Shown here: one piece after another, positions 1 through 64,000 of the stretch
Numbering within the stretch: position 1 is the first letter of the stretch
Layout of the letters: the number at the start of each line of letters is the position of its first letter
Virus record (IMG/VR): IMGVR_UViG_3300027708_000035
Span: 55,429 to 119,428 of that record
Strand: one strand, 5' to 3'
Length of the DNA: 64,000 bases
Source of the DNA: a virus
The notes under the pieces: model-generated
Seen by the model: only the letters and a program-made list of their open reading frames with translations
Database searches by the model: none
What the model was told of the DNA's origin: nothing
Position numbers and translations under genes: made by a program

Positions 1-1016
1 AGTGCAGTTAATTTTTTACCTGCTTCTCCCTGTACTGCAACACCCATTGCACTGGCTTTGGCAATATCTGCACCGCCTTTTCCATATAATGATGTAGCTC
101 GCTTAACGTTCTGTTCAATTAATTCACGTTCTTCTTTTGATTTGCTTGCAAGGAACAGTTGGAATTCTGCTTCTTCCATTTCTTCTTTTAATTTCTTTTG
201 CTGCTCTTCTCTGCTCTTGCCTGTAATTTGAGCCAGCTGATCTAATTCTTCTAGATACAGTGTAGTACCTTTGGTAAGAGCAGCAGTGTCCTGCATCTCT
301 TGTCTATTACGACCACCTGTCAATGAAATGTAATTTAACATTCCTTGATTAACTTCTTCAGTAGTGTAGCCCAATGCTCTTAAATTATTACCTGCGTCAC
401 TGCTTAACAAAGTGTTGCTGGCCTTAACAAACGATTTAGCACCTTGATTAACGGTGCCGCCCATCTTGGCAAACACTTCACCGTTGTTTTTCATCATGCT
501 AGAAAACTGATCTAATGTCATATAAGTGCTGAGAGCAGCTTGACGCAATTGCGTCAAACTACCACCAAAATTAACACCAGATGTACTTACCTGCTGGTAC
601 ATCTTCATATTTTCGTCTTGAAAATCAGAAACACGTTTTAGTGCTGTGGCAAATACACCCAGTATTCCGGGCATTGCTTCAAACGCACCAAACACATTTC
701 CTAGAGTAGCAGTACCTTTGGTTAAATTATCAACCAACGGAGAAATGCTTCTGTCCAATGTTCGAATCTTATCAGCAGTTTGCCAACCTACTGTGGATAA
801 GTTGCTAAACATTCCCGAAGACTGTTTAGCATTGGTATTCATCTGCTCAACTATCTTAGGATCTAGTCCTGATTTAGTTGCCAGCTCTTTAATAGCTTCT
901 TTTTGTGCTTTGGTAGTTGCAAGAGATGCTTGAAGTATCAGCCGTAGCGTAGCTTCAGTAGCCGCATTATTCAGTACTACTTCTTCGCTGCCTATTGATC
1001 CGGTGACTTCTGCCAT
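1..1016 (-). CDS. Tail tape measure protein, 3' end beyond window
   Basis: A minus-strand frame is open from an ATG at 1016 (MAEVTGSIGSEEVV...) to the window edge, giving about 338 N-terminal residues. It is helical, Gln/Lys/Glu rich, with the GVNFGGSLTQLRQAALSTYM and GRNRQEMQDTAALTKGTTLY stretches typical of the N-terminal part of tape measure proteins of T4-like aquatic phages. The tape measure sets tail length inside the growing tail tube and is expected to be long, so most of it lies to the left. It is divergent from the gp26-like tail chaperone gene at 1089, a pairing that fits because chaperones coat the tape measure during assembly. No strong Shine-Dalgarno is visible before the ATG. 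A transmembrane or lytic domain cannot be judged from this fragment. Confidence 0.7.
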   Translation of the reverse strand, partial: MAEVTGSIGSEEVVLNNAATEATLRLILQASLATTKAQKEAIKELATKSGLDPKIVEQMNTNAKQSSGMFSNLSTVGWQTADKIRTLDRSISPLVDNLTKGTATLGNVFGAFEAMPGILGVFATALKRVSDFQDENMKMYQQVSTSGVNFGGSLTQLRQAALSTYMTLDQFSSMMKNNGEVFAKMGGTVNQGAKSFVKASNTLLSSDAGNNLRALGYTTEEVNQGMLNYISLTGGRNRQEMQDTAALTKGTTLYLEELDQLAQITGKSREEQQKKLKEEMEEAEFQLFLASKSKEERELIEQNVKRATSLYGKGGADIAKASAMGVAVQGEAGKKLTA

Positions 1017-1040
1017 TGTTTTTTAGTGGTTATCTGCGTA

Positions 1041-1048
1041 GATAAATA
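1041..1048 (+). promoter_or_regulatory. Candidate T4-type late promoter GATAAATA for the gp26-like gene
   Basis: GATAAATA differs from the T4 late consensus TATAAATA at the first base and lies 40 nt before the ATG at 1089. A GGAG Shine-Dalgarno at 1077-1080 precedes that ATG. The gene is a tail gene, so late expression is expected. Confidence 0.5.
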
Positions 1049-1068
1049 TATGGTCTAATCGCATTGTT

Positions 1069-1076
1069 TATTTATC
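1069..1076 (-). promoter_or_regulatory. Candidate T4-type late promoter GATAAATA for the tape measure gene
   Basis: On the minus strand positions 1076 to 1069 read GATAAATA, about 53 nt before the tape measure ATG at 1016. Together with 1041-1048 it forms two back-to-back, overlapping-direction late promoters between the divergent tail genes. Confidence 0.45.
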
Positions 1077-1088
1077 GGAGATAAAATT

Positions 1089-1961
1089 ATGGTAGCTAAC
1101 CTAACCAACATACAACCAAACCCGCTTGCTTCTTTCATGAGGCAACCAAAAATCTACATTCGTTTGCCCAGCAATGGACAATTTTGGCCAGCAGGCAGTT
1201 TAGAAATGTCTGAAAATGGAGAACTACCCGTGTTTTCCATGACTGCCAAAGACGAACTAATGCTTAAAGTTCCAGATGCTGTAATGAGCGGGCAGGCCGT
1301 TGTAGATGTTATCCAACATTGTATTCCAAATATTAAAAATGCATGGATGGTGCCCAGTATCGATTTAGATGTGTTGTTAATTGCAATTCGATTGGCAACC
1401 TATGGTGAAAAGATGACAACTCCTATTACGTTTGGAGAAGATATTGAAATGGAATACACAACGGATCTACGTACCATAATGGATTCGTTAATGCAAAACA
1501 TTACCTGGGAAAGTGCTGTACAGGTAAGTCAAGATCTAACTGTGTATGTTCGTCCTTTGAACTACAAGCAGATCAGTGAAAGTGCTGTAAAAACATTTGA
1601 AACTCAAAAGATTTTGCAAATTGCCAACGATGCTGCAATGAGTGAAGCTGACAAAATTGCTGCATTTAAAGAAAGTTTTAGCAAGCTATCAGATGTTACC
1701 ATTGGTATAGTTGAGAAAAGCATTTACAAAATAGATTCAACTAACGGCGGCACTGAAGATCCAAGGCACATTAAAGAATTTATTGACAATGCCGACAAAG
1801 ATATTTTTAATATTGTTCAAAATCACATTGAACAATTGCGAGAAATAAATTCTTTAAAACCAATTACTGTTCAAGTTACTGACGAAATGAGGGCAAATGG
1901 CATCACTGGTGAAACAATTGACGTTCCATTAGTATTTGATCCTGCAACTTTTTTCGTATAA
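1089..1961 (+). CDS. 26: gp26-like baseplate/tail assembly chaperone, zero-frame product
   Basis: The 290-residue protein has the T4_baseplate (gp26-type) signature: a conserved N-terminal PKIYIRLPSNGQFWP strand followed by PVFSMTAKDELMLKVPDAVM and VIQHCIPNIKNAW. In T4, gp26 is needed to assemble the baseplate hub; in related aquatic phages this family sits beside the tape measure, the place where lambda-like phages keep their G/GT tail chaperones. The start ATG at 1089 has GGAG at 1077-1080. The gene ends in TTT TTC GTA TAA, which contains a canonical -1 slippery heptamer (1949-1955), and an overlapping -1 frame ORF continues to 2185. So the 290-residue protein is likely the major product and a longer fusion the minor one. 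Family assignment is from motif memory; the chaperone role is inferred. Confidence 0.72.
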   Translation: MVANLTNIQPNPLASFMRQPKIYIRLPSNGQFWPAGSLEMSENGELPVFSMTAKDELMLKVPDAVMSGQAVVDVIQHCIPNIKNAWMVPSIDLDVLLIAIRLATYGEKMTTPITFGEDIEMEYTTDLRTIMDSLMQNITWESAVQVSQDLTVYVRPLNYKQISESAVKTFETQKILQIANDAAMSEADKIAAFKESFSKLSDVTIGIVEKSIYKIDSTNGGTEDPRHIKEFIDNADKDIFNIVQNHIEQLREINSLKPITVQVTDEMRANGITGETIDVPLVFDPATFFV

Positions 1962-2032
1962 GGCTTTTGTATCTTGATACTAATGGTATCAATAAGCTCA
2001 TAAAAGAATACGAGACTGATACAAAAGCCTTA
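1949..2032 (+). promoter_or_regulatory. Programmed -1 ribosomal frameshift site with stem-loop
   Basis: T TTT TTC at 1949-1955 is in the correct register of the upstream gene for tandem -1 slippage. After a 3-nt spacer comes a perfect 15-bp stem: 1959-1973 pairs with 2018-2032 (TAAGGCTTTTGTATC with its reverse complement). Within the 44-nt loop a second 7-bp hairpin forms, TTGATAC 1974-1980 with GTATCAA 1986-1992. The zero-frame stop at 1959-1961 lies in the base of the stem. Slippery site, short spacer, strong structure and an open -1 frame are all present, as in the lambda G-GT and other tail chaperone genes. Confidence 0.75.
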
Positions 2033-2185
2033 AAAGAAGAACTTTTTAGATTCGCTTGGTATATGAGAGGTGGTCTAAGTTTCTCAGAGGCATTTTTATT
2101 ATCGCCTGAAGATAGAGAACTGCTTACTAAGATTATTGAAGGTAATTTAGAAATGACCAAAGAAACGCAGATGCCGTTCTTTTAA
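1967..2185 (+). CDS. C-terminal (T-like) domain of tail chaperone, expressed by -1 frameshift
   Basis: This frame lies -1 to the gp26-like gene, begins only with a TTG (1967) and has no ribosome binding site, so independent initiation is unlikely. Reading from the slip site at 1955 it adds about 76 residues, giving a fusion near 365 residues. The sequence is helical with the conserved core LFRFAWYMRGGLSFSEAFLL, then DRELL...EGNLEMTKETQ and a terminal MPFF, a family I recall next to gp26 in T4-like phages. By analogy with lambda GT it would bridge the chaperone to tube or tape measure protein. It ends 4 nt into the 3' end of the convergent gene at 2182. Confidence 0.7.
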   Translation: MYLDTNGINKLIKEYETDTKALKEELFRFAWYMRGGLSFSEAFLLSPEDRELLTKIIEGNLEMTKETQMPFF

Positions 2186-2799
2186 ATTACTAGACCTAGA
2201 AAATTACTTTTATAACCAACAGTCAAACTTTCTTTAACTCCTGCGTCAATCGCTGCAATGCTTTGTCTTGCTTGACTACGTTGCGGATCTGGTAAAGATT
2301 TGTATGCTTTTTCAACAGCGGCTACTCCCTTTGGACCTACAAGACGACGAGGAGGGGCACTCGGTGCCGCAGTTGCACTTGGTTGTGGAGCAGCCTGTTG
2401 GGTAGCATTATGTGCATCTTGTGCCTGTATCTGAGCAATTATTTTAGCATCAGCTGGATTCTTAGGATCTAATTTGTTGCCATTAATTGACATTGTTCCA
2501 CTGTTAGGCACCGCATTAGCTGCTGGTGCAGTAGGAGGAACAGCGGCTATTGGAGTAGGTGCTACAACTGGTGCGGCGGGCTTTTTATAACCACCTGCTT
2601 GTTCTGCATTTCTTTGAGCTACAGCCGCCACTCTATCTCTTTTTTGATTATATACATTTTGCATTCCAGCCCATTGTCCTTGCACGCCACCAACAGCACC
2701 TCCAACTGCATCAGCAGCCTTGCTTAGACCTTGACCGATACCTTTAAGAGATATTTCATCTATTTGATTGTTTTCAATTATTAATTCAGTGATACGCAT
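2182..2799 (-). CDS. Putative head-internal protein with N-terminal targeting peptide
   Basis: The start is set at the ATG at 2799 (MRITELIIENNQIDEISLKG...), 205 residues, because AGGA lies 9 nt upstream (2809-2812) and a perfect late promoter TATAAATA lies at 2836-2829; the frame stays open further upstream but that would put the promoter inside the gene. The N-terminus resembles T4 capsid-targeting peptides, with LIIE|N and QIDE|I as possible prohead-protease sites (T4 gp21 cuts after Ile/Leu-x-Glu). Next come Gly/Ala-rich ADAVGGAVGG and QGQWAGMQ, then an Ala/Pro-rich middle (PVVAPTPIAAVPPTAP) and a basic C-terminal segment. No enzyme domain is seen. A virion or head-packaged role is inference; the family is recalled from aquatic T4-like phages. 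Confidence 0.5.
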   Translation of the reverse strand: MRITELIIENNQIDEISLKGIGQGLSKAADAVGGAVGGVQGQWAGMQNVYNQKRDRVAAVAQRNAEQAGGYKKPAAPVVAPTPIAAVPPTAPAANAVPNSGTMSINGNKLDPKNPADAKIIAQIQAQDAHNATQQAAPQPSATAAPSAPPRRLVGPKGVAAVEKAYKSLPDPQRSQARQSIAAIDAGVKESLTVGYKSNFLGLVI

Positions 2800-2828
2800 A
2801 AAGGGATTTCCTAAGAAGTTGTTTCTTT

Positions 2829-2836
2829 TATTTATA
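2829..2836 (-). promoter_or_regulatory. T4-type late promoter TATAAATA
   Basis: Minus-strand 2836 to 2829 reads TATAAATA exactly. It would start transcription about 24 nt before the ATG at 2799. It is preceded immediately by a perfect 7-bp hairpin (AATGAGC, loop TGAC, GCTCATT, 2836-2853). Confidence 0.7.
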
Positions 2837-2938
2837 ATGAGCTGACGCTCATTTGCTTCTTCGTAATCGCTTACGCTCTTACTTGAAGCAATTGTTTCAG
2901 CGAAGCTTTTTAAATTCATGTAGATTATTTTGGTCAGA

Positions 2939-2967
2939 CGGAACCGTTTTGAGCGGTTCCGCTTTTT
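2939..2967 (+). terminator. Rho-independent terminator, plus strand
   Basis: CGGAACCG (2939-2946), a 7-nt loop and CGGTTCCG (2954-2961) form a perfect 8-bp stem followed by CTTTTT. It would end plus-strand transcription coming from the gp26-like tail gene after it has crossed the antisense gene at 2182-2799. Confidence 0.65.
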
Positions 2968-3302
2968 GTCTTCATGTGAGTTATCACAGGCCGAGACATT
3001 GGAAATAGGTGTTTTTACCGTAATGCTAATGGGCTCTGATCTTTCCCAACCTACATCGACTCGCATAATGCGTCTTAGACCTCGTTCCTAGTGTCTAAGT
3101 GTTTATAGCACGGTTTTTCGTATGCTAACATTCATACTATGACAATGCGTTGAGCGTAGGGTTCGTGCTCTTAGACTCGCGACCAATTTTTCAGGCTGGT
3201 GGGATATACCCACGGGAGTGCATCATCATGTTACGTGTCTGGTTATTCCCCAGTTTTTCCACAGCGGTATTACAAACTGGCCCGCCAACCTTTGGTGTTA
3301 GA

Positions 3303-3731
3303 TTAAATTTTAGATTTTATGTGAGAGCCATGGACACGGACTTGGATATGTCCGTTATAGTAATCGTCGGATTCTAATACTTTGCGGTCGAATTGTTCGC
3401 GGGCCTCAATGTAAGATGTTTCTGCTTTGGATTTACAATAGTATAGTATTTCGCGAGAGAAGTTGTCTTTGCCTAGGGTGTTGATATCTGCTGTTAAATT
3501 AGGACTGGACCCGTAATATTCCTGCCAGTCGCTGTCGATTTTGCTTCGAATCTTCTTTTTCTTTTTTGTGCCGTTCTTCAACGTGATCGTCTTGTAGGTC
3601 GTTTTAGAGAATTTTGCTAATTTTTTGCCAATGTATTGGCGTCCTGAGGTTATATTGGTTATGCAGTAAACATAACCGATACAATCTTCAGGAAGTTCGT
3701 TAACTATAGAGCCTTTGTAGGTCCAAGTCAT
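3303..3731 (-). CDS. GIY-YIG family nuclease, possible homing endonuclease
   Basis: A 142-residue protein with GYVYCITNITSGRQYIGKK near residues 18-37, the GIY and YIG halves of the GIY-YIG catalytic fold. A Lys-rich loop follows, then DWQEYYGSS and NFSREILYYCKSKAETSYIE, with the Glu expected to bind the metal ion. This arrangement is common in free-standing phage endonucleases of the Seg type. Its C-terminus (HIQVRVHGSHIKSKI) carries no recognisable DNA-binding module such as NUMOD, so it may be a minimal nuclease. It ends next to the gene-poor stretch at 2800-3302 and lies only 3 nt from the gene at 3735, with which it could be co-transcribed. Confidence 0.7.
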   Translation of the reverse strand: MTWTYKGSIVNELPEDCIGYVYCITNITSGRQYIGKKLAKFSKTTYKTITLKNGTKKKKKIRSKIDSDWQEYYGSSPNLTADINTLGKDNFSREILYYCKSKAETSYIEAREQFDRKVLESDDYYNGHIQVRVHGSHIKSKI

Positions 3732-3734
3732 TGA

Positions 3735-3932
3735 TTATTTTGTTGCCTTGGCTTCCTTGCGAGCATTCTTCTCGGCAGTGATTTCGTTACGGCGGGCTTT
3801 AACTAACTTGCTTAACTCTGCTAGAGCCTTGCGTGAGCGTGTGCCAGCGGCAGAGTTACCACCTGTAAATTTTGCATCTTCAGCTAAGAATTCTGCAAAG
3901 GTTGCTTGTAATTGTGTATTAGTATCATTCAT
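3735..3932 (-). CDS. Small basic protein, histone-like, with possible head-targeting motif
   Basis: A 65-residue protein whose C-terminal half is rich in Lys, Arg and Ala (TRSRKALAELSKLVKARRNE, then KNARKEAKATK) and likely helical, resembling small histone-like proteins of T4-like phages. The N-terminal half contains TFAEFLAEDAKF, close in pattern to the T4 internal-protein targeting peptide that ends FIAE, with a possible cleavage after LAE. It could therefore be a DNA-binding protein packaged in the head. It overlaps the gene at 3929 by 4 nt, suggesting translational coupling. No function is established. Confidence 0.6.
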   Translation of the reverse strand: MNDTNTQLQATFAEFLAEDAKFTGGNSAAGTRSRKALAELSKLVKARRNEITAEKNARKEAKATK

Positions 3933-4234
3933 TTTATAGTTCCTTTTGGCTTACGGCCTCGTTTTTTTGGTATAGCGTTAAGCCTTGCTTGTTCTGCTAT
4001 TGCAGCTTTCTTCTCAGCTCTTCTATTAGCTGTGCTTTCTTTTCCAACTTTTTGCCCCTGTCTTTTTAATTCAGTGGCAATATTTGATATTGCTCTCAGA
4101 TGTCTCCTACAAGCATTGCCGGTATCTCTACCAACATTCCTAACAAACGAAGCATGGGTATTATGCAAGCCAACTAATTCACTAATCAGTTGACTATACA
4201 GTTCCTTATACTTGTTTATCTCTTCATTCGACAT
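3929..4234 (-). CDS. Conserved small protein with C-terminal AT-hook
   Basis: A 101-residue protein, N-terminal helical (EEINKYKELYSQLISELVGL), middle HASFVRNVGRDTGNACRRHL, and a very basic tail ending KKRGRKPKGTIK. KRGRKPKG is an AT-hook core (RGRKP), which binds the minor groove of AT-rich DNA and suits an AT-rich phage genome. It overlaps the end of the gp46 gene by 11 nt and the next gene by 4 nt, so the small basic proteins are coupled to the gp47-gp46 operon. The role is not known; DNA condensation or gene regulation are both possible. Confidence 0.65.
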   Translation of the reverse strand: MSNEEINKYKELYSQLISELVGLHNTHASFVRNVGRDTGNACRRHLRAISNIATELKRQGQKVGKESTANRRAEKKAAIAEQARLNAIPKKRGRKPKGTIK

Positions 4235-6008
4235 AGTCTACATCGTTTGAGTAACTGGTAAAACCGTTTTCTTTAATAACTCTAAGTACATTATTAACTC
4301 TGCCCACTAATTCGTCTTTATGCGATATTAAGTATATATTCTTATTTCTCTCTCTGGCCATTTTTTTCAATACAGCCAGTGCAGATTCCACCCCCGCTGT
4401 ATCCATGCCAGCATCTACAAGCTCATCGATGAACAATAAGTTCATGCTTTGATATAATCCTTCCCAAACATCTCGGAAAGCAAAACTCATAGATAAAATT
4501 AATCTGTTTCTCTCACCACGACTTAAATTATCAAAATCTAAATCTTGTCCTAACTGCGTAATCTCAACACTTAGATCATTTTGAAAAATAACACGATGCG
4601 GCAAACCCAGTTTATCAATATAGTAGCTCAATCTCTTGTTCAAGTAGCTCAAGTTTTGATCGATAATCTTTTTACGGATAAAACTATCTTTGTTTGTCAG
4701 CAGTTTGTGCAAGAATTCCTGATGATCTTTTAGCTTAGTTAGTGAATTAACAGTGCCCCAGTTGATTTCTTGGATCGCAGTCTTTTTCAATTCTTCGATC
4801 TGCTCATTATAAGGATTGGCTTCTACAACCTTTGCGTCTAATGATCTTTCTAAACTGGCAAGATTATTTTTATGACCCAACGCTTCTGCTTCTGTATCAT
4901 AGTAAGTAGAAGGTTTGTGTGGCAACTCACCAACAGCAGCAATTTCTTCTGTTATCTGTTTAAGTTGTGCCCGCATCTTCTGCCAGTATTCATAGGCTTC
5001 GTCGTAATGCTGCGTAGCAGTAGCAGTCATTTCTTCGTGCTTGTGGTCGTGAAGTTCTTGCTCGCAAGCATGACACTTTTTATTTCCAAGGCTTTCTAAC
5101 TCTGTTTTATATTTCTTAAGAGTCTTTTCAGCTTGCCCTACAGCAGATTCCAATGTTGCACGTTGTCTAGTTAGGTCGCGTAGCTTATTATTGTTCTCTG
5201 TCCACTGTTGCAATGCAATATGTGCTGATAACTCTGCTTCAATATCAACAGCTTCAAGATTAACAATGGCACGACCTAGATTTTCTAGTTCGCTGTCGTG
5301 CTTATTTTCCCATGCTGAACTTTTTAAGTGCAAACTATCGATACTTTTTTGCACATTTTCATTTGCACCTTTAACAGCATCAATTCTAACTGTCTCAATC
5401 TGTATAGAATCTTTGCTTTCTTTGATTAATGTTTTAAGTGCTTCTGCTTTTTCACTTAGTAAAGTAATACCCAATAGTTGTTCAATAACTTCACGCTGCT
5501 CCGCAGCCTTCATAGATAGGAACGGCTCAGTGTAAGTGTTCAGTGCAACCAAGTGCTTGAACATAGTGTGACTCATTTCCAGCATCTGCTCGATTGCTTT
5601 CTGTGTTTCACGGCTATCGCCTTGGCTATCATCCTCTGAATCTTTAGATTTTAACTCCTGATCGTTGACATATAATTTAAGAACATTAGGTTTGCGACCC
5701 CGCTCGATACGATAAATGACGCCATTCTTCTCAAACTCAACTGTGACCAACATGGATTTGCCATTGGTCTTGTTAATTAAATTTTCTTTTTTAATATTAG
5801 TAAGGGCTTGCCCGTACAATGCATAACTCAATGCATTGATCATTGTAGTTTTGCCGGTACCATTGCGCGATCCTGTGTCGTCACCGCCTAGATCTAAGTT
5901 AGATCCCAGTACCAATGTTAGATGTTGCTTGTCAAAATCAACAGCCTGTGTCTGATTTCCCACGCTAAGAAAGTTCTTAACTGTGATTGTCTTGATGTTA
6001 AAGCTCAT
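4224..6008 (-). CDS. 46: gp46 recombination endonuclease subunit (Rad50/SbcC-like)
   Basis: A 594-residue ATPase of the Rad50/SbcC class. The Walker A motif is GSRNGTGKTT (residues 46-54, preceded by an acidic insertion DLGGDD). A long coiled-coil region surrounds the zinc hook CHAC near residue 312. The signature motif LSRGERNRLILSMSFAF and Walker B LLFIDELVDAGMD are followed by the H-loop LISHKDEL. With gp47 it resects DNA ends for recombination-dependent replication and host DNA breakdown in T4. Length matches T4 gp46 (about 560). It overlaps gp47 by 4 nt, a coupled pair, and follows the gp47 promoter at 7038-7066. Confidence 0.95.
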   Translation of the reverse strand: MSFNIKTITVKNFLSVGNQTQAVDFDKQHLTLVLGSNLDLGGDDTGSRNGTGKTTMINALSYALYGQALTNIKKENLINKTNGKSMLVTVEFEKNGVIYRIERGRKPNVLKLYVNDQELKSKDSEDDSQGDSRETQKAIEQMLEMSHTMFKHLVALNTYTEPFLSMKAAEQREVIEQLLGITLLSEKAEALKTLIKESKDSIQIETVRIDAVKGANENVQKSIDSLHLKSSAWENKHDSELENLGRAIVNLEAVDIEAELSAHIALQQWTENNNKLRDLTRQRATLESAVGQAEKTLKKYKTELESLGNKKCHACEQELHDHKHEEMTATATQHYDEAYEYWQKMRAQLKQITEEIAAVGELPHKPSTYYDTEAEALGHKNNLASLERSLDAKVVEANPYNEQIEELKKTAIQEINWGTVNSLTKLKDHQEFLHKLLTNKDSFIRKKIIDQNLSYLNKRLSYYIDKLGLPHRVIFQNDLSVEITQLGQDLDFDNLSRGERNRLILSMSFAFRDVWEGLYQSMNLLFIDELVDAGMDTAGVESALAVLKKMARERNKNIYLISHKDELVGRVNNVLRVIKENGFTSYSNDVDYVE

Positions 6009-7018
6009 AGATTATTATAGATGGTAAGTAGCACGTTTTTATCAAACTGTTCAGATTCAATGTTGATCAATTGTTCGGATACAATCTGATCAACACTTTC
6101 AAATGTAGCATCTGGGTTATCATCAATAGTTCCGTCCAGGTTAGTTTTATCCTGAATGAGACTAATTTCACGGATGTCATAGTCAGCAACAAACGTTTCT
6201 TTAATAAAGTTTGCTTCTTCATAGCTAATATCAATGTCTAGATTCACTTTAAAGTGCATCTTTGACTTCATAATTTCATCTTTTTTATCAATTAATTCGC
6301 TAAGTTTAATAGTTCTGTACTTAGGAGCATTATCCCAATTGATATATTCTGGCTTACCACCCCACTCGAGTGTCATCATGCCGCGATCATCATCCCATGT
6401 ATCGGCAAAGTTATGTGGAAATGCATTACCAATGTAATGTACGTTGCCTTTGCTTTGTCGTTTATGAAAGTGTCCGCTGAATACGTACTCTGGTTTTCCA
6501 AAGTCAGCAGCTTTAAGCTCACCGTGGTCGGGCATTTGTACCATGGCGTTCATGTAGAATAAGGGCAATTCAAAATGCCCAAACACATATTTGCTGTCAA
6601 GTGTCTTCATCGATTTCCACTCATCTCCTACTAGCCACGGAACAAGCGTGACTCCGTCAATAGTTGTTACACCCTCGACAACAGTCACACCGGGGACATG
6701 ACGTCCGAACGCACTGCTATGGATATCACGCTTGTCTTTATAGAACAAATCGTGATTACCTGGAAACCAATAGAACTTTTCAAACCCTTGACCTAACTTT
6801 TCTAATAAAGTCAGTGATGTATTGAGAGTGACAAGATTGAGACTATTCCTATTGTGACTCCAATCACCCATAAAAATGCAAGTCTCGCAGTTATTTTCTT
6901 TTGCTTGTTCGATAAACCAATCTACAAATTCTTCACAGTCTCTTAAATGGGTCGTTGAATTTGATTTAAGGCCGACGTGCAGATCTGTAAAGACTGCTAC
7001 CTTCTTAAAAAGGTTCAT
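6005..7018 (-). CDS. 47: gp47 recombination endonuclease subunit (Mre11/SbcD-like)
   Basis: A 337-residue calcineurin-type phosphoesterase with the metal-binding motifs in order: FTDLHVG (residues 9-15), FMGDWSHNRN (about 49-58), FPGNHDLFY (about 94-102) and the later SGHFHKRQ (about 185). These are the Mre11 nuclease motifs. It pairs with gp46 to form the end-resection complex that generates 3' single strands. The product length equals T4 gp47. The ATG at 7018 has AGGAG about 8 nt upstream. Confidence 0.95.
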   Translation of the reverse strand: MNLFKKVAVFTDLHVGLKSNSTTHLRDCEEFVDWFIEQAKENNCETCIFMGDWSHNRNSLNLVTLNTSLTLLEKLGQGFEKFYWFPGNHDLFYKDKRDIHSSAFGRHVPGVTVVEGVTTIDGVTLVPWLVGDEWKSMKTLDSKYVFGHFELPLFYMNAMVQMPDHGELKAADFGKPEYVFSGHFHKRQSKGNVHYIGNAFPHNFADTWDDDRGMMTLEWGGKPEYINWDNAPKYRTIKLSELIDKKDEIMKSKMHFKVNLDIDISYEEANFIKETFVADYDIREISLIQDKTNLDGTIDDNPDATFESVDQIVSEQLINIESEQFDKNVLLTIYNNL

Positions 7019-7037
7019 AAGTTATTCTCCTACTAAC

Positions 7038-7066
7038 AGTTTACATTCTAGATTGAGCAAAGTCAA
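7038..7066 (-). promoter_or_regulatory. Sigma-70 type promoter for gp47-gp46
   Basis: On the minus strand TTGACT (7066-7061), a 17-nt spacer and TAAACT (7043-7038). The -35 box overlaps the 3' end of gp55. The -10 is imperfect, so the operon may also be read from the gp55 promoter. Confidence 0.45.
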
Positions 7067-7974
7067 AGATTAGTTTCTTCAGAATCATCAATTGCATCTT
7101 CCTCACTCTTAGGCATACGGAAGTTTTTATACAATTCAGCTTGGCGAGCATTCTCCTCTGCATACTCTTGTTGGTTTTGTCTTGTAAGACTTGGAGTTAG
7201 TCCGTGTGTTTCAAGCATGTCATCACGAATATTTTGATTTTTCTTTTCAATATTCAGTACACGAGTAAAGCTATTGGTCACTGCGGCTGTGTAATAGGCA
7301 AAAGGATTTTCAGATTTAGATTCATCAAACTGTAGACCAATTTGTGATAACTGTAAAATTGCTTGCCCCCGCATTTCCTCCACATAGGTATAACCACGCC
7401 AGTTGCTACGTTGTGCATATCGTTCGCTTAGTTTGATATACATCTTACCTAAATTTTCAGTGATTCGACCGTGATCTTTAGAAAAATGTCCCGTGTCTAA
7501 AGGACCTTTCCAATGACTCTTACCTACGCACGTTAATTCTCCAGCATCATCAAATTTCCAATGCTGGAATGGAGGAAAGTTTACTTTATCGTGCCCGTCT
7601 GCTGTACTTTTGACAGTCTTTTTACGACCCGGTGCTAGCGGAATATGATCGAATGTCATAATTCGAATGACAATATCTGTTTTAGCAACTGTAGTGTAAT
7701 CAGGTGTACACTCAATTAATCTAACTTTTTTATCACCTGTTGCCCTTGCGGCTGCAAATGCTGCAATGCCTATCCTTTTGGCCTGTGCTCTTTTGGCATC
7801 TGCAATAGTTCTAATGTTAATTTTATCCAAATTGGTTAGAATTATGTCATGTTGGCTGTATTCTGGTTTTAGAAAACTTGAAAAAGAACACTTGCTCCTA
7901 TGAATTTCTGCTAATAAATCTCTATTGTTTAGGTATTTTACTTTTCTTCCTGTGGGAATTAAACTTACGGTCAT
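7063..7974 (-). CDS. 55: gp55 late-transcription sigma factor
   Basis: A 303-residue protein from the ATG at 7974 (MTVSLIPTGRKVKYLNN...), chosen because AAGGA lies upstream and a sigma-70 promoter (7999-8028) overlaps any longer start. The C-terminal half holds the conserved sigma region 2-like stretch MYIKLSERYAQRSNWRGYTY, EEMRGQAILQLSQI and NPFAYYTAAVTNSFTRVLNI, typical of T4 gp55. gp55 directs host RNA polymerase to TATAAATA promoters, which are present in this window. It is longer than T4 gp55 (185 residues) because of about 130 extra N-terminal residues. The C-terminus (EEDAIDDSEETNL) lacks the hydrophobic clamp-binding end of T4 gp55. Confidence 0.85.
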   Translation of the reverse strand: MTVSLIPTGRKVKYLNNRDLLAEIHRSKCSFSSFLKPEYSQHDIILTNLDKINIRTIADAKRAQAKRIGIAAFAAARATGDKKVRLIECTPDYTTVAKTDIVIRIMTFDHIPLAPGRKKTVKSTADGHDKVNFPPFQHWKFDDAGELTCVGKSHWKGPLDTGHFSKDHGRITENLGKMYIKLSERYAQRSNWRGYTYVEEMRGQAILQLSQIGLQFDESKSENPFAYYTAAVTNSFTRVLNIEKKNQNIRDDMLETHGLTPSLTRQNQQEYAEENARQAELYKNFRMPKSEEDAIDDSEETNL

Positions 7975-7998
7975 TGTTATTATTATCCTTGTTAAGAC

Positions 7999-8028
7999 AT
8001 TATAGCATTGTAGGAATGGCAATGTCAA
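7999..8028 (-). promoter_or_regulatory. Sigma-70 promoter for gp55
   Basis: On the minus strand TTGACA (8028-8023), an 18-nt spacer and TATAAT (8004-7999), both hexamers perfect. Transcription would start about 20 nt before the gp55 ATG at 7974. Confidence 0.8.
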
Positions 8029-8083
8029 CCATTATAAGAGCGTTTTATTTATTGGTTAAATATACTATACGAGGAATTATAGA

Positions 8084-8974
8084 ATGCCCATCCAATATGA
8101 TGAACAAGGAAATGTTATAGCTAATATTCCTGCATCTGAAATAGCTACTGCTGCCAAATATGCTAACCCTGGAAATATTGTTAGTAATGCCGGAGCCGGC
8201 CAAAGTTCTGCTGCATTTGCAGCAACAGATCCTCGACGAATTGATAATCCATTGGGCGAGAGAACAGTACCTGGTGTACCAGCTGGTGCTAAATTAAAAG
8301 TTCCACCTCGCGCCCGAGTTAATTTTAAAGGCATGGGCCCCGGCGATAAAAGTAAAGATTTACGAGCAAGAATCCTAGTTCCTCCAAAATATATTACTCC
8401 GATGCTAGCTGGTCCAAATAACGCAATTTTTAATGCTGGAGGAATTATATTTCCTTATACTCCTACTATTAGTTATGAAGCCAAAGCAGATTATTCTGGA
8501 CAACAACCTCTGCATTCTAACTTTGCAATTAACTTTTATCAAAAAAGTAGTATTGGATCAATATCAATTGCTGGTCAATTCTCTGTAGAAAATGCAGACG
8601 ATGCAGATATGTATATCTGTACAATGCATTTATTAAAATCTCTTACAAGGATGCGATTTGGTACCGACCCCGACGCAGGTGCCCCTCCTCCTGTTTGTAG
8701 ATTATATGCTCACGGGGATATGATGTTTCATAATATACCAGTTGCTATATCTAGTTTTAGAGTTGAATTACCTAATACTGTTGATTATTTTACAATTAAT
8801 CCAGGAGCAGCCCTTGGAGGATCTGATCAAACTCCATTATATGAAACTACTGCTGTTCCTGCAATGTCTACGTTTAATTTAACCTGCATACCTATGTACA
8901 GCAGAAACGAAATGCAACAATTTTCAGTATCAGAATATAATGAAGGCTCGTTTAGAAATCGAGGATATCTATAA
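8084..8974 (+). CDS. Baseplate tail-tube cap/initiator (gp48/gp54 type)
   Basis: A 296-residue protein with a disordered N-terminus and a core that looks like the tail-tube fold: FPYTPTISYEAKADYSG, LHSNFAINFYQKSSIGSISI and a C-terminal half ending MYSRNEMQQFSVSEYNEG. The first two elements are typical of the tube cap (gp48) or tube initiator (gp54) that closes the T4-type baseplate and nucleates the tail tube. Which of the two cannot be decided here; the position before gp53 favours gp48 as used in cyanophages. GAGG precedes the ATG. The N-terminal region shares the peptide DPRRID with the hub protein encoded at 9278. It opens the plus-strand baseplate operon. Confidence 0.72.
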   Translation: MPIQYDEQGNVIANIPASEIATAAKYANPGNIVSNAGAGQSSAAFAATDPRRIDNPLGERTVPGVPAGAKLKVPPRARVNFKGMGPGDKSKDLRARILVPPKYITPMLAGPNNAIFNAGGIIFPYTPTISYEAKADYSGQQPLHSNFAINFYQKSSIGSISIAGQFSVENADDADMYICTMHLLKSLTRMRFGTDPDAGAPPPVCRLYAHGDMMFHNIPVAISSFRVELPNTVDYFTINPGAALGGSDQTPLYETTAVPAMSTFNLTCIPMYSRNEMQQFSVSEYNEGSFRNRGYL

Positions 8975-9276
8975 TGACAATATATACAAAAACAAGTCCG
9001 TATTATAACACTTCGATTGTAAACAACTATCTTGATGTTATTAATTTTAGAGATATTCCTAAAGAACGTGACGACATTTTATTTCAAGTGACTGCTACTT
9101 ACGAACATCGTCCTGATTTGTTAGCTTATGATTTATATAAAGACCATAAGTTATGGTGGGTGTTTGCAGTTAGAAACAGATCTGTAATTAAAGATCCTGT
9201 ATTTGATCTGGTAGCAGGTGTTAAAATTTACCTACCTAAAGAAACAACATTGCAACGAGTGCTAGGAGTAGTGTAA
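8974..9276 (+). CDS. 53: gp53 baseplate wedge subunit
   Basis: A 100-residue protein matching the gp53 core: IPKERDDILFQVTATYEHRP, LLAYDLYKDHKLWWVFAVRN and the terminal DLVAGVKIYLPK, a LysM-like region. In T4 gp53 is the last wedge subunit and joins wedges around the hub. It is about half the length of T4 gp53 (196 residues), the short form usual in marine T4-like phages. The start overlaps the stop of the preceding gene (ATAATG), and the hub gene follows after 1 nt. Confidence 0.88.
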   Translation: MTIYTKTSPYYNTSIVNNYLDVINFRDIPKERDDILFQVTATYEHRPDLLAYDLYKDHKLWWVFAVRNRSVIKDPVFDLVAGVKIYLPKETTLQRVLGVV

Positions 9277-9277
9277 T

Positions 9278-12200
9278 ATGGCTGTTACAGCAATGGGCGA
9301 TCAAGGCGGGTATGATGACAACTGGTACTCCGACGAGTTAGAAAGAAAAACAGACGATCCTAAAAAGAATCCCAACGGTGATTCTGCTGCTGATATGGAT
9401 GGCAAGATTAAAGTTGCTGCCTCCGGTCAATCCAATGCGTTAAATTCTTATAGGTCAGTAACTTATAGTTTTACTCTTGCTGGATTAAAAAAGAATTATT
9501 TAAAAGATCCTAAAGCCTATAGAACAAGTGAATTAGATTTGGTTATTTTAAAATCTGGAGGCAAAGGTGATGCAATTATGCGTAGTGATGCTGCTACTTT
9601 AGCAACTCCAGATGAAATAACACAAAAATCAAGGTCTGATTATGCTGCTAGAGACCCTCGCCGTATTGATTTAACTGATGAACAAAAGAGTGTTCCGTTA
9701 AAAAATTACGGTAGTGAATTATTAAACGGATTTAATTCTGAAAGCCCCGGCCGCTTTGATATGTTTATTGAAAACGTTGAAATAGAAACATTGATGGCTT
9801 TTAGCGAAAATGGTGGTGCTACGCTGCCTACTCAGATTAAATTTGATGTCATCGAACCTTACAGTGTTAATGGATTTATAGAAGCATTGCATTTTGCTTC
9901 AGTTGCGGCTGGATATCCTTCTTATCTACAAGCCAGCTTTGTTTTAAAAATGGAATTCTGGGGATACCCGGATGATGACTTATCAGAGTTTGGTGATCCA
10001 GAAAAAATTGAAAAGACAGAACGATATTTTCCTATTGGTTTGACTAATCTCGAAGTTGATATTACTGAAAAGGGAACTAGATATAAGTGTAGTGCGGTTC
10101 CGTTTAATGAGCGTGCTTTCGGAGAACCTAATGTCGTTAAGAAACCCATTAAGATGTCGGGAACTACAGTTAAAGAAATCCTTAACGACATGATTAAAAA
10201 TGTCAACGAACAAGTTTCTAAGTCAGATAAAGACGGCAAAGAAGTTTCTTTAGGTAATAAACACAATATATATGCTATTAAGTTTCCTAGCCGAGATGAA
10301 AAAGAAGGATGGAAAGATACTCCTGAAAATAAAATTGGCGAATCAAAATTATTAGAAATTTTAAAAGACAACGCCTTATACAAAATGGCTGACCCAGGAA
10401 CTACTGAGAAAGCAACTGCGTATAAAAAAGAAGGTAGTACTCAACCTAGTGCTGAAAAACAAGCCAAAGAACCCGAAGCAATAAAATACACCCCCGGTAA
10501 AACAGTAGTACAATTTGCAGAAGGTATGAATATTCATGAAGCTATTACTTCTGTGATCAGAGATAGTGAATATGTTAGAAATATTTTAAAAGATGTAAAG
10601 AAAAACATCGACGAGTTTGGAATGGTTAAGTACTTTATGATTAGGATTGAGGTAACTAATCTAGATGCAATTGATGAAACAAGTAAAAAACCATTTCAGA
10701 ATTTTACCTATGTAGTCACCGAGTATAAGCTACATTACACCAGGATTCCGACTTATGGTCAAGAACAAATTGACGATAAGAAATTAACTAAACTTTGTAA
10801 TAGAGAATACAACTATATATACACTGGCAAAAATGTTGATATAATAAATTTTAAATTAAATTTTAATACATTATTCTTTGAAGCAGTTCCTGCATCGTTT
10901 GGTAATAAAGATACTCCGTCATCTAAAACTGGTGCCGGCCCAAGTGATAATGTTGTAACTAAACAATCAAGTGGAACGCCCACTGATACTCAAAAACAGC
11001 AACAAGTTCCCACACCTCCCAGTAAAGTAGAACCAACTCCGGTTCAGTCACAGGGCGGCCAAGCAGGTCAACCGTTAAATGATCCTTACGGAACTCTTGC
11101 TAAAAAAATGCACGAGGCAATTACTAATTCTAAAGCCAGCATGATTACTGGTGAAATGGAAATTCTTGGAGATCCGTTTTATATAGCAACAGGCGGCACC
11201 GGAAATTTTAATACAACACCCGATGGCCGAGGCAACACCAAAGAAGGTGAAGTTGACCACTTACAGGGTGAAGTATTAATTAGAATTAATTTTAGAAACC
11301 CAGTTGATATAGATCCTGAAACAGGAATAATGCAATTTGATCCTAAATTAATCCCCTTCAGCGGAGTGTATCAAATTATCAAAGCTACTAACATGTTTAA
11401 AGACGGAGTCTTTAAACAACGTTTAGAAATTATAAGAAAACCTGGACAGATATTAGATTTAAATATTCAGCCAAGCGATCCTGCAGATGTAATAATAACT
11501 TTACCAAACAATTTGAACAGAGTAGTACCTGATACTACTCGAGCATTTAATCCTAGCCAACGTTTAGATTCAAGCACTGCAATGGAACAGCTTGATCGAG
11601 GATTGCCTAGCCCTGGCCTACCTGGGCAGTTGAGTAATTTTACGGCAGCAAGCGGCGGCCTAGGCGGCACAGTCGGTGCATTACTAATGCAAAATCCCGG
11701 CCGAGTTTCTAAGACTGGCGAATTACTATCAGGTTCTTCTGTAATAGGCCAAGCATTGCCCTCTGATATTGCCTCTAACATTAGATTAAGTTCTTCCGGA
11801 TTAGGCAATATTAATCAAACTGGTCTTGGATCAGTTGCTCTTATTGCTGCGGCAACAGGGGTATTATCTAAAACTATTCCTGCAAAGAGTGCAGTTGGTG
11901 CGATAGCAGCTACTATATTAGGTGGCTCGATTGCGACAGCACTTAATAAGTCAAATAAAGGTTCTGGTATAGGAGAAGGAGCTACTCTTAAATTAGATAA
12001 AGCAGTTAGTGATCCCACAGCATTAGGAATTAAATTTGGTGCCAATATTGATCCCTCAAAACTTGCATCAGATACAGTTAGCAGTGTTATAGGTGCAGGA
12101 AAAGAACTAGGAACATCAGCCGTTGGCATTGTTAACGGTATAGGTGCCGGAGCAGGAAACTTAATTAAAGATATTGGTAGTAAAATATCTTCTTTTGCAG

Positions 12201-12820
12201 GTACTCCTGCTGATCCTAAAGCCATTGCTGCTCAAGTAGGGCTCGACCCGTCTAAGCTATCAGGCTTAGGTAATGTCTTCCAAAGTAAATCTCTTGATCA
12301 AATTGGCAGCTTTGGATCTAATCTACCAGAAGGTGTTAATTTAAATCAAGCGGCAGCAGCAGGAGTAGTTGTTGATTACTTGCCACCTAGCAAAATTAAA
12401 AACTTACCTCCAACAACACCTTATACAACAGCACCTGCTCCTATAGTCGATAATGCCTATGTTAAAGAAGTAGCGGCCAAGAGAGGTGTCACAGGCCTTG
12501 CTAACTTGTATGGAGTTAGTAGCGTTAAAGAATTGTCTTCTAATTTAATTCCTACAGAATCATTAACTGCGGCATTGAATAATATTCCAACATCGCAGAT
12601 AAATCCTTTCTCAAACATACCAGGGCAGTTTAATTCGATTGATGTAAATTCTATAAAAGATAAATTAGGAACTGCTAACGCTCAAATAGCACAATTAACT
12701 GGTAAACTACCGGTGATAGATCAAAACGTAATAGGATCTGTAACTGCTAAATTTGGCAGTAATTCTTTGGGTAATAGTCCCTTAGACAAATTAGTTAATG
12801 GAAAATTTAATTTAGGATAA
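9278..12820 (+). CDS. Large baseplate hub-like structural protein (gp27 position)
   Basis: A 1180-residue protein directly upstream of gp5. Residues about 160-280 (FIENVEIETLMAFSENGG, IKFDVIEPYSVNGFIEALHF) and 430-530 look like a folded hub domain. A Gln/Pro/Thr-rich linker (about 560-600) leads to a second domain (GEMEILGDPFYIATGG, EVLIRINFRNPVDIDPETG). The last 450 residues are Gly/Ser/Ala-rich and of low complexity, with several hydrophobic stretches (GSVALIAAATGVLSKTIPA; AVGAIAATILGGSIATAL). Its position suggests the gp27 role of seating the gp5 spike, but it is three times longer than T4 gp27 and I cannot prove homology by eye. The hydrophobic tail could sit in the tail tube or reach the host membrane. 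Confidence 0.55.
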   Translation: MAVTAMGDQGGYDDNWYSDELERKTDDPKKNPNGDSAADMDGKIKVAASGQSNALNSYRSVTYSFTLAGLKKNYLKDPKAYRTSELDLVILKSGGKGDAIMRSDAATLATPDEITQKSRSDYAARDPRRIDLTDEQKSVPLKNYGSELLNGFNSESPGRFDMFIENVEIETLMAFSENGGATLPTQIKFDVIEPYSVNGFIEALHFASVAAGYPSYLQASFVLKMEFWGYPDDDLSEFGDPEKIEKTERYFPIGLTNLEVDITEKGTRYKCSAVPFNERAFGEPNVVKKPIKMSGTTVKEILNDMIKNVNEQVSKSDKDGKEVSLGNKHNIYAIKFPSRDEKEGWKDTPENKIGESKLLEILKDNALYKMADPGTTEKATAYKKEGSTQPSAEKQAKEPEAIKYTPGKTVVQFAEGMNIHEAITSVIRDSEYVRNILKDVKKNIDEFGMVKYFMIRIEVTNLDAIDETSKKPFQNFTYVVTEYKLHYTRIPTYGQEQIDDKKLTKLCNREYNYIYTGKNVDIINFKLNFNTLFFEAVPASFGNKDTPSSKTGAGPSDNVVTKQSSGTPTDTQKQQQVPTPPSKVEPTPVQSQGGQAGQPLNDPYGTLAKKMHEAITNSKASMITGEMEILGDPFYIATGGTGNFNTTPDGRGNTKEGEVDHLQGEVLIRINFRNPVDIDPETGIMQFDPKLIPFSGVYQIIKATNMFKDGVFKQRLEIIRKPGQILDLNIQPSDPADVIITLPNNLNRVVPDTTRAFNPSQRLDSSTAMEQLDRGLPSPGLPGQLSNFTAASGGLGGTVGALLMQNPGRVSKTGELLSGSSVIGQALPSDIASNIRLSSSGLGNINQTGLGSVALIAAATGVLSKTIPAKSAVGAIAATILGGSIATALNKSNKGSGIGEGATLKLDKAVSDPTALGIKFGANIDPSKLASDTVSSVIGAGKELGTSAVGIVNGIGAGAGNLIKDIGSKISSFAGTPADPKAIAAQVGLDPSKLSGLGNVFQSKSLDQIGSFGSNLPEGVNLNQAAAAGVVVDYLPPSKIKNLPPTTPYTTAPAPIVDNAYVKEVAAKRGVTGLANLYGVSSVKELSSNLIPTESLTAALNNIPTSQINPFSNIPGQFNSIDVNSIKDKLGTANAQIAQLTGKLPVIDQNVIGSVTAKFGSNSLGNSPLDKLVNGKFNLG

Positions 12821-12823
12821 AAT

Positions 12824-15148
12824 ATGGGTTTTGAAAAAAGACAAACGGCTAAGTTACCTTCACCTGGACCGTTTCTAGCGGAAGTAACAAACCACCTTGA
12901 CCCTACCTACATGGGCAGTATAGAAGTTGCATTGATAAAAGGGATGCCGAGTTCTACACAATCGCAGGGTGAAACTTATGTTGTTCGATATCTAAGTCCC
13001 TTTGCTGGAAATACTTCTATTAGACACGAAGGCACTAATAGTAGCGACTTTAACGATGTACAAAAGAGTTATGGTTTTTGGGCTATTCCCCCAGACATTG
13101 GTACAACAGTAATGGTTATCTTTATTGATGGAGATCCTAATCAGGGATTCTTCATGGGATGTGTACATGATGTATTTCAGAATCATATGGTACCCGGTAT
13201 TGCTGCTAGCAAACAAGTTGCTGTCACAGAAGAACAACGAAGAAAATATGGTACAGATTATTTGCCAGTTGCAGAGTTTCACAAAGGATCTAAAAAGTTA
13301 GATAACCCTAATGTTGAGAGATTTGCTAAACCTGTACATCCTTTTGCTGATAGATTAGTACAACAGGGATTATTGTTAGATACTGTTCGAGGTGTTACGT
13401 CTAGTAGTGCTCGTCGAGAAGTACCTAGCGGAGTATTTGGTATTAGCACACCTGGCCCTCTTGACGACAGTCCAGGTGCAAAACGTGGTAAGTTAGGTTA
13501 TGAAGAAAATTCTAGAGCACCAGTTAGTAGACTGGGCGGCAGTAGTTTTGTAATGGATGACGGCGATGTAAACGGACAGAATGAGTTGGTTAGATTAAGA
13601 ACTAGAACAGGTCATCAAATTCTTTTACATAATAGTCATGACTTAATCTATATAGGTAATAGCAAAGGTACGTCGTGGATTGAAATGACTAGTGCCGGCA
13701 AGATTGATATCTATGCAGCCGATAGCGTTAGCATTCATACTGAGGCAGATTTTAACTTTAGAGCAGATCGTGATGTTAATATTGAAGCTGGTAGGAATAT
13801 TCATATGCGTGCTGGCAAGAATATGGAAACTAACGTTGGAGGTTATCAATATCTTATTGTAGATGCTGACCAAAAGGTTGCAATTAGAGGAACGAAAGAC
13901 GAAACTGTAGGAGATTCAATTAAATTGACTACAGGTGGCAGCTTTGATCTTGATGTGGCTAGTGATATAAAACTATCCGCGGCCGCTACTATTAATTTGG
14001 CAAGTAACAGCAATATTAACATAGGCACTGGCGGCGTAATGAATCTAGGAGCTAACGGTAATATATTAGTATCGGGTTCAAATATTCATCTAAACGGTCC
14101 TAGTGCAGCAGCTCCTGCAACTGCTTCTGCAGCCTCTACCCCTGCACATTTAACAATCAATAGTTTACCTGATAAACAAGTTCCGTATGGATGGAGCGAT
14201 GGCAAGTTTTACAATACCGGAACTATTAAAACAATTATGCAACGTGTTCCAACACACGAACCTTGGCCACAACATGAAAACGTTAATCCTACAAAATTTA
14301 GTTCTGCTGCAACTGATGTAACATTAGCTGATAGAAGTGCTCAGGGTGTTCCTCCAAATCCGGCAAGCGGAACTCAAGAACCTGCTAACCAACCTGAAAT
14401 ACAACCAGGTACTTGCGATCCGACTAGGTCAAAAGAGATTAACTTACCTCAATGTCAAGCAGGTATTAAAGCAATCAAAGATGCTTGTGCAAAATTAGGA
14501 ATAACTAATCCTTATCAAATTGCTACAATGTTGGGTGTTGCCGGAGGAGAAAGTTTATGGAAGTTGGTTGTAGAAAACTTTAACTACCAAGCAGATAGAT
14601 TGCTACAAGTATTCCCTAGTGTGTTTAAAGGTGACAAAGAATTAGCTCAGAAATATGCAGGTAACCCTGGCAATAGCTTACCTGAATTCCTATATGGATA
14701 CAATACAGCTAAGGGTAAAGGACTTGGCAATACACAGCCAGGCGACGGCTTAAAGTATATCGGTCGCGGATATATTGGTCTAACCGGCCGCGCTAACTAC
14801 ACTAAGTTTAGCAAGTTGTTATATGAAAAAGGTCTAGTAAGTAGCCCAACGGCATTGGTTGATAACCCAGAACTAGTCAATGATCCGGCTCTAGCTGGAC
14901 AGATTGTTGTTATCTATTTCTTAACACATCCTAGATTAAAAACATTGAATACAAATCCTGGACCTGATTATTTTGAAGAAGGTTATAAAGCAGTAGGATT
15001 CTGTACTCCAGATATTCATGCTAAGAAGCAAGGCTATTATGAATGTTTCTTGGGACAATTAAAAGGAAATGTTGTAAGTTCAGGCTCAGGTGGCATTGTC
15101 TCTGATGGCAGCGGCAACCCTGTAAAAACTGGTTCTGCAGGAAAATAA
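12824..15148 (+). CDS. 5: gp5 baseplate hub/central spike with GH19 lysozyme domain
   Basis: A 774-residue spike protein. Domain 1 (about 1-150) is the gp5 OB fold (FLAEVTNHLDPTYMGSIEVA, QGETYVVRYLSPFAG). The middle (about 270-430) is the repetitive beta-helix spike, with alternating short repeats such as INIGTGGVMNLGANGNILVS. After a Pro-rich linker, the C-terminus (about 535-740) is a GH19 (chitinase-like) peptidoglycan hydrolase: GGESLWK with the catalytic Glu, FNYQADRLLQVFPSVF and the GH19 signature GDGLKYIGRGYIGLTGRANY. T4 gp5 instead has a GH24 lysozyme between the OB fold and the spike, so here the cell-wall enzyme is of another family and at the other end. It punctures and digests the cell wall during infection. 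Confidence 0.9.
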   Translation: MGFEKRQTAKLPSPGPFLAEVTNHLDPTYMGSIEVALIKGMPSSTQSQGETYVVRYLSPFAGNTSIRHEGTNSSDFNDVQKSYGFWAIPPDIGTTVMVIFIDGDPNQGFFMGCVHDVFQNHMVPGIAASKQVAVTEEQRRKYGTDYLPVAEFHKGSKKLDNPNVERFAKPVHPFADRLVQQGLLLDTVRGVTSSSARREVPSGVFGISTPGPLDDSPGAKRGKLGYEENSRAPVSRLGGSSFVMDDGDVNGQNELVRLRTRTGHQILLHNSHDLIYIGNSKGTSWIEMTSAGKIDIYAADSVSIHTEADFNFRADRDVNIEAGRNIHMRAGKNMETNVGGYQYLIVDADQKVAIRGTKDETVGDSIKLTTGGSFDLDVASDIKLSAAATINLASNSNINIGTGGVMNLGANGNILVSGSNIHLNGPSAAAPATASAASTPAHLTINSLPDKQVPYGWSDGKFYNTGTIKTIMQRVPTHEPWPQHENVNPTKFSSAATDVTLADRSAQGVPPNPASGTQEPANQPEIQPGTCDPTRSKEINLPQCQAGIKAIKDACAKLGITNPYQIATMLGVAGGESLWKLVVENFNYQADRLLQVFPSVFKGDKELAQKYAGNPGNSLPEFLYGYNTAKGKGLGNTQPGDGLKYIGRGYIGLTGRANYTKFSKLLYEKGLVSSPTALVDNPELVNDPALAGQIVVIYFLTHPRLKTLNTNPGPDYFEEGYKAVGFCTPDIHAKKQGYYECFLGQLKGNVVSSGSGGIVSDGSGNPVKTGSAGK

Positions 15149-15151
15149 ATA
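15144..15151 (+). promoter_or_regulatory. Possible late promoter AATAAATA before gp25
   Basis: AATAAATA spans the stop of gp5 and ends 4 nt before the gp25 ATG at 15156. If active, transcription would start at the start codon, giving a leaderless mRNA. The overlap with the gp5 stop codon makes a chance match likely enough to keep confidence low. Confidence 0.3.
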
Positions 15152-15155
15152 TACC

Positions 15156-15593
15156 ATGCCATACAAGAATTTAGAAATTAATGTTCAGAACTACAGCAGC
15201 CAGCATACTGACGTATTAACTCATTATTACAAAGGGTTCAGTACCGTCGATCCTGACAATAGATCCTCTAAGTTATATGACTTTGACTTAATTAAACAAA
15301 ACATCCTTAACCATTTTAATACACGTAAAGGTCAGCGTGTAATGAACCCTAGCTTTGGTAGTATTGTTTGGGATGTATTAATGGAACCTCTTACTCCTCA
15401 GATTAAGATGGCATTAACTAAGGATGTTGAAGATATATGTAATCTAGATCCTAGAGTATATCCCACACAAATTCAAATTACAGAATATCCACAAGGATAC
15501 CTTATTGAAGTTGCATTGTCGATGAAAAATACAGACCAATCCTCAACATTACGAATGGCCTTTGACCAGAAAATTGGCCTAGTACTACAATAA
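15156..15593 (+). CDS. 25: gp25 baseplate wedge subunit
   Basis: A 145-residue gpW/gp25-family protein. The diagnostic stretch DLIKQNILNHFNTRKGQRVM...PSFGSIVWDVLMEPLT is followed by LTKDVEDICNLDPRV and a beta-rich C-terminus (GYLIEVALSMKNT). gp25 is the conserved wedge protein, related to type VI secretion TssE, that starts sheath polymerisation. T4 gp25 is 132 residues. It sits between gp5 and gp6 as in other T4-like baseplate operons. Confidence 0.93.
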   Translation: MPYKNLEINVQNYSSQHTDVLTHYYKGFSTVDPDNRSSKLYDFDLIKQNILNHFNTRKGQRVMNPSFGSIVWDVLMEPLTPQIKMALTKDVEDICNLDPRVYPTQIQITEYPQGYLIEVALSMKNTDQSSTLRMAFDQKIGLVLQ

Positions 15594-15613
15594 TATATGC
15601 GGTTAATTTTTTT

Positions 15614-15621
15614 AATAAATA
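15614..15621 (+). promoter_or_regulatory. Candidate late promoter AATAAATA for gp6
   Basis: AATAAATA 17 nt before the gp6 ATG at 15639, in the 45-nt gap after gp25. The spacing leaves room for a short leader. It could drive gp6 and the giant gene behind it. Confidence 0.5.
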
Positions 15622-15638
15622 TGGTATAGAGCAGAATT

Positions 15639-18600
15639 ATGATTCCTTCAACTAACACCCAATTACTAGTCGGCGAAGATTGGAAAAAGATTTATCAATC
15701 TTTCCGCAATGCTGACTTCAAAAGCTATGATTTTGAGACATTAAGAAGAACAATGATTCAATATCTTCAGGAAAATTATCCTGAAGATTTCAACGACTTT
15801 ATTGACAGCAGCGAATATGTTGCCCTTATTGATCTAATTGCATATTTGGGACAGAACCTAAGTTTCCGTATTGATCTAAACGCCCGAGAAAACTTCTTAG
15901 AAACTGCCCAGCGCCGCGATAGTATTCTACGTCTAGCACAATTGATCAGTTATCACCCTAAAAGGAATACCCCTGCACATGGGTTCTTAAAAGTAACTGC
16001 TGTTTCTACCACTGATAGTGTGATTGATTCTAACGGTACTAACTTAGCTAATACCACAATAGGGTGGAACGATCCTACTAACTCAAACTGGTATCAGCAA
16101 TTTATTAACATTATGAACTCTGCTATGAGTTCTAATTTCGGTGTCCCTTCTGACAGGACTACTATTGATGGCATATTAACTGAACAATATGACCTTAACA
16201 GCTCGACGATTGATGTACCGTTATTCAGTTATAATAAAGCTGTTAACGGTATCAACATGAGTTTTGAAGTACCTTCGTGTACCTTTGCAGGCAAAACATA
16301 CGTTTATGAATCTGCACCTAAGCCTGCAGGTAAATTTAGCATAATTTACAAAAATGATAATCAGGGATCTGGCAGTGCAGATACAGGATTCTTTACAATG
16401 TTCAAACAGGGCTCTATTAGTATGGCCCAGTTTAGTTTAGATCATCCTGTACCAAATGAAATTGTAGGAATCAATACCCCGGACATCAATGATACTGATG
16501 TATGGTTATGGCAACTAGATAAGAATGGAAACTTTTCTACATTATGGACCAATATTCCTACAATATCCGGAACTAACAATGTCATTTATAACAGTCTTAG
16601 TAATGATCTAAGAACCATCTATGCAGTCACTCCTAGAGAAAATGATCAAATAGATTTAAACTTTGCCGACGGTGTATTTGGCGACCTACCTAAAGGTAAT
16701 TTTCGATTATTTTATCGCCAGAGTAACGGAAAGACATATGTAATTAAGCCAGAACAGATGAGCGGTATTCTTATCCAAGTACCGTATGTAAATGCAGCAA
16801 ATCAACCTCATACATTGAGTATGACACTTAGCTTGCAATATACTGTTGGTAATAGTTCAGGACCTGAAACAAACGCCAGTATTCAAACTAATGCTCCTCA
16901 ATCTTACTATCTACAAAATAGAATGATTACGGGGGAAGATTATAATATTGCTCCATTAAAAGCTGGCACAGACATTTTAAAAATTAAAAGTGTTAATAGA
17001 GTTAGCAGCGGCCTGAGCAAATATTTTGATCTTTCTGATGTAACAGGCGGATATAGTAGCACTAATATTTTTGCAACAGACGGTATCTTATATCAAGAAT
17101 CATCAGAAGAATATTTTGAATTTGAATTTACTAGTAGAAATCAAGTATTAGCAGTTATTAAAAATCAACTTGCTCCGGTAGTCTTATCTAACAGCATAAA
17201 ATCTTTTTATATAGCAAATTTTACAAATCCTGAACTTTCTTCTTTATTGTTAACTTGGAATGAAGTTAATAAAACTCCTGGACAGAGTAGAGGTTATTTT
17301 ACTAATGCATACGGTGCATTGGCAGTGGGAGCCTATTCAGAACAAAATTTAAGATACTTAACCCCTGGAGCATTGGTTAAATTTAATCCCACTACCGGAA
17401 AATATTTTGATGCAGACAATGCGCTTATAACAATTCCGTCGTCTGGTATTATTCCAACAGGTGGTCGAGACTATATTTGGTCTATGGTGTATCAAGTTAT
17501 AGGTGATGGTAGTAATAGCGGTGCAGGAGCACTCGATGACGGAACTGGTCCTGTTATTTTTGCAAGTCGTGTTCCCCAGGGAGCAATTCCTGTAGAAGTC
17601 ATTCCCACATATGCCCATGTATTAAATTATTCTATAGAAAATGAAATTGCAAATCTTTGTATGAGTCAAAGAAATTTTGGTTTAACAATATCTGCGCAAT
17701 CAAGATCGTGGGAAATAATTTTAAATTCTAACTTAGATTTAATTAGTTCCTTTAATTTAATCAATCAGGGCAATGTAGACGATGCTGGCACAGACGCCAG
17801 TTGGATTATTGCATTTGTATGGACAGGAAAAAATTACAAAGTAAGATACAGGAATTTAAATTTTATATTTGAAAGTAATGCTGAAACAGCTTTTTATGTT
17901 GACAACACATCTGTAAATTATGATTTTGTTACTAACAAAGTTATTAAAGATAAAATCAGTGTATTATCTATTAACACCGAACCTGAATCGACTAAATCTT
18001 GGTTTTCAGATACAACAAATCCAACTTCTATCATTGGTAGCAATGGTGATTATTATATTAATACAAACACAAAAATTGTTTTTAGAAAAGTATCAAATAA
18101 CTGGTTAGCAGGAAATAACTATTCAAGTAAACTAGTATCTGACTATTCGTGGCAAATAGACAACCCTGTAATCGAAGCTGATGGGTATGTTAACCCTAAG
18201 AAAATTAAAGTTAGTTTTTACGATTATAATAATACAGGACAAATAGAAGATCCTGATTCTTTTAATACCATTGTTAATCCTAATTTTATTGATCCTGCTA
18301 CAGGATTTAAAAAAAACTTTGTATATTTTAAACGTAGAAGCGATGGACTACGTTACGATTTAACGACTGGTATTGTACCTCTTGATACTGAAAACAATTT
18401 TTTCTCTACATATAATACTGCAGATGTAAATGATGGTGATTTATTTTATTTTTACAATCCGTCACTTAATATAGTTAAGTACTGGTCCAAGACTACTGCA
18501 ACATTGATATATACTGATCAGTATTTTGCAAGACCTGGCCGCTCTAATTTAAAATTTCAATATGTTCATAATAGCGGTTATGAAAGGCGAATTGATCCCA

Positions 18601-19184
18601 GTAAGTCAAACATTATAGATATATATGTTTTGACTACAGGATATGACACTGAGATTAGAAGTTGGTTAGCAGGAAATCTTCCTACAGAACCTCTTGCGCC
18701 TACAAGCTATAGTTTAGAACAAAATTATTCTAATTACTTAGAACCAATTAAAGCCATTAGTGATGAGATTATTTTTCATTCAGTAAAATACAAAGTATTA
18801 TTTGGCAGACAAGCATCATCGAGTCTGCAGGCAAAATTCAAGGCTGTAAGAAATTCTGATAGGCCTACTACTAGCAATGACTTAAAGACTAGAATTTTAT
18901 CAGCTATTAATGAATTCTTTGCATTAGAAAATTGGGAATTTGGCCAATCTTTCTACTTTAGCGAATTATCAACTTATGTAATGAATCAATTATCTCCGGA
19001 CATAACTAATTTTGTTATCACTCCTAAAAGCATTGGTAGTTTTGGCAGTCTATATGAAGTAGCTGCTCAATCTAACGAAATTTTTATTAGTGGTGCCGAA
19101 ATTGCAGATATAGAAATCATTGATGCTATCACAGCATCTCAATTAAAAGCAACATCAACAATCGTAACTACTAGCGGAACCTAA
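15639..19184 (+). CDS. 6: gp6 baseplate wedge subunit
   Basis: A 1181-residue protein with the gp6 N-terminal signature: FKSYDFETLRRTMIQYLQEN, NDFIDSSEYVALIDLIAYLG and FLETAQRRDSILRLAQLISY. gp6 dimers form the ring that holds wedges together and move on tail contraction; it is related to phage Mu gp47 and type VI TssF. T4 gp6 is 660 residues; here the middle carries extra beta-rich insertions. The C-terminal helical part (NDLKTRILSAINEFFALENW followed by FGQSFYFSELSTYV) is the conserved dimerisation region of the J-like fold. The stop is followed after 1 nt by the giant gene. Confidence 0.92.
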   Translation: MIPSTNTQLLVGEDWKKIYQSFRNADFKSYDFETLRRTMIQYLQENYPEDFNDFIDSSEYVALIDLIAYLGQNLSFRIDLNARENFLETAQRRDSILRLAQLISYHPKRNTPAHGFLKVTAVSTTDSVIDSNGTNLANTTIGWNDPTNSNWYQQFINIMNSAMSSNFGVPSDRTTIDGILTEQYDLNSSTIDVPLFSYNKAVNGINMSFEVPSCTFAGKTYVYESAPKPAGKFSIIYKNDNQGSGSADTGFFTMFKQGSISMAQFSLDHPVPNEIVGINTPDINDTDVWLWQLDKNGNFSTLWTNIPTISGTNNVIYNSLSNDLRTIYAVTPRENDQIDLNFADGVFGDLPKGNFRLFYRQSNGKTYVIKPEQMSGILIQVPYVNAANQPHTLSMTLSLQYTVGNSSGPETNASIQTNAPQSYYLQNRMITGEDYNIAPLKAGTDILKIKSVNRVSSGLSKYFDLSDVTGGYSSTNIFATDGILYQESSEEYFEFEFTSRNQVLAVIKNQLAPVVLSNSIKSFYIANFTNPELSSLLLTWNEVNKTPGQSRGYFTNAYGALAVGAYSEQNLRYLTPGALVKFNPTTGKYFDADNALITIPSSGIIPTGGRDYIWSMVYQVIGDGSNSGAGALDDGTGPVIFASRVPQGAIPVEVIPTYAHVLNYSIENEIANLCMSQRNFGLTISAQSRSWEIILNSNLDLISSFNLINQGNVDDAGTDASWIIAFVWTGKNYKVRYRNLNFIFESNAETAFYVDNTSVNYDFVTNKVIKDKISVLSINTEPESTKSWFSDTTNPTSIIGSNGDYYINTNTKIVFRKVSNNWLAGNNYSSKLVSDYSWQIDNPVIEADGYVNPKKIKVSFYDYNNTGQIEDPDSFNTIVNPNFIDPATGFKKNFVYFKRRSDGLRYDLTTGIVPLDTENNFFSTYNTADVNDGDLFYFYNPSLNIVKYWSKTTATLIYTDQYFARPGRSNLKFQYVHNSGYERRIDPSKSNIIDIYVLTTGYDTEIRSWLAGNLPTEPLAPTSYSLEQNYSNYLEPIKAISDEIIFHSVKYKVLFGRQASSSLQAKFKAVRNSDRPTTSNDLKTRILSAINEFFALENWEFGQSFYFSELSTYVMNQLSPDITNFVITPKSIGSFGSLYEVAAQSNEIFISGAEIADIEIIDAITASQLKATSTIVTTSGT

Positions 19185-19185
19185 C

Positions 19186-22100
19186 ATGGCGGATATTAAG
19201 AAATCAGTTAATTTATTACCAGAGTATATAAGGACAGATAAAAACTCTAAGTTTTTATCTAGCACTATCGATCAACTTATTCAAACGCCTCAAGTTGAGC
19301 GGGTTGATGGATATATTGGTTCAAAAATTACCCCCAATTATCGTCCAGCGGTGGATTCTTATCTCGAAGATTCATCCCCTTTGAGAAAAAATTATAGTTT
19401 AGAGCCAGCAATAGTTTTTAAAGATCAATTAGGAAATATTACTGATGCTGTTGCATATAATGATTTAATTAATGAATTGGGAATACAAGGTAGCAAAACA
19501 AATAATCTCGACACCTTATTAAAATCTAAATTTTATTCTTATGATCCGTTAATTGACTGGGATAAACTAGTCAACTATACTAGCTATTATTGGCTTCCTG
19601 TCGGCCCTACCGTTATTTTTTTAAAGTCTGACAATATAAATGATATTATTGGATCTCCGTCTTATATTATGAGCAACGGTTATCCTTTAAGCAACGGTAT
19701 GAAAATTTCTATATCAAATGTAGAATATATTGTAGAGGGAGTCGGACAATCTATTAAACTAATTGATTTTTCATTATTAACTTCGTCGGCAAGAATAGCA
19801 ACAGGTTTTGACGAAACATTTGATAGTATTAATTTTGATAATTATCCATTTGATGCAGGTGGAGACAAGCGATTGCCCGTTGAACCCGATTATATTACTA
19901 TTAATCGAGCTAGTAAAGATCTAAATCCATGGTCTCGATACAATCGATGGTTCCATAGAGATATTATCGAAGCTACTGCTAATATTAATAATGTTCCTGC
20001 ATTATATCCATTGGGGGCTCGAGCAAAACGTCCTATTGTTGAATTTAGACCAAATTTACAATTATATAATTTTGGAAAAGTTGGTAATCAAAATATAGAT
20101 GTTATTGATAATTCTGTTAGAGATGCATTTGTTGAAGTTGACGGCAGTCCTGGATTCTATGTTGACGGTACATTGTTGCAAAAAGGAAATAGGGTAATTT
20201 TTAATGCCGATCTAAATGATGCTGTAAGGGGTAGAATTTTTGAGATAGATATAAACTCCGCAGGAGAAATCCCATTATTACGTCTTATTCCTGCAGCAGA
20301 TGCGATTCCTTCTGATCATAATTCAATTAGTATCAATTCTGGAAACGAATTTTATGGGACAAGCTGGTACTTTGATGCTACTAATATTAAATGGATATAC
20401 GCACAACAACACGACAAAGTAAATCAGCCTCCGTTATTTGATTTATTCACGGCTGACGGAACAAGTTTTACTAAATCTTTAGAAATTAATAACTTTACGG
20501 GTACTAAATTATTTGGTTATGAATTGGGTACTGTATATGATAAAGTTTTGAAATTTTCTTTAAAATACCAAAATAGCATTGGATTAGGAAGTTATCTATT
20601 TAAAAATTATTTTATGACAGACACTATCTCTGTTATTTCTAATAATGCAAGCACTACTATATCCGCAGCAGTTACCTATTTAAAATTAGATAATGAATTA
20701 ATTAATGTATGGGTAGAGGCATCTGACTATCAGATTCCTATTATTGAGATTCAGACAATTGCTGAACAAACAAATACACTGACTTTAACTTGTTTAGATA
20801 AACCCATTGTTACTACTGATCTGACCGTGGAAGTTTATAAAAACGGTAAAAAACTGTCATCTATTATTAGTGCAACTTCGGCTGAAATTACAATTACTAC
20901 TGATACATTATATATTAATGATGTCATAGTAATAAAAGTTTTTACAACACAACAACCTAATCTAAATGGTTATTATGAAACGCCTATTGGTTTAACTAAT
21001 AACCCATTGAATGGCACATTTTCTAGTATGACACTTAGTGAACTAGGTGATCATTTGTCATCAATGGTAAGTAAGATTCCTGCATATACTGGTTCAAATT
21101 TAAGAGATTTAGTTAACTATACTAAGAACGGGACTCGATTAATAGTTAATGCAAATCCTATTTCGTTTGCACAAATATTTCTTGGCAAGAAAGAACATAA
21201 TTTAGTTGATGCAATTAGACAAGCTGGCGATCATTATAGTCAGTTTAAAATGAATTTTTTAAGATCATTAATTGCAATTGACAACCAAGCATCTCCCATT
21301 GATGCAGTGGATTCTATTTTAACTAATTTAAATCGAGCCAAAGATATTAAATCAATGTATCAGCGTTCTGATATGTTAGGTTATGGTCAAAACAAAACAG
21401 TTAGAACATTTACTGTTCGAGATATTAACAATGTTGAATATCCTATAGGATTTGAATTTGATCTGACTAGATTAAGTTTTAAAGCAGTTAATGTTTATTT
21501 GAACAATGTCCAGCAATCATATGGAGTAGATTATACATTTAGTTATATTAATGGATCGGTTATTTTCTTAACAGATTTATTAGTTAATGACGTTATATCT
21601 ATTAATTGTTATCCAAATACACTGGGAAGTTATGTACCTCCTACCCCTAGTAAATTGGGACTATATCCTGCAACAGTACCTGAAATTTATACAGATACCT
21701 CTTATGTTGTTCCTACATTATGTATTAAAGGGCATGACGGTAGTATCATAAAAGCCTACGGCGATTATAGAGATGCTATTATTCTTGAATTTGAACAACG
21801 AATTTTTAATAATATTAAAGTTCAATACAACAGTAAATTATTTGATATTATTGCAATACAACCTGGCGCATTTAGAAATACAAAATATTCTGTTGAAGAT
21901 TTAAACAGCATCCTTATTAGTGATTTTTCTAGATGGGCAGGTATAAACAACGTTGATGTAAAGACCAATTCTACATTTGATTCTGGTAATTCAAAGACCT
22001 GGAATTTTAAAGGTAGTATCGACAAATGGTTTAATAGCGAAGTGACTGGTACCTCTAAGAATTTATTTAGATATTTTTATGATACCCAGCGTCCTGATAT

Positions 22101-25100
22101 TAGACCGTGGGAAATGTTAGGTTTAACAACCAAACCAATTTGGTGGGAGAATATATATGGACCGGCTCCATATACCTCTGCCAATACGGTCATGTGGTCA
22201 GATATTGAACTTGGTTATAACGCAAGTACTGGCACTTTTGATACAAATTATGTTCGTCAAGGGTTAAGTAATATTATTCCTGTAGATGCATTGGGGAATT
22301 TAAAGAGCCCAGAGTTGTTTTTAGTATCGGCAAGTAACTATCAAGACAAACTTGCCAGTTGGAAATTTGGTGATATGGGTCCGGCTGAAAATGCATGGAG
22401 AAATAGTAGTGCTTGGCCGTTTGCATTGATATCTACTGCCGCCTTATTAGACCCTACAAATTTTTGTTCTACGTTATATGACACCAGTAGAACAACCATT
22501 AACCCATTGGGCCAGGTAACTTACACTACCACTGGTCTTTATTTAGATCCTAGAAAGCTGGTCATTGAAGGCGATGCAGATTCTATGATTGCAGGTTATG
22601 GATCTTATGTTATTGAGAAAGGTAATCAGAAAGATCAAAACTATATCAATGTATTAAAACAAGATCTTACTTACTTAGAATCTAATCTTTTCCACAAGCT
22701 AGGCGGGTTTGCTAGCAAGGAAAAATTACAAATTACAATTGATTCTATTGATCCTGCATCAACTAGTCCTGGTGTAGTTTTGCCTCCTGAAGATTATTCT
22801 TTAATATTAAATGTAAGCAATCCTATTAAAACTGCTAGAATTTCTGGTATCATTGTTCAAAGATCTAACGGTAATTTTGTAATTAAAGGATATGATGTAG
22901 CTAATCCATATTTTAAAATTTTTAACCCTATCTCAAATGCCGCAACAGGTGCAGTAAAAGTGGGCGGCGTATCAGAAGAATTTTCAGATTGGTCAAATGT
23001 TGTTAACAATGGAAATTCTGGATTAAGTTCTGTTGATTTAACAAGTGCATCTGGACCCACTACTAGATATTATAAGCAAGGTCAACTTATTAGATACGGC
23101 AATAAGTTTTACAGAGTTAAAGTAGGACATGTTGCTGAATCCACATTTGATCCTACATTGTATGTTCCTTTGCCCGGATTACCTATTGTAGGAGGCGCCG
23201 AAGCAAAACTAGCATCTTCTTTTGAGAAAACTATAACACAAATCCCTTACGGCACTGAATTATCCACAGTACAAGAAGTATATAATATAATTGTTGGATA
23301 CGGTGCGTACCTTGAAGCTGAAGGATTTATATTTGATGAGTTCAGTACCGATTTAAACGAAATGTTAAATTGGAAATTTACAGGTAAAGAATTTTTGTAT
23401 TGGACAACTCAAAATTGGGCCGAAAACAATTTAATTACATTAAGTCCTTTTGCAAATTATATCAAATATAGTTTCCCTAATTCAGTAGCAGATGATATTA
23501 ATTCCAGCAAGTACGAATACAGTCTTTTAAAAGCAGATGGAAAACCATATCCTATTAATAGCTTTACTATGTCTAGGGAAGATACAGTTTGCATAATTAA
23601 AACTACTGATCCCAATGAAGGTCTTTTCTTTGCTACTATTAATTCTGTACAAAAAGAGCATGCCATGGTCTTTAAAAATTATACAATGTTTAACGACATT
23701 ATATATGATGTAGAGACTGGATATAAACAGCAAAGAATTAAATTATCAGGATTTAGGACTAAAAATTGGAATGGTGATTTGTTTAGTCCGGGATTTGTTT
23801 TTGATAATGTTAAAATCATAGATTGGTCCGCTTCTGGAACTTACTTACCCGGCACAGTTGTTCGATATAATGGCAGATATTACGAAGCGTTGGCCAAAGT
23901 ATCTGCAAGCCCTACATTTAATTTTACAGAGTGGGATCAATTGGCGAGCAAGCCAATCCCCCAATTGCTGCCTAACTTTGATTATAAAATTAATCAATTT
24001 GAAGACTTTTACAGTTTAGATATTGATAACTTTGATTTTGGTCAGCAGCGGTTGGCACAACATCTTACAGGATATACTCCTAGGACATACCTGGATAATA
24101 TTTTTACTAATTCTATAAGTCAGTATAAATTCTATCAAGGATTTATTAAAGATAAAGGAACAAAAAACGCACTTGATAAGTTATCAAAGGCTGCTCAAAA
24201 TACAAATAAAGGGAATATTACCTTTAAAGAAGAATGGGCATTTAGAGTAGGTCAGTATGGGAGCTACAACTCATTTAATGAAATTGAATTTCCTTTAACA
24301 GAGGGCACTGCTCTAGAAAATCCCTATATCGTTAAATTTACTGACAGCATTCCGACTGTTACTGCTCCTTTGGTTAACTATGTAACATCGGCTTCTTTGC
24401 TACTAACACCTAATAATTATGTTCCTTCAAATACATTTGATTCCTATAAAGGAACATGGGAAGATAATAATTTAAAATTAACAACCGCAGGATATGTTCG
24501 ATTAGATGACATTACATCAACGGCTTATAATAAAAATAGTTTATTAGATATTGCAAATAACCATATCTTAAAAGAAGGCGATACCATATGGTTAGGCTTT
24601 TTAGAAAATGGTGATTGGACAGTTTATAGATACGTAAAACAATTAGCAGAGATAACAGGTGTTTATGTTAGCGCCCCTGGTAGCGAAATTACATTTGTTA
24701 CAGACAGTTATCATAATCTAACAGCAGGAGATATTGTTTCTATAGTCAGATTTAATCAACAAGTTAATGGAGTATATGTTGTTACTTCAATATCTGAATT
24801 AAATCAATTTACAGTATCTTCTACTCTAACTACTATTGAAAATGCAGAACTATTAAACTATGGTTCTTTATTCACATTTAGCAGCGCCAGGTACAACAAT
24901 CTCGATGAACTGAGCACTATTACAGATTTGTTGAAATTAAACTCGGGAGACAAAGTCTGGATTGATACTGGTATTGATGGTAAATGGCAAGTTTATGAAA
25001 AAATTAAAAATTATTCACCTACCGTTAATGCAGCGTCTACCGCCTCCCTAGGACAACAATTTGGTTCTTCTATATATGCCAATGATAACAGTGATGTTAT

Positions 25101-28100
25101 GTTGGTATCAGCTCCGGGATGGAGACTTGAGAATGCATTTAATTGGGGCCGAATTAAAGTCTACAATAAAATTAATAATGTGTGGTCTCGACAATACGAT
25201 TACATTTTAAATAGCAGCAGTAAACAATATTGTAGTAGTACTAGCTCTACACAATTTGGATATTCATTACAGTACGACATTAATAAAAAATTATATATTG
25301 CCGGTGCGCCGGACGCTACTTTTGTTAGGTCTACAACAATCGGAACTGGTACCGTAATTTTAAGTACGGGATCTGGAGAAATTAAATCTTTTGTCAAGGA
25401 AGGTTTAGTTAAGATAAACAGTAGAGACGAAGAATTTGGTGTAATTAATGTTGATTTAGTATTGGTAAATCCTTACGGTACGACTGCCGATACTGCTGCT
25501 AATTCTAGATTTGGCCATTCTATATATATTAATCAAGTATCCACCGGCTCCACTACAATGCTAGTTAGTGCCCCTGGTACCGCATCCTTTAATGGCCCTG
25601 GATCAGTGTATGCTTATAAAATCACTGCTATAACAAATACAATTACTAATGTGACTACTGCAACTGTCAAGGGATTTACTTTAACCAATACAGTACCTCT
25701 GGTTGTATCAACTTCATCTATTTCATTGTCTGCTGGAAACCAATGGGGATATAAAGTTGCAGGAACACTCAACGGCACAACTATTGCAATTAGTGCGCCT
25801 GGGTATTTTACATCAACAGGCGTTGTTCAATTATTTGATATTAATTTAACACATACGCAAACAATTAACTCACCGTTCGGTGTTAATTCTAAATTTGGAT
25901 ACGATATTGCTTTTTCAGAGTCAAAAAAATATTTACTAATATCAGCCCCTGAAACAAAGTCTACTAATGACCCGTACGGAAAAGTTGTAATTTACACATT
26001 GACTAACGGAATGTATGTCTTAAATCAAATTATTAGCAACCCCTTACCTACCAATGATTTAAAATTTGGTCATTCTATTTCTATCAGTAAAGACGAACTT
26101 ACTATTGCAATTAGTGCATTGGGTAAAAATAGAAGTAAAAAACAAGTTTATGATGCATCTATCAATGTTGGACAAACAACATTTGACGGCGATTCTACCA
26201 AGTTTTTTGAATCTGTTGAAGATGCAGGAACAGTTTATGTTTATAATAAAATAGGAAATTATTTTATCCAGGCAGATGAATTAAATGATACCGTTATTTT
26301 AAAAGGCAGCAGATATGGAAATTCTGTTGTAGCAACTAATCATGAAGTTATTATTGGAGCTCCGACTAGTCAACAATACTCGGCATCGCCTTTGATATCT
26401 GACGAATCTAAATTATATATCTTCAATAAGATTGATATTACTAGCGGTAGTTGGAAAATATTAAGAGAACAAGAAGATACAGTCGATGTTTCATCAATTA
26501 ACCGTGTTGCACTAATTGATACTTTAAAAGAAGAAATTGTCAATTACCTCGATGTTGTTGATCCTGTAAAAGGCAAGATTGCCGGCATTGCTGAACAAGA
26601 ATTAAAATATAAAGCAGCATTTGATCCTGCTACCTACTCTATCGGTTTAGCCAGCACTATTGTTAATAATGAGACAAACTGGTTAGATGAACATATTGGA
26701 GACCTGTGGTGGGATTTAAGTACTGCCAAATATATGTGGTACGAGCAAGGCAACGAAATATTTAGAAAAAATAATTGGGGACGTATGTTCCCAGGAGCTA
26801 CTATTGATGTCTATGAATGGGTAAAATCTGATATGTTACCTAGTGAGTGGGCCGCAGTAGCTGACACAAATAACGGACTAACAAAAGGTATCAGCGGTCA
26901 ACCTAAGTATCCCGATAATAGTATTATTTCTGTTAAACAAGTGTTTAACAATGTCACTGGTTCCTTTGAGAATGTTTATTATTTCTGGGTAAAGAATAAA
27001 TTAACATTACCTAACAATAATAGAAGATTAAGCAGTTATCAAGTTGCTAGCTATATTGCAGATCCAACAGCTAATGGATTAAAGTTTATAGAAATAATAT
27101 CGCCTAATGCTGTTGCATTTGCCAATGTGCAATCTATGTTAGTTGGGAATAGAATCAATGCCAGTATTTCGACTGATGCAAATTCAATAATTCCCAAACA
27201 TACTGAATGGTTATTATTAAACGAAGGAGATCACACGAATGTTCCTAATACATTACTTGAGAAAAAATTATTTGACAGTTTATTAGGACATGATTCTTTG
27301 GGTAATGTTGTTCCTAGTACAAATCTTACATATAGAAATAGATACGGAATCGGAATCCGTCCTCAGCAAACATTCTTTAAAGACAGACTTGCTGCATTAC
27401 GAAATTTAATTTCTTTTATAAATTCAGTATTTGTAAAAAATAGAATAGTGGGAAATTATTCTTTTGAAAATCTTAATAAAAAAGAAGAACTTCCTGCACT
27501 ATATTCATACGAATATGATCAAATAGTCGAAGACTTAGATGCATTAAACGAAATCTATACAGTTAGATATGTTCAAGCAGAATTAGAATGTTATGCAGAA
27601 AATGGAAAAGTAAAAAATGTAATCATAACAAATCCTGGTTTTGGTTATAGTATTGCTCCTAAAATTAATATTATTTCTTCATCTTTAACGCCTGCTGAGA
27701 TAACAACAACTATTGATACGCAAGGTCGAGTTATTTCTGTAACAATCATTAATCCAGGTAGTGGATATACTGATATTAATGTTCAAACAACAGTACGGCC
27801 TCATACTGTTATTGTTCAAACTAATTCTGATATTAACGGTAAGTGGTCTAAACACACTTTTGATTATGTGTTTCGTACTTGGATAAAAACTCAAACACAA
27901 AAATACGACACTACAAAATTTTGGACAGCAGTTGATTGGGTAAGTTCTGAATTTGATTCGTATAAAAGTTTGACCTATACTATTTCTAATCTATCTGAAT
28001 TGGGTTCGTTAACGTCAATTACCGACGGCGAGTATGTCAAAGTTAAAAATATAGGCGATGGTCGGTATGCTATATTAAAGAAAGTTAATGGATTAGGAAA

Positions 28101-31100
28101 TTATATTCCATTATACGACATAATATATAGAGAACTAGGAACAATTCAACTGCTTGACACGTTGTGGGATTATACAAAGGGAAAATATCTATATGATGCA
28201 GCATCAATTGAAGAAACTCCGTATAATCAAATTCCTGATCAAGAACTGTACTATATTCTTTTAGCATTAAAAAATAATATTTTTATTAATGATTTAAAAG
28301 TTAATTGGAACTTATTCTTTTTTGCTGCGGTTAAATTTGCACTAACGGAACAAAAATTATTAGACTGGGCATTTAAAACTTCTTTTATTAATGTGTCAAA
28401 TAATATAGGATCACTGGATCAGCCGTCTGTTTATAAATTAAACAATGAATCTTACTTTGAAGAATATATAAAAGAAGTAAAACCTTATCATACCAAGATA
28501 CGTAGTTATACTTCAATATATAGTCATGTTGACGGTCAAACATCTGAAGGCTTTAACCTTAACATTACAGATTTTGATTTACCTGCATATGTTAATACTT
28601 TGACTAATTCTTTAACAACTGTCAATGTTGGCGATCCTATATTAATGAATTATCCATGGAAAAATTGGAACGATAATTATAAATTATTTGTTGGTTCAAT
28701 TGAAGTAGGATACACCGGATCGGGATATAGTGAAAGACCCACGGTCGTAATTACCACGGCTCCTGGAGATTCTGGATCAGGTGCCGAAGCTGAAGCGTAC
28801 ATTAGAAATGGAAAAGTTTATAAAGTAATTGTAACCAACCCAGGAAGCGGGTACACTGCTACTCCTCTTGCAACTATTGTAGGCGGTGGTTCTGTCATTG
28901 ATGTAGCAAGGGTATCTGTAATAATGGATAACATTAATACAAGAAAAAATCTTATTGGTATTAAGTTTGATAGAACTTCTTCATCGGGTGACTTAATCGA
29001 TCTAACAGTGACTGATGAATTTTTATGCGACGGAACAACCAACAAATTTACATTAACTTGGCTTGCTAGCCCGGATAAAAAAACAATTACACCTTTAGTA
29101 GATGGAAAATTGGTATATAGTGCTGATTATACAATTGAATATTATCAGATAAAAGTTGAAAAAGATGGTATCAATATTCCCGCAGCATTCCCTAGAAATT
29201 CCTGGGAAGGTGAAAGAATGATCGATCACCGATACAAATACTTTAATACTATTACGCCTAATAACTTGCCCGATAATATTAGACATTATGCCAAATTTGT
29301 ATTTTTAAATCAGATTCCTAATTTTGAACAAGTTTTTAAAATTACCTATAACAAAAATATTGACCTATATAATGCTGTAGATAGAATTAACAAAATGTAT
29401 AATCCCACAGATTTGATGCCAGGTAAAGAATTACCGTTGCTAATGGACGGCATTGAATATTCCGGAACACAAATCCAAGGATTAAAGTTTGAACAAACAC
29501 CTAACTGGGATAGCACTGGCACAGGGTTTGACTCTGCGCCCTGGGGAGATACTCTTAGTTCTTATACTAAAACACAATTACTCCAAGATTTATATTTCCC
29601 CACCCAGGCTTTTTCTGTAGCATCTATTGACGGAATTTTTCCAGGACAATCAATTGGATTTGCTGGTACCTCAACATATAATCAAATTTTTAAACCTGGA
29701 ACTGTAGTTACAGGTGTGAACCGTCCACTTCCAGAACGCAAAGATGGTATCGTGTATATAAGTACATTAGATCGAGTCGATACACAAATTTTTTATGCTT
29801 GGTCTACTGGTACCGCCAAAGGTTCTACTATAACTATAGAAACTAAAGATCCTTTCCGTACTGCAATTTCAAAAGGAGATCGAGTTAAAATTTACGGCGT
29901 AAACAGTCTTGCCGGATATGGAATTGAAACTATATACTTTGTTAGAGGAAGCAGACCTGTAGTTAATACCTACACAGATATTCCTTCAGTTTCAGTAATA
30001 ATTGCCCCTCCAGATTTTCCTGGCGGCATTCAAGCTACTGCTGTTCCGCTATTTGATGGAAATACTGCCACAATTATACAAGTTACCAACCCGGGAATGG
30101 GATATAGTATTCCTCCTAATATGTACCTGAGCGGCCCCCTTAAGTCGTATGGTAGCATTGCTGGTAGTTTGGACCCTGGATATAATCAATTTGCATATGT
30201 TGAAGCAGCTACAACTAATCAAATTCAATTTAAATCTCAATTTACTTTAAGCAGCACGGCAACTGTTCTCCCGCTCATGCCACTCAGTGGCCGTTTTCCA
30301 TATTTTGATCTATTAAGTGAAAATGTGAGCTATGTTAATAGCAAAAATAAATTAATTGATCACACAGTTACTACTTTTGATAGCAGTACACATTTGGTTG
30401 TAAATATCCTTGCTACTGTTGAGCAGACCGCCCGTGCTTCTGTGTATCTAAACTCTACTGAAGTATTGTCAACAAGTACTGATACAGTGTGGTATAGTGT
30501 AACAAATTCAGTTGACGGTTATAATAGATCAATTGTATCTGTACAAAATGCAACCGGTGCAATTTTATCTGGGACTGTAGATGTTAAATTATATGATTTT
30601 ACTGAAATAGAATTTTATAGTTATAATACTGAATATAGTAATTTAGATTCTTTAATTAGTGGTTCCTATATACAAGATAATTTTAATGGATACAAAGCAG
30701 AAGATATTAGAATTGATGGTAATAATTTCTTAAATGAAATAGATAGTCACGCACCAGAAGAATGTGTTCCAGGCTATGTAAGAGACTCTCTAGGAATTAA
30801 TGTCTATACTGTGGGAACTCCTTCTTCTCCGTTGGTACAATCTGGTGTGTTTACTGCAATTACTAATGTTCCTACTAGAGCCAAACTAACTTATGTTCCA
30901 GCAACTCCTGCTGGATTTTTAGTGTATGCAAATGGAATAACTTATACCAGAGTGGACAACGAAGGTGCATTTAGTTCATCTACTCAGTATGCTATTTTTG
31001 GAAATGAAATTATTGTTCCTGCACAACTGGCTATAACAAAAATTGGATATACTTTCATCACTGTGGGATCTGATGTTAAAATGGATAGTAGTTTTATAGC

Positions 31101-33159
31101 AGTTGACATTTCTACAATTGAAGGTACAGGCACTGCAATGGTATCTAGTTTATTGATGATAGACGATGTCAAGAGTGTTTATGTTCTTGCAAACGGACAT
31201 CCGGTTCCTCTACTCCTTCCAGGATATAATTATGGATATACTTTGGAACCAGTTAGCCTAGTTAACAATCGAGCTTCTGTAAAAATTTATGGATTAAATT
31301 CAGGATCTTATACATTCGAAGCATGGTTCTTTGATGCGGTATATCCTGTTTTTAACAGAGTATATGAACAATTTAATACAGTTTCTTCTTCTTCTTCTTC
31401 GATCACTAGTATGATACTAGCGATGCCTCCAACTATTATTGAACCACTAAGTGAAGAAATAATTGTTGAGAAAATAACTTCAACAGGAAGATACAGAATG
31501 CTTCCTCCGTGGGCGACTTACTATAAAATTCGATCTGGAATTACAACATTTGCAATTGATCCTAAAAACTCTCGTCCGAGCACATATAGTTTAGACAATG
31601 TCAAAGTATACCTAAATGGAAAAGAATTGCGTCCGGGATATGATTTCGCAGTTAATGTAATTAATGAAACTATAACAATCTTAGTACCAACAATCAGAAC
31701 TGGCGATGCTATTGCAATCACTCCAATGGTGGATTACGAATACACGGTTGCAGGCGATACATTGTATTTTTCATCGCCTATCTCTGATGCTACTATTAAG
31801 GTAACCACTTTTACCAATCACGATAATATGCTGATTAGAACAGAACGATTCAAAGGAAATTACTCTAGAAAATTTACATTAACACTTCCAGCAATCAATG
31901 AAAGCTATACATGGGTAACTGTTAACAACAAACCATTAATTGGTGGTTATGATTACATGTTACTCGATGATTATAAGACTATTGAATTGTCAGAATTTAT
32001 TGACGTGGGATTAACCGACGACATAGTGATAGTTACAGTAAATCCTCCGACCTTTGATGATAAAATTTTAGGATTTAGACTGTTCAATGATATGTTCAAT
32101 AGACAAGATTTTCACCGCATATCAAAATATTTTAGCACAGCTCTAACAGAGCCATTGACATATGATAGTGATAGAGTATTTGTTGAAGATGGAGACCACT
32201 TACTAGAACCTAATCCTGGATTAAACTTACCAGGTGTTGTTTATATCGATGGCGAGCGTATCGAATATTTGGAAAAAGATGGAAATGTGTTAAGTCAGTT
32301 GAGAAGAAGCACATTGGGCACAGGTCCTGCATTGTTCTCGGATATTGGTACAAAGGTTATCGATCAAAGTGTTAGGCAATCTATTCCTACAGTGTATCGT
32401 AATTTAGTACAACACATTCCTACGTCGACTGCTACTACATATATTATTAGTACAATAGGCAACACCGCTACTTTTTCAGTTAATACAACCACTAGCGTTG
32501 GAGCAGGAATTATACTATCCAACTTAGCTAATGCAGTTGATCAAGTTGAAGTTTATTATGGAGGACGCAGACTGAGAAAGACTTCTTTAGAAGTACATGA
32601 TAAATCTATATCTTATTATAATTCTCCAGAAAGTACAATAGTATATCCTCCAGAATTTAGTATTAATATGCCAAAGACTGTACTAGTTACTGAAATGGTA
32701 AATGGTGGCCATATACAGTATGGATCAGGTTGGGTGTTTCATGAAACTACAGAAACAATGAAGATACAACCGGGATGGATTATGCAGGATGCTAGCGGAC
32801 ACCGATATATAGTTGTTTATTCAGGACATAATGATCTATTTAATGGTTGGGGTGTTGGCTTTGCAGATGCAATTACTATAGCATGGCCATTAACTTTTAT
32901 TGAACCGACAAAAATTACATTAAATATTGCTGAAGAAATAAAAGCAGGTACAAGGATTACAATAGTACAAAGACAAGGCGAGTTCTGGGAAGATACTGCT
33001 TCGACTTCATTGTTATCAAGTACAGGAACACAGGCTACATTCTTACGTTTTAGAACAGCTGACTTACCTAATATATATTTCTATGGTGGAGATAACATGC
33101 TAACTGAAGAAAGCAATGCGCTAACAGACGAAAACGGAGAACCTTTACAAGGATATTAA
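19186..33159 (+). CDS. Giant virion protein at the gp7 position, with FG-GAP repeats
   Basis: A 4657-residue uninterrupted frame. The N-terminus (KSVNLLPEYIRTDKNSKFLS; DKLVNYTSYYWLPVGP) matches large baseplate wedge proteins that follow gp6 in aquatic T4-like phages, so it likely takes the place of gp7 and perhaps neighbouring wedge or fibre proteins. Residues about 1950-2410 contain FG-GAP-type repeats (FGSSIYAND...VSAPG; FGHSIYINQ; FGYDIAFSES; FGHSISISKD), expected to form a beta-propeller. Further on, five NPGSGY-type units and several V-x-L-N-G-K-x-L...DY domains recur. These are surface-binding style modules. Tail attachment or receptor contact is inferred. At 14 kb it is by far the largest gene here and fills over a fifth of the window. 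Confidence 0.75.
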   Translation: MADIKKSVNLLPEYIRTDKNSKFLSSTIDQLIQTPQVERVDGYIGSKITPNYRPAVDSYLEDSSPLRKNYSLEPAIVFKDQLGNITDAVAYNDLINELGIQGSKTNNLDTLLKSKFYSYDPLIDWDKLVNYTSYYWLPVGPTVIFLKSDNINDIIGSPSYIMSNGYPLSNGMKISISNVEYIVEGVGQSIKLIDFSLLTSSARIATGFDETFDSINFDNYPFDAGGDKRLPVEPDYITINRASKDLNPWSRYNRWFHRDIIEATANINNVPALYPLGARAKRPIVEFRPNLQLYNFGKVGNQNIDVIDNSVRDAFVEVDGSPGFYVDGTLLQKGNRVIFNADLNDAVRGRIFEIDINSAGEIPLLRLIPAADAIPSDHNSISINSGNEFYGTSWYFDATNIKWIYAQQHDKVNQPPLFDLFTADGTSFTKSLEINNFTGTKLFGYELGTVYDKVLKFSLKYQNSIGLGSYLFKNYFMTDTISVISNNASTTISAAVTYLKLDNELINVWVEASDYQIPIIEIQTIAEQTNTLTLTCLDKPIVTTDLTVEVYKNGKKLSSIISATSAEITITTDTLYINDVIVIKVFTTQQPNLNGYYETPIGLTNNPLNGTFSSMTLSELGDHLSSMVSKIPAYTGSNLRDLVNYTKNGTRLIVNANPISFAQIFLGKKEHNLVDAIRQAGDHYSQFKMNFLRSLIAIDNQASPIDAVDSILTNLNRAKDIKSMYQRSDMLGYGQNKTVRTFTVRDINNVEYPIGFEFDLTRLSFKAVNVYLNNVQQSYGVDYTFSYINGSVIFLTDLLVNDVISINCYPNTLGSYVPPTPSKLGLYPATVPEIYTDTSYVVPTLCIKGHDGSIIKAYGDYRDAIILEFEQRIFNNIKVQYNSKLFDIIAIQPGAFRNTKYSVEDLNSILISDFSRWAGINNVDVKTNSTFDSGNSKTWNFKGSIDKWFNSEVTGTSKNLFRYFYDTQRPDIRPWEMLGLTTKPIWWENIYGPAPYTSANTVMWSDIELGYNASTGTFDTNYVRQGLSNIIPVDALGNLKSPELFLVSASNYQDKLASWKFGDMGPAENAWRNSSAWPFALISTAALLDPTNFCSTLYDTSRTTINPLGQVTYTTTGLYLDPRKLVIEGDADSMIAGYGSYVIEKGNQKDQNYINVLKQDLTYLESNLFHKLGGFASKEKLQITIDSIDPASTSPGVVLPPEDYSLILNVSNPIKTARISGIIVQRSNGNFVIKGYDVANPYFKIFNPISNAATGAVKVGGVSEEFSDWSNVVNNGNSGLSSVDLTSASGPTTRYYKQGQLIRYGNKFYRVKVGHVAESTFDPTLYVPLPGLPIVGGAEAKLASSFEKTITQIPYGTELSTVQEVYNIIVGYGAYLEAEGFIFDEFSTDLNEMLNWKFTGKEFLYWTTQNWAENNLITLSPFANYIKYSFPNSVADDINSSKYEYSLLKADGKPYPINSFTMSREDTVCIIKTTDPNEGLFFATINSVQKEHAMVFKNYTMFNDIIYDVETGYKQQRIKLSGFRTKNWNGDLFSPGFVFDNVKIIDWSASGTYLPGTVVRYNGRYYEALAKVSASPTFNFTEWDQLASKPIPQLLPNFDYKINQFEDFYSLDIDNFDFGQQRLAQHLTGYTPRTYLDNIFTNSISQYKFYQGFIKDKGTKNALDKLSKAAQNTNKGNITFKEEWAFRVGQYGSYNSFNEIEFPLTEGTALENPYIVKFTDSIPTVTAPLVNYVTSASLLLTPNNYVPSNTFDSYKGTWEDNNLKLTTAGYVRLDDITSTAYNKNSLLDIANNHILKEGDTIWLGFLENGDWTVYRYVKQLAEITGVYVSAPGSEITFVTDSYHNLTAGDIVSIVRFNQQVNGVYVVTSISELNQFTVSSTLTTIENAELLNYGSLFTFSSARYNNLDELSTITDLLKLNSGDKVWIDTGIDGKWQVYEKIKNYSPTVNAASTASLGQQFGSSIYANDNSDVMLVSAPGWRLENAFNWGRIKVYNKINNVWSRQYDYILNSSSKQYCSSTSSTQFGYSLQYDINKKLYIAGAPDATFVRSTTIGTGTVILSTGSGEIKSFVKEGLVKINSRDEEFGVINVDLVLVNPYGTTADTAANSRFGHSIYINQVSTGSTTMLVSAPGTASFNGPGSVYAYKITAITNTITNVTTATVKGFTLTNTVPLVVSTSSISLSAGNQWGYKVAGTLNGTTIAISAPGYFTSTGVVQLFDINLTHTQTINSPFGVNSKFGYDIAFSESKKYLLISAPETKSTNDPYGKVVIYTLTNGMYVLNQIISNPLPTNDLKFGHSISISKDELTIAISALGKNRSKKQVYDASINVGQTTFDGDSTKFFESVEDAGTVYVYNKIGNYFIQADELNDTVILKGSRYGNSVVATNHEVIIGAPTSQQYSASPLISDESKLYIFNKIDITSGSWKILREQEDTVDVSSINRVALIDTLKEEIVNYLDVVDPVKGKIAGIAEQELKYKAAFDPATYSIGLASTIVNNETNWLDEHIGDLWWDLSTAKYMWYEQGNEIFRKNNWGRMFPGATIDVYEWVKSDMLPSEWAAVADTNNGLTKGISGQPKYPDNSIISVKQVFNNVTGSFENVYYFWVKNKLTLPNNNRRLSSYQVASYIADPTANGLKFIEIISPNAVAFANVQSMLVGNRINASISTDANSIIPKHTEWLLLNEGDHTNVPNTLLEKKLFDSLLGHDSLGNVVPSTNLTYRNRYGIGIRPQQTFFKDRLAALRNLISFINSVFVKNRIVGNYSFENLNKKEELPALYSYEYDQIVEDLDALNEIYTVRYVQAELECYAENGKVKNVIITNPGFGYSIAPKINIISSSLTPAEITTTIDTQGRVISVTIINPGSGYTDINVQTTVRPHTVIVQTNSDINGKWSKHTFDYVFRTWIKTQTQKYDTTKFWTAVDWVSSEFDSYKSLTYTISNLSELGSLTSITDGEYVKVKNIGDGRYAILKKVNGLGNYIPLYDIIYRELGTIQLLDTLWDYTKGKYLYDAASIEETPYNQIPDQELYYILLALKNNIFINDLKVNWNLFFFAAVKFALTEQKLLDWAFKTSFINVSNNIGSLDQPSVYKLNNESYFEEYIKEVKPYHTKIRSYTSIYSHVDGQTSEGFNLNITDFDLPAYVNTLTNSLTTVNVGDPILMNYPWKNWNDNYKLFVGSIEVGYTGSGYSERPTVVITTAPGDSGSGAEAEAYIRNGKVYKVIVTNPGSGYTATPLATIVGGGSVIDVARVSVIMDNINTRKNLIGIKFDRTSSSGDLIDLTVTDEFLCDGTTNKFTLTWLASPDKKTITPLVDGKLVYSADYTIEYYQIKVEKDGINIPAAFPRNSWEGERMIDHRYKYFNTITPNNLPDNIRHYAKFVFLNQIPNFEQVFKITYNKNIDLYNAVDRINKMYNPTDLMPGKELPLLMDGIEYSGTQIQGLKFEQTPNWDSTGTGFDSAPWGDTLSSYTKTQLLQDLYFPTQAFSVASIDGIFPGQSIGFAGTSTYNQIFKPGTVVTGVNRPLPERKDGIVYISTLDRVDTQIFYAWSTGTAKGSTITIETKDPFRTAISKGDRVKIYGVNSLAGYGIETIYFVRGSRPVVNTYTDIPSVSVIIAPPDFPGGIQATAVPLFDGNTATIIQVTNPGMGYSIPPNMYLSGPLKSYGSIAGSLDPGYNQFAYVEAATTNQIQFKSQFTLSSTATVLPLMPLSGRFPYFDLLSENVSYVNSKNKLIDHTVTTFDSSTHLVVNILATVEQTARASVYLNSTEVLSTSTDTVWYSVTNSVDGYNRSIVSVQNATGAILSGTVDVKLYDFTEIEFYSYNTEYSNLDSLISGSYIQDNFNGYKAEDIRIDGNNFLNEIDSHAPEECVPGYVRDSLGINVYTVGTPSSPLVQSGVFTAITNVPTRAKLTYVPATPAGFLVYANGITYTRVDNEGAFSSSTQYAIFGNEIIVPAQLAITKIGYTFITVGSDVKMDSSFIAVDISTIEGTGTAMVSSLLMIDDVKSVYVLANGHPVPLLLPGYNYGYTLEPVSLVNNRASVKIYGLNSGSYTFEAWFFDAVYPVFNRVYEQFNTVSSSSSSITSMILAMPPTIIEPLSEEIIVEKITSTGRYRMLPPWATYYKIRSGITTFAIDPKNSRPSTYSLDNVKVYLNGKELRPGYDFAVNVINETITILVPTIRTGDAIAITPMVDYEYTVAGDTLYFSSPISDATIKVTTFTNHDNMLIRTERFKGNYSRKFTLTLPAINESYTWVTVNNKPLIGGYDYMLLDDYKTIELSEFIDVGLTDDIVIVTVNPPTFDDKILGFRLFNDMFNRQDFHRISKYFSTALTEPLTYDSDRVFVEDGDHLLEPNPGLNLPGVVYIDGERIEYLEKDGNVLSQLRRSTLGTGPALFSDIGTKVIDQSVRQSIPTVYRNLVQHIPTSTATTYIISTIGNTATFSVNTTTSVGAGIILSNLANAVDQVEVYYGGRRLRKTSLEVHDKSISYYNSPESTIVYPPEFSINMPKTVLVTEMVNGGHIQYGSGWVFHETTETMKIQPGWIMQDASGHRYIVVYSGHNDLFNGWGVGFADAITIAWPLTFIEPTKITLNIAEEIKAGTRITIVQRQGEFWEDTASTSLLSSTGTQATFLRFRTADLPNIYFYGGDNMLTEESNALTDENGEPLQGY
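25030..26400 (+). repeat. FG-GAP repeat region coding a predicted beta-propeller
   Basis: At least six repeats of about 60-70 residues inside the giant protein, each with an F/W-G-x-S or F-G-H-S start and an (V/I)-SAPG end: FGSSIYAND with LVSAPGW, FGHSIYI with LVSAPGT, WGYKVAG with ISAPGY, FGYDIAF with ISAPET, FGHSISI with ISALGK, YGNSVVA with IGAPTS. This is the integrin-alpha FG-GAP pattern; six or seven blades would close a propeller. Confidence 0.7.
27610..30130 (+). repeat. Repeated NPGSGY beta-motifs in giant protein
   Basis: Five copies of a short unit, (V/I)-x-(V/I)-T-N-P-G-x-G-Y followed by a Pro and beta strand: TNPGFGYSIAPKI (about 27630), INPGSGYTDI (about 27750), GYTGSGYSERPTVVI (about 28710), TNPGSGYTATPLATI (about 28835) and TNPGMGYSIPPNMYL (about 30085). 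Some occur in pairs. The motif recurs in other phage structural proteins; its function is unknown to me. Confidence 0.65.
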
Positions 33160-33160
33160 A

Positions 33161-34012
33161 ATGCCAAATATTACGCTATTACCAACTATTGCTGTCGCAA
33201 CAGATCTAACAACGTTTGTTGTAGTTGACAATAAACTTACGAAACGACTTACTTATCAAACTTTTAAAACTCAGCTTAAAACTGATTTAACCAATGATGG
33301 ATTTAAAGGACCCAAGGGAAATACCGGTACTAATGGAGTTAATGGAATTGACGGTATTGGGGTGCCAACAGGCGGTATTGCTGGACAAGTTTTATCAAAA
33401 CTTACAAATGCAAATTATACTACTACCTGGATCACACTGGCCGCCGTTTCGACAACGGGCAACTATTTGTCTTTAATTGGAAGTCCTGCTCCTTATACTG
33501 CAACCAGCATTGATTCATTTATCGATGTCGATACAACAACAGTACGCCCGACTAATGGTCAGGCCCTGGTATGGAGCACAAGTACTAATATGTGGAGACC
33601 GTTTACTGTTGGAACGGGTATAGGATTATCATCGAGGTCGTCGGTTGCAGCAATCACTGGATCAAGTTTAGCTACAAATCAAACTGGAAATTGTCAAGCA
33701 TCTGGATACAAGTCTTATCTATTGTCAAAAGTTGTTACTAACTATCCTGCATGGGTTAGAATATACACCGATGCTGCTAGTAGAACTGCCGATGCTGCTA
33801 GATCAGAAGGTAATGATCCGTTACCGGGCGCTGGCGTTATTGCAGAAGTTATTACTACCGCTACTGCATTAACACAATTAATTACTCCGGGAGTTGTCGG
33901 ATTTAATAATGATACTGTCACTACATCTACTATATATTTGGCAGTTACCAATAAAGACATCTCTTCAAGAGTTATAACTGTAACATTAAACTTATTACAA
34001 TTGGAAGCCTAA
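33161..34012 (+). CDS. Virion fibre protein with short collagen-like segment
   Basis: A 283-residue protein. The N-terminal 45 residues (VATDLTTFVVVDNKLTKRLT, YQTFKTQLK) look like an attachment domain. They are followed by a collagen-like run GPKGNTGTNGVNGIDGIG (six Gly-x-y triplets) that can trimerise, then a beta-rich region (GQALVWSTSTNMWRPFTVG) and a C-terminal domain. This architecture is usual in small tail or neck fibres. It lies 1 nt after the giant gene and 1 nt before the protease gene, so all three should be co-translated. Specific receptor function is unknown. Confidence 0.68.
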   Translation: MPNITLLPTIAVATDLTTFVVVDNKLTKRLTYQTFKTQLKTDLTNDGFKGPKGNTGTNGVNGIDGIGVPTGGIAGQVLSKLTNANYTTTWITLAAVSTTGNYLSLIGSPAPYTATSIDSFIDVDTTTVRPTNGQALVWSTSTNMWRPFTVGTGIGLSSRSSVAAITGSSLATNQTGNCQASGYKSYLLSKVVTNYPAWVRIYTDAASRTADAARSEGNDPLPGAGVIAEVITTATALTQLITPGVVGFNNDTVTTSTIYLAVTNKDISSRVITVTLNLLQLEA

Positions 34013-34013
34013 T

Positions 34014-35675
34014 ATGGAAACTTGCGAATATGTTGTAACTTTACACAAGCATGAGGACTTAGACTCATTCTATGAGGATATGGAAACTCCTGGTGGAAAT
34101 TTATATATTCCTGATAGAGCAGTCGAAGTTTTCAATAGACGACCAGTTAGCAGAAATACACATTATTTGTTAACTGAAGAAGAAGCCAATCAGATTAGAC
34201 ATGATCCTAGGGTTCTAGAAGTCGATCTATCAATTAAAGAACAGGGATTAATTTTAAGTCCAAGCTGGACAGAAGTAAGTATATACTGGAATAAATCCAA
34301 TTCAGTTGCAGATAATTACAAAAATTGGGGATTATTAAGATCAGTCGAGGGAGCAACTCGACCTAGTTGGGGATCTAACGGTGCTGTGTCATCAGTCACT
34401 GGAGAAATTAATGTAACTGCTAGCGGTAAAAATGTAGATGTTGTCATAGTAGACGGGCATATGAATCCTAATCACCCCGAGTTTGCAGTCAATAATGATG
34501 GTACAGGAGGATCTAGAGTAGTTCAGTATAATTGGTTCAATTTAAATCCTACAGTTACTGGAGGATCTGCGGGTACATATATCTATACTCCCTATGTTGA
34601 TCCAACTTATCCCGATACTAATGGAGATGGATATTCAGACAGAACAACCGATAACGATCACGGAACACACGTTGCTGGAATTACAGCAGGCAATACACAA
34701 GGTTGGGCCCATGATGCTAATATATATAATATAAGTCCGTATGCAAGCAGTCCTAGTGCATCTACAATTTATTTCATCGACTACGTCAAAGTGTGGCATC
34801 AAAATAAATTGCCCAACCCAATAACTGGTATTAAAAATCCAACCGTTACAAATCACAGTTACGGATTAACTGGAAAAGTTGCAATTACTTCAATTACTTC
34901 TGTTAGAATAAATGGAACAATTATAAATGGTCCATTTACAAGTTTGCAATTAAGTAACTACGGAATATACAATACTGGTGGTTATGCGTATCCTTCAGTA
35001 AGGAATACTTCAATAGAACAAGATTTAATTGATCTTATGGCCGCCGGAGTAATAGTTGTAGGCGCCGCCGGAAATCAGTTTAGCAAGGTAAGCAATTACA
35101 GCGCAACTGTTACTGATGATTACAATAATTATTTTGCCGTTGGGTCCTTTATATATTATTATTTGCGTGGATCAATTACAGCAGTACTTGGTGCAATTTG
35201 CGTAGGATGTGTCGGATCAACTGTTAATGAAGCTAAGGCATCGTTTAGTAACTGCGGCCCTAGGGTAGATCTTTATGCTCCCGGTAGTTATATAATGAGT
35301 TCTGTAAATTCAACCATTAACGCATTCTCAAATGATGTTAGAAATACTGCGTATTATATTTCTAAAAAATCTGGAACATCCATGGCTAGTCCTCAGGTCG
35401 CAGGTGTGGTTGCCTGCGTTGCTGAAACCTGGCCTACAATGAAACAAAGTCAAATATCTACATATATACAATCCCACTCTACAAAAAATCAAATTACAGC
35501 AGGAACTGGCGGCGCAACTGATTATACCGATCTTCAAGGATCGGAAAATAGATATCTCTATTTTTATAAAGAACGCCAAATTTTTGGACAAATTGGACCT
35601 AAAATAAATTTAGGCAATCGACCTACCCAAGGACAGACTTGGCCTAGACCTAAGATTTACCGTTATGGAAGATAA
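34014..35675 (+). CDS. Subtilisin-like serine protease (S8) in the structural operon
   Basis: A 553-residue subtilase with every catalytic element: Asp147 in VVIVDGHM, His216 in DNDHGTHVAGITAG, oxyanion Asn354 in GAAGNQ and Ser456 in SGTSMASPQVAG. Residues 1-72 (CEYVVTLHKHEDLDSFY, ending DPRVLEVDLS) look like an inhibitor I9 propeptide. There is no signal peptide. It lies 1 nt after a fibre gene in the tail and fibre operon, which suggests a virion component or an assembly protease, possibly cutting neighbouring large proteins or host surface proteins. The C-terminal 50 residues (GPKINLGNRPTQGQTWPRPK) are outside the protease fold and may anchor it to the particle. Confidence 0.9.
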   Translation: METCEYVVTLHKHEDLDSFYEDMETPGGNLYIPDRAVEVFNRRPVSRNTHYLLTEEEANQIRHDPRVLEVDLSIKEQGLILSPSWTEVSIYWNKSNSVADNYKNWGLLRSVEGATRPSWGSNGAVSSVTGEINVTASGKNVDVVIVDGHMNPNHPEFAVNNDGTGGSRVVQYNWFNLNPTVTGGSAGTYIYTPYVDPTYPDTNGDGYSDRTTDNDHGTHVAGITAGNTQGWAHDANIYNISPYASSPSASTIYFIDYVKVWHQNKLPNPITGIKNPTVTNHSYGLTGKVAITSITSVRINGTIINGPFTSLQLSNYGIYNTGGYAYPSVRNTSIEQDLIDLMAAGVIVVGAAGNQFSKVSNYSATVTDDYNNYFAVGSFIYYYLRGSITAVLGAICVGCVGSTVNEAKASFSNCGPRVDLYAPGSYIMSSVNSTINAFSNDVRNTAYYISKKSGTSMASPQVAGVVACVAETWPTMKQSQISTYIQSHSTKNQITAGTGGATDYTDLQGSENRYLYFYKERQIFGQIGPKINLGNRPTQGQTWPRPKIYRYGR

Positions 35676-35694
35676 CATGCTAATAAATTATATG

Positions 35695-35702
35695 GATAAA
35701 TA
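35695..35702 (+). promoter_or_regulatory. Candidate late promoter GATAAATA
   Basis: GATAAATA ends 5 nt before the ATG at 35708. With T4-type spacing, transcription would begin at that ATG, so the ATG at 35723, which has GGAAG 8 nt upstream, is the more probable start of the next gene. Confidence 0.5.
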
Positions 35703-35722
35703 TCATTATGGAAGATAAAAAT

Positions 35723-36373
35723 ATGAGTAATTTACCAAAAGATTCTAATCCGGCACCCCAATCTAAACCAAATGAAAAAAGTGGTGTTAGTATTCAGGGC
35801 CATATTAAAATCTACGATCCTGAAACTAAAGAAGTATTCATTGACAAAAGAAATGCTATACATTATGAAAATTTTAGTATTGCCCTTGCACAAAGTGTTG
35901 CAAATAGAGGAGAAGGACCAATTGCCGAAATGGTATTCGGCAACGGCGGAACACGTATAGATCCTACTGGCATCATTACATATCTAACTCCCAACACCGT
36001 TGGTAACATTGCAGCATTATATAACCAAACTTATTACAAGACCGTTGATGCTCGACAATCATATTCTCTAGACCCTGCAAGAAATTTTATGGAAACTAGG
36101 CATGTGGCCGGCGTTGCATATACGGATGTTCTGGTAAGTTGCTTATTAGATTTTGGAGAACCGAGCGATCAAGCAGCGTTTGATAATTCTACTAATTCAG
36201 ACGGGGCTTATGTATTTGATGAGTTGGGTTTAAAATCTTTTAGCACCGAGGGCCCAAATACCGGAATGCTATTAACTCATGTAATTTTTCACCCTGTACA
36301 AAAAAGTTTGAACAGATTGATTCAAATTGATTACACAATTCGAATTCAGAGTTTAACTAATTCTGGGAACTAA
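35723..36373 (+). CDS. Conserved virion structural protein
   Basis: A 216-residue protein from the ATG at 35723 (MSNLPKDSNPAPQ...), preferred over 35708 because a late promoter leaves no leader for the earlier ATG and GGAAG fits the later one. A short polar N-terminus precedes SGVSIQGHIKIYDPETKEVF, IDKRNAIHYENFSIALAQSV and EMVFGNGGTRIDPTGIITYL. This family is common in the fibre region of aquatic T4-like phages; I do not know its role. It is followed by three paralogous fibre proteins. Likely a tail or baseplate accessory protein. Confidence 0.6.
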   Translation: MSNLPKDSNPAPQSKPNEKSGVSIQGHIKIYDPETKEVFIDKRNAIHYENFSIALAQSVANRGEGPIAEMVFGNGGTRIDPTGIITYLTPNTVGNIAALYNQTYYKTVDARQSYSLDPARNFMETRHVAGVAYTDVLVSCLLDFGEPSDQAAFDNSTNSDGAYVFDELGLKSFSTEGPNTGMLLTHVIFHPVQKSLNRLIQIDYTIRIQSLTNSGN

Positions 36374-36375
36374 TC

Positions 36376-38139
36376 ATGGCGTTATCATATACATTAAATT
36401 TTTCTGATCCTAGCAAAACTAATACAATTTCTGTTACTGGTCCTGTTAGAAATACATATGATACTAGTTTAGATTTGGTAGGACCTGGATATGTGGCCTA
36501 CGGTCAAGCTATTGCACAAAACTTTGTAAAATTATTAGAAAACTTTGCCAGTCCAAATCCTCCTACAAGTCCTATAGAGGGACAATTATGGTATGATACT
36601 AGTGATCCTAGCAGAAAAATACTAAGAATTAATAACGGTGCATCAACAAGTGCCCGTTGGCCCAGTGCAACCGGTATATATCAGCAGTCGAACGATCCTA
36701 GCATACAATACAGCCAAACTCTTTTAGATGGGGATATGTGGGTTGATACAGGTAATACCCAACTTAAAATTAGATACGGAAATGAATGGACATTAGTAGG
36801 TCCAAATGTATCTACCGGTGATAGTAAAACAGGTAGTGAAAGTGTAAATTTAATAAGCAATACTGGAGAAACTTACCCCGTAATATTAAATTGGGTAAAC
36901 GGGCATGTTGTTGAAATCATTGCTTATAATAGTTTTACACCAAGGACAGTTATTAGCGGGTTCTCTAATTTAAATCCAGGCATTAATCTTACTACAAAAG
37001 TTTCCGCAAAATATGGCGGCCTAGCCGATAGGGCTAGCGCACTGGAAATATCAAAAGGTGTAGTTATTTTAGCCAGTGAAATTTTAAAAAATAGAATTCC
37101 AACTTCTAGCAGACAAACACACTACGGCTCGCTTGTAATAGAATCTAACACAGGACTATTTGTTAAACGAACAAATGGTAAAGAGATTCAAATTTATACC
37201 ACTTCTTCCGGTGCTGTTTTTAATTACGCATCTGCTAGTTCTTCATTAAAAATAGGAGTGTATAATAGCTCCTACATAAAATTTGACGGATCTAATGGAA
37301 CAGTATACATTAATACATTAACTTCATTTGTCAGTGAATCTACAGTTAGAACATTTGTTAGTTATGGCTCTGCGATTGTTAAAGATAATTTAAGAATTGT
37401 AGCTCCGACTAATGCAACTGTTGGTCTTACCCTTACAGGATCGGCAGCAATTTCTGGAAACACCTCAATAGCCGGTGATTTAAATATCCATGGAGTATCT
37501 GAAATTTCTACAGGGTCGGCAGTGACAGTTGGCGATATTATTCCTGCAAATTTAACTAGGAGCATAGGAACATCATCTAAGCCTTTTGAAAATATCTACG
37601 TGGCTAATATTGGTAGCTCGAGCACATATGTTAAGATTTATGGAAGCGTTACTACCGCTACTACATTAGAAACTGCTAGAAAACTTAGTATAACTGGCGT
37701 AGTAACCGCATGTTTAGATTCGGGCCAGGGATTGTTTAACGGAACAAATAACGTTGTCTTTACGGCAACTGCTCATAGAAGTCTTATATCTGATTTAGTT
37801 AGCACATCGACTACTACGCCCACTCAGACATTAATGGTGTTAGATTCAATTGATACTAATACATCTTTGAATAGTATTTCAAAGCCTAATTTTTTATCTG
37901 ATGTATATCCTAATTTAATACAAACAGGCATGATAATTCCTTCAGTAACATCTACCCAGATAGGATATTTGTTATGTGATGGCTCACAGCACACTTCGTC
38001 AAATTATACAAGTCTGTTTAATCTTGTTCACAATAATTATGGTACAGCTACTGCCGGATTTTTTAGAATTCCTAATTTAACAACTGCTACCGTGTCTGGA
38101 ACAAATGGATTTCCAATCTTCTATCTCATAAAAACATAA
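36376..38139 (+). CDS. Fibre protein with C-terminal tail-collar domain (paralogue 1)
   Basis: A 587-residue fibre. The N-terminal about 130 residues (NTYDTSLDLVGPGYVAYGQA, QNFVKLLENFASPNPPTSPI, GQLWYDT) are shared with the two next genes. The middle is beta-rich and repetitive. The C-terminus (TGMIIPSVTSTQIGYLLCDG, then NYTSLFNLVHNNYGT and FFRIPNLTT) is a phage tail-collar domain, as in the T4 short tail fibre gp12. It therefore likely forms a trimeric fibre with the shared domain attached to the particle and the collar end outward. The neighbouring paralogues differ in their C-termini. Confidence 0.75.
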   Translation: MALSYTLNFSDPSKTNTISVTGPVRNTYDTSLDLVGPGYVAYGQAIAQNFVKLLENFASPNPPTSPIEGQLWYDTSDPSRKILRINNGASTSARWPSATGIYQQSNDPSIQYSQTLLDGDMWVDTGNTQLKIRYGNEWTLVGPNVSTGDSKTGSESVNLISNTGETYPVILNWVNGHVVEIIAYNSFTPRTVISGFSNLNPGINLTTKVSAKYGGLADRASALEISKGVVILASEILKNRIPTSSRQTHYGSLVIESNTGLFVKRTNGKEIQIYTTSSGAVFNYASASSSLKIGVYNSSYIKFDGSNGTVYINTLTSFVSESTVRTFVSYGSAIVKDNLRIVAPTNATVGLTLTGSAAISGNTSIAGDLNIHGVSEISTGSAVTVGDIIPANLTRSIGTSSKPFENIYVANIGSSSTYVKIYGSVTTATTLETARKLSITGVVTACLDSGQGLFNGTNNVVFTATAHRSLISDLVSTSTTTPTQTLMVLDSIDTNTSLNSISKPNFLSDVYPNLIQTGMIIPSVTSTQIGYLLCDGSQHTSSNYTSLFNLVHNNYGTATAGFFRIPNLTTATVSGTNGFPIFYLIKT

Positions 38140-38140
38140 A

Positions 38141-39205
38141 ATGGCCTACACTATATACAACAATGACGGAACAGTTTTATCAACTATTGCAATTGGCGAA
38201 GTTGATAGTTTCTCTACTAGCTTAGATCTAATAGGTAAAAATGTAAATAACTACGGTGAATACTACAATACCAACTTAATTAGACTTTTAACTAGTTTTG
38301 CATCTCCCAATACTGAACAACCTAGAAGTCCGCAAATTGGTCAAATGTGGTTTGATAAAACTGCAAAACGATTAAAAGTTTATGATGGTACATCTTTTCA
38401 ACCTACATATGGATCTCATGTAAGTGGAACACAACCTGTTACTACCAGTACAGGTGATTTTTGGTATGATACAGTTAATAGTCAGTTAAGAGTGTGGAAT
38501 GGTGCAAGTTATAATTTAGTAGGACCAGCAACTTCTTCTCTGTTGGGTAAAATTGGAATTCTTCCTCCTTCATCTCCTATTAGAGATGATTATACAAAAG
38601 TTGCACAAAAAGTTGCATTAATAAACTCATATGGAAGCTATGTTGGTATTATTACTACTGCTTCTTTTTTAATGGAGGCGTCGTCTTCTACAATCTACCT
38701 TGCAGGAACATCACGTCAAGGGCAATCTACATATATTGCTAATGGGGTTACACTGTTAACAGATTTGAATGTTATAAGAGATGTGTATCTAGGCGGAAAA
38801 TTAAAAGTTAATTCTGAACAAATTGAAGGAACACGTAAGGATTTAACAGCATATTATCCTATAACTCAGTTCGGTATATATACTGCAACTATGACAACAA
38901 GTACTTTTGGATTAGGAAATTCTAATCTTAAGGCATACAATGATGCTAATATTTCTATTGCCAACAGTCTTTCAAAGATGTTTTCAACTGCAACCTATTT
39001 TTTAGGTTCTCAAGTATCAGTAGTTTGCGCATACAACGATGAAATATCTGTTAGAAAATTTGTATTGAATAATCTGTACGGACCTAATTGGTGGGAACCG
39101 TTCAATAACTACTCTTATTCTTGGACATCTACAATTACTGCTATTGTAGGGCCTTCTGTTTGTTGGTTGTGGGCAGCATCTACTAATACCAACATTGTGC
39201 TTTAA
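38141..39205 (+). CDS. Fibre protein (paralogue 2)
   Basis: A 354-residue protein whose N-terminal domain (SFSTSLDLIGKNVNNYGEYY, NLIRLLTSFASPN, IGQMWFDKTAKRLKVYDG) is homologous to that of the genes on either side. The C-terminal third (YFLGSQVSVVCAYNDEISVR; YGPNWWEPFNNYSYSWTSTI) is unlike them and ends in a hydrophobic, Trp-rich segment. This suggests a separate tip domain. It starts 1 nt after the previous stop. The likely role is a minor fibre; no enzymatic motif is seen. Confidence 0.68.
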   Translation: MAYTIYNNDGTVLSTIAIGEVDSFSTSLDLIGKNVNNYGEYYNTNLIRLLTSFASPNTEQPRSPQIGQMWFDKTAKRLKVYDGTSFQPTYGSHVSGTQPVTTSTGDFWYDTVNSQLRVWNGASYNLVGPATSSLLGKIGILPPSSPIRDDYTKVAQKVALINSYGSYVGIITTASFLMEASSSTIYLAGTSRQGQSTYIANGVTLLTDLNVIRDVYLGGKLKVNSEQIEGTRKDLTAYYPITQFGIYTATMTTSTFGLGNSNLKAYNDANISIANSLSKMFSTATYFLGSQVSVVCAYNDEISVRKFVLNNLYGPNWWEPFNNYSYSWTSTITAIVGPSVCWLWAASTNTNIVL

Positions 39206-39217
39206 GGATTTTTAATA

Positions 39218-40498
39218 ATGTCATATATTCTATCTAAAACAAACGGAACTGTTATTACAGCAGTCCAGGATGCTGCAATTGACCAAACTACTGATTTAAC
39301 ATTTGTAGGTAAAAACTATAGCGGGTATGGTCAAGTTCAAAACGAGAATTTCTTAAAATTATTAGAAAATTTTTCAAACACTACTGCACCGTTAAATCCT
39401 ATACTAGGACAGATCTGGTATAACCCAACAAATAATGCGTTAAATGTGTGCTATGCTGAAGCAAGCGGCACTACTCTTGCAAAATTTAGAAGGTTGGCAG
39501 TTTCGAGTATCAGTGATATGGCTCCTGCTGAATCAGTTACTGGAGATATCTGGTACGACACCCTTTCACAGCAATTAAAAATATGGAATGGAACTGATTA
39601 TATTTTAATTGGTCCTCCTTCTGGTTCGGACATAAAAGCCCAATGGAGAGGAGATTTTGAGTACGATGCAGCATCAGCACTTCCTGTATATAATATTAAA
39701 GCAATTATAGGACCTGATAACGAAATTGTTGCCATTGCATCAGCTGAAGGATATGCATTGGCAAATTATACAGAAGTGTCAGGTGATGCACCGACGTATC
39801 CCGCTAGGACAGATGTATTTACGGAAATTAAAGCAGGTATAACATTAGAAGGAGCAGATCCGATAACAGGGTCATCCAGGAAGGAAGTCACTGGTTTAGC
39901 CAAAGACAAATACTTTTGGGGAACAGCGGCAGAATCTTTAAGGGCTATTCATGCAGATACTGCCACAGCTACCAATGGAATTTCTGCGTCAATTACTGGA
40001 ACTAATGCTACATTTTATGTGCCATTTATCAATACATTAACTAATGATGTCTACATAAGTCCTAAAATTAATTTCAATCCCAGTAGCGGAATTTTAAATA
40101 CCATAGCATCATCGGCACTGTATGCAGATTTGGCAGAGCGTTATGAAGCAGATGATGTATATGAACCCGGAACCGTTTTAGTAATCGGCGGCGATAAAGA
40201 AGTAACTATTTCTACATCTGCAGGCGATACTGCGGTAGCTGGCATAGTGTCTAAAAACCCTGCCTATATGATGAATTCCGACGCCGGAAACGACGAAACT
40301 CACCCCTATATTGCCTTAAAAGGCCGTGTTCCGTGCAAAGTTTATGGGTTTATTAGTAAGGGTGATCTTTTAATGACTAGTGATTATCCAGGTTATGCCT
40401 GTGCATCTATTACCTCTTCGGATTCACCTCATGCAATCATTGGAAAAGCCTTGGAAAATCATCTCCAAGGCTTTGGTGTTATAGAAGTTAAAGTTTAA
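39218..40498 (+). CDS. Fibre protein (paralogue 3) with AERY-type C-terminal domain
   Basis: A 426-residue protein with the shared N-terminal domain (TTDLTFVGKNYSGYGQVQNE, FLKLLENFSNTTAPLNPILG, QIWYNP). The C-terminal domain begins YADLAERYEADDVYEPGTVL and ends GFGVIEVKV; this ADLAERY...PGTV pattern is widespread at the ends of phage and prophage fibres and resembles endosialidase-type chaperone or peptidase regions, although I see no proven catalytic pair. It ends the structural operon and runs into the thymidylate synthase gene from the opposite strand, overlapping it by 4 nt. Confidence 0.7.
   Translation: MSYILSKTNGTVITAVQDAAIDQTTDLTFVGKNYSGYGQVQNENFLKLLENFSNTTAPLNPILGQIWYNPTNNALNVCYAEASGTTLAKFRRLAVSSISDMAPAESVTGDIWYDTLSQQLKIWNGTDYILIGPPSGSDIKAQWRGDFEYDAASALPVYNIKAIIGPDNEIVAIASAEGYALANYTEVSGDAPTYPARTDVFTEIKAGITLEGADPITGSSRKEVTGLAKDKYFWGTAAESLRAIHADTATATNGISASITGTNATFYVPFINTLTNDVYISPKINFNPSSGILNTIASSALYADLAERYEADDVYEPGTVLVIGGDKEVTISTSAGDTAVAGIVSKNPAYMMNSDAGNDETHPYIALKGRVPCKVYGFISKGDLLMTSDYPGYACASITSSDSPHAIIGKALENHLQGFGVIEVKV
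40445..40474. terminator. Bidirectional terminator-like hairpin between convergent genes
   Basis: AAAGCCTTGG (40445-40454) and CCAAGGCTTT (40465-40474) form a perfect 10-bp stem with a 10-nt loop. On the minus strand it follows the thymidylate synthase stop and ends in CTTTT; on the plus strand it lies in the last codons of the fibre gene and ends in TTT. Confidence 0.55.
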
Positions 40499-41373
40499 AC
40501 TGCCATAGGTGCTTTGATAGCATCGTGGCTAGTATATCCATCTAGCCAAATATGATCCATTGTCATTTTAGTTAGATCAGTTACATCAGAATCAAACATT
40601 AATTTTGGTAGAGGCAATGGTTCTCTTGTAAGCTGTTCCTTAACCTGCTCCACATGATTTTCATAAATGTGTGCGTCACCTAATGTAATAATCAGTTCAC
40701 CTACATCTAATCCAACAGTCCTTGCTACCATATGCGTGAATAGTGCATAACTAGCGATGTTAAAAGGCACTCCAAGAAACATATCAGCACTACGTTGATA
40801 CATCTGGCAACTCAGTTTGCCATTGCTAACATAAAACTGAGCCATCATATGACAAGGCGGCAAAGACATCATATCAAGTTCACCAGGATTCCATGCTGAA
40901 ATAATATGTCTGCGACCGTACGGATCATCTTTTAATCCGTTAATTAAATTTTGTAATTGATCAATGTGCTTAACGCCCATTCGATTTGCACCAAACACCG
41001 GCGCACGCCATGTACGCCATTGTACGCCATATACACGACCTAAGTCACCTTTAAATTTAGCCTTTGGTTTCCAATATGCAGCTTCTGCATTATCGGACCA
41101 AATAGTTTTCTTTTCGCTATTGGCATTGTCAAATAAGATTTCTTTGAGCCTACGTTCATCACCGCTACCACTAATGAACCAAATTAGTTCTGAAAGCATT
41201 GCATTCCATGCTAGCTTCTTGGTAGTAACTGCTGGAAACCCTTGCTGTAAATCAAATCGCATTTGCATACCAAATTTACTGATAGTTCCCACGCCGGTGC
41301 GGTCTGGCCGATGTTCGCCTGTTTCTAAAATATCTTTTAAAGCGTTAAGATAAGCAAATTCTGGATGAGTCAT
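40495..41373 (-). CDS. thyA: Thymidylate synthase
   Basis: A 292-residue ThyA-type enzyme that methylates dUMP to dTMP with methylene-tetrahydrofolate. Conserved elements are TGEHRPDRTGVGT near residue 18, GDLGRVYGVQWRTW (109-122), the catalytic Cys174 in LPPCHMMAQF, QMYQRSADMFLGVPFNIASY, and GDAHIYENH. All are intact and the length is normal, so it should be active. Phages of this kind encode it to raise dTTP supply. The gene runs opposite to the fibre operon. No intron interrupts it, unlike T4 td. Confidence 0.97.
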   Translation of the reverse strand: MTHPEFAYLNALKDILETGEHRPDRTGVGTISKFGMQMRFDLQQGFPAVTTKKLAWNAMLSELIWFISGSGDERRLKEILFDNANSEKKTIWSDNAEAAYWKPKAKFKGDLGRVYGVQWRTWRAPVFGANRMGVKHIDQLQNLINGLKDDPYGRRHIISAWNPGELDMMSLPPCHMMAQFYVSNGKLSCQMYQRSADMFLGVPFNIASYALFTHMVARTVGLDVGELIITLGDAHIYENHVEQVKEQLTREPLPLPKLMFDSDVTDLTKMTMDHIWLDGYTSHDAIKAPMAV

Positions 41374-41397
41374 CTGTTGTATTCTTTCTAAGGTGAG

Positions 41398-41418
41398 ATC
41401 AGGGCATTACGCCCTGAT
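41398..41418. other. Perfect hairpin upstream of thyA
   Basis: ATCAGGGC (41398-41405), a 5-nt loop and GCCCTGAT (41411-41418) form an 8-bp stem in the 64-nt gap between the gene ending at 41438 and thyA. No U-tract follows on either strand, so it may be an RNA processing site or a weak attenuator rather than a terminator. Confidence 0.5.
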
Positions 41419-41437
41419 GTGATTGAGTTGTCAACCA

Positions 41438-42061
41438 TTAAGCCTCAGCTTTTGTTGCCTTGGCTTTCTTAACAGGCGGAGCCATTTCATCTGCCTTACG
41501 GCGCATTTCTGCTGCCTGCTTAGAAAGTTTATCAGCCATTGATCGGAGATCTGATGCAGTTACCGGTGCTTCATTAACAATCGGAGCAACTGCAACTGGT
41601 GTAGGTGTGTCATCAATGATAATTTCTTCTGTTTTTCGAGCAGTCGGTTTCTTAACCGGTTCAGCCCCTTCTTCAGATACTGCTAGTTCATCAATACTAA
41701 CACCCTTTTGTTCTGCAATCATTTGATTAACTTCATTCAATGGAATTGCAGTTTGAGCATTTGGCGTCATTAATACAAGAGTTGTAGGAACTTTTTTCAA
41801 ATGTCCATTACTGTGCAACCACTGAAGCATCACAGTCCCGTCTGGAAATCTACGAGTAGCCAGTACATCGGCCAATTCATTTGCTTGTTGCCCAGTCTCA
41901 CTATCAATTAATTGCATTAGCGAATCGTGATAAGCATCTCCCAATCCGTTAGTTCCAATAACCAATGCGCTACTTGCATCGCCAGGTATAGTCCTATATG
42001 CTACCGCAACCCTTGCAGAGTTGTTCTTCATTTTTCCCACATGTTTTGTATCTTTAGCCAT
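41438..42061 (-). CDS. Conserved phage protein of unknown function
   Basis: A 207-residue protein. The N-terminal about 115 residues (HVGKMKNNSARVAVAYRTIP, ALVIGTNGLGDAYHDSLMQL, RRFPDGTVMLQWLHSNG) form a conserved domain I associate with T4-like aquatic phages. The C-terminal 90 residues are Ala/Pro/Glu-rich with a coiled-coil-like ASDLRSMADKLSKQAAEMRR and a basic KKAKATKAEA end. The role is unknown. It lies in an operon with the genes at 42074 and 42315, which have a perfect late promoter upstream, so it may be a virion or assembly factor. Confidence 0.6.
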   Translation of the reverse strand: MAKDTKHVGKMKNNSARVAVAYRTIPGDASSALVIGTNGLGDAYHDSLMQLIDSETGQQANELADVLATRRFPDGTVMLQWLHSNGHLKKVPTTLVLMTPNAQTAIPLNEVNQMIAEQKGVSIDELAVSEEGAEPVKKPTARKTEEIIIDDTPTPVAVAPIVNEAPVTASDLRSMADKLSKQAAEMRRKADEMAPPVKKAKATKAEA

Positions 42062-42073
42062 GCGATTCTCCTT

Positions 42074-42313
42074 TTATTGTGCTGGAGGTGTATCTGCTTT
42101 AGGTGGATTAACAACATTCAAGAATGTGTTTAATCTATCAAAAGCGGCACCAACCGCTGAAACTTCTGATGCACCAAACGCACCACGACGAACTGCAACA
42201 TCTACGATTGAGCGAAGATTTGCCAAATCGGTGATTGTTAGTTCCGGTGCAGGTGCTGGAGTCTCTCCGCCGACTGCTGGAGCTTCCATTTGTGCTTGTT
42301 CTTGATTTTCCAT
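42074..42313 (-). CDS. Conserved small phage protein of unknown function
   Basis: A 79-residue protein with a Pro/Ala-rich start and a conserved helical core LTITDLANLRSIVDVAVRRG followed by AFGASEVSAVGAAFDRLNTF. Small proteins with this core are common in T4-like cyanophages and relatives, with no known function. It is 12 nt from the next gene, with AAGGAG in that gap, and 1 nt from the upstream one, so it should be co-transcribed from the late promoter at 42619. Confidence 0.6.
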   Translation of the reverse strand: MENQEQAQMEAPAVGGETPAPAPELTITDLANLRSIVDVAVRRGAFGASEVSAVGAAFDRLNTFLNVVNPPKADTPPAQ

Positions 42314-42314
42314 T

Positions 42315-42605
42315 TTAAAATTCCTTTTTCTTATGTAAGTATTGGCACCCTAGTGATAACATAGTTAGTTCTTTAGGATCCTCTAAGCCAATTTCTGTGA
42401 CTTCTATGACTTTCCTAGCATAATCAAGTTTATAGTTCATCTTAATTGAATATCTACTGTTTAAGTTATATTCGATCCAGTGTTCTATAGCCTTGATATC
42501 TATCCTATGATCAATAGAGAGTTTGGAAAAGTGTGCTGGGATAAAAGGAACCTTCCTAAATCCTAGCACACCTAACGCATTAACTGTCCCTCTATTTAGC
42601 GACAT
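42315..42605 (-). CDS. Conserved hypothetical protein
   Basis: A 96-residue protein (LGFRKVPFIPAHFSKLSIDH, then DIKAIEHWIEYNLNSRYSIK) with alternating helix and strand and no motif I recognise. It is the first gene after a perfect late promoter (TATAAATA at 42626-42619) with a 13-nt gap to the ATG, which suggests late expression. It precedes two conserved genes and thyA on the same strand. Confidence 0.55.
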   Translation of the reverse strand: MSLNRGTVNALGVLGFRKVPFIPAHFSKLSIDHRIDIKAIEHWIEYNLNSRYSIKMNYKLDYARKVIEVTEIGLEDPKELTMLSLGCQYLHKKKEF

Positions 42606-42617
42606 AATGTACCTACT

Positions 42618-43877
42618 TTATTTATAATAGGCTGTCTGACCGAACGGAGAAACGATAGATTCGTTACCGTGAATTACAAACAGGCTTTCGCAGTAATCTT
42701 CGTCGCCCCAACTACCGCAAGGATAACCGTCTGTAAACATAATGAAACGTTTTGGCTCAATACCTTCTGCCTTCATAAATTCATAGCAAGCATCAAAGTC
42801 AGTACCGCCACCGCCCTTACATTCATAGCTCATAATCTCGTCAGCATTATCAGCTGTAAATTGAGCATAGTTATATACTTCTGTATCAAAGCAGAACAAG
42901 TCCAATTTAAAGTCCTGGTACTCGTCCATGATGCCTTTAACTTCACTGATAAAGTCTTTAGCCATTGCATCGCTAATAGAACCTGACATGTCAATTGCCA
43001 CAGATACATCAATAGTTTCTTCGTTCATCATGCCTGGCAAGATAGCGCCGCAGTGCTGTGACTTGCGGTTAGGGCGGCTGAAGCTGAAGTTGCTCTTAAG
43101 AATACTTTGTATATTCATACGCAACAGCTGACGCCAATCCATTTTAGGCTCAGTGAAGTCTTTGATCATACGTTGGACGCCTGCTGGCACTTTGCCTGCA
43201 CCTGCTGCCTGAGCGGCCGCCACCATAGCTTCTTTGATCTCATCACGGATCTGCTTCTTTTCTTCAGCAGTCAGTTTAGGACGACCTTTGCCTTCTTTTT
43301 CATCACCGTCTTCTCCGTCACTATCTCCATCGCCTTCACCGTCTAAATGTTCGTCCAACAATTCACCTAGATCACTGAGATCGATCTTTTCGGCTTTCTC
43401 GTAAAGGTCATTATAAATTTCTTCATAGCTCTTGCCACGATATTTGTCATCCTGAAAGATTTTAATAAAACTTGGCACCGTACCAATTCGTTCATCTTTA
43501 AGGATTTGGTTAGTAGCATAGTCAGCGGCAATGTTTGACAACTGAGGATCTCGTCCATCACGGCGTCCCATGTGATCAAACACATTATGTAAGACTTCGT
43601 GTGCAAAACCAAACTCTGCTTCTTTAGGAGTGAGCTTATTTACAAAACCATAATTGAAGTAAAAATTGCGACCATCTGTTGCCAGTGTATGGCACCAGTC
43701 AGATGCATCAATCAGCTTCATACGGGTTGCCAAGTTGCCAAAGAATGGATGACGAAGCAACAGACCCACACGGGCTGTAATCAGCTTGTCAAGAATTTTA
43801 GCTTTCTCAGCGGCAGTAAATTCCTTACCGACCCAATCTTGCTTTTTTGTTTTTTCTGCTTTCATTACACTAGACAT
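42618..43877 (-). CDS. VWA-domain protein with metallopeptidase-like N-terminus (CobT/DUF2201 type)
   Basis: A 419-residue protein. The N-terminal part carries HEVLH (residues 93-97), a zinc-peptidase style motif in a DUF2201-type domain. An acidic linker (GEGDGDSDGEDGDEKEGKG) follows near 180. The C-terminal von Willebrand A domain has the MIDAS motif DMSGS near 293, GGGGTDF and FTDGYP. Such proteins work with MoxR/CobS-type AAA ATPases, and the gene directly upstream encodes one. In cyanophages CobS-like ATPases are common; CobT, the cobaltochelatase partner, also has an acidic linker and VWA domain. Whether this pair acts in metal chelation or as a chaperone machine is not known. It has its own promoter (43902-43930). 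Confidence 0.85.
   Translation of the reverse strand: MSSVMKAEKTKKQDWVGKEFTAAEKAKILDKLITARVGLLLRHPFFGNLATRMKLIDASDWCHTLATDGRNFYFNYGFVNKLTPKEAEFGFAHEVLHNVFDHMGRRDGRDPQLSNIAADYATNQILKDERIGTVPSFIKIFQDDKYRGKSYEEIYNDLYEKAEKIDLSDLGELLDEHLDGEGDGDSDGEDGDEKEGKGRPKLTAEEKKQIRDEIKEAMVAAAQAAGAGKVPAGVQRMIKDFTEPKMDWRQLLRMNIQSILKSNFSFSRPNRKSQHCGAILPGMMNEETIDVSVAIDMSGSISDAMAKDFISEVKGIMDEYQDFKLDLFCFDTEVYNYAQFTADNADEIMSYECKGGGGTDFDACYEFMKAEGIEPKRFIMFTDGYPCGSWGDEDYCESLFVIHGNESIVSPFGQTAYYK
42619..42626 (-). promoter_or_regulatory. T4-type late promoter TATAAATA
   Basis: Minus-strand 42626 to 42619 reads TATAAATA exactly. It overlaps the stop region of the VWA gene and lies 13 nt before the ATG at 42605, giving late transcription of the three downstream genes and possibly thyA. 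Confidence 0.7.
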
Positions 43878-43901
43878 ATAAACTCCTTATTACAATAATT
43901 A

Positions 43902-43930
43902 ATTATACACTCATTTAGTTCAAAGAGCAA
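43902..43930 (-). promoter_or_regulatory. Sigma-70 type promoter for the VWA gene
   Basis: On the minus strand TTGCTC (43930-43925), a 17-nt spacer and TATAAT (43907-43902). It follows directly on the terminator of the ATPase gene. AAGGAG precedes the ATG at 43877. Confidence 0.55.
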
Positions 43931-43932
43931 GT

Positions 43933-43954
43933 AAAAAAGGACCCCGTAGGGTCC
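43933..43954 (-). terminator. Rho-independent terminator after the AAA ATPase gene
   Basis: On the minus strand GGACCC, loop TACG, GGGTCC and then TTTTTT. The loop closed by C-G is a cUACGg tetraloop, a very stable UNCG type. It starts 5 nt after the stop codon at 43959. Confidence 0.85.
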
Positions 43955-43958
43955 AATT

Positions 43959-45041
43959 TTAACCTTCCATTGCTTGGATAATGTACTTACCGTATTTGTC
44001 GTGGAACTTGTCAAAGTTCTTCAACTTGCTAGCATCAAACGGCAATTGATAGTTAGTTAACGCAACCTTAGCACCCATGACAACCAATTCGGTTGGGAAA
44101 TTATCCATCATGTAGCCAAAGAAGTTGTCTGCCATAATATCCCAATCCTTAGCCTTCTTGCGATCAGCTTCTTGGAGCTCGTAGCACAGGCTAATTGTCA
44201 AAGAATACATAGCGGAGATTTCTTTAATCTCAGTCTTCTTAACTTTGCCAGACAAAATGTCTTCTGGCTTAGGCATTTGTTTTGCTACCTTGCGGTGTGC
44301 CATAAACTTAACTGCCAAACCTTCACCGACTGCACCTGCAATCAAATCAGTCAAAGTGCTATCGGAGACGTCATCTTCTTCCACCAATTCACTAACAAAA
44401 CTCCAGCTACGTGGTGTAGCAAATGCCTTGCTGGTGCTCTTTGGATCAAAGTCATACAAGTCTTGCTTGGCAAAACCCAAATAACCAACAACCTGTTCAT
44501 GGATGCGATTGCTTACAGCCCAAGTATGCCAGTCTTCAAAATCGCTACGGAGTTCAACGTGCAGGAAACGGTTAGCCAACGGAGCAGGCATACGATAAGT
44601 AACGCCTTTGTCTGCTTCACGGTTACCAGCGGCAACAATTGTTACACCTTTTGGCAAAACATATGTACCAACACGACGGTTTAGGATCAACTGATAAGCC
44701 GCTGCCTGTGTTGCAGGAGCCGCACTGTTCAATTCATCTAAGAACAGGATGGAAGTATCTTCTGGATCTTGAGGAAACTCGAGCGGAGGAGCCCAGCTCA
44801 TTGTACCCAGATTGGCATTGTAAAATGGAATACCTTTGATATCAGTAGGTTCCCAAAGACTCAATCGAACATCAATCACATTACGATCTTGTTCAGCACC
44901 GAGCTGTTTAACAATATCGGATTTACCAATACCGGGAGGGCCCCACATAAAAACAGGGCGTTGTTTTTTCATACATTTGCGGATTGCGGCTTTAGCTTCG
45001 TTTGGGCTAACTGTACGATTTGCTGACATCTCTTTTGACAT
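43959..45041 (-). CDS. MoxR/CobS-like AAA+ ATPase
   Basis: A 360-residue AAA+ ATPase. Walker A is GPPGIGKSD (residues 35-43), Walker B SILFLDELNSA (about 92-102), followed by the sensor AAGNREAD and the arginine-finger region PAPLANRFLHVEL. The fold is of the MoxR/CobS class, which remodels partner proteins or drives metal insertion. Related cobS genes are widespread in cyanophages. The next gene downstream is a VWA/metallopeptidase-like protein, the usual partner. A perfect sigma-70 promoter upstream suggests early, strong expression. Confidence 0.88.
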   Translation of the reverse strand: MSKEMSANRTVSPNEAKAAIRKCMKKQRPVFMWGPPGIGKSDIVKQLGAEQDRNVIDVRLSLWEPTDIKGIPFYNANLGTMSWAPPLEFPQDPEDTSILFLDELNSAAPATQAAAYQLILNRRVGTYVLPKGVTIVAAGNREADKGVTYRMPAPLANRFLHVELRSDFEDWHTWAVSNRIHEQVVGYLGFAKQDLYDFDPKSTSKAFATPRSWSFVSELVEEDDVSDSTLTDLIAGAVGEGLAVKFMAHRKVAKQMPKPEDILSGKVKKTEIKEISAMYSLTISLCYELQEADRKKAKDWDIMADNFFGYMMDNFPTELVVMGAKVALTNYQLPFDASKLKNFDKFHDKYGKYIIQAMEG

Positions 45042-45071
45042 AAAGTGCTTTCTTTAAAAAACTGTGGAGCT

Positions 45072-45120
45072 GTATGTTTTACAGTATGTTAATTATAGCA
45101 AACTTTTCCTATATTGTCAA
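45072..45120 (-). promoter_or_regulatory. Consensus sigma-70 promoter with repeated AACATAC in the leader
   Basis: On the minus strand TTGACA (45120-45115), a 17-nt spacer and TATAAT (45097-45092), a full consensus match. Just downstream AACATAC occurs twice, at 45090-45084 and 45078-45072, 12 nt apart, which could be an operator. The ATG of the ATPase gene is at 45041. Confidence 0.85.
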
Positions 45121-45506
45121 GAGTTTTTGTCTTTTTCTGCAAATCTTTTTCGTGCTCTATGAAATTTGGCAATGTTGCCAGAAAACAACACTAATTGGAC
45201 AGCCATTTTTTCACTGAATACGTGTATGGCTTTTTTAGTAATATAAAACGGACAGTCTATGTTCTGGTCTATCCAAATGGCCAATTGATTTGTATAGACA
45301 ATAGGCTCGTCAAATTTGACTTCGTAGCTTTTGATATCGGCTTTTTTAAGGCACTCAAAGCCTTGATCTGTTAAGCGGAGTCCGCCGGTGTCTTTGCTTC
45401 TTGGATTTTGCCACCAAGTTGGAATTGTTTTTTTGACCCGTTTCTCGTCAGCAGGTAATCCTAGACTTTCTAGAACAGCTTTGGTTATTTCATACTTGGG
45501 ATTCAT
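45117..45506 (-). CDS. Conserved hypothetical phage protein
   Basis: A 129-residue protein (TWWQNPRSKDTGGLRLTDQG, FECLKKADIKSYEVKFDEPI, ending HRARKRFAEKDKNS). The region KDTGGLRLTDQGFECL resembles a winged-helix turn but I cannot assign a family. The C-terminus is basic. It overlaps the preceding gene by 17 nt, so it is translationally linked. The stop overlaps the -35 box of the ATPase promoter. Confidence 0.6.
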   Translation of the reverse strand: MNPKYEITKAVLESLGLPADEKRVKKTIPTWWQNPRSKDTGGLRLTDQGFECLKKADIKSYEVKFDEPIVYTNQLAIWIDQNIDCPFYITKKAIHVFSEKMAVQLVLFSGNIAKFHRARKRFAEKDKNS

Positions 45507-45789
45507 CTGCGACTTTGTCGCCAGTGGTTAGTTTATACACTGAAAAGTCTGTAGTACTGAAAAGTTTGTTTAGTTTTTCTGATAGATTAAACGCATGGCC
45601 GCTATTTGAGAAACTAACTTTTTTATACTTTGGACCCAACTGCTGTGCAACTACACTGGTGGTTTTTAAATTAATCGGTTTATCTTGATAAAACACTGCC
45701 CAAATGGCATCAGATTCCAAAACTTGATCAGTTTTGTAAGACTTCTTGTTTGTTATTTCCAATAAAACTTTGGGTTTTGGTCTGCTCAT
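45490..45789 (-). CDS. Conserved hypothetical phage protein
   Basis: A 99-residue mixed alpha/beta protein (ESDAIWAVFYQDKPINLKTT, KYKKVSFSNSGHAFNLSEKL). No motif is recognised. It belongs to the minus-strand operon that starts with QueE, and it overlaps the gene at 45117. Confidence 0.55.
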   Translation of the reverse strand: MSRPKPKVLLEITNKKSYKTDQVLESDAIWAVFYQDKPINLKTTSVVAQQLGPKYKKVSFSNSGHAFNLSEKLNKLFSTTDFSVYKLTTGDKVADESQV

Positions 45790-45831
45790 ATATACGTTCT
45801 CCGAAAAGTGCGTATATATTTAGCAGGTTAT

Positions 45832-46056
45832 TTAGAATTTGCCACCGTCCATTTTGACAGTAATAACATCGGGCAACTGATTATCACTCAATGTTTGATC
45901 AAGATTTCCGGACAACCTAGTCATAACCGTACTAATGCTATCGGCTAGATCTGTAAATTCTTTTGGAGTCAGTGTTAGCGATTTTTGATTACTTTTTCTA
46001 GCAATCCTGGCCTTATCTAAGAAATCTTCTATAGGCAGTGTGTTAAGTTGTTTCAT
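45832..46056 (-). CDS. Hypothetical small phage protein
   Basis: A 74-residue protein (LPIEDFLDKARIARKSNQKS, LTLTPKEFTDLADSISTVMT) predicted to be mostly helical, with no family that I recognise. It overlaps the gene at 46043 by 14 nt, within the QueE operon. Confidence 0.5.
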   Translation of the reverse strand: MKQLNTLPIEDFLDKARIARKSNQKSLTLTPKEFTDLADSISTVMTRLSGNLDQTLSDNQLPDVITVKMDGGKF

Positions 46057-46528
46057 TTTTATTTACGGTATTTAAAACAGTTTTCATTTCTGCTTCTGTT
46101 TTATAAGGACCGCTAAACGGATAGCGTTCTAATGTAATTAACTTTGGGCAAAAACTCTTAACCCATCCTTTACGGAATTTAATTACATAGTAACCAGCAC
46201 AGTATTGACTTTTACTTTTTGCACTTTTGGCAAATAGCGGCAGTTTTTTCTTAACATTATACACTGCTTCAAACGGCTTTGAGCTACAAGGAAAGTCGTA
46301 AATTCTATGTGTAAGCGGTTCAATCTCAAATTTAGGAATCTTCTTTTCTGTAAAAAGATTATCGCCGAACTGTTTGGTAAGTTCTTTCAAATCTTTAACG
46401 CCTAGTCTTTGACCATGCCTAAAAAATTCATAGCCTTTTTTGAGTTTTGCAACGGAGCCGATCTTTTCACCTTGCCCCTCGATGATCCATTCTTTGTTGG
46501 GTATTACTGTTTTGGATATAAAGTTCAT
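46043..46528 (-). CDS. Conserved hypothetical phage protein
   Basis: The ATG at 46528 (MNFISKTVIPNKEWIIEGQG...) is chosen, 161 residues, because AAAGGAG lies 7 nt upstream. The protein has a beta-rich N-terminus (GSVAKLKKGYEFFRHGQRLG) and a C-terminal region with FPCSSKPFEAVYNVKKKLPL, KSQYCAGYYVIKFRKGW and FCPKLITLERYPF. The three Cys may bind metal but no domain is recognised. It lies 10 nt after the nuclease gene, in the same operon. Confidence 0.6.
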   Translation of the reverse strand: MNFISKTVIPNKEWIIEGQGEKIGSVAKLKKGYEFFRHGQRLGVKDLKELTKQFGDNLFTEKKIPKFEIEPLTHRIYDFPCSSKPFEAVYNVKKKLPLFAKSAKSKSQYCAGYYVIKFRKGWVKSFCPKLITLERYPFSGPYKTEAEMKTVLNTVNKNETT

Positions 46529-46538
46529 AGTATCTCCT

Positions 46539-47531
46539 TTATGCTGTATATCTTGCATTGAGTGGTTCTGCATAAGTTGTAATCTGTTCGCTAATTTTTG
46601 GCAGATCATATTCGGCACAGTACTTTAGCAAACGGACACCCACTTGCGGAATGTTCTTTTCTGCGGTAATTGCGGCAGCGATAGTCTCTGCCATTTGTAC
46701 TTTTACATCATCTGGCTGTGCAGTAAGATCGCACAGTTTAACATTTCGAGTATAGTCGTCAATTACTCTATGTTCGACGCCTTCATGGTCGGTCCACTTC
46801 TGCAACATCATATTGTTCCAAGAATATCCTTTTGAGTTTCTGTCAGCGAAGGCTTCACGGAGACCAATCTTATTTTTTGTGCCTTTTTCACGCACTCCCG
46901 GATAGGCAGAAAAGATGTTGTCAGAGGTATCGCCACGCATACACTTCTCAAAGAGTAGCCAAGTTGGGTCCGGTTCGGGCTTTGGCAACATAGTTTTCTT
47001 ATCAACGACACGCTTACCTTTTTCATCGAAGTACCCTTCATGTGTAGTTGTAATCTGCATTACACCATTATATTGTTTCACGTTAGGTGCAATCAATTGT
47101 GCAAAGTCGCCATCTGTACTAATGATCACGTGCGTGTCTTCTGTATGACTCTGTATCCAACCTGCAATTAAATCATCAGCTTCCAAGTTGGGGTGTTGCA
47201 GGACTGTGCAGTTTGTTTTAGTATTGATAAAATCTTTAAACTGATCAAACGTTTCCCAAAATACACGATCTTCTTCTGCTTCACGTGGGCTTTGTGCCGC
47301 ACGAGCTTCTGTGCGTTGTCGTTTATATGGAGCATAAAAGTCCTTACGCCAGCTACGTCCCTCTAAGAAGAACACCACATGGCTACCATTAAATTCACGC
47401 CATGCTTTTCTCACACTGCTGAGTACAGTTGAAATACTCATTCCTACTTTGTCATCTAAAGTACCACGAATAACGTGCCTAGCTCTAAAAAATGTATTTG
47501 CAGTATCTACGAGAATATACGTTTTGCTCAT
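46539..47531 (-). CDS. rnh: 5'-3' exonuclease, T4 RNase H-like (FEN/PIN fold)
   Basis: A 330-residue flap-endonuclease family protein. Metal-binding acidic residues are visible in ILVDTANTFFRARH (residues 6-19), FLEGRSWRKDFYAPYKRQR (about 55-73), NLEADDLIAGW (about 114-124) and STDGDFAQLI (about 138-147), with a further acidic set in MRGDTSDNIF (about 193-202) leading into the helical DNA-binding region. In T4 RNase H removes RNA primers and flaps from lagging strands. Its length matches T4 RNase H (305). It overlaps the upstream gene by 1 nt. Confidence 0.88.
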   Translation of the reverse strand: MSKTYILVDTANTFFRARHVIRGTLDDKVGMSISTVLSSVRKAWREFNGSHVVFFLEGRSWRKDFYAPYKRQRTEARAAQSPREAEEDRVFWETFDQFKDFINTKTNCTVLQHPNLEADDLIAGWIQSHTEDTHVIISTDGDFAQLIAPNVKQYNGVMQITTTHEGYFDEKGKRVVDKKTMLPKPEPDPTWLLFEKCMRGDTSDNIFSAYPGVREKGTKNKIGLREAFADRNSKGYSWNNMMLQKWTDHEGVEHRVIDDYTRNVKLCDLTAQPDDVKVQMAETIAAAITAEKNIPQVGVRLLKYCAEYDLPKISEQITTYAEPLNARYTA

Positions 47532-47956
47532 TAAGAAACCTCAGTTCTTCCATCGCCTAAATTATTTACATTAATATATCCAGCACCACGCTGATTCATA
47601 TTAACACCTGCTTCGTTGCCAACATTTCTGCAAAGTTCTCCAAACCAAGCATCTACAACAGCTTCTTCTGAATCACCTTTGTATCCAGCTTCCCTTAATT
47701 GTAACACAAAGTACTCGTTCCAGTCAAGTTCAAAGAATCCGTTTTTAATGTTGTCTTTATTGACATGAGTATCTAATACAGCTACCCAAGGCTCTTTCTT
47801 TTCTGTAGCAATCTCTTTTGGAGACAGACTTACTACTCGAGCAGCTTCTCTGGCAGATTCAGCAGCCGCTTCTGCTTCAATTTTTGTTCGAACAGCTTCT
47901 ACGGCCTCTGCTTCAATTTTATCTATTCCGAATAGTTTCTTTAAAAATTTATTCAT
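47531..47956 (-). CDS. Conserved phage protein of unknown function
   Basis: The ATG at 47956 (MNKFLKKLFGIDK...) gives 141 residues; a longer frame exists but has no better start, and this start directly follows the QueE stop. A charged helical N-terminus (KIEAEAVEAVRTKIEAEAAA) likely forms a coiled coil. The conserved C-terminal part is PWVAVLDTHVNKDNIKNGFF, ELDWNEYFVLQLREAGYKG and VVDAWFGELCRNVG. Similar small proteins occur in cyanophages; function unknown. Confidence 0.62.
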   Translation of the reverse strand: MNKFLKKLFGIDKIEAEAVEAVRTKIEAEAAAESAREAARVVSLSPKEIATEKKEPWVAVLDTHVNKDNIKNGFFELDWNEYFVLQLREAGYKGDSEEAVVDAWFGELCRNVGNEAGVNMNQRGAGYINVNNLGDGRTEVS

Positions 47957-47957
47957 A

Positions 47958-48821
47958 TTAAGTACCCCACTCATTCTTAAACAACGGCACCTGCAAGCGA
48001 TCACTATAACGGAGACCGTGTTTCATTGCAGCCAATGCAACTGTTTTATTATTTAGGCTGTATACACTTTCAACACCGCCAACTGGCATTAGATATACAT
48101 TGCCTTTAAATCCAGCATCGCGATATTGTTGCATTGCCTTTAATGCATCTTCAATGTCTTGTTCTGTTGCTACAACAAATTTAAGGTATGCGTGTCCAAC
48201 ATCCTCATATGCTAATACCACTTCTGGCTTAATGGCATCCTCCCACGGCTCACCACTAGACGGCAGTTTAGCACTGATAGAGAATGTAAGTGCATCCTTA
48301 CCTCTGGACTTACTGCCCAATGTCCAATTAAGTAGATATTGTCTAAAGTCTTTGGTCAGTCGCATTGTACCGTTGGTCTCAAAAGTAATTTCTTTTAAGT
48401 TCTGCATACAAGGTTGATCTAGCAATTCTGGATATGCACGTTGCCAACCTAACAAGGGCTCTCCACCTGTAATAACCAAATGTTCATCACGCCATTCACC
48501 AAATGGCAATATGCCTACAATGTTCTTTGCAAGTCCGTCGACTTCTACCATCGGACTTAATTCTTTAAAGTCTGGATGCCAGCTTGCATAACTGTCGCAA
48601 CCTGTGCCTACTAGTGGTAGTTCTTTATAGTCTTTAAATGGATGCATGGCATGCATCACTGCAACTTTGTCTGCTTCTGTGCTTAGTTCACCTCGCGGCA
48701 TACCAAACCCCCGACAGGTAAAGTTGCAGCCGTATGTTCTTAGAAACACACTAGGGACGCCCATAAAACGTCCTTCTCCTTGAATGGAGTAAAATAATTC
48801 GGATACTTTAATTTTGCTCAT
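47958..48821 (-). CDS. queE: QueE, 7-carboxy-7-deazaguanine synthase (radical SAM)
   Basis: A 287-residue radical-SAM enzyme of the QueE family (FYSIQGEGRFMGVPSVFLRT, LVITGGEPLLGWQ, ITFETNGTMRL). QueE rearranges carboxytetrahydropterin to 7-carboxy-7-deazaguanine, a precursor of preQ0. The cluster motif is unusual: Cys32 and Cys36 (CNFTC) are followed not by Cys two residues on but by an insertion, and CDSYASW with Cys75 matches the canonical C-D-T of QueE. In this phage the product most likely feeds the TGT-like DNA-modifying enzyme at 54407 rather than tRNA. It leads a long minus-strand operon with its own promoter. Confidence 0.9.
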   Translation of the reverse strand: MSKIKVSELFYSIQGEGRFMGVPSVFLRTYGCNFTCRGFGMPRGELSTEADKVAVMHAMHPFKDYKELPLVGTGCDSYASWHPDFKELSPMVEVDGLAKNIVGILPFGEWRDEHLVITGGEPLLGWQRAYPELLDQPCMQNLKEITFETNGTMRLTKDFRQYLLNWTLGSKSRGKDALTFSISAKLPSSGEPWEDAIKPEVVLAYEDVGHAYLKFVVATEQDIEDALKAMQQYRDAGFKGNVYLMPVGGVESVYSLNNKTVALAAMKHGLRYSDRLQVPLFKNEWGT

Positions 48822-48851
48822 TAATAATGACCTTTATTGGTATGATAAGTA

Positions 48852-48879
48852 ATTGTACACTTTTATTTAGATTTGTCAA
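48852..48879 (-). promoter_or_regulatory. Sigma-70 type promoter for the QueE operon
   Basis: On the minus strand TTGACA (48879-48874), a 16-nt spacer and TACAAT (48857-48852). It lies about 30 nt before the QueE ATG at 48821 and overlaps the upstream region of the divergent radical-SAM gene at 48897. Confidence 0.65.
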
Positions 48880-48896
48880 GCAAAAAGGTAAAAAAT

Positions 48897-49751
48897 ATGA
48901 GAACACAGATTAATTGGATGTTGCATGATTATTGTACAGCAGGTTGTAGTTATTGCCCAACTAAGTTTTGGGGAGGAGAACTACCTAAAGGTATATTAGA
49001 TTATGTTCAAGTCACTACCCAACTTATAGACCATTACGATTCTCTAGGTAGAAAAATTGATTGGACATTCGACGGTGGCGAACCTTTAGATATGTTTGAC
49101 TTTCCCATGATGTTAAAGTTATGTAAAGAACGTGGCGGCAATATTAATCTAACAACCAACGGTGGCAAACTTTGGTTAGACTGGTGGGCAATTGAGCCAC
49201 ATATTGATTCATTAAATTTAACATATCACTATTGGCAAAATCCTAATCTCATACGTTTCATATTACAAGCATTTGGTAAATCTAATAAACATGTTAATGT
49301 TATGGTACCTATGCGACCTGATTATTTTAGTGAAGATTTAAAACGTGCCTTAGACATAGAAACAGAATTTGAAATTGTTGTTTCAAAGAATGTACTATAC
49401 CGCGAAGCTGAACAATCTATGGGCATGTATAATTATACTGATCAGCAACTAAGAATTATGCGCGGAGAAGAACTTGTACAAGAAAATCAACATCATCAAG
49501 AAACTACTTTTGCAGAACGATTTGAAGAAAAGATTCAAACAAATCCATCTTATACAGGAATGCTGTGCAACGTAGGAATTGAGAAATTAGTCATTTCTCA
49601 TCGAGGTTGGGTAAGCGGTAGTAGTTGTAATAATCTTCAATTAGGTAATATATGGGACGGTTCTCTTGATTTACCTAAAGTTCCTGCCCCATGTAAAATG
49701 ATGGCTTGTATGGACTTATCGGATCAACTGATTACTAAATTTAATCAGTAA
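48897..49751 (+). CDS. Radical-SAM enzyme with SPASM-like C-terminal domain
   Basis: A 284-residue protein from the ATG at 48897 (MRTQINWMLHDYC...), with AAGG 8 nt upstream. The canonical cluster motif CTAGCSYC (C-x3-C-x2-C) binds the radical-SAM cluster, and FDGGEPLDMF is the SAM-binding GGE region. At the C-terminus, GMLCNVG, GWVSGSSCNN, LGNIWDG and PCKMMACMD follow the SPASM pattern of extra cysteines for auxiliary iron-sulfur clusters. SPASM enzymes usually modify peptides or other complex substrates; the substrate here is unknown. It lies alone on the plus strand, divergent from QueE, so a link with base modification is possible but unproved. Confidence 0.8.
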   Translation: MRTQINWMLHDYCTAGCSYCPTKFWGGELPKGILDYVQVTTQLIDHYDSLGRKIDWTFDGGEPLDMFDFPMMLKLCKERGGNINLTTNGGKLWLDWWAIEPHIDSLNLTYHYWQNPNLIRFILQAFGKSNKHVNVMVPMRPDYFSEDLKRALDIETEFEIVVSKNVLYREAEQSMGMYNYTDQQLRIMRGEELVQENQHHQETTFAERFEEKIQTNPSYTGMLCNVGIEKLVISHRGWVSGSSCNNLQLGNIWDGSLDLPKVPAPCKMMACMDLSDQLITKFNQ

Positions 49752-50016
49752 AGATACTTGACCATTGCTTTAGTTTAGCAATCTTGTTATCTGCGGCAAT
49801 ACTAACTTGCTCGCTATCTACTAGGTTAAATTTAATACATAGGTCAATCATTGCCTGTAGATCTCCTAATTCTTCTGCTAGATGTTCTCTATTGGTTTTA
49901 GGTTTGCTAGGCTTAACATTATCCAGGCCAAAGCGACTAATTTTACTAATAGCAACAATTACCTCTGCACATTCTTCTTGTGTAATATCAAGGATTTCTT
50001 TTTCTTTACTATTCAT
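49741..50016 (-). CDS. MazG-like nucleotide pyrophosphohydrolase
   Basis: A 91-residue all-helical protein with the MazG E-x-x-E...E-x-x-D pattern: QEECAEVIVAISKISRFG and HLAEELGDLQAMIDL. MazG-like enzymes hydrolyse non-canonical or excess NTPs/dNTPs and ppGpp-like molecules, and are frequent in T4-like aquatic phages. The length fits a single-domain type. It overlaps the cupin gene by 4 nt and ends 11 nt into the convergent radical-SAM gene. Confidence 0.78.
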   Translation of the reverse strand: MNSKEKEILDITQEECAEVIVAISKISRFGLDNVKPSKPKTNREHLAEELGDLQAMIDLCIKFNLVDSEQVSIAADNKIAKLKQWSSIFTD

Positions 50017-50471
50017 TTTTTTGCTTTTTCTGTTAAGTAGGTGTCGTTATGTACCCATTTGTTATTGACAAGGAATCCCCATTCACGTTTCTGAGGACCC
50101 GGCATAAACATGGTCCAGGCTGTTATTGTGGGATCGAGCTCAATACGATGATAGCTAGTGGCGCTACAAATACGGAAGTGACCTGGTCCGCGCCATGTAC
50201 ATGTTTCTGCAATCTTCTTTCCTGCATCATCAAAGATTGGATTCCATTCGTAGTATCCACCTTTTAAGATTACCGTAGCGTAAGGCCATGGATGATCATG
50301 CACATCATCGGGGTCTGACTTAAGAAACTTGTGAATGAACACATTAAAGGGGAAATGCTTTCGATCCTTAAGAAAAATATAGTAGCGTTCGAGGTAAGGT
50401 TCATTTTCTTGTCTATCCATTACAATACGTTTACGACCAACACGTTCTAGAAAATTTAAAAACCATTTCAT
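50013..50471 (-). CDS. Cupin-fold protein
   Basis: A 152-residue protein with VHDHPWPYATVILKGGYYE near residues 57-75, where HDHPW gives cupin-type metal ligands, and SYHRIELDP supplying the later His. It resembles small phage cupins conserved in T4-like aquatic phages. No substrate is known. It is coupled by 4-nt overlaps to a glycosyltransferase upstream and a MazG-like gene downstream, which may hint at sugar or nucleotide metabolism. Confidence 0.68.
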   Translation of the reverse strand: MKWFLNFLERVGRKRIVMDRQENEPYLERYYIFLKDRKHFPFNVFIHKFLKSDPDDVHDHPWPYATVILKGGYYEWNPIFDDAGKKIAETCTWRGPGHFRICSATSYHRIELDPTITAWTMFMPGPQKREWGFLVNNKWVHNDTYLTEKAKK

Positions 50472-51565
50472 TTAATATTCTCCAATAACTTATCTGCACT
50501 AAAAAACTTTTCTGTTAAATTAGTTGCCTGCTTACGAACCTGATATACAAATTGTTCATGATTGGTCATATACTGTATAATTTTATGACACAGTGCTGGA
50601 CGAAATGCCTCATACGCTGCATAACTGTCAGTCCATTCGCTAGGATATTTAAATCCGTCGTAATACATTTCACTGTATGATAATCGATCTGGTACCATAG
50701 GAATGGCATCTACCAATGCACCTTCATAACAACTGATACCAAGTGTTTCCTGTAAATTGGCACTGAAAACAATCTTAGCACGACCTAACAACTTGTGATA
50801 TTCATGTTTATCCAATTGTTGATCCTGACAAACAACAAATTCGTATTGCGGCAGCTGTGTGGCTAAATCACGGAAAATTTCGACCTGCTTTTCGGGTGCA
50901 ATACGATGCGGGAACAAGATAAGATCACGTTTAGGCATTCCCTTGTATGGAGTTAATGTGTTAGACATATATTCCATAGGCCAACCTGTGCGTACAATCT
51001 TTGGCTCTTCACCGTTTAGAATTTCTTCTAAATGTTCGCTATACCAAGGATTCTCTGTAGGATAATCATTTAGTAAATTTGTATAGAACATTTTGATGTG
51101 AAAGTCTGTGGCAAAGTAGTTGTAATCAAACGCATGGAAGAAACTTTTTTCAGCATTTCTAACCCAAGGTTTATTACCAACTAAGCGTCCTAATCCGTCC
51201 CATTTATCGTAAGATCCCGCGTGCCAAAGACCTCCAATTTTTGCGTTAATACCTAACAAGTCAATCATGTATTTTAGATTGATAACACCGGGATGCCAGG
51301 CATCGGTAAAGAGAAAATAATCACCGTCTTTAATTTTACCTTCGCAAAATAATCTGCTGATTTTTTCTACTTGAACTGCTTTGTATACATTGGTAGCAGA
51401 AAAGTTTAAAAACATTCCAGGAGTTGGAATAGATGGAATATCATCTGGACCACTAATGATTACCACTTCGTGCCCGTGTTGTGTTATTAACTTAGGCACA
51501 TGACTGGCCCATTGTTTAGTATAGCGAGTTTCTAATTTTTCTAAATCTACAATATATACAGTCAT
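50468..51565 (-). CDS. Glycosyltransferase (GT-B type)
   Basis: A 365-residue protein with the C-terminal features of GT-B glycosyltransferases: ILFPHRIAPEKQVEIFRDLA near 220, KIVFSANLQETLGISCYEGA (about 280) with the E-x7-E donor-binding region, and the N-terminal Rossmann-like HVPKLITQHGHEVVIISG. T4-like phages use such enzymes to glucosylate DNA bases or to alter surface glycans. With a 7-deazaguanine system in this genome, glycosylation of modified bases is one possibility. First gene of its operon, with a sigma-70 promoter. Confidence 0.75.
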   Translation of the reverse strand: MTVYIVDLEKLETRYTKQWASHVPKLITQHGHEVVIISGPDDIPSIPTPGMFLNFSATNVYKAVQVEKISRLFCEGKIKDGDYFLFTDAWHPGVINLKYMIDLLGINAKIGGLWHAGSYDKWDGLGRLVGNKPWVRNAEKSFFHAFDYNYFATDFHIKMFYTNLLNDYPTENPWYSEHLEEILNGEEPKIVRTGWPMEYMSNTLTPYKGMPKRDLILFPHRIAPEKQVEIFRDLATQLPQYEFVVCQDQQLDKHEYHKLLGRAKIVFSANLQETLGISCYEGALVDAIPMVPDRLSYSEMYYDGFKYPSEWTDSYAAYEAFRPALCHKIIQYMTNHEQFVYQVRKQATNLTEKFFSADKLLENIK

Positions 51566-51583
51566 TTATTTCTCCTATGCTAC

Positions 51584-51612
51584 ATTATACAACTTAGTTT
51601 TCTTAAAGTCAA
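51584..51612 (-). promoter_or_regulatory. Sigma-70 promoter for glycosyltransferase operon
   Basis: On the minus strand TTGACT (51612-51607), a 17-nt spacer and TATAAT (51589-51584). AGGAG precedes the ATG at 51565. Confidence 0.75.
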
Positions 51613-51630
51613 ATATTTTTCTATCGAATG

Positions 51631-51638
51631 GATAAATA
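51631..51638 (+). promoter_or_regulatory. Possible late promoter GATAAATA before HNH gene
   Basis: GATAAATA ends exactly 5 nt before the ATG at 51644, so a T4-type late start would begin at the start codon. There is no Shine-Dalgarno upstream. Either the mRNA is leaderless or the motif is not used. Confidence 0.4.
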
Positions 51639-51643
51639 ATCGT

Positions 51644-52459
51644 ATGGGTCATAACAACTTTATCGTCAATAAGTATCATCGTTGGTATTACAACATTATC
51701 AATCATCGTATTAGTAATGCTCCTTCTGGATATTTTGAAAAACATCATATACTTCCAAAATGTTTAGGCGGATCTAATGCTCAAAATAATCTTGTTTCAC
51801 TAACTGCTCGAGAACATTATATATGCCACTTACTGTTAGTAAGGATGACTTCTGGAGTATTTAGGTCTAAAATGATTAGAGCCGTTGATGCTTTTAAGAT
51901 GGCAAAACCTGGAACTCAACGGAATCTAACAGCCCGACAATATCAGACTATTAGGGAACTAACTATTGGTCTGCCAAACTCAATGAGTTGTCCCAAAGTT
52001 AAAGCCAAGCATTTAGATTCTATAGCACAGAAAATTGGTTATGATGATCACCAAACTTATGTTGCTACTATTAAATCATTGTTTGAAATATATAAGACTG
52101 TTAAAACTACTGCCGAAAAAACCGGCCATGCACAATATACTATACGGCATTTACTTATTAATAACTTTGGAAAAGATTGGGTAGAGTCTGTTAGGCAGGC
52201 AGGATTAAAAGAAGGAAAAATTAAATCTATAGAATCTAATCGTAGACGCCCTAAACGAGATTCATTTGCCGAACAAAACTATAATGCCTATGTATGGGAA
52301 GCAACATCGCCGACTGGCAATATTATTATAGTAAAAGGCAATCGAATTGAGTTTTGTAAAACACAGGGAATAGGAACATCACTTGATATAACGAAGCCCC
52401 ATTTAAGGGGCTTCTGGGAGTTTAAGAAACTGTGTAAGGTAAAAGATTGCCGAGCATAA
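51644..52459 (+). CDS. HNH homing endonuclease
   Basis: A 271-residue protein. The N-terminal HNH domain is FEKHHILPKCLGGSNAQNNL followed by LTAREHYICHLLL, with the paired His and Asn that bind metal. The remainder contains a helix-turn-helix-like stretch (TTAEKTGHAQYTIRHLL) and a C-terminal region typical of phage homing enzymes with a DNA-binding module. It sits on the opposite strand to its neighbours, as expected of an inserted mobile gene. The last codons hold a perfect hairpin (52393-52414). The start overlaps a late-promoter-like motif by only 5 nt. Confidence 0.82.
   Translation: MGHNNFIVNKYHRWYYNIINHRISNAPSGYFEKHHILPKCLGGSNAQNNLVSLTAREHYICHLLLVRMTSGVFRSKMIRAVDAFKMAKPGTQRNLTARQYQTIRELTIGLPNSMSCPKVKAKHLDSIAQKIGYDDHQTYVATIKSLFEIYKTVKTTAEKTGHAQYTIRHLLINNFGKDWVESVRQAGLKEGKIKSIESNRRRPKRDSFAEQNYNAYVWEATSPTGNIIIVKGNRIEFCKTQGIGTSLDITKPHLRGFWEFKKLCKVKDCRA
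52393..52414. other. Perfect hairpin at the 3' end of the HNH gene
   Basis: GAAGCCCC (52393-52400), loop ATTTAA, GGGGCTTC (52407-52414). It lies inside the coding sequence near the stop. No U-tract follows. Confidence 0.5.
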
Positions 52460-52465
52460 TTTTTC

Positions 52466-52524
52466 TGTATCGTCTGCTAGATGGGCGGCGAGTTATCAGA
52501 CAACTCCATTTAAGAAACGATACA
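52466..52524. other. Inverted repeat in the gap after the HNH gene
   Basis: TGTATCGT (52466-52473) and ACGATACA (52517-52524) are perfect 8-nt inverted repeats about 43 nt apart. Inside, GAGTT...AACTC makes a 5-bp hairpin. It may be a terminator-like or element-end structure. No gene is supported between 52460 and 52563. Confidence 0.4.
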
Positions 52525-52563
52525 TTATAGAAAAATTATAACCTTGTCTCAACTGATTCCAGA

Positions 52564-52806
52564 TCAACGAGAAAAACGTTCGCCATTGTTTCGATTTTCG
52601 TAGCGAGGATTTTTGCCCTTGTAGCCCTCACGTGGTTTTCCACGATTGGCAAAGTAGCGATACTCTTGCGAGCGATACAAATCCGATGGAAAAAACGGAA
52701 GCAGGTTAAATCTGCAATGATCCAACCAAGCATCGAGGTCATCGAAAATCTTAGTCACTTCGGGCTTCATTTGAAGAGTCTTTTGAATATAATTTGGCTG
52801 AGCCAT
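52564..52806 (-). CDS. Conserved T4-like phage protein of unknown function
   Basis: An 80-residue protein: KPEVTKIFDDLDAWLDHCRF, then PFFPSDLYRSQEYRYF and a basic Arg/Asn/Gly-rich tail (GKNPRYENRNNGERFSR). Small proteins with KPEV...DDLDAW...CRFN are common in T4-like cyanophages and relatives, with no known function. The basic, disordered tail could bind nucleic acid. It is the last gene of the operon from 53894. Confidence 0.65.
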   Translation of the reverse strand: MAQPNYIQKTLQMKPEVTKIFDDLDAWLDHCRFNLLPFFPSDLYRSQEYRYFANRGKPREGYKGKNPRYENRNNGERFSR

Positions 52807-52819
52807 TTTAAAATACCTT

Positions 52820-53212
52820 TTAAATTAAAGGGTTTGTTGAAGGAAATTTAATGAAGCAGCCATTCTCGCCGTCTTCACTAACATCAATCCAAATCTCTCG
52901 ACTTGGATATCTTGCCGAAATAATATCATGGAGATCATGACTAATCATTTCACAGGATTTGTGATTGAGCTCTAAGGTGCCGTCGCTGTAGCACTTTTCA
53001 AGCCAACGCTTAAACTGGATAAATTCAATATCACGATCGTCGTGAAACACCTGAATGTAAACTTTAAAATGGAAAATATGACGATGCGGTGTTCCAAGGA
53101 AACTAACATCGTACTCATCACCTGTTGCAAGTGCAGGATCAGTAGCCGCTGCTGGGTAGCAATGGATGCCTTCCTTACGAAAGGTAACCCAAATCATATT
53201 AAGATCGATCAT
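52820..53212 (-). CDS. Possible T-fold (QueD/PTPS-like) protein
   Basis: A 130-residue protein. The pattern PHRHIFHFKVYIQV, then DRDIEFIQFKRWLEKCY, SCEMISHDLHDII and IDVSEDGENG parallels the tunnelling-fold pterin synthases: the His-x-His metal pair, the D-F-x-x-LK helix, the P-T-x-E segment (here SCE) and the final V-x-V-x-E strand. An upstream His (GIHCYPA) could be the third ligand. QueD makes the carboxytetrahydropterin used by QueE, which this phage also encodes. The expected catalytic Cys before H-x-H is not evident, so the enzyme may be altered or inactive. The fold call is tentative. Confidence 0.45.
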   Translation of the reverse strand: MIDLNMIWVTFRKEGIHCYPAAATDPALATGDEYDVSFLGTPHRHIFHFKVYIQVFHDDRDIEFIQFKRWLEKCYSDGTLELNHKSCEMISHDLHDIISARYPSREIWIDVSEDGENGCFIKFPSTNPLI

Positions 53213-53385
53213 TCTTCAGACTTCTTTGCGGTAGTTTTTTTAACGGTCTTTGGCTTCTCTGGAAGATTGTCTTTCATCATATTATAGATTTCCCATAATT
53301 TCCAGTCAATGCCCTCAAGCAATTTAAACAGTCGTTCTTCGTTAGAAGTTTGAGCTGCTGTTTTTGTAATTTTAGAATTAATCAT
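53209..53385 (-). CDS. Small conserved phage protein
   Basis: The ATG at 53385 overlaps the stop of the upstream gene (ATGA), so the 58-residue form starting MINSKITKTAAQ is preferred over longer TTG/ATG options inside that gene. It is helical (LFKLLEGIDWKLWEIYNMMK) with a Lys-rich tail (VKKTTAKKSEE). No family recognised. It overlaps the next gene by 4 nt as well, so the three genes are translationally coupled. Confidence 0.58.
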   Translation of the reverse strand: MINSKITKTAAQTSNEERLFKLLEGIDWKLWEIYNMMKDNLPEKPKTVKKTTAKKSEE

Positions 53386-53894
53386 TTTAATACCTTGTCG
53401 TTTTTGTATTGAGACCAATCAGTAAATTTACTGCGGTCTTTAAGATCGTGTAGTCTATGAGACCATACACCTGGATTAGTTGCTTTAAAATCTTTGTCAT
53501 CGATTTTAATCATTGTGTTATAATTCCAAAGTTTAATGTAAGGAATTGGAACACGGATCTGCGGAATAAAATTATCGTATTCGTTCAGACCGTTTTCGTT
53601 AAATTCTTCCACAGCACTCATTGGAATGTCTAAACTACACAGATATTCTTTGCGTAAAAAGAATTCAATCATAGTTTCCCAGCGTTGCCAATCCAAATTG
53701 TTCTGTGGATTAAAACTATGATTAGCACCAAAGAAAATATGTTCTGCGCCATTTAAGTTTAGGGCAATTTCTTCTACAGGATGTACTCCTGTTATAAACA
53801 GGGTCATCTTTCCAAAAGCAGGAGTGTGCTCAACTTCCTTCCCAATAAAGAACTGGATATTGTCAGCTTCGCCGGTTGTGTAATCGCGTTTCAT
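53382..53894 (-). CDS. Conserved T4-like phage protein of unknown function
   Basis: A 170-residue protein beginning MKRDYTTGEADNIQFFIGKE, with GKMTLFITGV, GAEHIFFGANHSF and, near the C-terminus, NYNTMIKIDDKDFKATNPGV. The alternation of strands and helices looks like half of a TIM barrel, but I do not recognise the family. Proteins of this kind are conserved in cyanophages. First gene of an operon with a good sigma-70 promoter, followed by the T-fold-like gene. Confidence 0.62.
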   Translation of the reverse strand: MKRDYTTGEADNIQFFIGKEVEHTPAFGKMTLFITGVHPVEEIALNLNGAEHIFFGANHSFNPQNNLDWQRWETMIEFFLRKEYLCSLDIPMSAVEEFNENGLNEYDNFIPQIRVPIPYIKLWNYNTMIKIDDKDFKATNPGVWSHRLHDLKDRSKFTDWSQYKNDKVLK

Positions 53895-53900
53895 AAATTA

Positions 53901-53929
53901 AGTATAGCAGATTTTATAGAATGAGTCAA
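53901..53929 (-). promoter_or_regulatory. Sigma-70 type promoter
   Basis: On the minus strand TTGACT (53929-53924), a 17-nt spacer and TATACT (53906-53901), just before the ATG at 53894. The very short leader (about 5 nt) leaves little room for a Shine-Dalgarno. Confidence 0.65.
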
Positions 53930-53954
53930 TAGCTTAATTAACCATTTGGTATAA

Positions 53955-54167
53955 TTAATCTCTTTCCATCTCGCTGGCTTCTTTGATAAGCTCTACTAGC
54001 TCGTCAATCGTGTTAACCATAATTTTAGCAGTGCCCCAATCATCTTCTGATTTACGTCCACTAATTTCAATCATATAACCGTTGTCATACATATTAACAG
54101 TAAATGATTCACTCACTTTGATCAGTTTGTCACTGATCTTTTTTACTGCTGATTTTTTAGTTGCCAT
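53955..54167 (-). CDS. Small hypothetical protein
   Basis: A 70-residue protein with a Lys-rich N-terminus (MATKKSAVKKISDKLIKVSE), then a strand-helix part (YDNGYMIEISGRKSEDDWGT, DELVELIKEASE). No family recognised. It overlaps the upstream gene by 11 nt and belongs to the replication operon. Confidence 0.55.
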   Translation of the reverse strand: MATKKSAVKKISDKLIKVSESFTVNMYDNGYMIEISGRKSEDDWGTAKIMVNTIDELVELIKEASEMERD

Positions 54168-54405
54168 CTTTTTTCACCTTTGTTTTACGTTTTGGTTTAG
54201 CTTCTACACTAGCTAATGCTGCTCGGACTTCTGCTAACAAAGCATCGTCATCCCACTCTAGTTCTGTACGACCATCCGGGTGTGTAGTCACTGTTAAGTG
54301 ATTGCCCTTTACTACAGTAGGTTCTGTAAATACAATCTTTGCACCTCCGATAGTACCGGGCATCTCTAATACAATTTTATCAGTTTTCTTTTTACGTGTT
54401 GCCAT
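54157..54405 (-). CDS. Small hypothetical protein, acidic core and basic ends
   Basis: An 82-residue protein (MATRKKKTDKIVLEMPGTIG, then HLTVTTHPDGRTELEWDDDA and a KPKRKTKVKKDGN tail). It starts 1 nt after the TGT-like gene and has AGGAG upstream. Similar MAT(R/K)KK starts in this gene and the next suggest a common origin of their N-termini. Function unknown. Confidence 0.55.
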   Translation of the reverse strand: MATRKKKTDKIVLEMPGTIGGAKIVFTEPTVVKGNHLTVTTHPDGRTELEWDDDALLAEVRAALASVEAKPKRKTKVKKDGN

Positions 54406-54406
54406 G

Positions 54407-56038
54407 TTATTCTCCTAAACTGCCTTCTTCTAATGCTCGTAATTGATCATCATCTGGATTTTCTAAATCGACTTCTTCAGACTTGGTGACTTCTTCAAAA
54501 CTAAACAATGAACCGAATGTGTTCTGTTTTGGACCACCTTGTAATCGAGCACCTTCCAAACTACGCAAGAATGGGCTAGCTTGTTCGATTAATTCAAATG
54601 CTTCCGATTTAGTCTTTGTATTAAACAGATCTTCAATTAGGCTACTGAAGTATAGAATATTTCGAGGAACCCAATCACTATACTCATCACTCATATCAGA
54701 ACCTTTGACCTTCTTCCAATGCTTCCAAGATAGTCGACCTTTAACTTTGGCAATTTCAATGTCCATTAATTGTTGAGCACGTTGTACAGCAACAATGTGA
54801 CATTCAACATTATGACCCATCATTAGAGCATAGGCAAAACTATCCCATGATGTTTTGTTTGGAATCTTACCTAATTTGTTTAAGCGAGGAACAACATGAT
54901 AGTGATCTGGATTTAAGTGATCAAACTTAACACTACCTAATTCTTTATCAGTTTTACGTTCGCCTAGATTATAATAGGCAATGTCTGTCATTGTCAGTCT
55001 TCGACCAATTGACGATTCGAAGGGGAACGGGATATCGCTTCCTGACAGTGCTTTGTTGTCTGGGGCTTTGTCCATAATAACACTCCACCTTTTTGGCGTG
55101 TGCTGTGCGTTGGTGTAGACAAGTCCGTGCGCGGTTGCGATAAACGGTGAGGCGCAGTCAAAAGATATGGTAATTTCTTCATTGATGTGTTTCCTGATTT
55201 GTCTTTGGATTAATGTTAAGTAGCAACTCCAGTCAAGTTGCGCTGTACCCAAGAAGTGGATCCAGTTTTTGCCCTTCAGCAAACCATCTTCTCTCAATGT
55301 CATTAAACGCTTGAGAGTAATATCCATTTTACACATGTTGGCACCACCAAAGGCCCAACCTTCTGCTTCGCGCCCTGCATACTTGCCTTTAGGGTCGCTA
55401 AATTCTTTTACACCGTCATACCACTTCTCGGCAGTCTCCCAATCACCGCCTTGTAGAACGTTGAGCCATTTGGTCTGTCCTAAACGATTCATTAGGAAGT
55501 AATCATTATTAAAACGTGTCTTGTCTAAGCAGTCCTCAAATGTTTTCAATCCTGTTTTAGGACTGTGAATATGATCGCAAGCCCATGTTGGAACGTCCAG
55601 CATCATAGACCAGTCGGCAGTCACTTCCAACCACTCTAGAATCTTTTGACGAGTCTTTGTAGCTTCCTTGCCTTCAAAGTCTAACCAATCAAATTTAAGA
55701 ACACCCTTACCGATCTGGTATCCACCGGAGTCACCTAGAATCATTGTGTTGTTGCGATCACGTTGTTGGATCATGGATTCTTGTACAAGACTCTTTTGTA
55801 GATCCAACTGTGCGTGACCTGCTGAATACAAACCATATTTGTAGGTAAAGTATCCCTGTTCAGGATTTAGAAAGTTCATACCTTCGATTCCGCGATCAAA
55901 TCCAGCGGGAATACGATCGTCGGCAATGAACTTTTCTAAACGCTGTTTAGCAATATAGGTGCTGTAGAACGAGCTGATGGCCGGAAGATATACAGCATAA
56001 TCCTTCTGTAGTGGGGTTAGGTTAACTTGTTGTGTCAT
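54407..56038 (-). CDS. dpdA: TGT-like DNA guanine transglycosylase (DpdA type) with clamp-binding-like peptide
   Basis: A 543-residue homologue of tRNA-guanine transglycosylase. Motifs in order: LGDSGGYQI with Asp103 (general base of the TGT family), VLQGGDW (194-200), WAFGGANM, HFLGTAQ and ISFDCASPF with Asp294, aligned with the TGT nucleophile motif FDC-x-x-P. The zinc cysteines of tRNA enzymes are not evident. Phage DpdA proteins of this family exchange guanine in DNA for a 7-deazaguanine; QueE is encoded in this window. Residues 506-514, NTFGSLFSF, are identical to the C-terminus of the DNA polymerase (881-889), suggesting binding to the sliding clamp. The gene starts 2 nt after the clamp gene. 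About 29 acidic residues follow the peptide. Confidence 0.85.
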   Translation of the reverse strand: MTQQVNLTPLQKDYAVYLPAISSFYSTYIAKQRLEKFIADDRIPAGFDRGIEGMNFLNPEQGYFTYKYGLYSAGHAQLDLQKSLVQESMIQQRDRNNTMILGDSGGYQIGKGVLKFDWLDFEGKEATKTRQKILEWLEVTADWSMMLDVPTWACDHIHSPKTGLKTFEDCLDKTRFNNDYFLMNRLGQTKWLNVLQGGDWETAEKWYDGVKEFSDPKGKYAGREAEGWAFGGANMCKMDITLKRLMTLREDGLLKGKNWIHFLGTAQLDWSCYLTLIQRQIRKHINEEITISFDCASPFIATAHGLVYTNAQHTPKRWSVIMDKAPDNKALSGSDIPFPFESSIGRRLTMTDIAYYNLGERKTDKELGSVKFDHLNPDHYHVVPRLNKLGKIPNKTSWDSFAYALMMGHNVECHIVAVQRAQQLMDIEIAKVKGRLSWKHWKKVKGSDMSDEYSDWVPRNILYFSSLIEDLFNTKTKSEAFELIEQASPFLRSLEGARLQGGPKQNTFGSLFSFEEVTKSEEVDLENPDDDQLRALEEGSLGE

Positions 56039-56040
56039 TA

Positions 56041-56775
56041 TTATGTCTGTGCAGGAATGATGTACTTGTAAGTAGCAATGCCGCTGTCTAATGTAATTTG
56101 CAATGCACCTTCATTAGACAAGCTCATTGTTGTGTTATTAACATCTGCAATTTTCAAGATGCTCAAGATGGGAGCAACTGGCCAAGTCCAACCTTTGTTT
56201 AAGTTGCCTGTGACACCTGTGGCAAAGATAAACTCACCACCGTGGCTGCTAGCATCACCAAAAGTAAATTTCAACTTGTCGCCGTCTGTCTTAGCAAGGA
56301 AAGTTGCGTGTTCGCTGTTAGCTGCCGCTTGGAAACTAAAACGCTGTACGCTACTTTGTGTAGGAATAACTTCAACATCCCACTTAACACCACGGAACTT
56401 GGTAGTCTTAAGTTTTTCGTTGATGATTTCACTATTCATAAAACGGTAATCGTTCTTAAAGTCGCCTGCCGCATTTTCAAAGTGAAGACCAACTGGAATA
56501 GTTTCACCGTTGCGATCAGCAGTCATCAACTCAATCTTAGCGTCCTCTTTGTATTCAGGACATTCCAAATTGTATTTCAATTTGTTGAGTTGTGGCATGC
56601 CAAACACACCGACCATCTCTGGCTGTGGATTAGTTGCCTCTCCGAACATAACAACAGTTCTGTCGTCTGCCATTGAGTCAATTTTTGTAGAACTTTCGTC
56701 GCCTGTAATTTTTACAATGTTCAGGAAGCCTAGGTTGTGAGTATGACTCACGATGTCTTGTAAGATGTCTTTCAT
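56041..56775 (-). CDS. 45: gp45 sliding clamp
   Basis: A 244-residue protein between polymerase and the TGT-like gene. It has the two-domain beta pattern of PCNA-type clamps: GVFGMPQLNKLKYNLECPEY in the first half and, at the end, GWTWPVAPILSILKI, TTMSLSNEGALQITLDSGIA and the terminal YKYIIPA strand. T4 gp45 is 228 residues. The clamp holds polymerase on DNA and, in T4, activates late transcription. Sequence similarity to T4 gp45 is low, so the call rests on pattern, length and operon position. Confidence 0.75.
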   Translation of the reverse strand: MKDILQDIVSHTHNLGFLNIVKITGDESSTKIDSMADDRTVVMFGEATNPQPEMVGVFGMPQLNKLKYNLECPEYKEDAKIELMTADRNGETIPVGLHFENAAGDFKNDYRFMNSEIINEKLKTTKFRGVKWDVEVIPTQSSVQRFSFQAAANSEHATFLAKTDGDKLKFTFGDASSHGGEFIFATGVTGNLNKGWTWPVAPILSILKIADVNNTTMSLSNEGALQITLDSGIATYKYIIPAQT

Positions 56776-56830
56776 GTTAATATCCTTTTGTATAGTTTAT
56801 TTAGATTTAGGTAGTTTGTCAACAAATATT

Positions 56831-59503
56831 TTAGTCAAAGCTGAACAAACTGCCGAACGTGTTATTTTGTGTCGTGGATTCTAAGTCCCATTCCAACACA
56901 CCGATTAAGTTATCAAGTTTATTATTGATAATTGTAGTTTCCATTTCTGAATGATCGAATGGCAGATCTTGGAACCATTTAGGCAATCGCATCTCATCTA
57001 CTGGATATGCAATACTGGTATAACCTAATGGATTGTCTTTGACTTTACAGACAATGACCTTCATACCATCAACAATGCCCATGCTGTACTTGTCGCCATT
57101 CATACGTTTGAGCGTATTCCAATTGATGCTGGCACGGACATGTCCTGGCATATTGGCCTTGCCTTGTTTTTCTTCTTTCTTTTGATACTCAGCAATGTTG
57201 TTGGCACGTTTTGGACTGCCTTTTTCCCAACCAGGTCTTGCCTTAAACTCAGTTCTAAATTCTGTAATCATTTCGAGAATTTCTTCTTCTTGAGCATTAT
57301 TTAGAACTTTGGTTAATACTTCTTCCAAAAACTTTTGCATAAATTCTGGAGTATCACTGCGTTTCAAATCTAATCCCATGGCCTTGATCTTACCGGGCTT
57401 ACCGTTTACATCTTGTCTCTTACCATCTTTATCGTAATACAATACAGCATAACGTTTCTTGGTAATAAACAGGCCTTTGATAGCAACAATTTCACGACCA
57501 CCTTTAATAACCTCACCTCTACTCTTAGGGCAGTGAAAAGCATCTAACATAAAGTCTGGAAAAGTTGCATTGACATTGTCTGCAATGGTATCATACAACT
57601 GCACTACAACATCTTTGTCCCAAGGAATCAATTTCTTTTGGATATCAGTCTTTAGTGTATTGTATGCAGAGAAATAACATGAGTCAGTATCACCGTAGAT
57701 AATACTTTTACCAACGTGATCAAACTCGCCAGTAATCATTTCATTTACTTTGCCTGCCATGTGTTTGGCAATTTGCCTACCGACTAGAGTGGTTGATTGT
57801 CCGATACGTTTGTCGAAGAATCGGCAACCAGCGTTAAGAATAGCACCGTACAAACTGTTCAGGTTAATTTTCTTAACCAACTGACGTTTGTCCCAATACT
57901 CTTCTTCAATCTTATTGCCAGCGTCGATACAGGCCTTTAGTTTTTTCTGCATGTCCTTACGTTCGGCATACCAACGCTTTAGCAAGCCCGGAATAATACC
58001 TTCATGCTCGTAGGTAAAGATTGTACCATTGGCACTGAGCATCCATGGTTGATTGCTTTCGAATATTAGTCTATAACATTCGGCTGCACTCATAATATCA
58101 CTTTCACCGTTTTCCCAGTCGATGGTAATTTCCCAGGCTTTATCTCGCCGCATGACTGCTTCGTACTCAAGGCTACCAAATATGCCTTCCCAAGCTGCCG
58201 CAAAAGACTTCTTATGCACCAACATCTGCTCTTGGATGTATTGGTCTGTTCTGTCCTGTCTCAACTGTCCAACAATAGTCTCTGGACCCATGTTTAGGGC
58301 ACGAATTGCACTTGGATATAGTGAGTTAATGTCAATAGATCCGATCCAGTCATGAAGACCTTTTTTAGGATATGCAACATAAGCACCTGCGGCTTGATTG
58401 TTTGCTTCCTCATCACGCTTGGCACGATTGGGAACAATTAAACCACGATGATGTGCTTCATTTACAATGGCCTGTTCGGTCACAGCCACAGCACCCATTG
58501 TAGTTTGTAGCAATACAGTACATTCGTGTGCCAGTGTGTTGGCTAGATCTAAGAACTTTAATTTCTTATCTAGCTTGTCCAACAATGCAGTATCCTGCCT
58601 GTTGTATTCGATAAACTTACGGAAATCATTATTGTAAAGTTGATCCAATGTACCTTCGTACTGCGTCTTGGTCTCCCCTACCTCCATTTCTCCAATGGCA
58701 TCCAGCCTGTAGGTATGGCGTTCTTCGTATGTATATTTGCGGTACAGCTCGAGACTGTCCAGATGAACACGACCAACCAGGTCATAAGTAACAGCCGCTT
58801 TTCCATACTTTTCGTACTCCCTCTTCTTAGGAAATTGACCCCATAGACAAAATCTTCGAGTGTCTTCTTTACTTAGTGCTTTAGTGACACGATTAACGGT
58901 GTATGGAATATCATAACCTTCACTATTCCATCCACTTAGGATATCCGCATCTTGGATAATATCCAAAAATGCATCTAACATTTCTGCTTCAGTTTCGAAC
59001 AGTATTGTATTGGGAAAATCCTTAATCAATTCTTGTGCCTGTGCCATGGTCAATGTCTTTGGCGGTACTGCAAAACAAACCAATGTGTCTAACCATTGTA
59101 GGTGAACTGCGATACTGGTAATTGGCATGAAAGCATCTTCGGGAGTGCTATAGCCACGTTCTGGATCAAAGTCCACCTCAATGTCGAAAAACGCTACATT
59201 TAGTTTTGGCGGTTCGTGATTGAGATAGTTTTCCTCAAGCGTCTTGAATACCGTGTTAATATCGGATTCATATAACTTGTGATTGCTGTGGATTCGTTGT
59301 TCTTTCTGGAAGTCTTTAAAACTTCTTGTGACAACTTTGTTTAGGTTTTCACCATAGATTGATTTATATTTGCCCCGTTGATCCGGGTAATAAAACGTGT
59401 ATCTTGCAGGGAACTCCTGAAAGATTCTGCCTTTCTTTGGATCTCGCTCAACGACATGTACAATGTCCTTATCGCGATCCCACATGGCATCGACATAGCT
59501 CAT
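56831..59503 (-). CDS. 43: gp43 DNA polymerase, family B
   Basis: An 890-residue replicative polymerase. The 3'-5' exonuclease motifs are FFDIEVD (residues 105-111), SGWNSEGYDIPY (about 190-201) and the YNRQDTALL region (about 298-306). The polymerase motifs are DINSLYPSAIRALNMGP (A), KINLNSLYGAILNAG (B) and YGDTDSCYFS (C). Length matches T4 gp43 (898). The C-terminus NTFGSLFSFD plays the role of the clamp-binding peptide of RB69/T4 polymerase (ends in SLF...F). AGGAGG precedes the ATG at 59503. No split or intron is present. Confidence 0.98.
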   Translation of the reverse strand: MSYVDAMWDRDKDIVHVVERDPKKGRIFQEFPARYTFYYPDQRGKYKSIYGENLNKVVTRSFKDFQKEQRIHSNHKLYESDINTVFKTLEENYLNHEPPKLNVAFFDIEVDFDPERGYSTPEDAFMPITSIAVHLQWLDTLVCFAVPPKTLTMAQAQELIKDFPNTILFETEAEMLDAFLDIIQDADILSGWNSEGYDIPYTVNRVTKALSKEDTRRFCLWGQFPKKREYEKYGKAAVTYDLVGRVHLDSLELYRKYTYEERHTYRLDAIGEMEVGETKTQYEGTLDQLYNNDFRKFIEYNRQDTALLDKLDKKLKFLDLANTLAHECTVLLQTTMGAVAVTEQAIVNEAHHRGLIVPNRAKRDEEANNQAAGAYVAYPKKGLHDWIGSIDINSLYPSAIRALNMGPETIVGQLRQDRTDQYIQEQMLVHKKSFAAAWEGIFGSLEYEAVMRRDKAWEITIDWENGESDIMSAAECYRLIFESNQPWMLSANGTIFTYEHEGIIPGLLKRWYAERKDMQKKLKACIDAGNKIEEEYWDKRQLVKKINLNSLYGAILNAGCRFFDKRIGQSTTLVGRQIAKHMAGKVNEMITGEFDHVGKSIIYGDTDSCYFSAYNTLKTDIQKKLIPWDKDVVVQLYDTIADNVNATFPDFMLDAFHCPKSRGEVIKGGREIVAIKGLFITKKRYAVLYYDKDGKRQDVNGKPGKIKAMGLDLKRSDTPEFMQKFLEEVLTKVLNNAQEEEILEMITEFRTEFKARPGWEKGSPKRANNIAEYQKKEEKQGKANMPGHVRASINWNTLKRMNGDKYSMGIVDGMKVIVCKVKDNPLGYTSIAYPVDEMRLPKWFQDLPFDHSEMETTIINNKLDNLIGVLEWDLESTTQNNTFGSLFSFD

Positions 59504-59572
59504 AATTTTCCTCCTCGTGATTTATGGCTCACTGACCGTTCTTGTGATCATTTGTGGCTGATCGTACCATAC

Positions 59573-59866
59573 TTATAAATTATTTAGCATCCTGATCAGC
59601 CCTATGCTGTCAATTGATACTAGCAGTAGATAGTTAGCCAACATGCCAAAAGATTTCCTAGTCCAGCTAGCCCAACCGTACATAGCACAGCCAATGATCC
59701 AAATGGGATAAAGAGTAAGAAGCGGTGGATTAGGGACTGTGACCGCCATAGTAATACTGCAACCAACACTAATAGCCCAAGCAAGCAGCTCAATAGCAAA
59801 GCGAACTCTGTTAGATTTAAAGTCATCTTTGATCCATTCTAATGTTGGTTTAAATATTTCAAGCAT
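59573..59866 (-). CDS. Small membrane protein
   Basis: A 97-residue protein with three hydrophobic segments: FAIELLAWAISVGCSITMAV, LLTLYPIWIIGCAMYGWASW and the amphipathic LANYLLLVSIDSIGLIRML. It resembles small membrane proteins found next to replication genes in aquatic T4-like phages; a PnuC-like fragment is one alternative. Its start overlaps the stop of dsbA by 1 nt. Role unknown. Confidence 0.68.
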   Translation of the reverse strand: MLEIFKPTLEWIKDDFKSNRVRFAIELLAWAISVGCSITMAVTVPNPPLLTLYPIWIIGCAMYGWASWTRKSFGMLANYLLLVSIDSIGLIRMLNNL

Positions 59867-60135
59867 TAATCTTCGCGTCGGTTAGCGTGTCCTGCGATAT
59901 CAACAATAGTTTCCAAATCGTCAAATTCACGGAATACTTGATCCCACTGATCCTTTTGTGCAATTTTAATTGCCTTGCGGATAACACTGGGTTTGACTTC
60001 CAATTCTTCGGCAACTGCGGCAATAGTTTCGTTGAGACCTTCAGTAAGAGATTGTATTTCAGATAATACAGTAACTCCTTCTGCAATGATTTGTTTAATT
60101 TTGGCCTGTTCAGGTGCTCCAAACGATTTACTCAT
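59866..60135 (-). CDS. dsbA: DsbA, double-stranded DNA-binding transcription factor
   Basis: An 89-residue protein, the same length as T4 DsbA. The conserved core is FGAPEQAKIKQIIAEGVTVL, TEGLNETIAAVAEELEVKPS and IRKAIKIAQK. In T4 DsbA binds DNA at late promoters and helps late transcription. It opens an operon that continues with the membrane protein, gp43, gp45 and the TGT-like gene. AAGGA precedes the ATG, and a consensus sigma-70 promoter is upstream. Confidence 0.92.
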   Translation of the reverse strand: MSKSFGAPEQAKIKQIIAEGVTVLSEIQSLTEGLNETIAAVAEELEVKPSVIRKAIKIAQKDQWDQVFREFDDLETIVDIAGHANRRED

Positions 60136-60157
60136 AAAATTCCTTTATTAAAATAAT

Positions 60158-60186
60158 AGTATATACAAAACAAGTAAGTGTGTCAA
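60158..60186 (-). promoter_or_regulatory. Sigma-70 promoter of the replication operon
   Basis: On the minus strand TTGACA (60186-60181), a 17-nt spacer and TATACT (60163-60158), one mismatch from consensus. It drives dsbA and probably the membrane protein, gp43, gp45 and dpdA behind it. Confidence 0.8.
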
Positions 60187-60193
60187 ATATTTT

Positions 60194-60201
60194 GATAAAT
60201 A
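60194..60201 (+). promoter_or_regulatory. Candidate late promoter GATAAATA for GIY-YIG gene
   Basis: GATAAATA 69 nt before the ATG at 60271, back to back with the dsbA promoter. AAAGGA lies about 9 nt upstream of that ATG. Confidence 0.45.
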
Positions 60202-60270
60202 AAGGTGCCAATCGCGATCCGGCAAGATCCACTGGCTCTAATAGTATAATATTTAAAAGGAACTACCAGC

Positions 60271-61002
60271 ATGATTACTTATCTCTATGTAAAGACCCAC
60301 ACAATAACTGGGCTTAAATACCTTGGCAAAACTGTAGCAAAAGATCCGCATAAGTATCCTGGATCTGGCAAGTATTGGAAACTACATCTAAAGAAGCACG
60401 GTAAACACTATACTACAGAAATACTCAAAGAATGTCAATATCCGGCAATGGTTGAATATTGGGGAAAATACTATAGTAACCTATGGAATATTGTAGATAG
60501 TGATGAGTGGGCAAATTTAAAACCCGAAGTAGGGGACGGTGGTGGATTACCTGTTGGGCATATTTTATCCGATGCTACTAAACAAAAAATTGGAGACGCA
60601 AATAGAGGAAGAAAAATGTCTAATGAATTTTGTAAAATGCGTTCAGAAAATCAGAAAGGCAAAATTCCGTGGAATAAAGGTACAACAGGCGTTCAGATAG
60701 GAGCGAACCGTGGTAGAAAGTTTGGTACTCCTAGCGAAGAATATCGTGCAAATATGTCTAAAATTCTTAAAGGTAAACCAAAACCTCCCCGCACTAGACA
60801 ACATTGTGAAAATATTTCTAAATCAAAGTTAGGACATAGCCATCCCCAATCAGATGATTCTAAATTAAAGATTGGTAATGCAAACAAAGGCCGCCGCCGA
60901 ATGCATAATGACGAACTAGGAATACCTATTAAAATGGTTCCTGCTGATAAAATATCAGAATTTTTGTTAAACGGATGGAAGTTTAACAGAGAAATTCCTT
61001 AA
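60271..61002 (+). CDS. GIY-YIG homing endonuclease with NUMOD3 repeats
   Basis: A 243-residue protein. The N-terminal GIY-YIG-type domain shows ITYLYVKTHTITGLKYLGKT, KYPGSGKYWKLHLKKHG and EILKE. After it come repeated NUMOD3 DNA-binding modules (LSDATKQKIGDANRGRKMS; PSEEYRANMSKILKGKPK; DDSKLKIGNANKGRR), the standard architecture of Seg-type mobile endonucleases. It lies on the plus strand between the minus-strand dsbA and superoxide dismutase genes, as expected of an inserted homing gene. It ends exactly where the convergent dismutase gene stops. Confidence 0.88.
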   Translation: MITYLYVKTHTITGLKYLGKTVAKDPHKYPGSGKYWKLHLKKHGKHYTTEILKECQYPAMVEYWGKYYSNLWNIVDSDEWANLKPEVGDGGGLPVGHILSDATKQKIGDANRGRKMSNEFCKMRSENQKGKIPWNKGTTGVQIGANRGRKFGTPSEEYRANMSKILKGKPKPPRTRQHCENISKSKLGHSHPQSDDSKLKIGNANKGRRRMHNDELGIPIKMVPADKISEFLLNGWKFNREIP

Positions 61003-61542
61003 TTACAAACGAGCGTCTATAATATTCCAATTTATAATTTTCCACTGATTATTCAAATATCCTTTTTTATCGGCTTGATAATCGTACATGGCATGTTCCC
61101 ACCAATCTATCAGCAGTACAATATCATTTTTAATTTGGTGATTGGCAATGGTTTTAATCTCACCGTTCCGGGCAAGATAGGCCCAACCGCTGCCCTGTAT
61201 GCCCATAGCAGTCTTTTCAAACTTTTCTTTAAACTTATCAAAACTTTTAAAATGTTGATTGATAAATTCTAGAGATTTACCAGCGGGCTCATTTGATCCT
61301 TTTGGTGATTGTAGTTGTGGAAAATAAATGCTGTGTAGGAAAGCGCCCGCTTCATTAAAGTCTGGATCACCCTCTCCAGCATTAAATCTATCTACATAAC
61401 CCTTGTATAACTTACCATAATGATAATCTATTGCTTTTTTACTCAAACTACGACCCAGGCCATCGCGAGTATAGGGCAAGGCTACCTGCTCTAATTTTTT
61501 AATTGCCCTACCTTCTTGTAGTTGTTTTATAAAGTTATACAT
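61003..61542 (-). CDS. Iron/manganese superoxide dismutase-like protein, possibly packaged
   Basis: A 179-residue Fe/Mn superoxide dismutase homologue with all four metal ligands in order: His41 (YHYGKLY), His70 (GAFLHSIYF), Asp146 and His150 (IDWWEHAMYDYQADKKGY). Also present are GSGWAYL and the final NQWKIINW. The fold converts superoxide to peroxide. Ahead of the fold lies a short N-terminal extension, MYNFIKQLQEGRAIKK, whose LQE|G could be a prohead-protease site after a capsid-targeting peptide. A late-promoter motif (61548-61555) ends 5 nt before the ATG. No Shine-Dalgarno is seen. Packaging in the head is a hypothesis. Confidence 0.85.
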   Translation of the reverse strand: MYNFIKQLQEGRAIKKLEQVALPYTRDGLGRSLSKKAIDYHYGKLYKGYVDRFNAGEGDPDFNEAGAFLHSIYFPQLQSPKGSNEPAGKSLEFINQHFKSFDKFKEKFEKTAMGIQGSGWAYLARNGEIKTIANHQIKNDIVLLIDWWEHAMYDYQADKKGYLNNQWKIINWNIIDARL

Positions 61543-61666
61543 GGATATATTTATTGTTAAATATCATGTCAAGTGGTTAACCGGGCATTCGAGGACCCCT
61601 AACTATGAACTTTCCCTGTTTTTTCTTAGTACAGCCAATGTGGCTTAAAGGTAAATCGACGCTTGA
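61543..61666. other. Short intergenic gap with promoter motifs only
   Basis: The 124 nt between the dismutase and deaminase genes hold the promoter motifs described at 61548-61555 and no recognisable RNA or small gene. Confidence 0.4.
61548..61555 (-). promoter_or_regulatory. Late-promoter motif AATAAATA overlapping a sigma-70 like promoter
   Basis: Minus-strand 61555 to 61548 reads AATAAATA, 5 nt before the ATG. A TTGACA begins about 32 nt before the ATG and has a TATATC box 17 nt on, overlapping this motif. Either would place the start of transcription at or just inside the gene. Confidence 0.4.
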
Positions 61667-62356
61667 CTATTTGTTCTTTTTGGCTCTACCAGCCTTCATA
61701 TTAGCTAACCAATGTGCTAGTTGTCCTTTGCGTCCGCCTTGTTTAGCAGTCTTACGCAGGCTACTTACACTGGCCATGGTATTGATGCCGTGTCGTTTGC
61801 TGTCACCTTTGTCTTCAGGATGACGTCCATCTGCAAAGTTTTCATTTGTATTTTTTAAAAATGTGTCAGCAAACTTTTTGCAAAGTTCTCTAATGTCTTG
61901 ATTGTTTGTTTCTTGTAAAGTAAAATCACGTTCTTCGTGTTCGTCGTCACCTTGACTAGGATCCATATAACCGCAATATACTTTGCGTACTATGGAATCA
62001 TTAATTAGTTTGGTGCAACTTTCACCATATCTATCATCTGCCGTTATATCGTGTAATTCACTGCATGGACTTAGGGTAGTAAGGATAATACTGCCTTCTG
62101 GAATGTCTCCATACTTCTCAACATACGCTTCCATTGCTGCTCGTTCGGCATGAACACGCAATCCGTCACGAGGGAAATTAACTTTGGCAACTAGATTATT
62201 ATCTGGGTCTAGCACTGCGGCAGCAACCATGCCGTAATATTCACGATCTTTCCTTCGACAATCAATAAGCATTTTACAGAGCCTGACCAATATACCATCT
62301 AACTTTGTTAGATTGTGTATTTCGTAATCTGATTGATCAAACTCTGCAAATTTCAT
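61667..62356 (-). CDS. Zinc-dependent (deoxy)cytidine deaminase-like protein with extra C-terminal module
   Basis: A 229-residue protein. The deaminase core has H69-A-E71 (VHAERAAMEAY), then Pro97-Cys98 (LSPCSE) and Cys114 (YGESCTKL) as zinc ligands; the two Cys are 16 residues apart rather than the usual 3, so the loop is enlarged. dCMP deaminases supply dUMP for the thymidylate synthase also encoded here, but a RibD-type or base-modifying deaminase is possible. The C-terminal 50 residues (KGDSKRHGINTMASVSSLRK, then GGRKGQLAHWLANMKAGRAK) are a separate basic module that I associate with other proteins of aquatic T4-like phages. Its start overlaps the small gene upstream (ATGA). Confidence 0.75.
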   Translation of the reverse strand: MKFAEFDQSDYEIHNLTKLDGILVRLCKMLIDCRRKDREYYGMVAAAVLDPDNNLVAKVNFPRDGLRVHAERAAMEAYVEKYGDIPEGSIILTTLSPCSELHDITADDRYGESCTKLINDSIVRKVYCGYMDPSQGDDEHEERDFTLQETNNQDIRELCKKFADTFLKNTNENFADGRHPEDKGDSKRHGINTMASVSSLRKTAKQGGRKGQLAHWLANMKAGRAKKNK

Positions 62357-62499
62357 TTCGTTTTAATTTTAGGTTGTCTTGCAGCGTACAATGCTGCTGT
62401 TGCCATTTGGTCTTTCTTTTGCGGTGTCTTATTTTTAAACTGCCGATACTTGTTTGGATTAGCTTTCTGAAAGTTGTCTTTCCAAGTGTCTAAATCCAT
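62353..62499 (-). CDS. Small basic protein
   Basis: A 48-residue ORF from the ATG at 62499 (MDLDTWKDNFQKANPNKYRQ...), ending with a TGA that overlaps the deaminase ATG, the usual coupling in this operon. It contains KNKTPQKKDQMATAALYAAR and is basic. The Shine-Dalgarno is weak and the frame is open a little further upstream to the end of the preceding gene. Function unknown. Confidence 0.55.
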   Translation of the reverse strand: MDLDTWKDNFQKANPNKYRQFKNKTPQKKDQMATAALYAARQPKIKTK

Positions 62500-62522
62500 C
62501 TCTGGTTCTAATTGACGCTCAC

Positions 62523-64000
62523 TTACTTTTTTTTTAGTCGATCTAGTTTATTGGTTAAAGATTCAAAATACGGATCAACACTTTCTTCATATCTAACTGG
62601 AGAAATTACTGCATTAGAAAGATCCATTCCTGCGGCCGCTTGTCTCTTACCCCATGCAATTGTAGCACTACGTCCAAAGATTGGTTTAGGATTGACAGGT
62701 TTGCCGTTGATGGTGATATTGTAAGATGTGACTTCTTGACGATTTTGTTGTAGTTCTGGATCATCTAGATCGTGTCTCTCATCATCACCACGATTGCGAT
62801 AACCGCCTACGCCGTATGATGGAACGCCTACACCTTCTAATTCTGTCTGCTCACCACTGACAGCCTGTAGCACAGCATTTAAATAGTCTGCGGCTTTGGT
62901 AATCTTGCTTTGTTGCCAAGCATCTAGACCTTGTTGCTCACTATACTTACGAACCATGTGTAATAGTGCTTCGGCATTCTTGGCAATACTTTGTAATTCG
63001 CTTGATGCCATCTGTATTTCGTGATCTTCTGCTACGTCTTCATTGGGCACACAGTTTCTTACCTGCTTGCCAGTTGTAGCACTTTTCTTAGTACCTGCGG
63101 CATGATAACCCGACCAGCAACTGGTATAACCATTACTATCTTTGGCACCTTTTTTGATTTCCATGACATTGCCATGTGTTTGGCACATGCCACAGTCTGG
63201 ACATACTGTTTCCATTGTCATATCTTCATTGTGTTTCTTCTTACCGGCACAGTGAGCCTTCTGACTGAAACCTTTTGGGTGTGAGCAGTTGATACTACTC
63301 TTGTACTTTTTACTCCACTCTTCCGCCACACCTTGCTCGTCACTCTTGTTAATCAAATCAATGTTACCAAACTGACGAAGATGTTTTATTGTGTTATTAA
63401 GATGGTGGTGATAATCCGGATCGTCTTTACTTACACCATTTTGTGCTAATAATTTTTCAGCATGACGATGTGTTGGCATTTCTTTCTTCAATAGTTCTGG
63501 AGCGCCTTCCACCACACCTTGTTCTTTGATATTTTTATTCTTTTTCTTAGCAGCTAAGTGATTCAAGTAAGCAGCCTTTTGCTTTTCTGGGCTACGCATA
63601 TCAGTTGGGTCAAACCAGTCACTTTTCTTGATTGGTTTTTCTTGTTCCGAGCCTTCCGCCACACCTTGTTTTTTAGCTTGTTGAATCTTTGCTCGTATTC
63701 CTTTTAATTGTCTGCTTAATGGATCGTTAAAACCAACTCGGCCACCATCTTTTACAATAGCATCAATTTTGTCACTGATCTCTTTGGCTTTGGCTCTTAA
63801 TGATGCTGGATCTTCTTTGCCTTCCGCCACACCTTGCTCTGACACTACCAAGACCTTATCAATATGTCGTTTGGCAGCCGCCAGCGTGGAGAATTTTCTA
63901 AGACTAGAACTGATACCCCATTGGTATGGGCCTTCCTGTGTTATGCCATATCCTTTGTATGTTCCTTTTTTGCCTACGAAAGTATCAGGATTGTATTCAC
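62523..64000 (-). CDS. Modular polyprotein-like protein with GVAEG linkers, 5' end beyond window
   Basis: The frame is open to the right window edge; it stops at 62523. About 492 residues are visible. They form short modules separated by a recurring linker: EQGVAEG, KQGVAEG, EQGVVEG, EQGVAEE and EDVAED. Each matches a hydrophobic-x-Glu cut, similar to T4 gp21 prohead-protease sites (Ile/Leu-x-Glu). The modules are unrelated: a helical, Lys-rich one, a His-rich one (PTHRHAEKLLAQNGVSKDD), a Cys-rich one (CSHPKGFSQKAHC, CPDCGMC, RNCVPNED) and a C-terminal NPKPIFGRSATIAWG. The gene may code a head-internal polyprotein. A plain repeat-rich structural protein is the alternative. Confidence 0.6.
   Translation of the reverse strand, partial: EYNPDTFVGKKGTYKGYGITQEGPYQWGISSSLRKFSTLAAAKRHIDKVLVVSEQGVAEGKEDPASLRAKAKEISDKIDAIVKDGGRVGFNDPLSRQLKGIRAKIQQAKKQGVAEGSEQEKPIKKSDWFDPTDMRSPEKQKAAYLNHLAAKKKNKNIKEQGVVEGAPELLKKEMPTHRHAEKLLAQNGVSKDDPDYHHHLNNTIKHLRQFGNIDLINKSDEQGVAEEWSKKYKSSINCSHPKGFSQKAHCAGKKKHNEDMTMETVCPDCGMCQTHGNVMEIKKGAKDSNGYTSCWSGYHAAGTKKSATTGKQVRNCVPNEDVAEDHEIQMASSELQSIAKNAEALLHMVRKYSEQQGLDAWQQSKITKAADYLNAVLQAVSGEQTELEGVGVPSYGVGGYRNRGDDERHDLDDPELQQNRQEVTSYNITINGKPVNPKPIFGRSATIAWGKRQAAAGMDLSNAVISPVRYEESVDPYFESLTNKLDRLKKK
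63321..63839 (-). repeat. Four near-identical DNA repeats coding the GVAEG linkers
   Basis: The plus-strand sequence CTTCCGCCACACCTTG or a close variant occurs at 63321-63338, 63505-63524 (one A for G change), 63652-63671 and 63820-63839, spaced 147-186 nt. Each codes (E/K)QGV(A/V)E(G/E) on the minus strand. Conservation at DNA level, not only protein level, suggests recent spread or module exchange by recombination. Confidence 0.7.

Follow-up and report, generated by a model that had tools for sequence, protein, structure and literature searches.

How, and when, a base-exchange enzyme finds the phage DNA on which it acts is the question raised by a locus in the 64,000-nucleotide stretch of viral DNA analyzed here (the window), where a TGT-like protein is encoded close to a family B DNA polymerase and a clamp-like protein (Table 1). 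The favored reading, to which a probability of about 0.8 is given, is that an enzyme of the TGT/DpdA fold exchanges guanine in phage DNA while held on the clamp by a polymerase-like tail peptide. In the proposed mechanism, the phage transglycosylase would exchange guanine for 7-deazaguanine; its tail peptide, of the type found at polymerase ends, would dock in the polymerase's pocket of the phage sliding clamp; and the clamp-held enzyme would be kept on clamp-loaded, that is, replicating phage DNA, with base exchange taking place there.

Predicted folds and likely substrate

Because sequence profile searches of Pfam, PHROGs and the PDB returned no match, the TGT-like protein was identified by structure. 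Among the PDB matches of its AlphaFold2 model (pLDDT 88.7, pTM 0.86) obtained with Foldseek at E ≤ 0.001, eight of nine are TGTs (1q2r, 1j2b, 1wkd, 1pud, QTRT1; E 7e-7 to 8e-4, probability 1.0), the ninth being a designed enzyme (6fhf; E 7.6e-4). As modeled, the protein is of the TGT/DpdA-type (beta/alpha)8 fold. The two aspartates listed in Table 1 are invariant in the sequences of 63 relatives, within DSGG[FY]Q and FD..P motifs. The same fold is found in phage DpdA and DpdA2 (9g, CAjan, nt-1), which insert 7-deazaguanines into phage DNA (Hutinet 2019; PMC6884629) and have folE, queD and queE encoded alongside. Unlike these, the window's family is divergent in sequence, without a Pfam or PHROG match, and is known here from sequence and predicted structure.

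The neighboring gene has phrog_12062 as its best PHROG match (E 8e-39), a group of unknown function. In a relative (L037), the clamp and DpdA genes form a natural read-through, which was modeled as a fusion with its stops read as Ser and with a 72-residue junk linker; Foldseek matches the clamp part of this model to PCNA chains (E 2e-10), with TM scores up to 0.70 by target. By modeled fold, the product is thus a sliding clamp of the PCNA/gp45 type. As had been described, its gene lies between the polymerase and TGT-like genes, with a 2-nt gap to the latter. The three genes share the minus strand and are thus transcribed in the order polymerase, clamp, TGT-like protein.

Table 1. Features of the polymerase–clamp–TGT-like locus and of the queE homologue (window coordinates)
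Feature	Position	Strand	Basis
QueE homologue (7-carboxy-7-deazaguanine synthase family), precursor supply	47958..48821	-	phrog_2076, E 4.7e-51
TGT/DpdA-type base-exchange enzyme (predicted), 543 aa	54407..56038	-	AlphaFold2 + Foldseek
Second conserved tail element, acidic helix, residues 531-540 (..NPDDDxLRALEE)	54419..54448	-	Alignment; helix in model
Predicted disordered tail carrying the peptide, TGT-like residues 498-530	54449..54547	-	pLDDT
Clamp-binding-like peptide NTFGSLFSF, TGT-like residues 506-514	54497..54523	-	Sequence comparison
Asp294 of SFDCASP, equivalent of the TGT nucleophile Asp	55157..55159	-	Role inferred from TGT
Asp103 of GDSGGYQ, equivalent of the first catalytic Asp of TGT	55730..55732	-	Role inferred from TGT
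Sliding clamp (predicted), PCNA/gp45 superfamily, 244 aa	56041..56775	-	phrog_12062 + Foldseek
Family B DNA polymerase, 890 aa	56831..59503	-	PF00136 (E 5.5e-39), PF03104, phrog_262
Polymerase C-terminal clamp-binding-like peptide NTFGSLFSF-D-stop, residues 881-889	56837..56863	-	Sequence comparison

It is very unlikely that the enzyme instead acts on tRNA, its tail having no link to DNA modification. The fold matches are indeed tRNA enzymes, and no activity is known for the window's subfamily, but this reading is at odds with the clamp-type tail, the gene order with polymerase and clamp and the linkage to folE, queD and queE in phages. It also sits poorly with the profile similarity of the window's family to DpdA2 (hhalign probability 88.6% over the TGT core; E 2.6e-6), a family whose nt-1 member is associated with deazaguanine in the DNA of virions (PMC6884629). 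DNA is the more plausible substrate. Large relatives of the window's phage encode folE (13/15), queD (10/15) and queE (15/15), with a full queC in Vibrio 2.275 only and weak partial matches elsewhere; because these three genes are present and a full queC is mostly lacking, the inserted base would be 7-carboxy-7-deazaguanine or a derivative. The window's contig, itself a fragment, contains queE, with no folE, queD or queC found.

A polymerase-like peptide in the enzyme tail

The preliminary description noted that the TGT-like protein and the polymerase share the peptide NTFGSLFSF, and this is correct, as are the single Asp and stop that follow it in the polymerase and the seven nucleotide differences across the nine codon pairs, including Ser as TCA in one gene and AGT in the other. 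It took the codon differences as proof of selection, for which they are insufficient alone; being synonymous, they do exclude recent copying of the peptide. In the polymerase, the peptide is at the position equivalent to the T4 gp43 tail (..KASLDFLFG*), and a polymerase-tail profile run over the whole 119,428-base contig reaches 19 bits near the C-terminus only in these two proteins. Exact identity of the nine residues is seen in one of 203 polymerase/DpdA pairs, namely that of the window's phage; the nonapeptide match is therefore partly luck, and its exactness has been dropped as the evidence. Conservation applies instead to a looser pattern, [F/L]xx[LF]F.

Copying of the peptide between these neighboring genes by gene conversion or duplication, without function in DpdA, is scarcely credible: the genes are near each other and the nine residues identical in the window's phage, but seven of the 27 nucleotides differ, the peptides of relatives are non-identical and the motif is also kept in DpdA2 genes, which are unlinked, and where its position differs. 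Gene conversion as the origin is rejected on the evidence of the codons and the relatives.

Within the window's family, [FYM]xx[LF]F occurs in the last 50 residues of 74% of 148 distinct DpdA tails, versus 2% in shuffles. With the family clustered at 80% identity (n=36) and a threshold set at the 99% level of shuffles (10.4 bits), 17 DpdA tails score above it, compared with 0/281 other ORFs of the same loci, the highest of which reaches 7.6 bits. The DpdA motif also follows the polymerase tail of its own phage, LF with LF and FF with FF: in all four 80% clusters with a polymerase ending in FF (L090, L091, L124 and L218, which amount to two independent of 18 clusters at 65% identity), the DpdA motif has FF as well. 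In Vibrio 2.275, the polymerase ends in NNTDLFDW* and DpdA in NNNDLFGW*. Part of the LF/FF co-variation reflects shared descent.

The placement of the peptide is variable. It usually lies about 30 residues before the C-terminus in this family, though it is at the extreme C-terminus in six members (L084, L091, L092, L160, L189 and L221) and internal elsewhere. In the window's enzyme, the AlphaFold2 model puts it in a tail outside the enzyme fold, with pLDDT below 50 at residues 498-509 and 511-530. Similar and interchangeable C-terminal clamp motifs are present in T4 gp43, gp55 and gp33 (PMC2988020), and in T4/RB69 these likewise are short hydrophobic-acidic peptides on a flexible linker; they differ in belonging to a polymerase and transcription factors and in being terminal.

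The motif in DpdA2 and DpdA1

A search of DpdA homologues in T4-like phages for a matching polymerase tail, as initially suggested, extends the pattern to DpdA2, the gene for which is unlinked. The motif is borne by 38 of 42 distinct DpdA2 C-termini, against a few endings among other ORFs of at least 200 aa. Polymerase and DpdA2 agree in X1 (SLESLFG*/SLEELFG*), ACP17 (SLDDLFE*/TLDELFE*), Moby (SLEDLFGW*/SLDDLFG*), ZZ01 (TLDDFFS*/SLDSFFD*), KVP40 (TLESFFG*, with an internal DpdA2 insert DLSAFFG) and nine more pairs; the T4 gp43 end SLDFLFG* is itself closely matched by DpdA2 SLDDLFG*. Two deviant polymerase tails (LLDFG*, NTLDF*) are paired with deviant DpdA2 tails (SLELEF*, NILDL*), and the DpdA2 tree requires, with weak support, several LF/FF changes. 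Homologues without the motif whose polymerase keeps it, named in the preliminary description as a refuting observation, do occur, as DpdA2 of nt-1 and pf16 and in L034, L046 and L180 of the window's family, but they are a minority. The 9g-type DpdA1 proteins, encoded next to their clamp gene, have C-termini ending in LF (..IQELF*), resembling bacterial beta-binding peptides. DpdA of Seurat, a relative of CAjan, ends in MELF*. DpdA of mycobacteriophage Hilltopfarm, whose gene does not adjoin a clamp gene, ends in GQDV* and has no motif.

Taken comparatively, these sequences provide good support for a putative clamp-binding tail on the TGT-like enzyme and for its extension to DpdA2; the extension to DpdA1 is probable. 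The initial proposal of a clamp-tethered modification enzyme is thereby supported in part, by motif evidence wider than first envisaged, though it loses its exact-identity argument. Whether tethering is a general property of DpdA, repeatedly re-made through PCNA/gp45-type motifs in the window's family and DpdA2 and through beta-like C-termini in DpdA1, and setting the modified share of phage DNA, is evenly balanced.

Physical binding of the DpdA tail to the clamp is suggested by the motif, and prediction of the complex, carried out on the L037 fusion only, is less favorable. Both domains are folded in that model, but the peptide region (817-849) has pLDDT below 50, so that no docking is predicted; the run had a shallow alignment and no positive control, and gp45-type clamps are trimers. 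The undocked peptide would fit a different role for the motif, in which it serves dimerization or contacts a second replisome protein or the barrel of the enzyme itself, its likeness to the polymerase tail arising only because both are short and hydrophobic. TGTs do work as dimers (PMC6884629). Such a contact is nevertheless unlikely, given that the peptide is predicted to be disordered in the monomer, that it shifts position within the protein and that, in two DpdA subfamilies, the polymerase tail shares its LF/FF switches and its deviations.

Proposed clamp recruitment and the timing of base exchange

Recruitment of a phage DNA modifier to the phage clamp has a precedent that the preliminary description, which knew of no DpdA recruited in this way, had missed. 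T4 alpha-glucosyltransferase binds gp45 (Sommer 2004, as cited in PMC13216743), a pull-down since repeated (PMC13216743), and coupling to replication has been proposed for it; a 2026 study judged clamp binding not to be the main cause of this enzyme's share of modification (PMC13216743). Unlike the window's enzyme, it glucosylates hmC and has an unrelated fold, and its sequence contains no T4-type C-terminal clamp motif, only an internal FYQMFDF. For DpdA itself, no report of clamp binding was found in the literature searched, and the clamp is not mentioned in Hutinet 2019 (PMC6884629; 0 occurrences). In eukaryotes, DNMT1 is a base-modifying enzyme with a PCNA-binding motif thought to target it to newly replicated DNA (PMC9690074), although this methyltransferase differs in both motif and chemistry.

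Base exchange on the tethered enzyme would be timed with replication. A possible but less probable variant of clamp tethering, differing in timing, is that the tail binds the clamp as a general DNA-tracking platform (a toolbelt), with DpdA riding clamps that stay behind on completed DNA, much as gp55/gp33 work during T4 late transcription; modification would then be clamp-dependent rather than replication-coupled. The interchangeable motifs of gp55 and gp33 do act on DNA-bound clamps (PMC2988020), and the present findings fit either timing. Nothing specific speaks against this variant; the gene order beside polymerase and clamp suggests co-expression with the replisome, which is no proof of action at the fork.

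If true, a clamp tether would explain how replicating phage DNA is targeted when no sequence motif marks it. DNA modification would then count as a regular client of phage clamps, alongside T4 alpha-glucosyltransferase and, as the eukaryotic counterpart, DNMT1. Timing and occupancy would become testable by deletion of a few residues. A CRISPR-made dpdA knockout exists for the E. coli phage CAjan, in which about 32% of Gs are dPreQ0 (PMC6884629). KVP40, which has the motif insert, and nt-1, which lacks it and has only about 0.1% of its Gs as dPreQ0 (PMC6884629), form a natural comparison.

The polymerase, the clamp and the TGT-like enzyme

The family B DNA polymerase, a 244-aa protein and a 543-aa protein resembling tRNA-guanine transglycosylase (TGT) share the minus strand, a point omitted from the preliminary description, with 2 nt separating the genes of the latter two (the clamp-DpdA spacing is ~345 bp in many relatives). 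That description was right that NTFGSLFSF occurs in both the polymerase (residues 881-889) and the 543-aa protein (residues 506-514), the codons differing at seven of 27 nucleotides.

Features of the locus and of the surrounding window
Feature	Position	Strand	Remark
Family B DNA polymerase	59503 to 56831	minus	
244-aa protein, predicted sliding clamp	56775 to 56041	minus	
543-aa TGT-like protein	56038 to 54407	minus	
Second conserved acidic element	54419-54448		..NPDDDxLRALEE, predicted helix; closes DpdA tail in most relatives
QueE homologue	47958-48821		
Fe/Mn superoxide dismutase gene, in a phage	61003-61542		PF02777, E 8.5e-22
Two ORFs	60271-61002 and 51644-52459	plus	by eye homing endonuclease-like (GIY-YIG and HNH types)
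ORF with subtilisin-like motifs	34014-35675		DNDHGTHVAG, SGTSMASPQVAG, by eye; amid structural-looking genes
Giant 4,657-aa ORF	19186-33159		presumably structural protein

The 543-aa protein has zero sequence matches in Pfam, PHROG and PDB. It was modelled confidently by AlphaFold2 with 63 relatives (pLDDT 88.7, pTM 0.86; pLDDT <50 at residues 498-509 and 511-530), and eight of nine Foldseek matches against the PDB at E <= 0.001 are TGTs (best E 7e-7, probability 1.0), the remaining one being a designed enzyme (7.6e-4). Asp103 (in GDSGGYQ) and Asp294 (in SFDCASP), invariant across 63 sequences, are by motif the counterparts of both catalytic Asp of TGT. The PHROG containing the 244-aa protein has no assigned function; structural modelling identifies this protein as a sliding clamp, because its relative from locus L037, within an AlphaFold2 model of a clamp-DpdA read-through fusion, matches PCNA chains (E 2e-10).

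Motif conservation and co-variation

Exact nine-residue identity between polymerase and DpdA (the 543-aa protein and its relatives) is found in 1/203 pairs, and the conserved feature, as judged by sequence comparison, is a looser motif. When the C-terminal 75 residues of DpdA from 36 clusters (80% identity) were scored with a profile built from polymerase tails, 17 clusters lay above the 99% level of shuffled tails, compared with 0/281 other ORFs of the same loci. In the whole virus record (119,428 bases), only the polymerase and the 543-aa protein score 19 bits with this profile near the C-terminus. DpdA homologues lacking the motif, which the preliminary description would count against tethering where the polymerase keeps it, do exist: a good motif is absent from DpdA of L034, L046, L180, L203 and L213, and none was found in DpdA2 (the T4-type subfamily) of nt-1 and pf16. 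Nevertheless, [FYM]xx[LF]F lies within the last 50 residues of 74% of 148 distinct DpdA tails (2% in shuffles), ~30 residues from the C-terminus in most relatives and at its extreme in L084, L091, L092, L160, L189 and L221; a clade with ..SLFVEV retains LF only.

Where the polymerase ends in ..FFEF* (asterisk, stop codon) or similar (L090, L091, L124, L218), the DpdA motif is likewise FF; elsewhere both proteins carry LF or a close form. At 65% identity, FF polymerases form 2/18 clusters, both concordant (chance 1 in 153, uncorrected for descent). The tails compare as follows: NNNDLFGW* in DpdA and NNTDLFDW* in polymerase of Vibrio phage 2.275.O, internal FNSLFDV and HFDSLFGW* in PA5oct, and ..VEGLF* and TFNDLFTF* in Phosso, where the DpdA gene is unlinked.

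DpdA2 and DpdA1 subfamilies

On sequence grounds, DpdA2 is a second subfamily with a polymerase-like ending. Its gene in T4-like phages does not adjoin that of the polymerase, yet polymerase and DpdA2 tails are alike in X1 (SLESLFG*, SLEELFG*), ACP17 (SLDDLFE*, TLDELFE*), Moby (SLEDLFGW*, SLDDLFG*) and BUCT-ZZ01 (TLDDFFS*, SLDSFFD*); T4 gp43 ends in SLDFLFG*. The C-terminal motif is lost from DpdA2 of KVP40 and Vibrio 1.081, which carry DLSAFFG on an insert (polymerase tail TLESFFG*) that nt-1 lacks. Nine further pairs from IMG/VR are concordant for LF or FF, and the 15 DpdA2 pairs in which each partner carries a motif show no mismatch (10 LF, 5 FF, one MF scored as LF); two deviant polymerase tails (LLDFG*, NTLDF*) pair with deviant DpdA2 tails (SLELEF*, NILDL*). 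Mapped on the DpdA2 tree, which is weakly supported at its deep branches, the LF/FF label has to switch several times. The motif is C-terminal in 38/42 distinct DpdA2 from IMG/VR, and 40/426 ORFs of >=200 aa in DpdA2 loci match it at their C-terminus, nearly all of these 40 being DpdA2 or polymerase. In L259-L338, ORFs ending ..KLTGLEDFFG*, ..VNTLESLFA* and ..ISFDDIF* look like neither and are candidate further clamp clients.

The 9g-type DpdA1 is a lead towards a possible third clamp-motif subfamily. Its C-termini (9g, LQDLFDE*; Seurat, VMELF*; Iggy and R7M, IQELF*; K4PH164, IMELF*; RHEph05, EQRLF*; Vibrio 1.207, QPGLF*) resemble the bacterial clamp motif QL(S/D)LF (PMC9690074). A clamp gene adjoins DpdA1, directly or across 1-2 small ORFs, in all but Vibrio 1.207, where an unnamed gene occupies that position. 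No matching tail is present on the polymerase of 9g. One mycobacteriophage DpdA, with no adjoining clamp gene, ends without the motif.

Proposed tethering and the probable inserted base

Most likely, the DpdA tail docks in the clamp pocket that the polymerase uses, which would retain the enzyme on DNA bearing clamps and therefore on that of the phage. Tethering is compatible both with action at the fork and with action wherever the clamp slides. One motif common to several clients is established for the gp45-type clamp, since the C-terminal motifs of T4 gp43, gp55 and gp33 are interchangeable (PMC2988020). The peptide is undocked in the fusion model (junk linker, no positive control), which does not count as support for tethering. 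Clamp binding by T4 alpha-glucosyltransferase is real yet did not prove to be the main determinant of its modification share (PMC13216743), a caution that tethering may not decide the result. This enzyme and DNMT1 are precedents for clamp-tethered DNA modification, so a tethered DpdA would be a variant on a known theme; no report of one was found in the literature searched, which covered few subscription papers, and the word "clamp" is absent from the 2019 DpdA paper (PMC6884629).

The inserted base is likely 7-carboxy-7-deazaguanine (CDG) or a derivative, because large relatives contain folE, queD and queE, with full queC in Vibrio 2.275 only; for the latter reason, the pathway in most probably stops at CDG. 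QueC-like matches in four large relatives (G002, G003, G005, G009) are weak and partial. In Vibrio phage 2.275.O, the ORF after DpdA (NVP2275O_469; L084:11735-12847) is weakly amidoligase-like (phrog_2443, E 0.022), and its clamp-motif-like N-terminus, MFNELFDF, makes it a possible second clamp client in the DpdA pathway.
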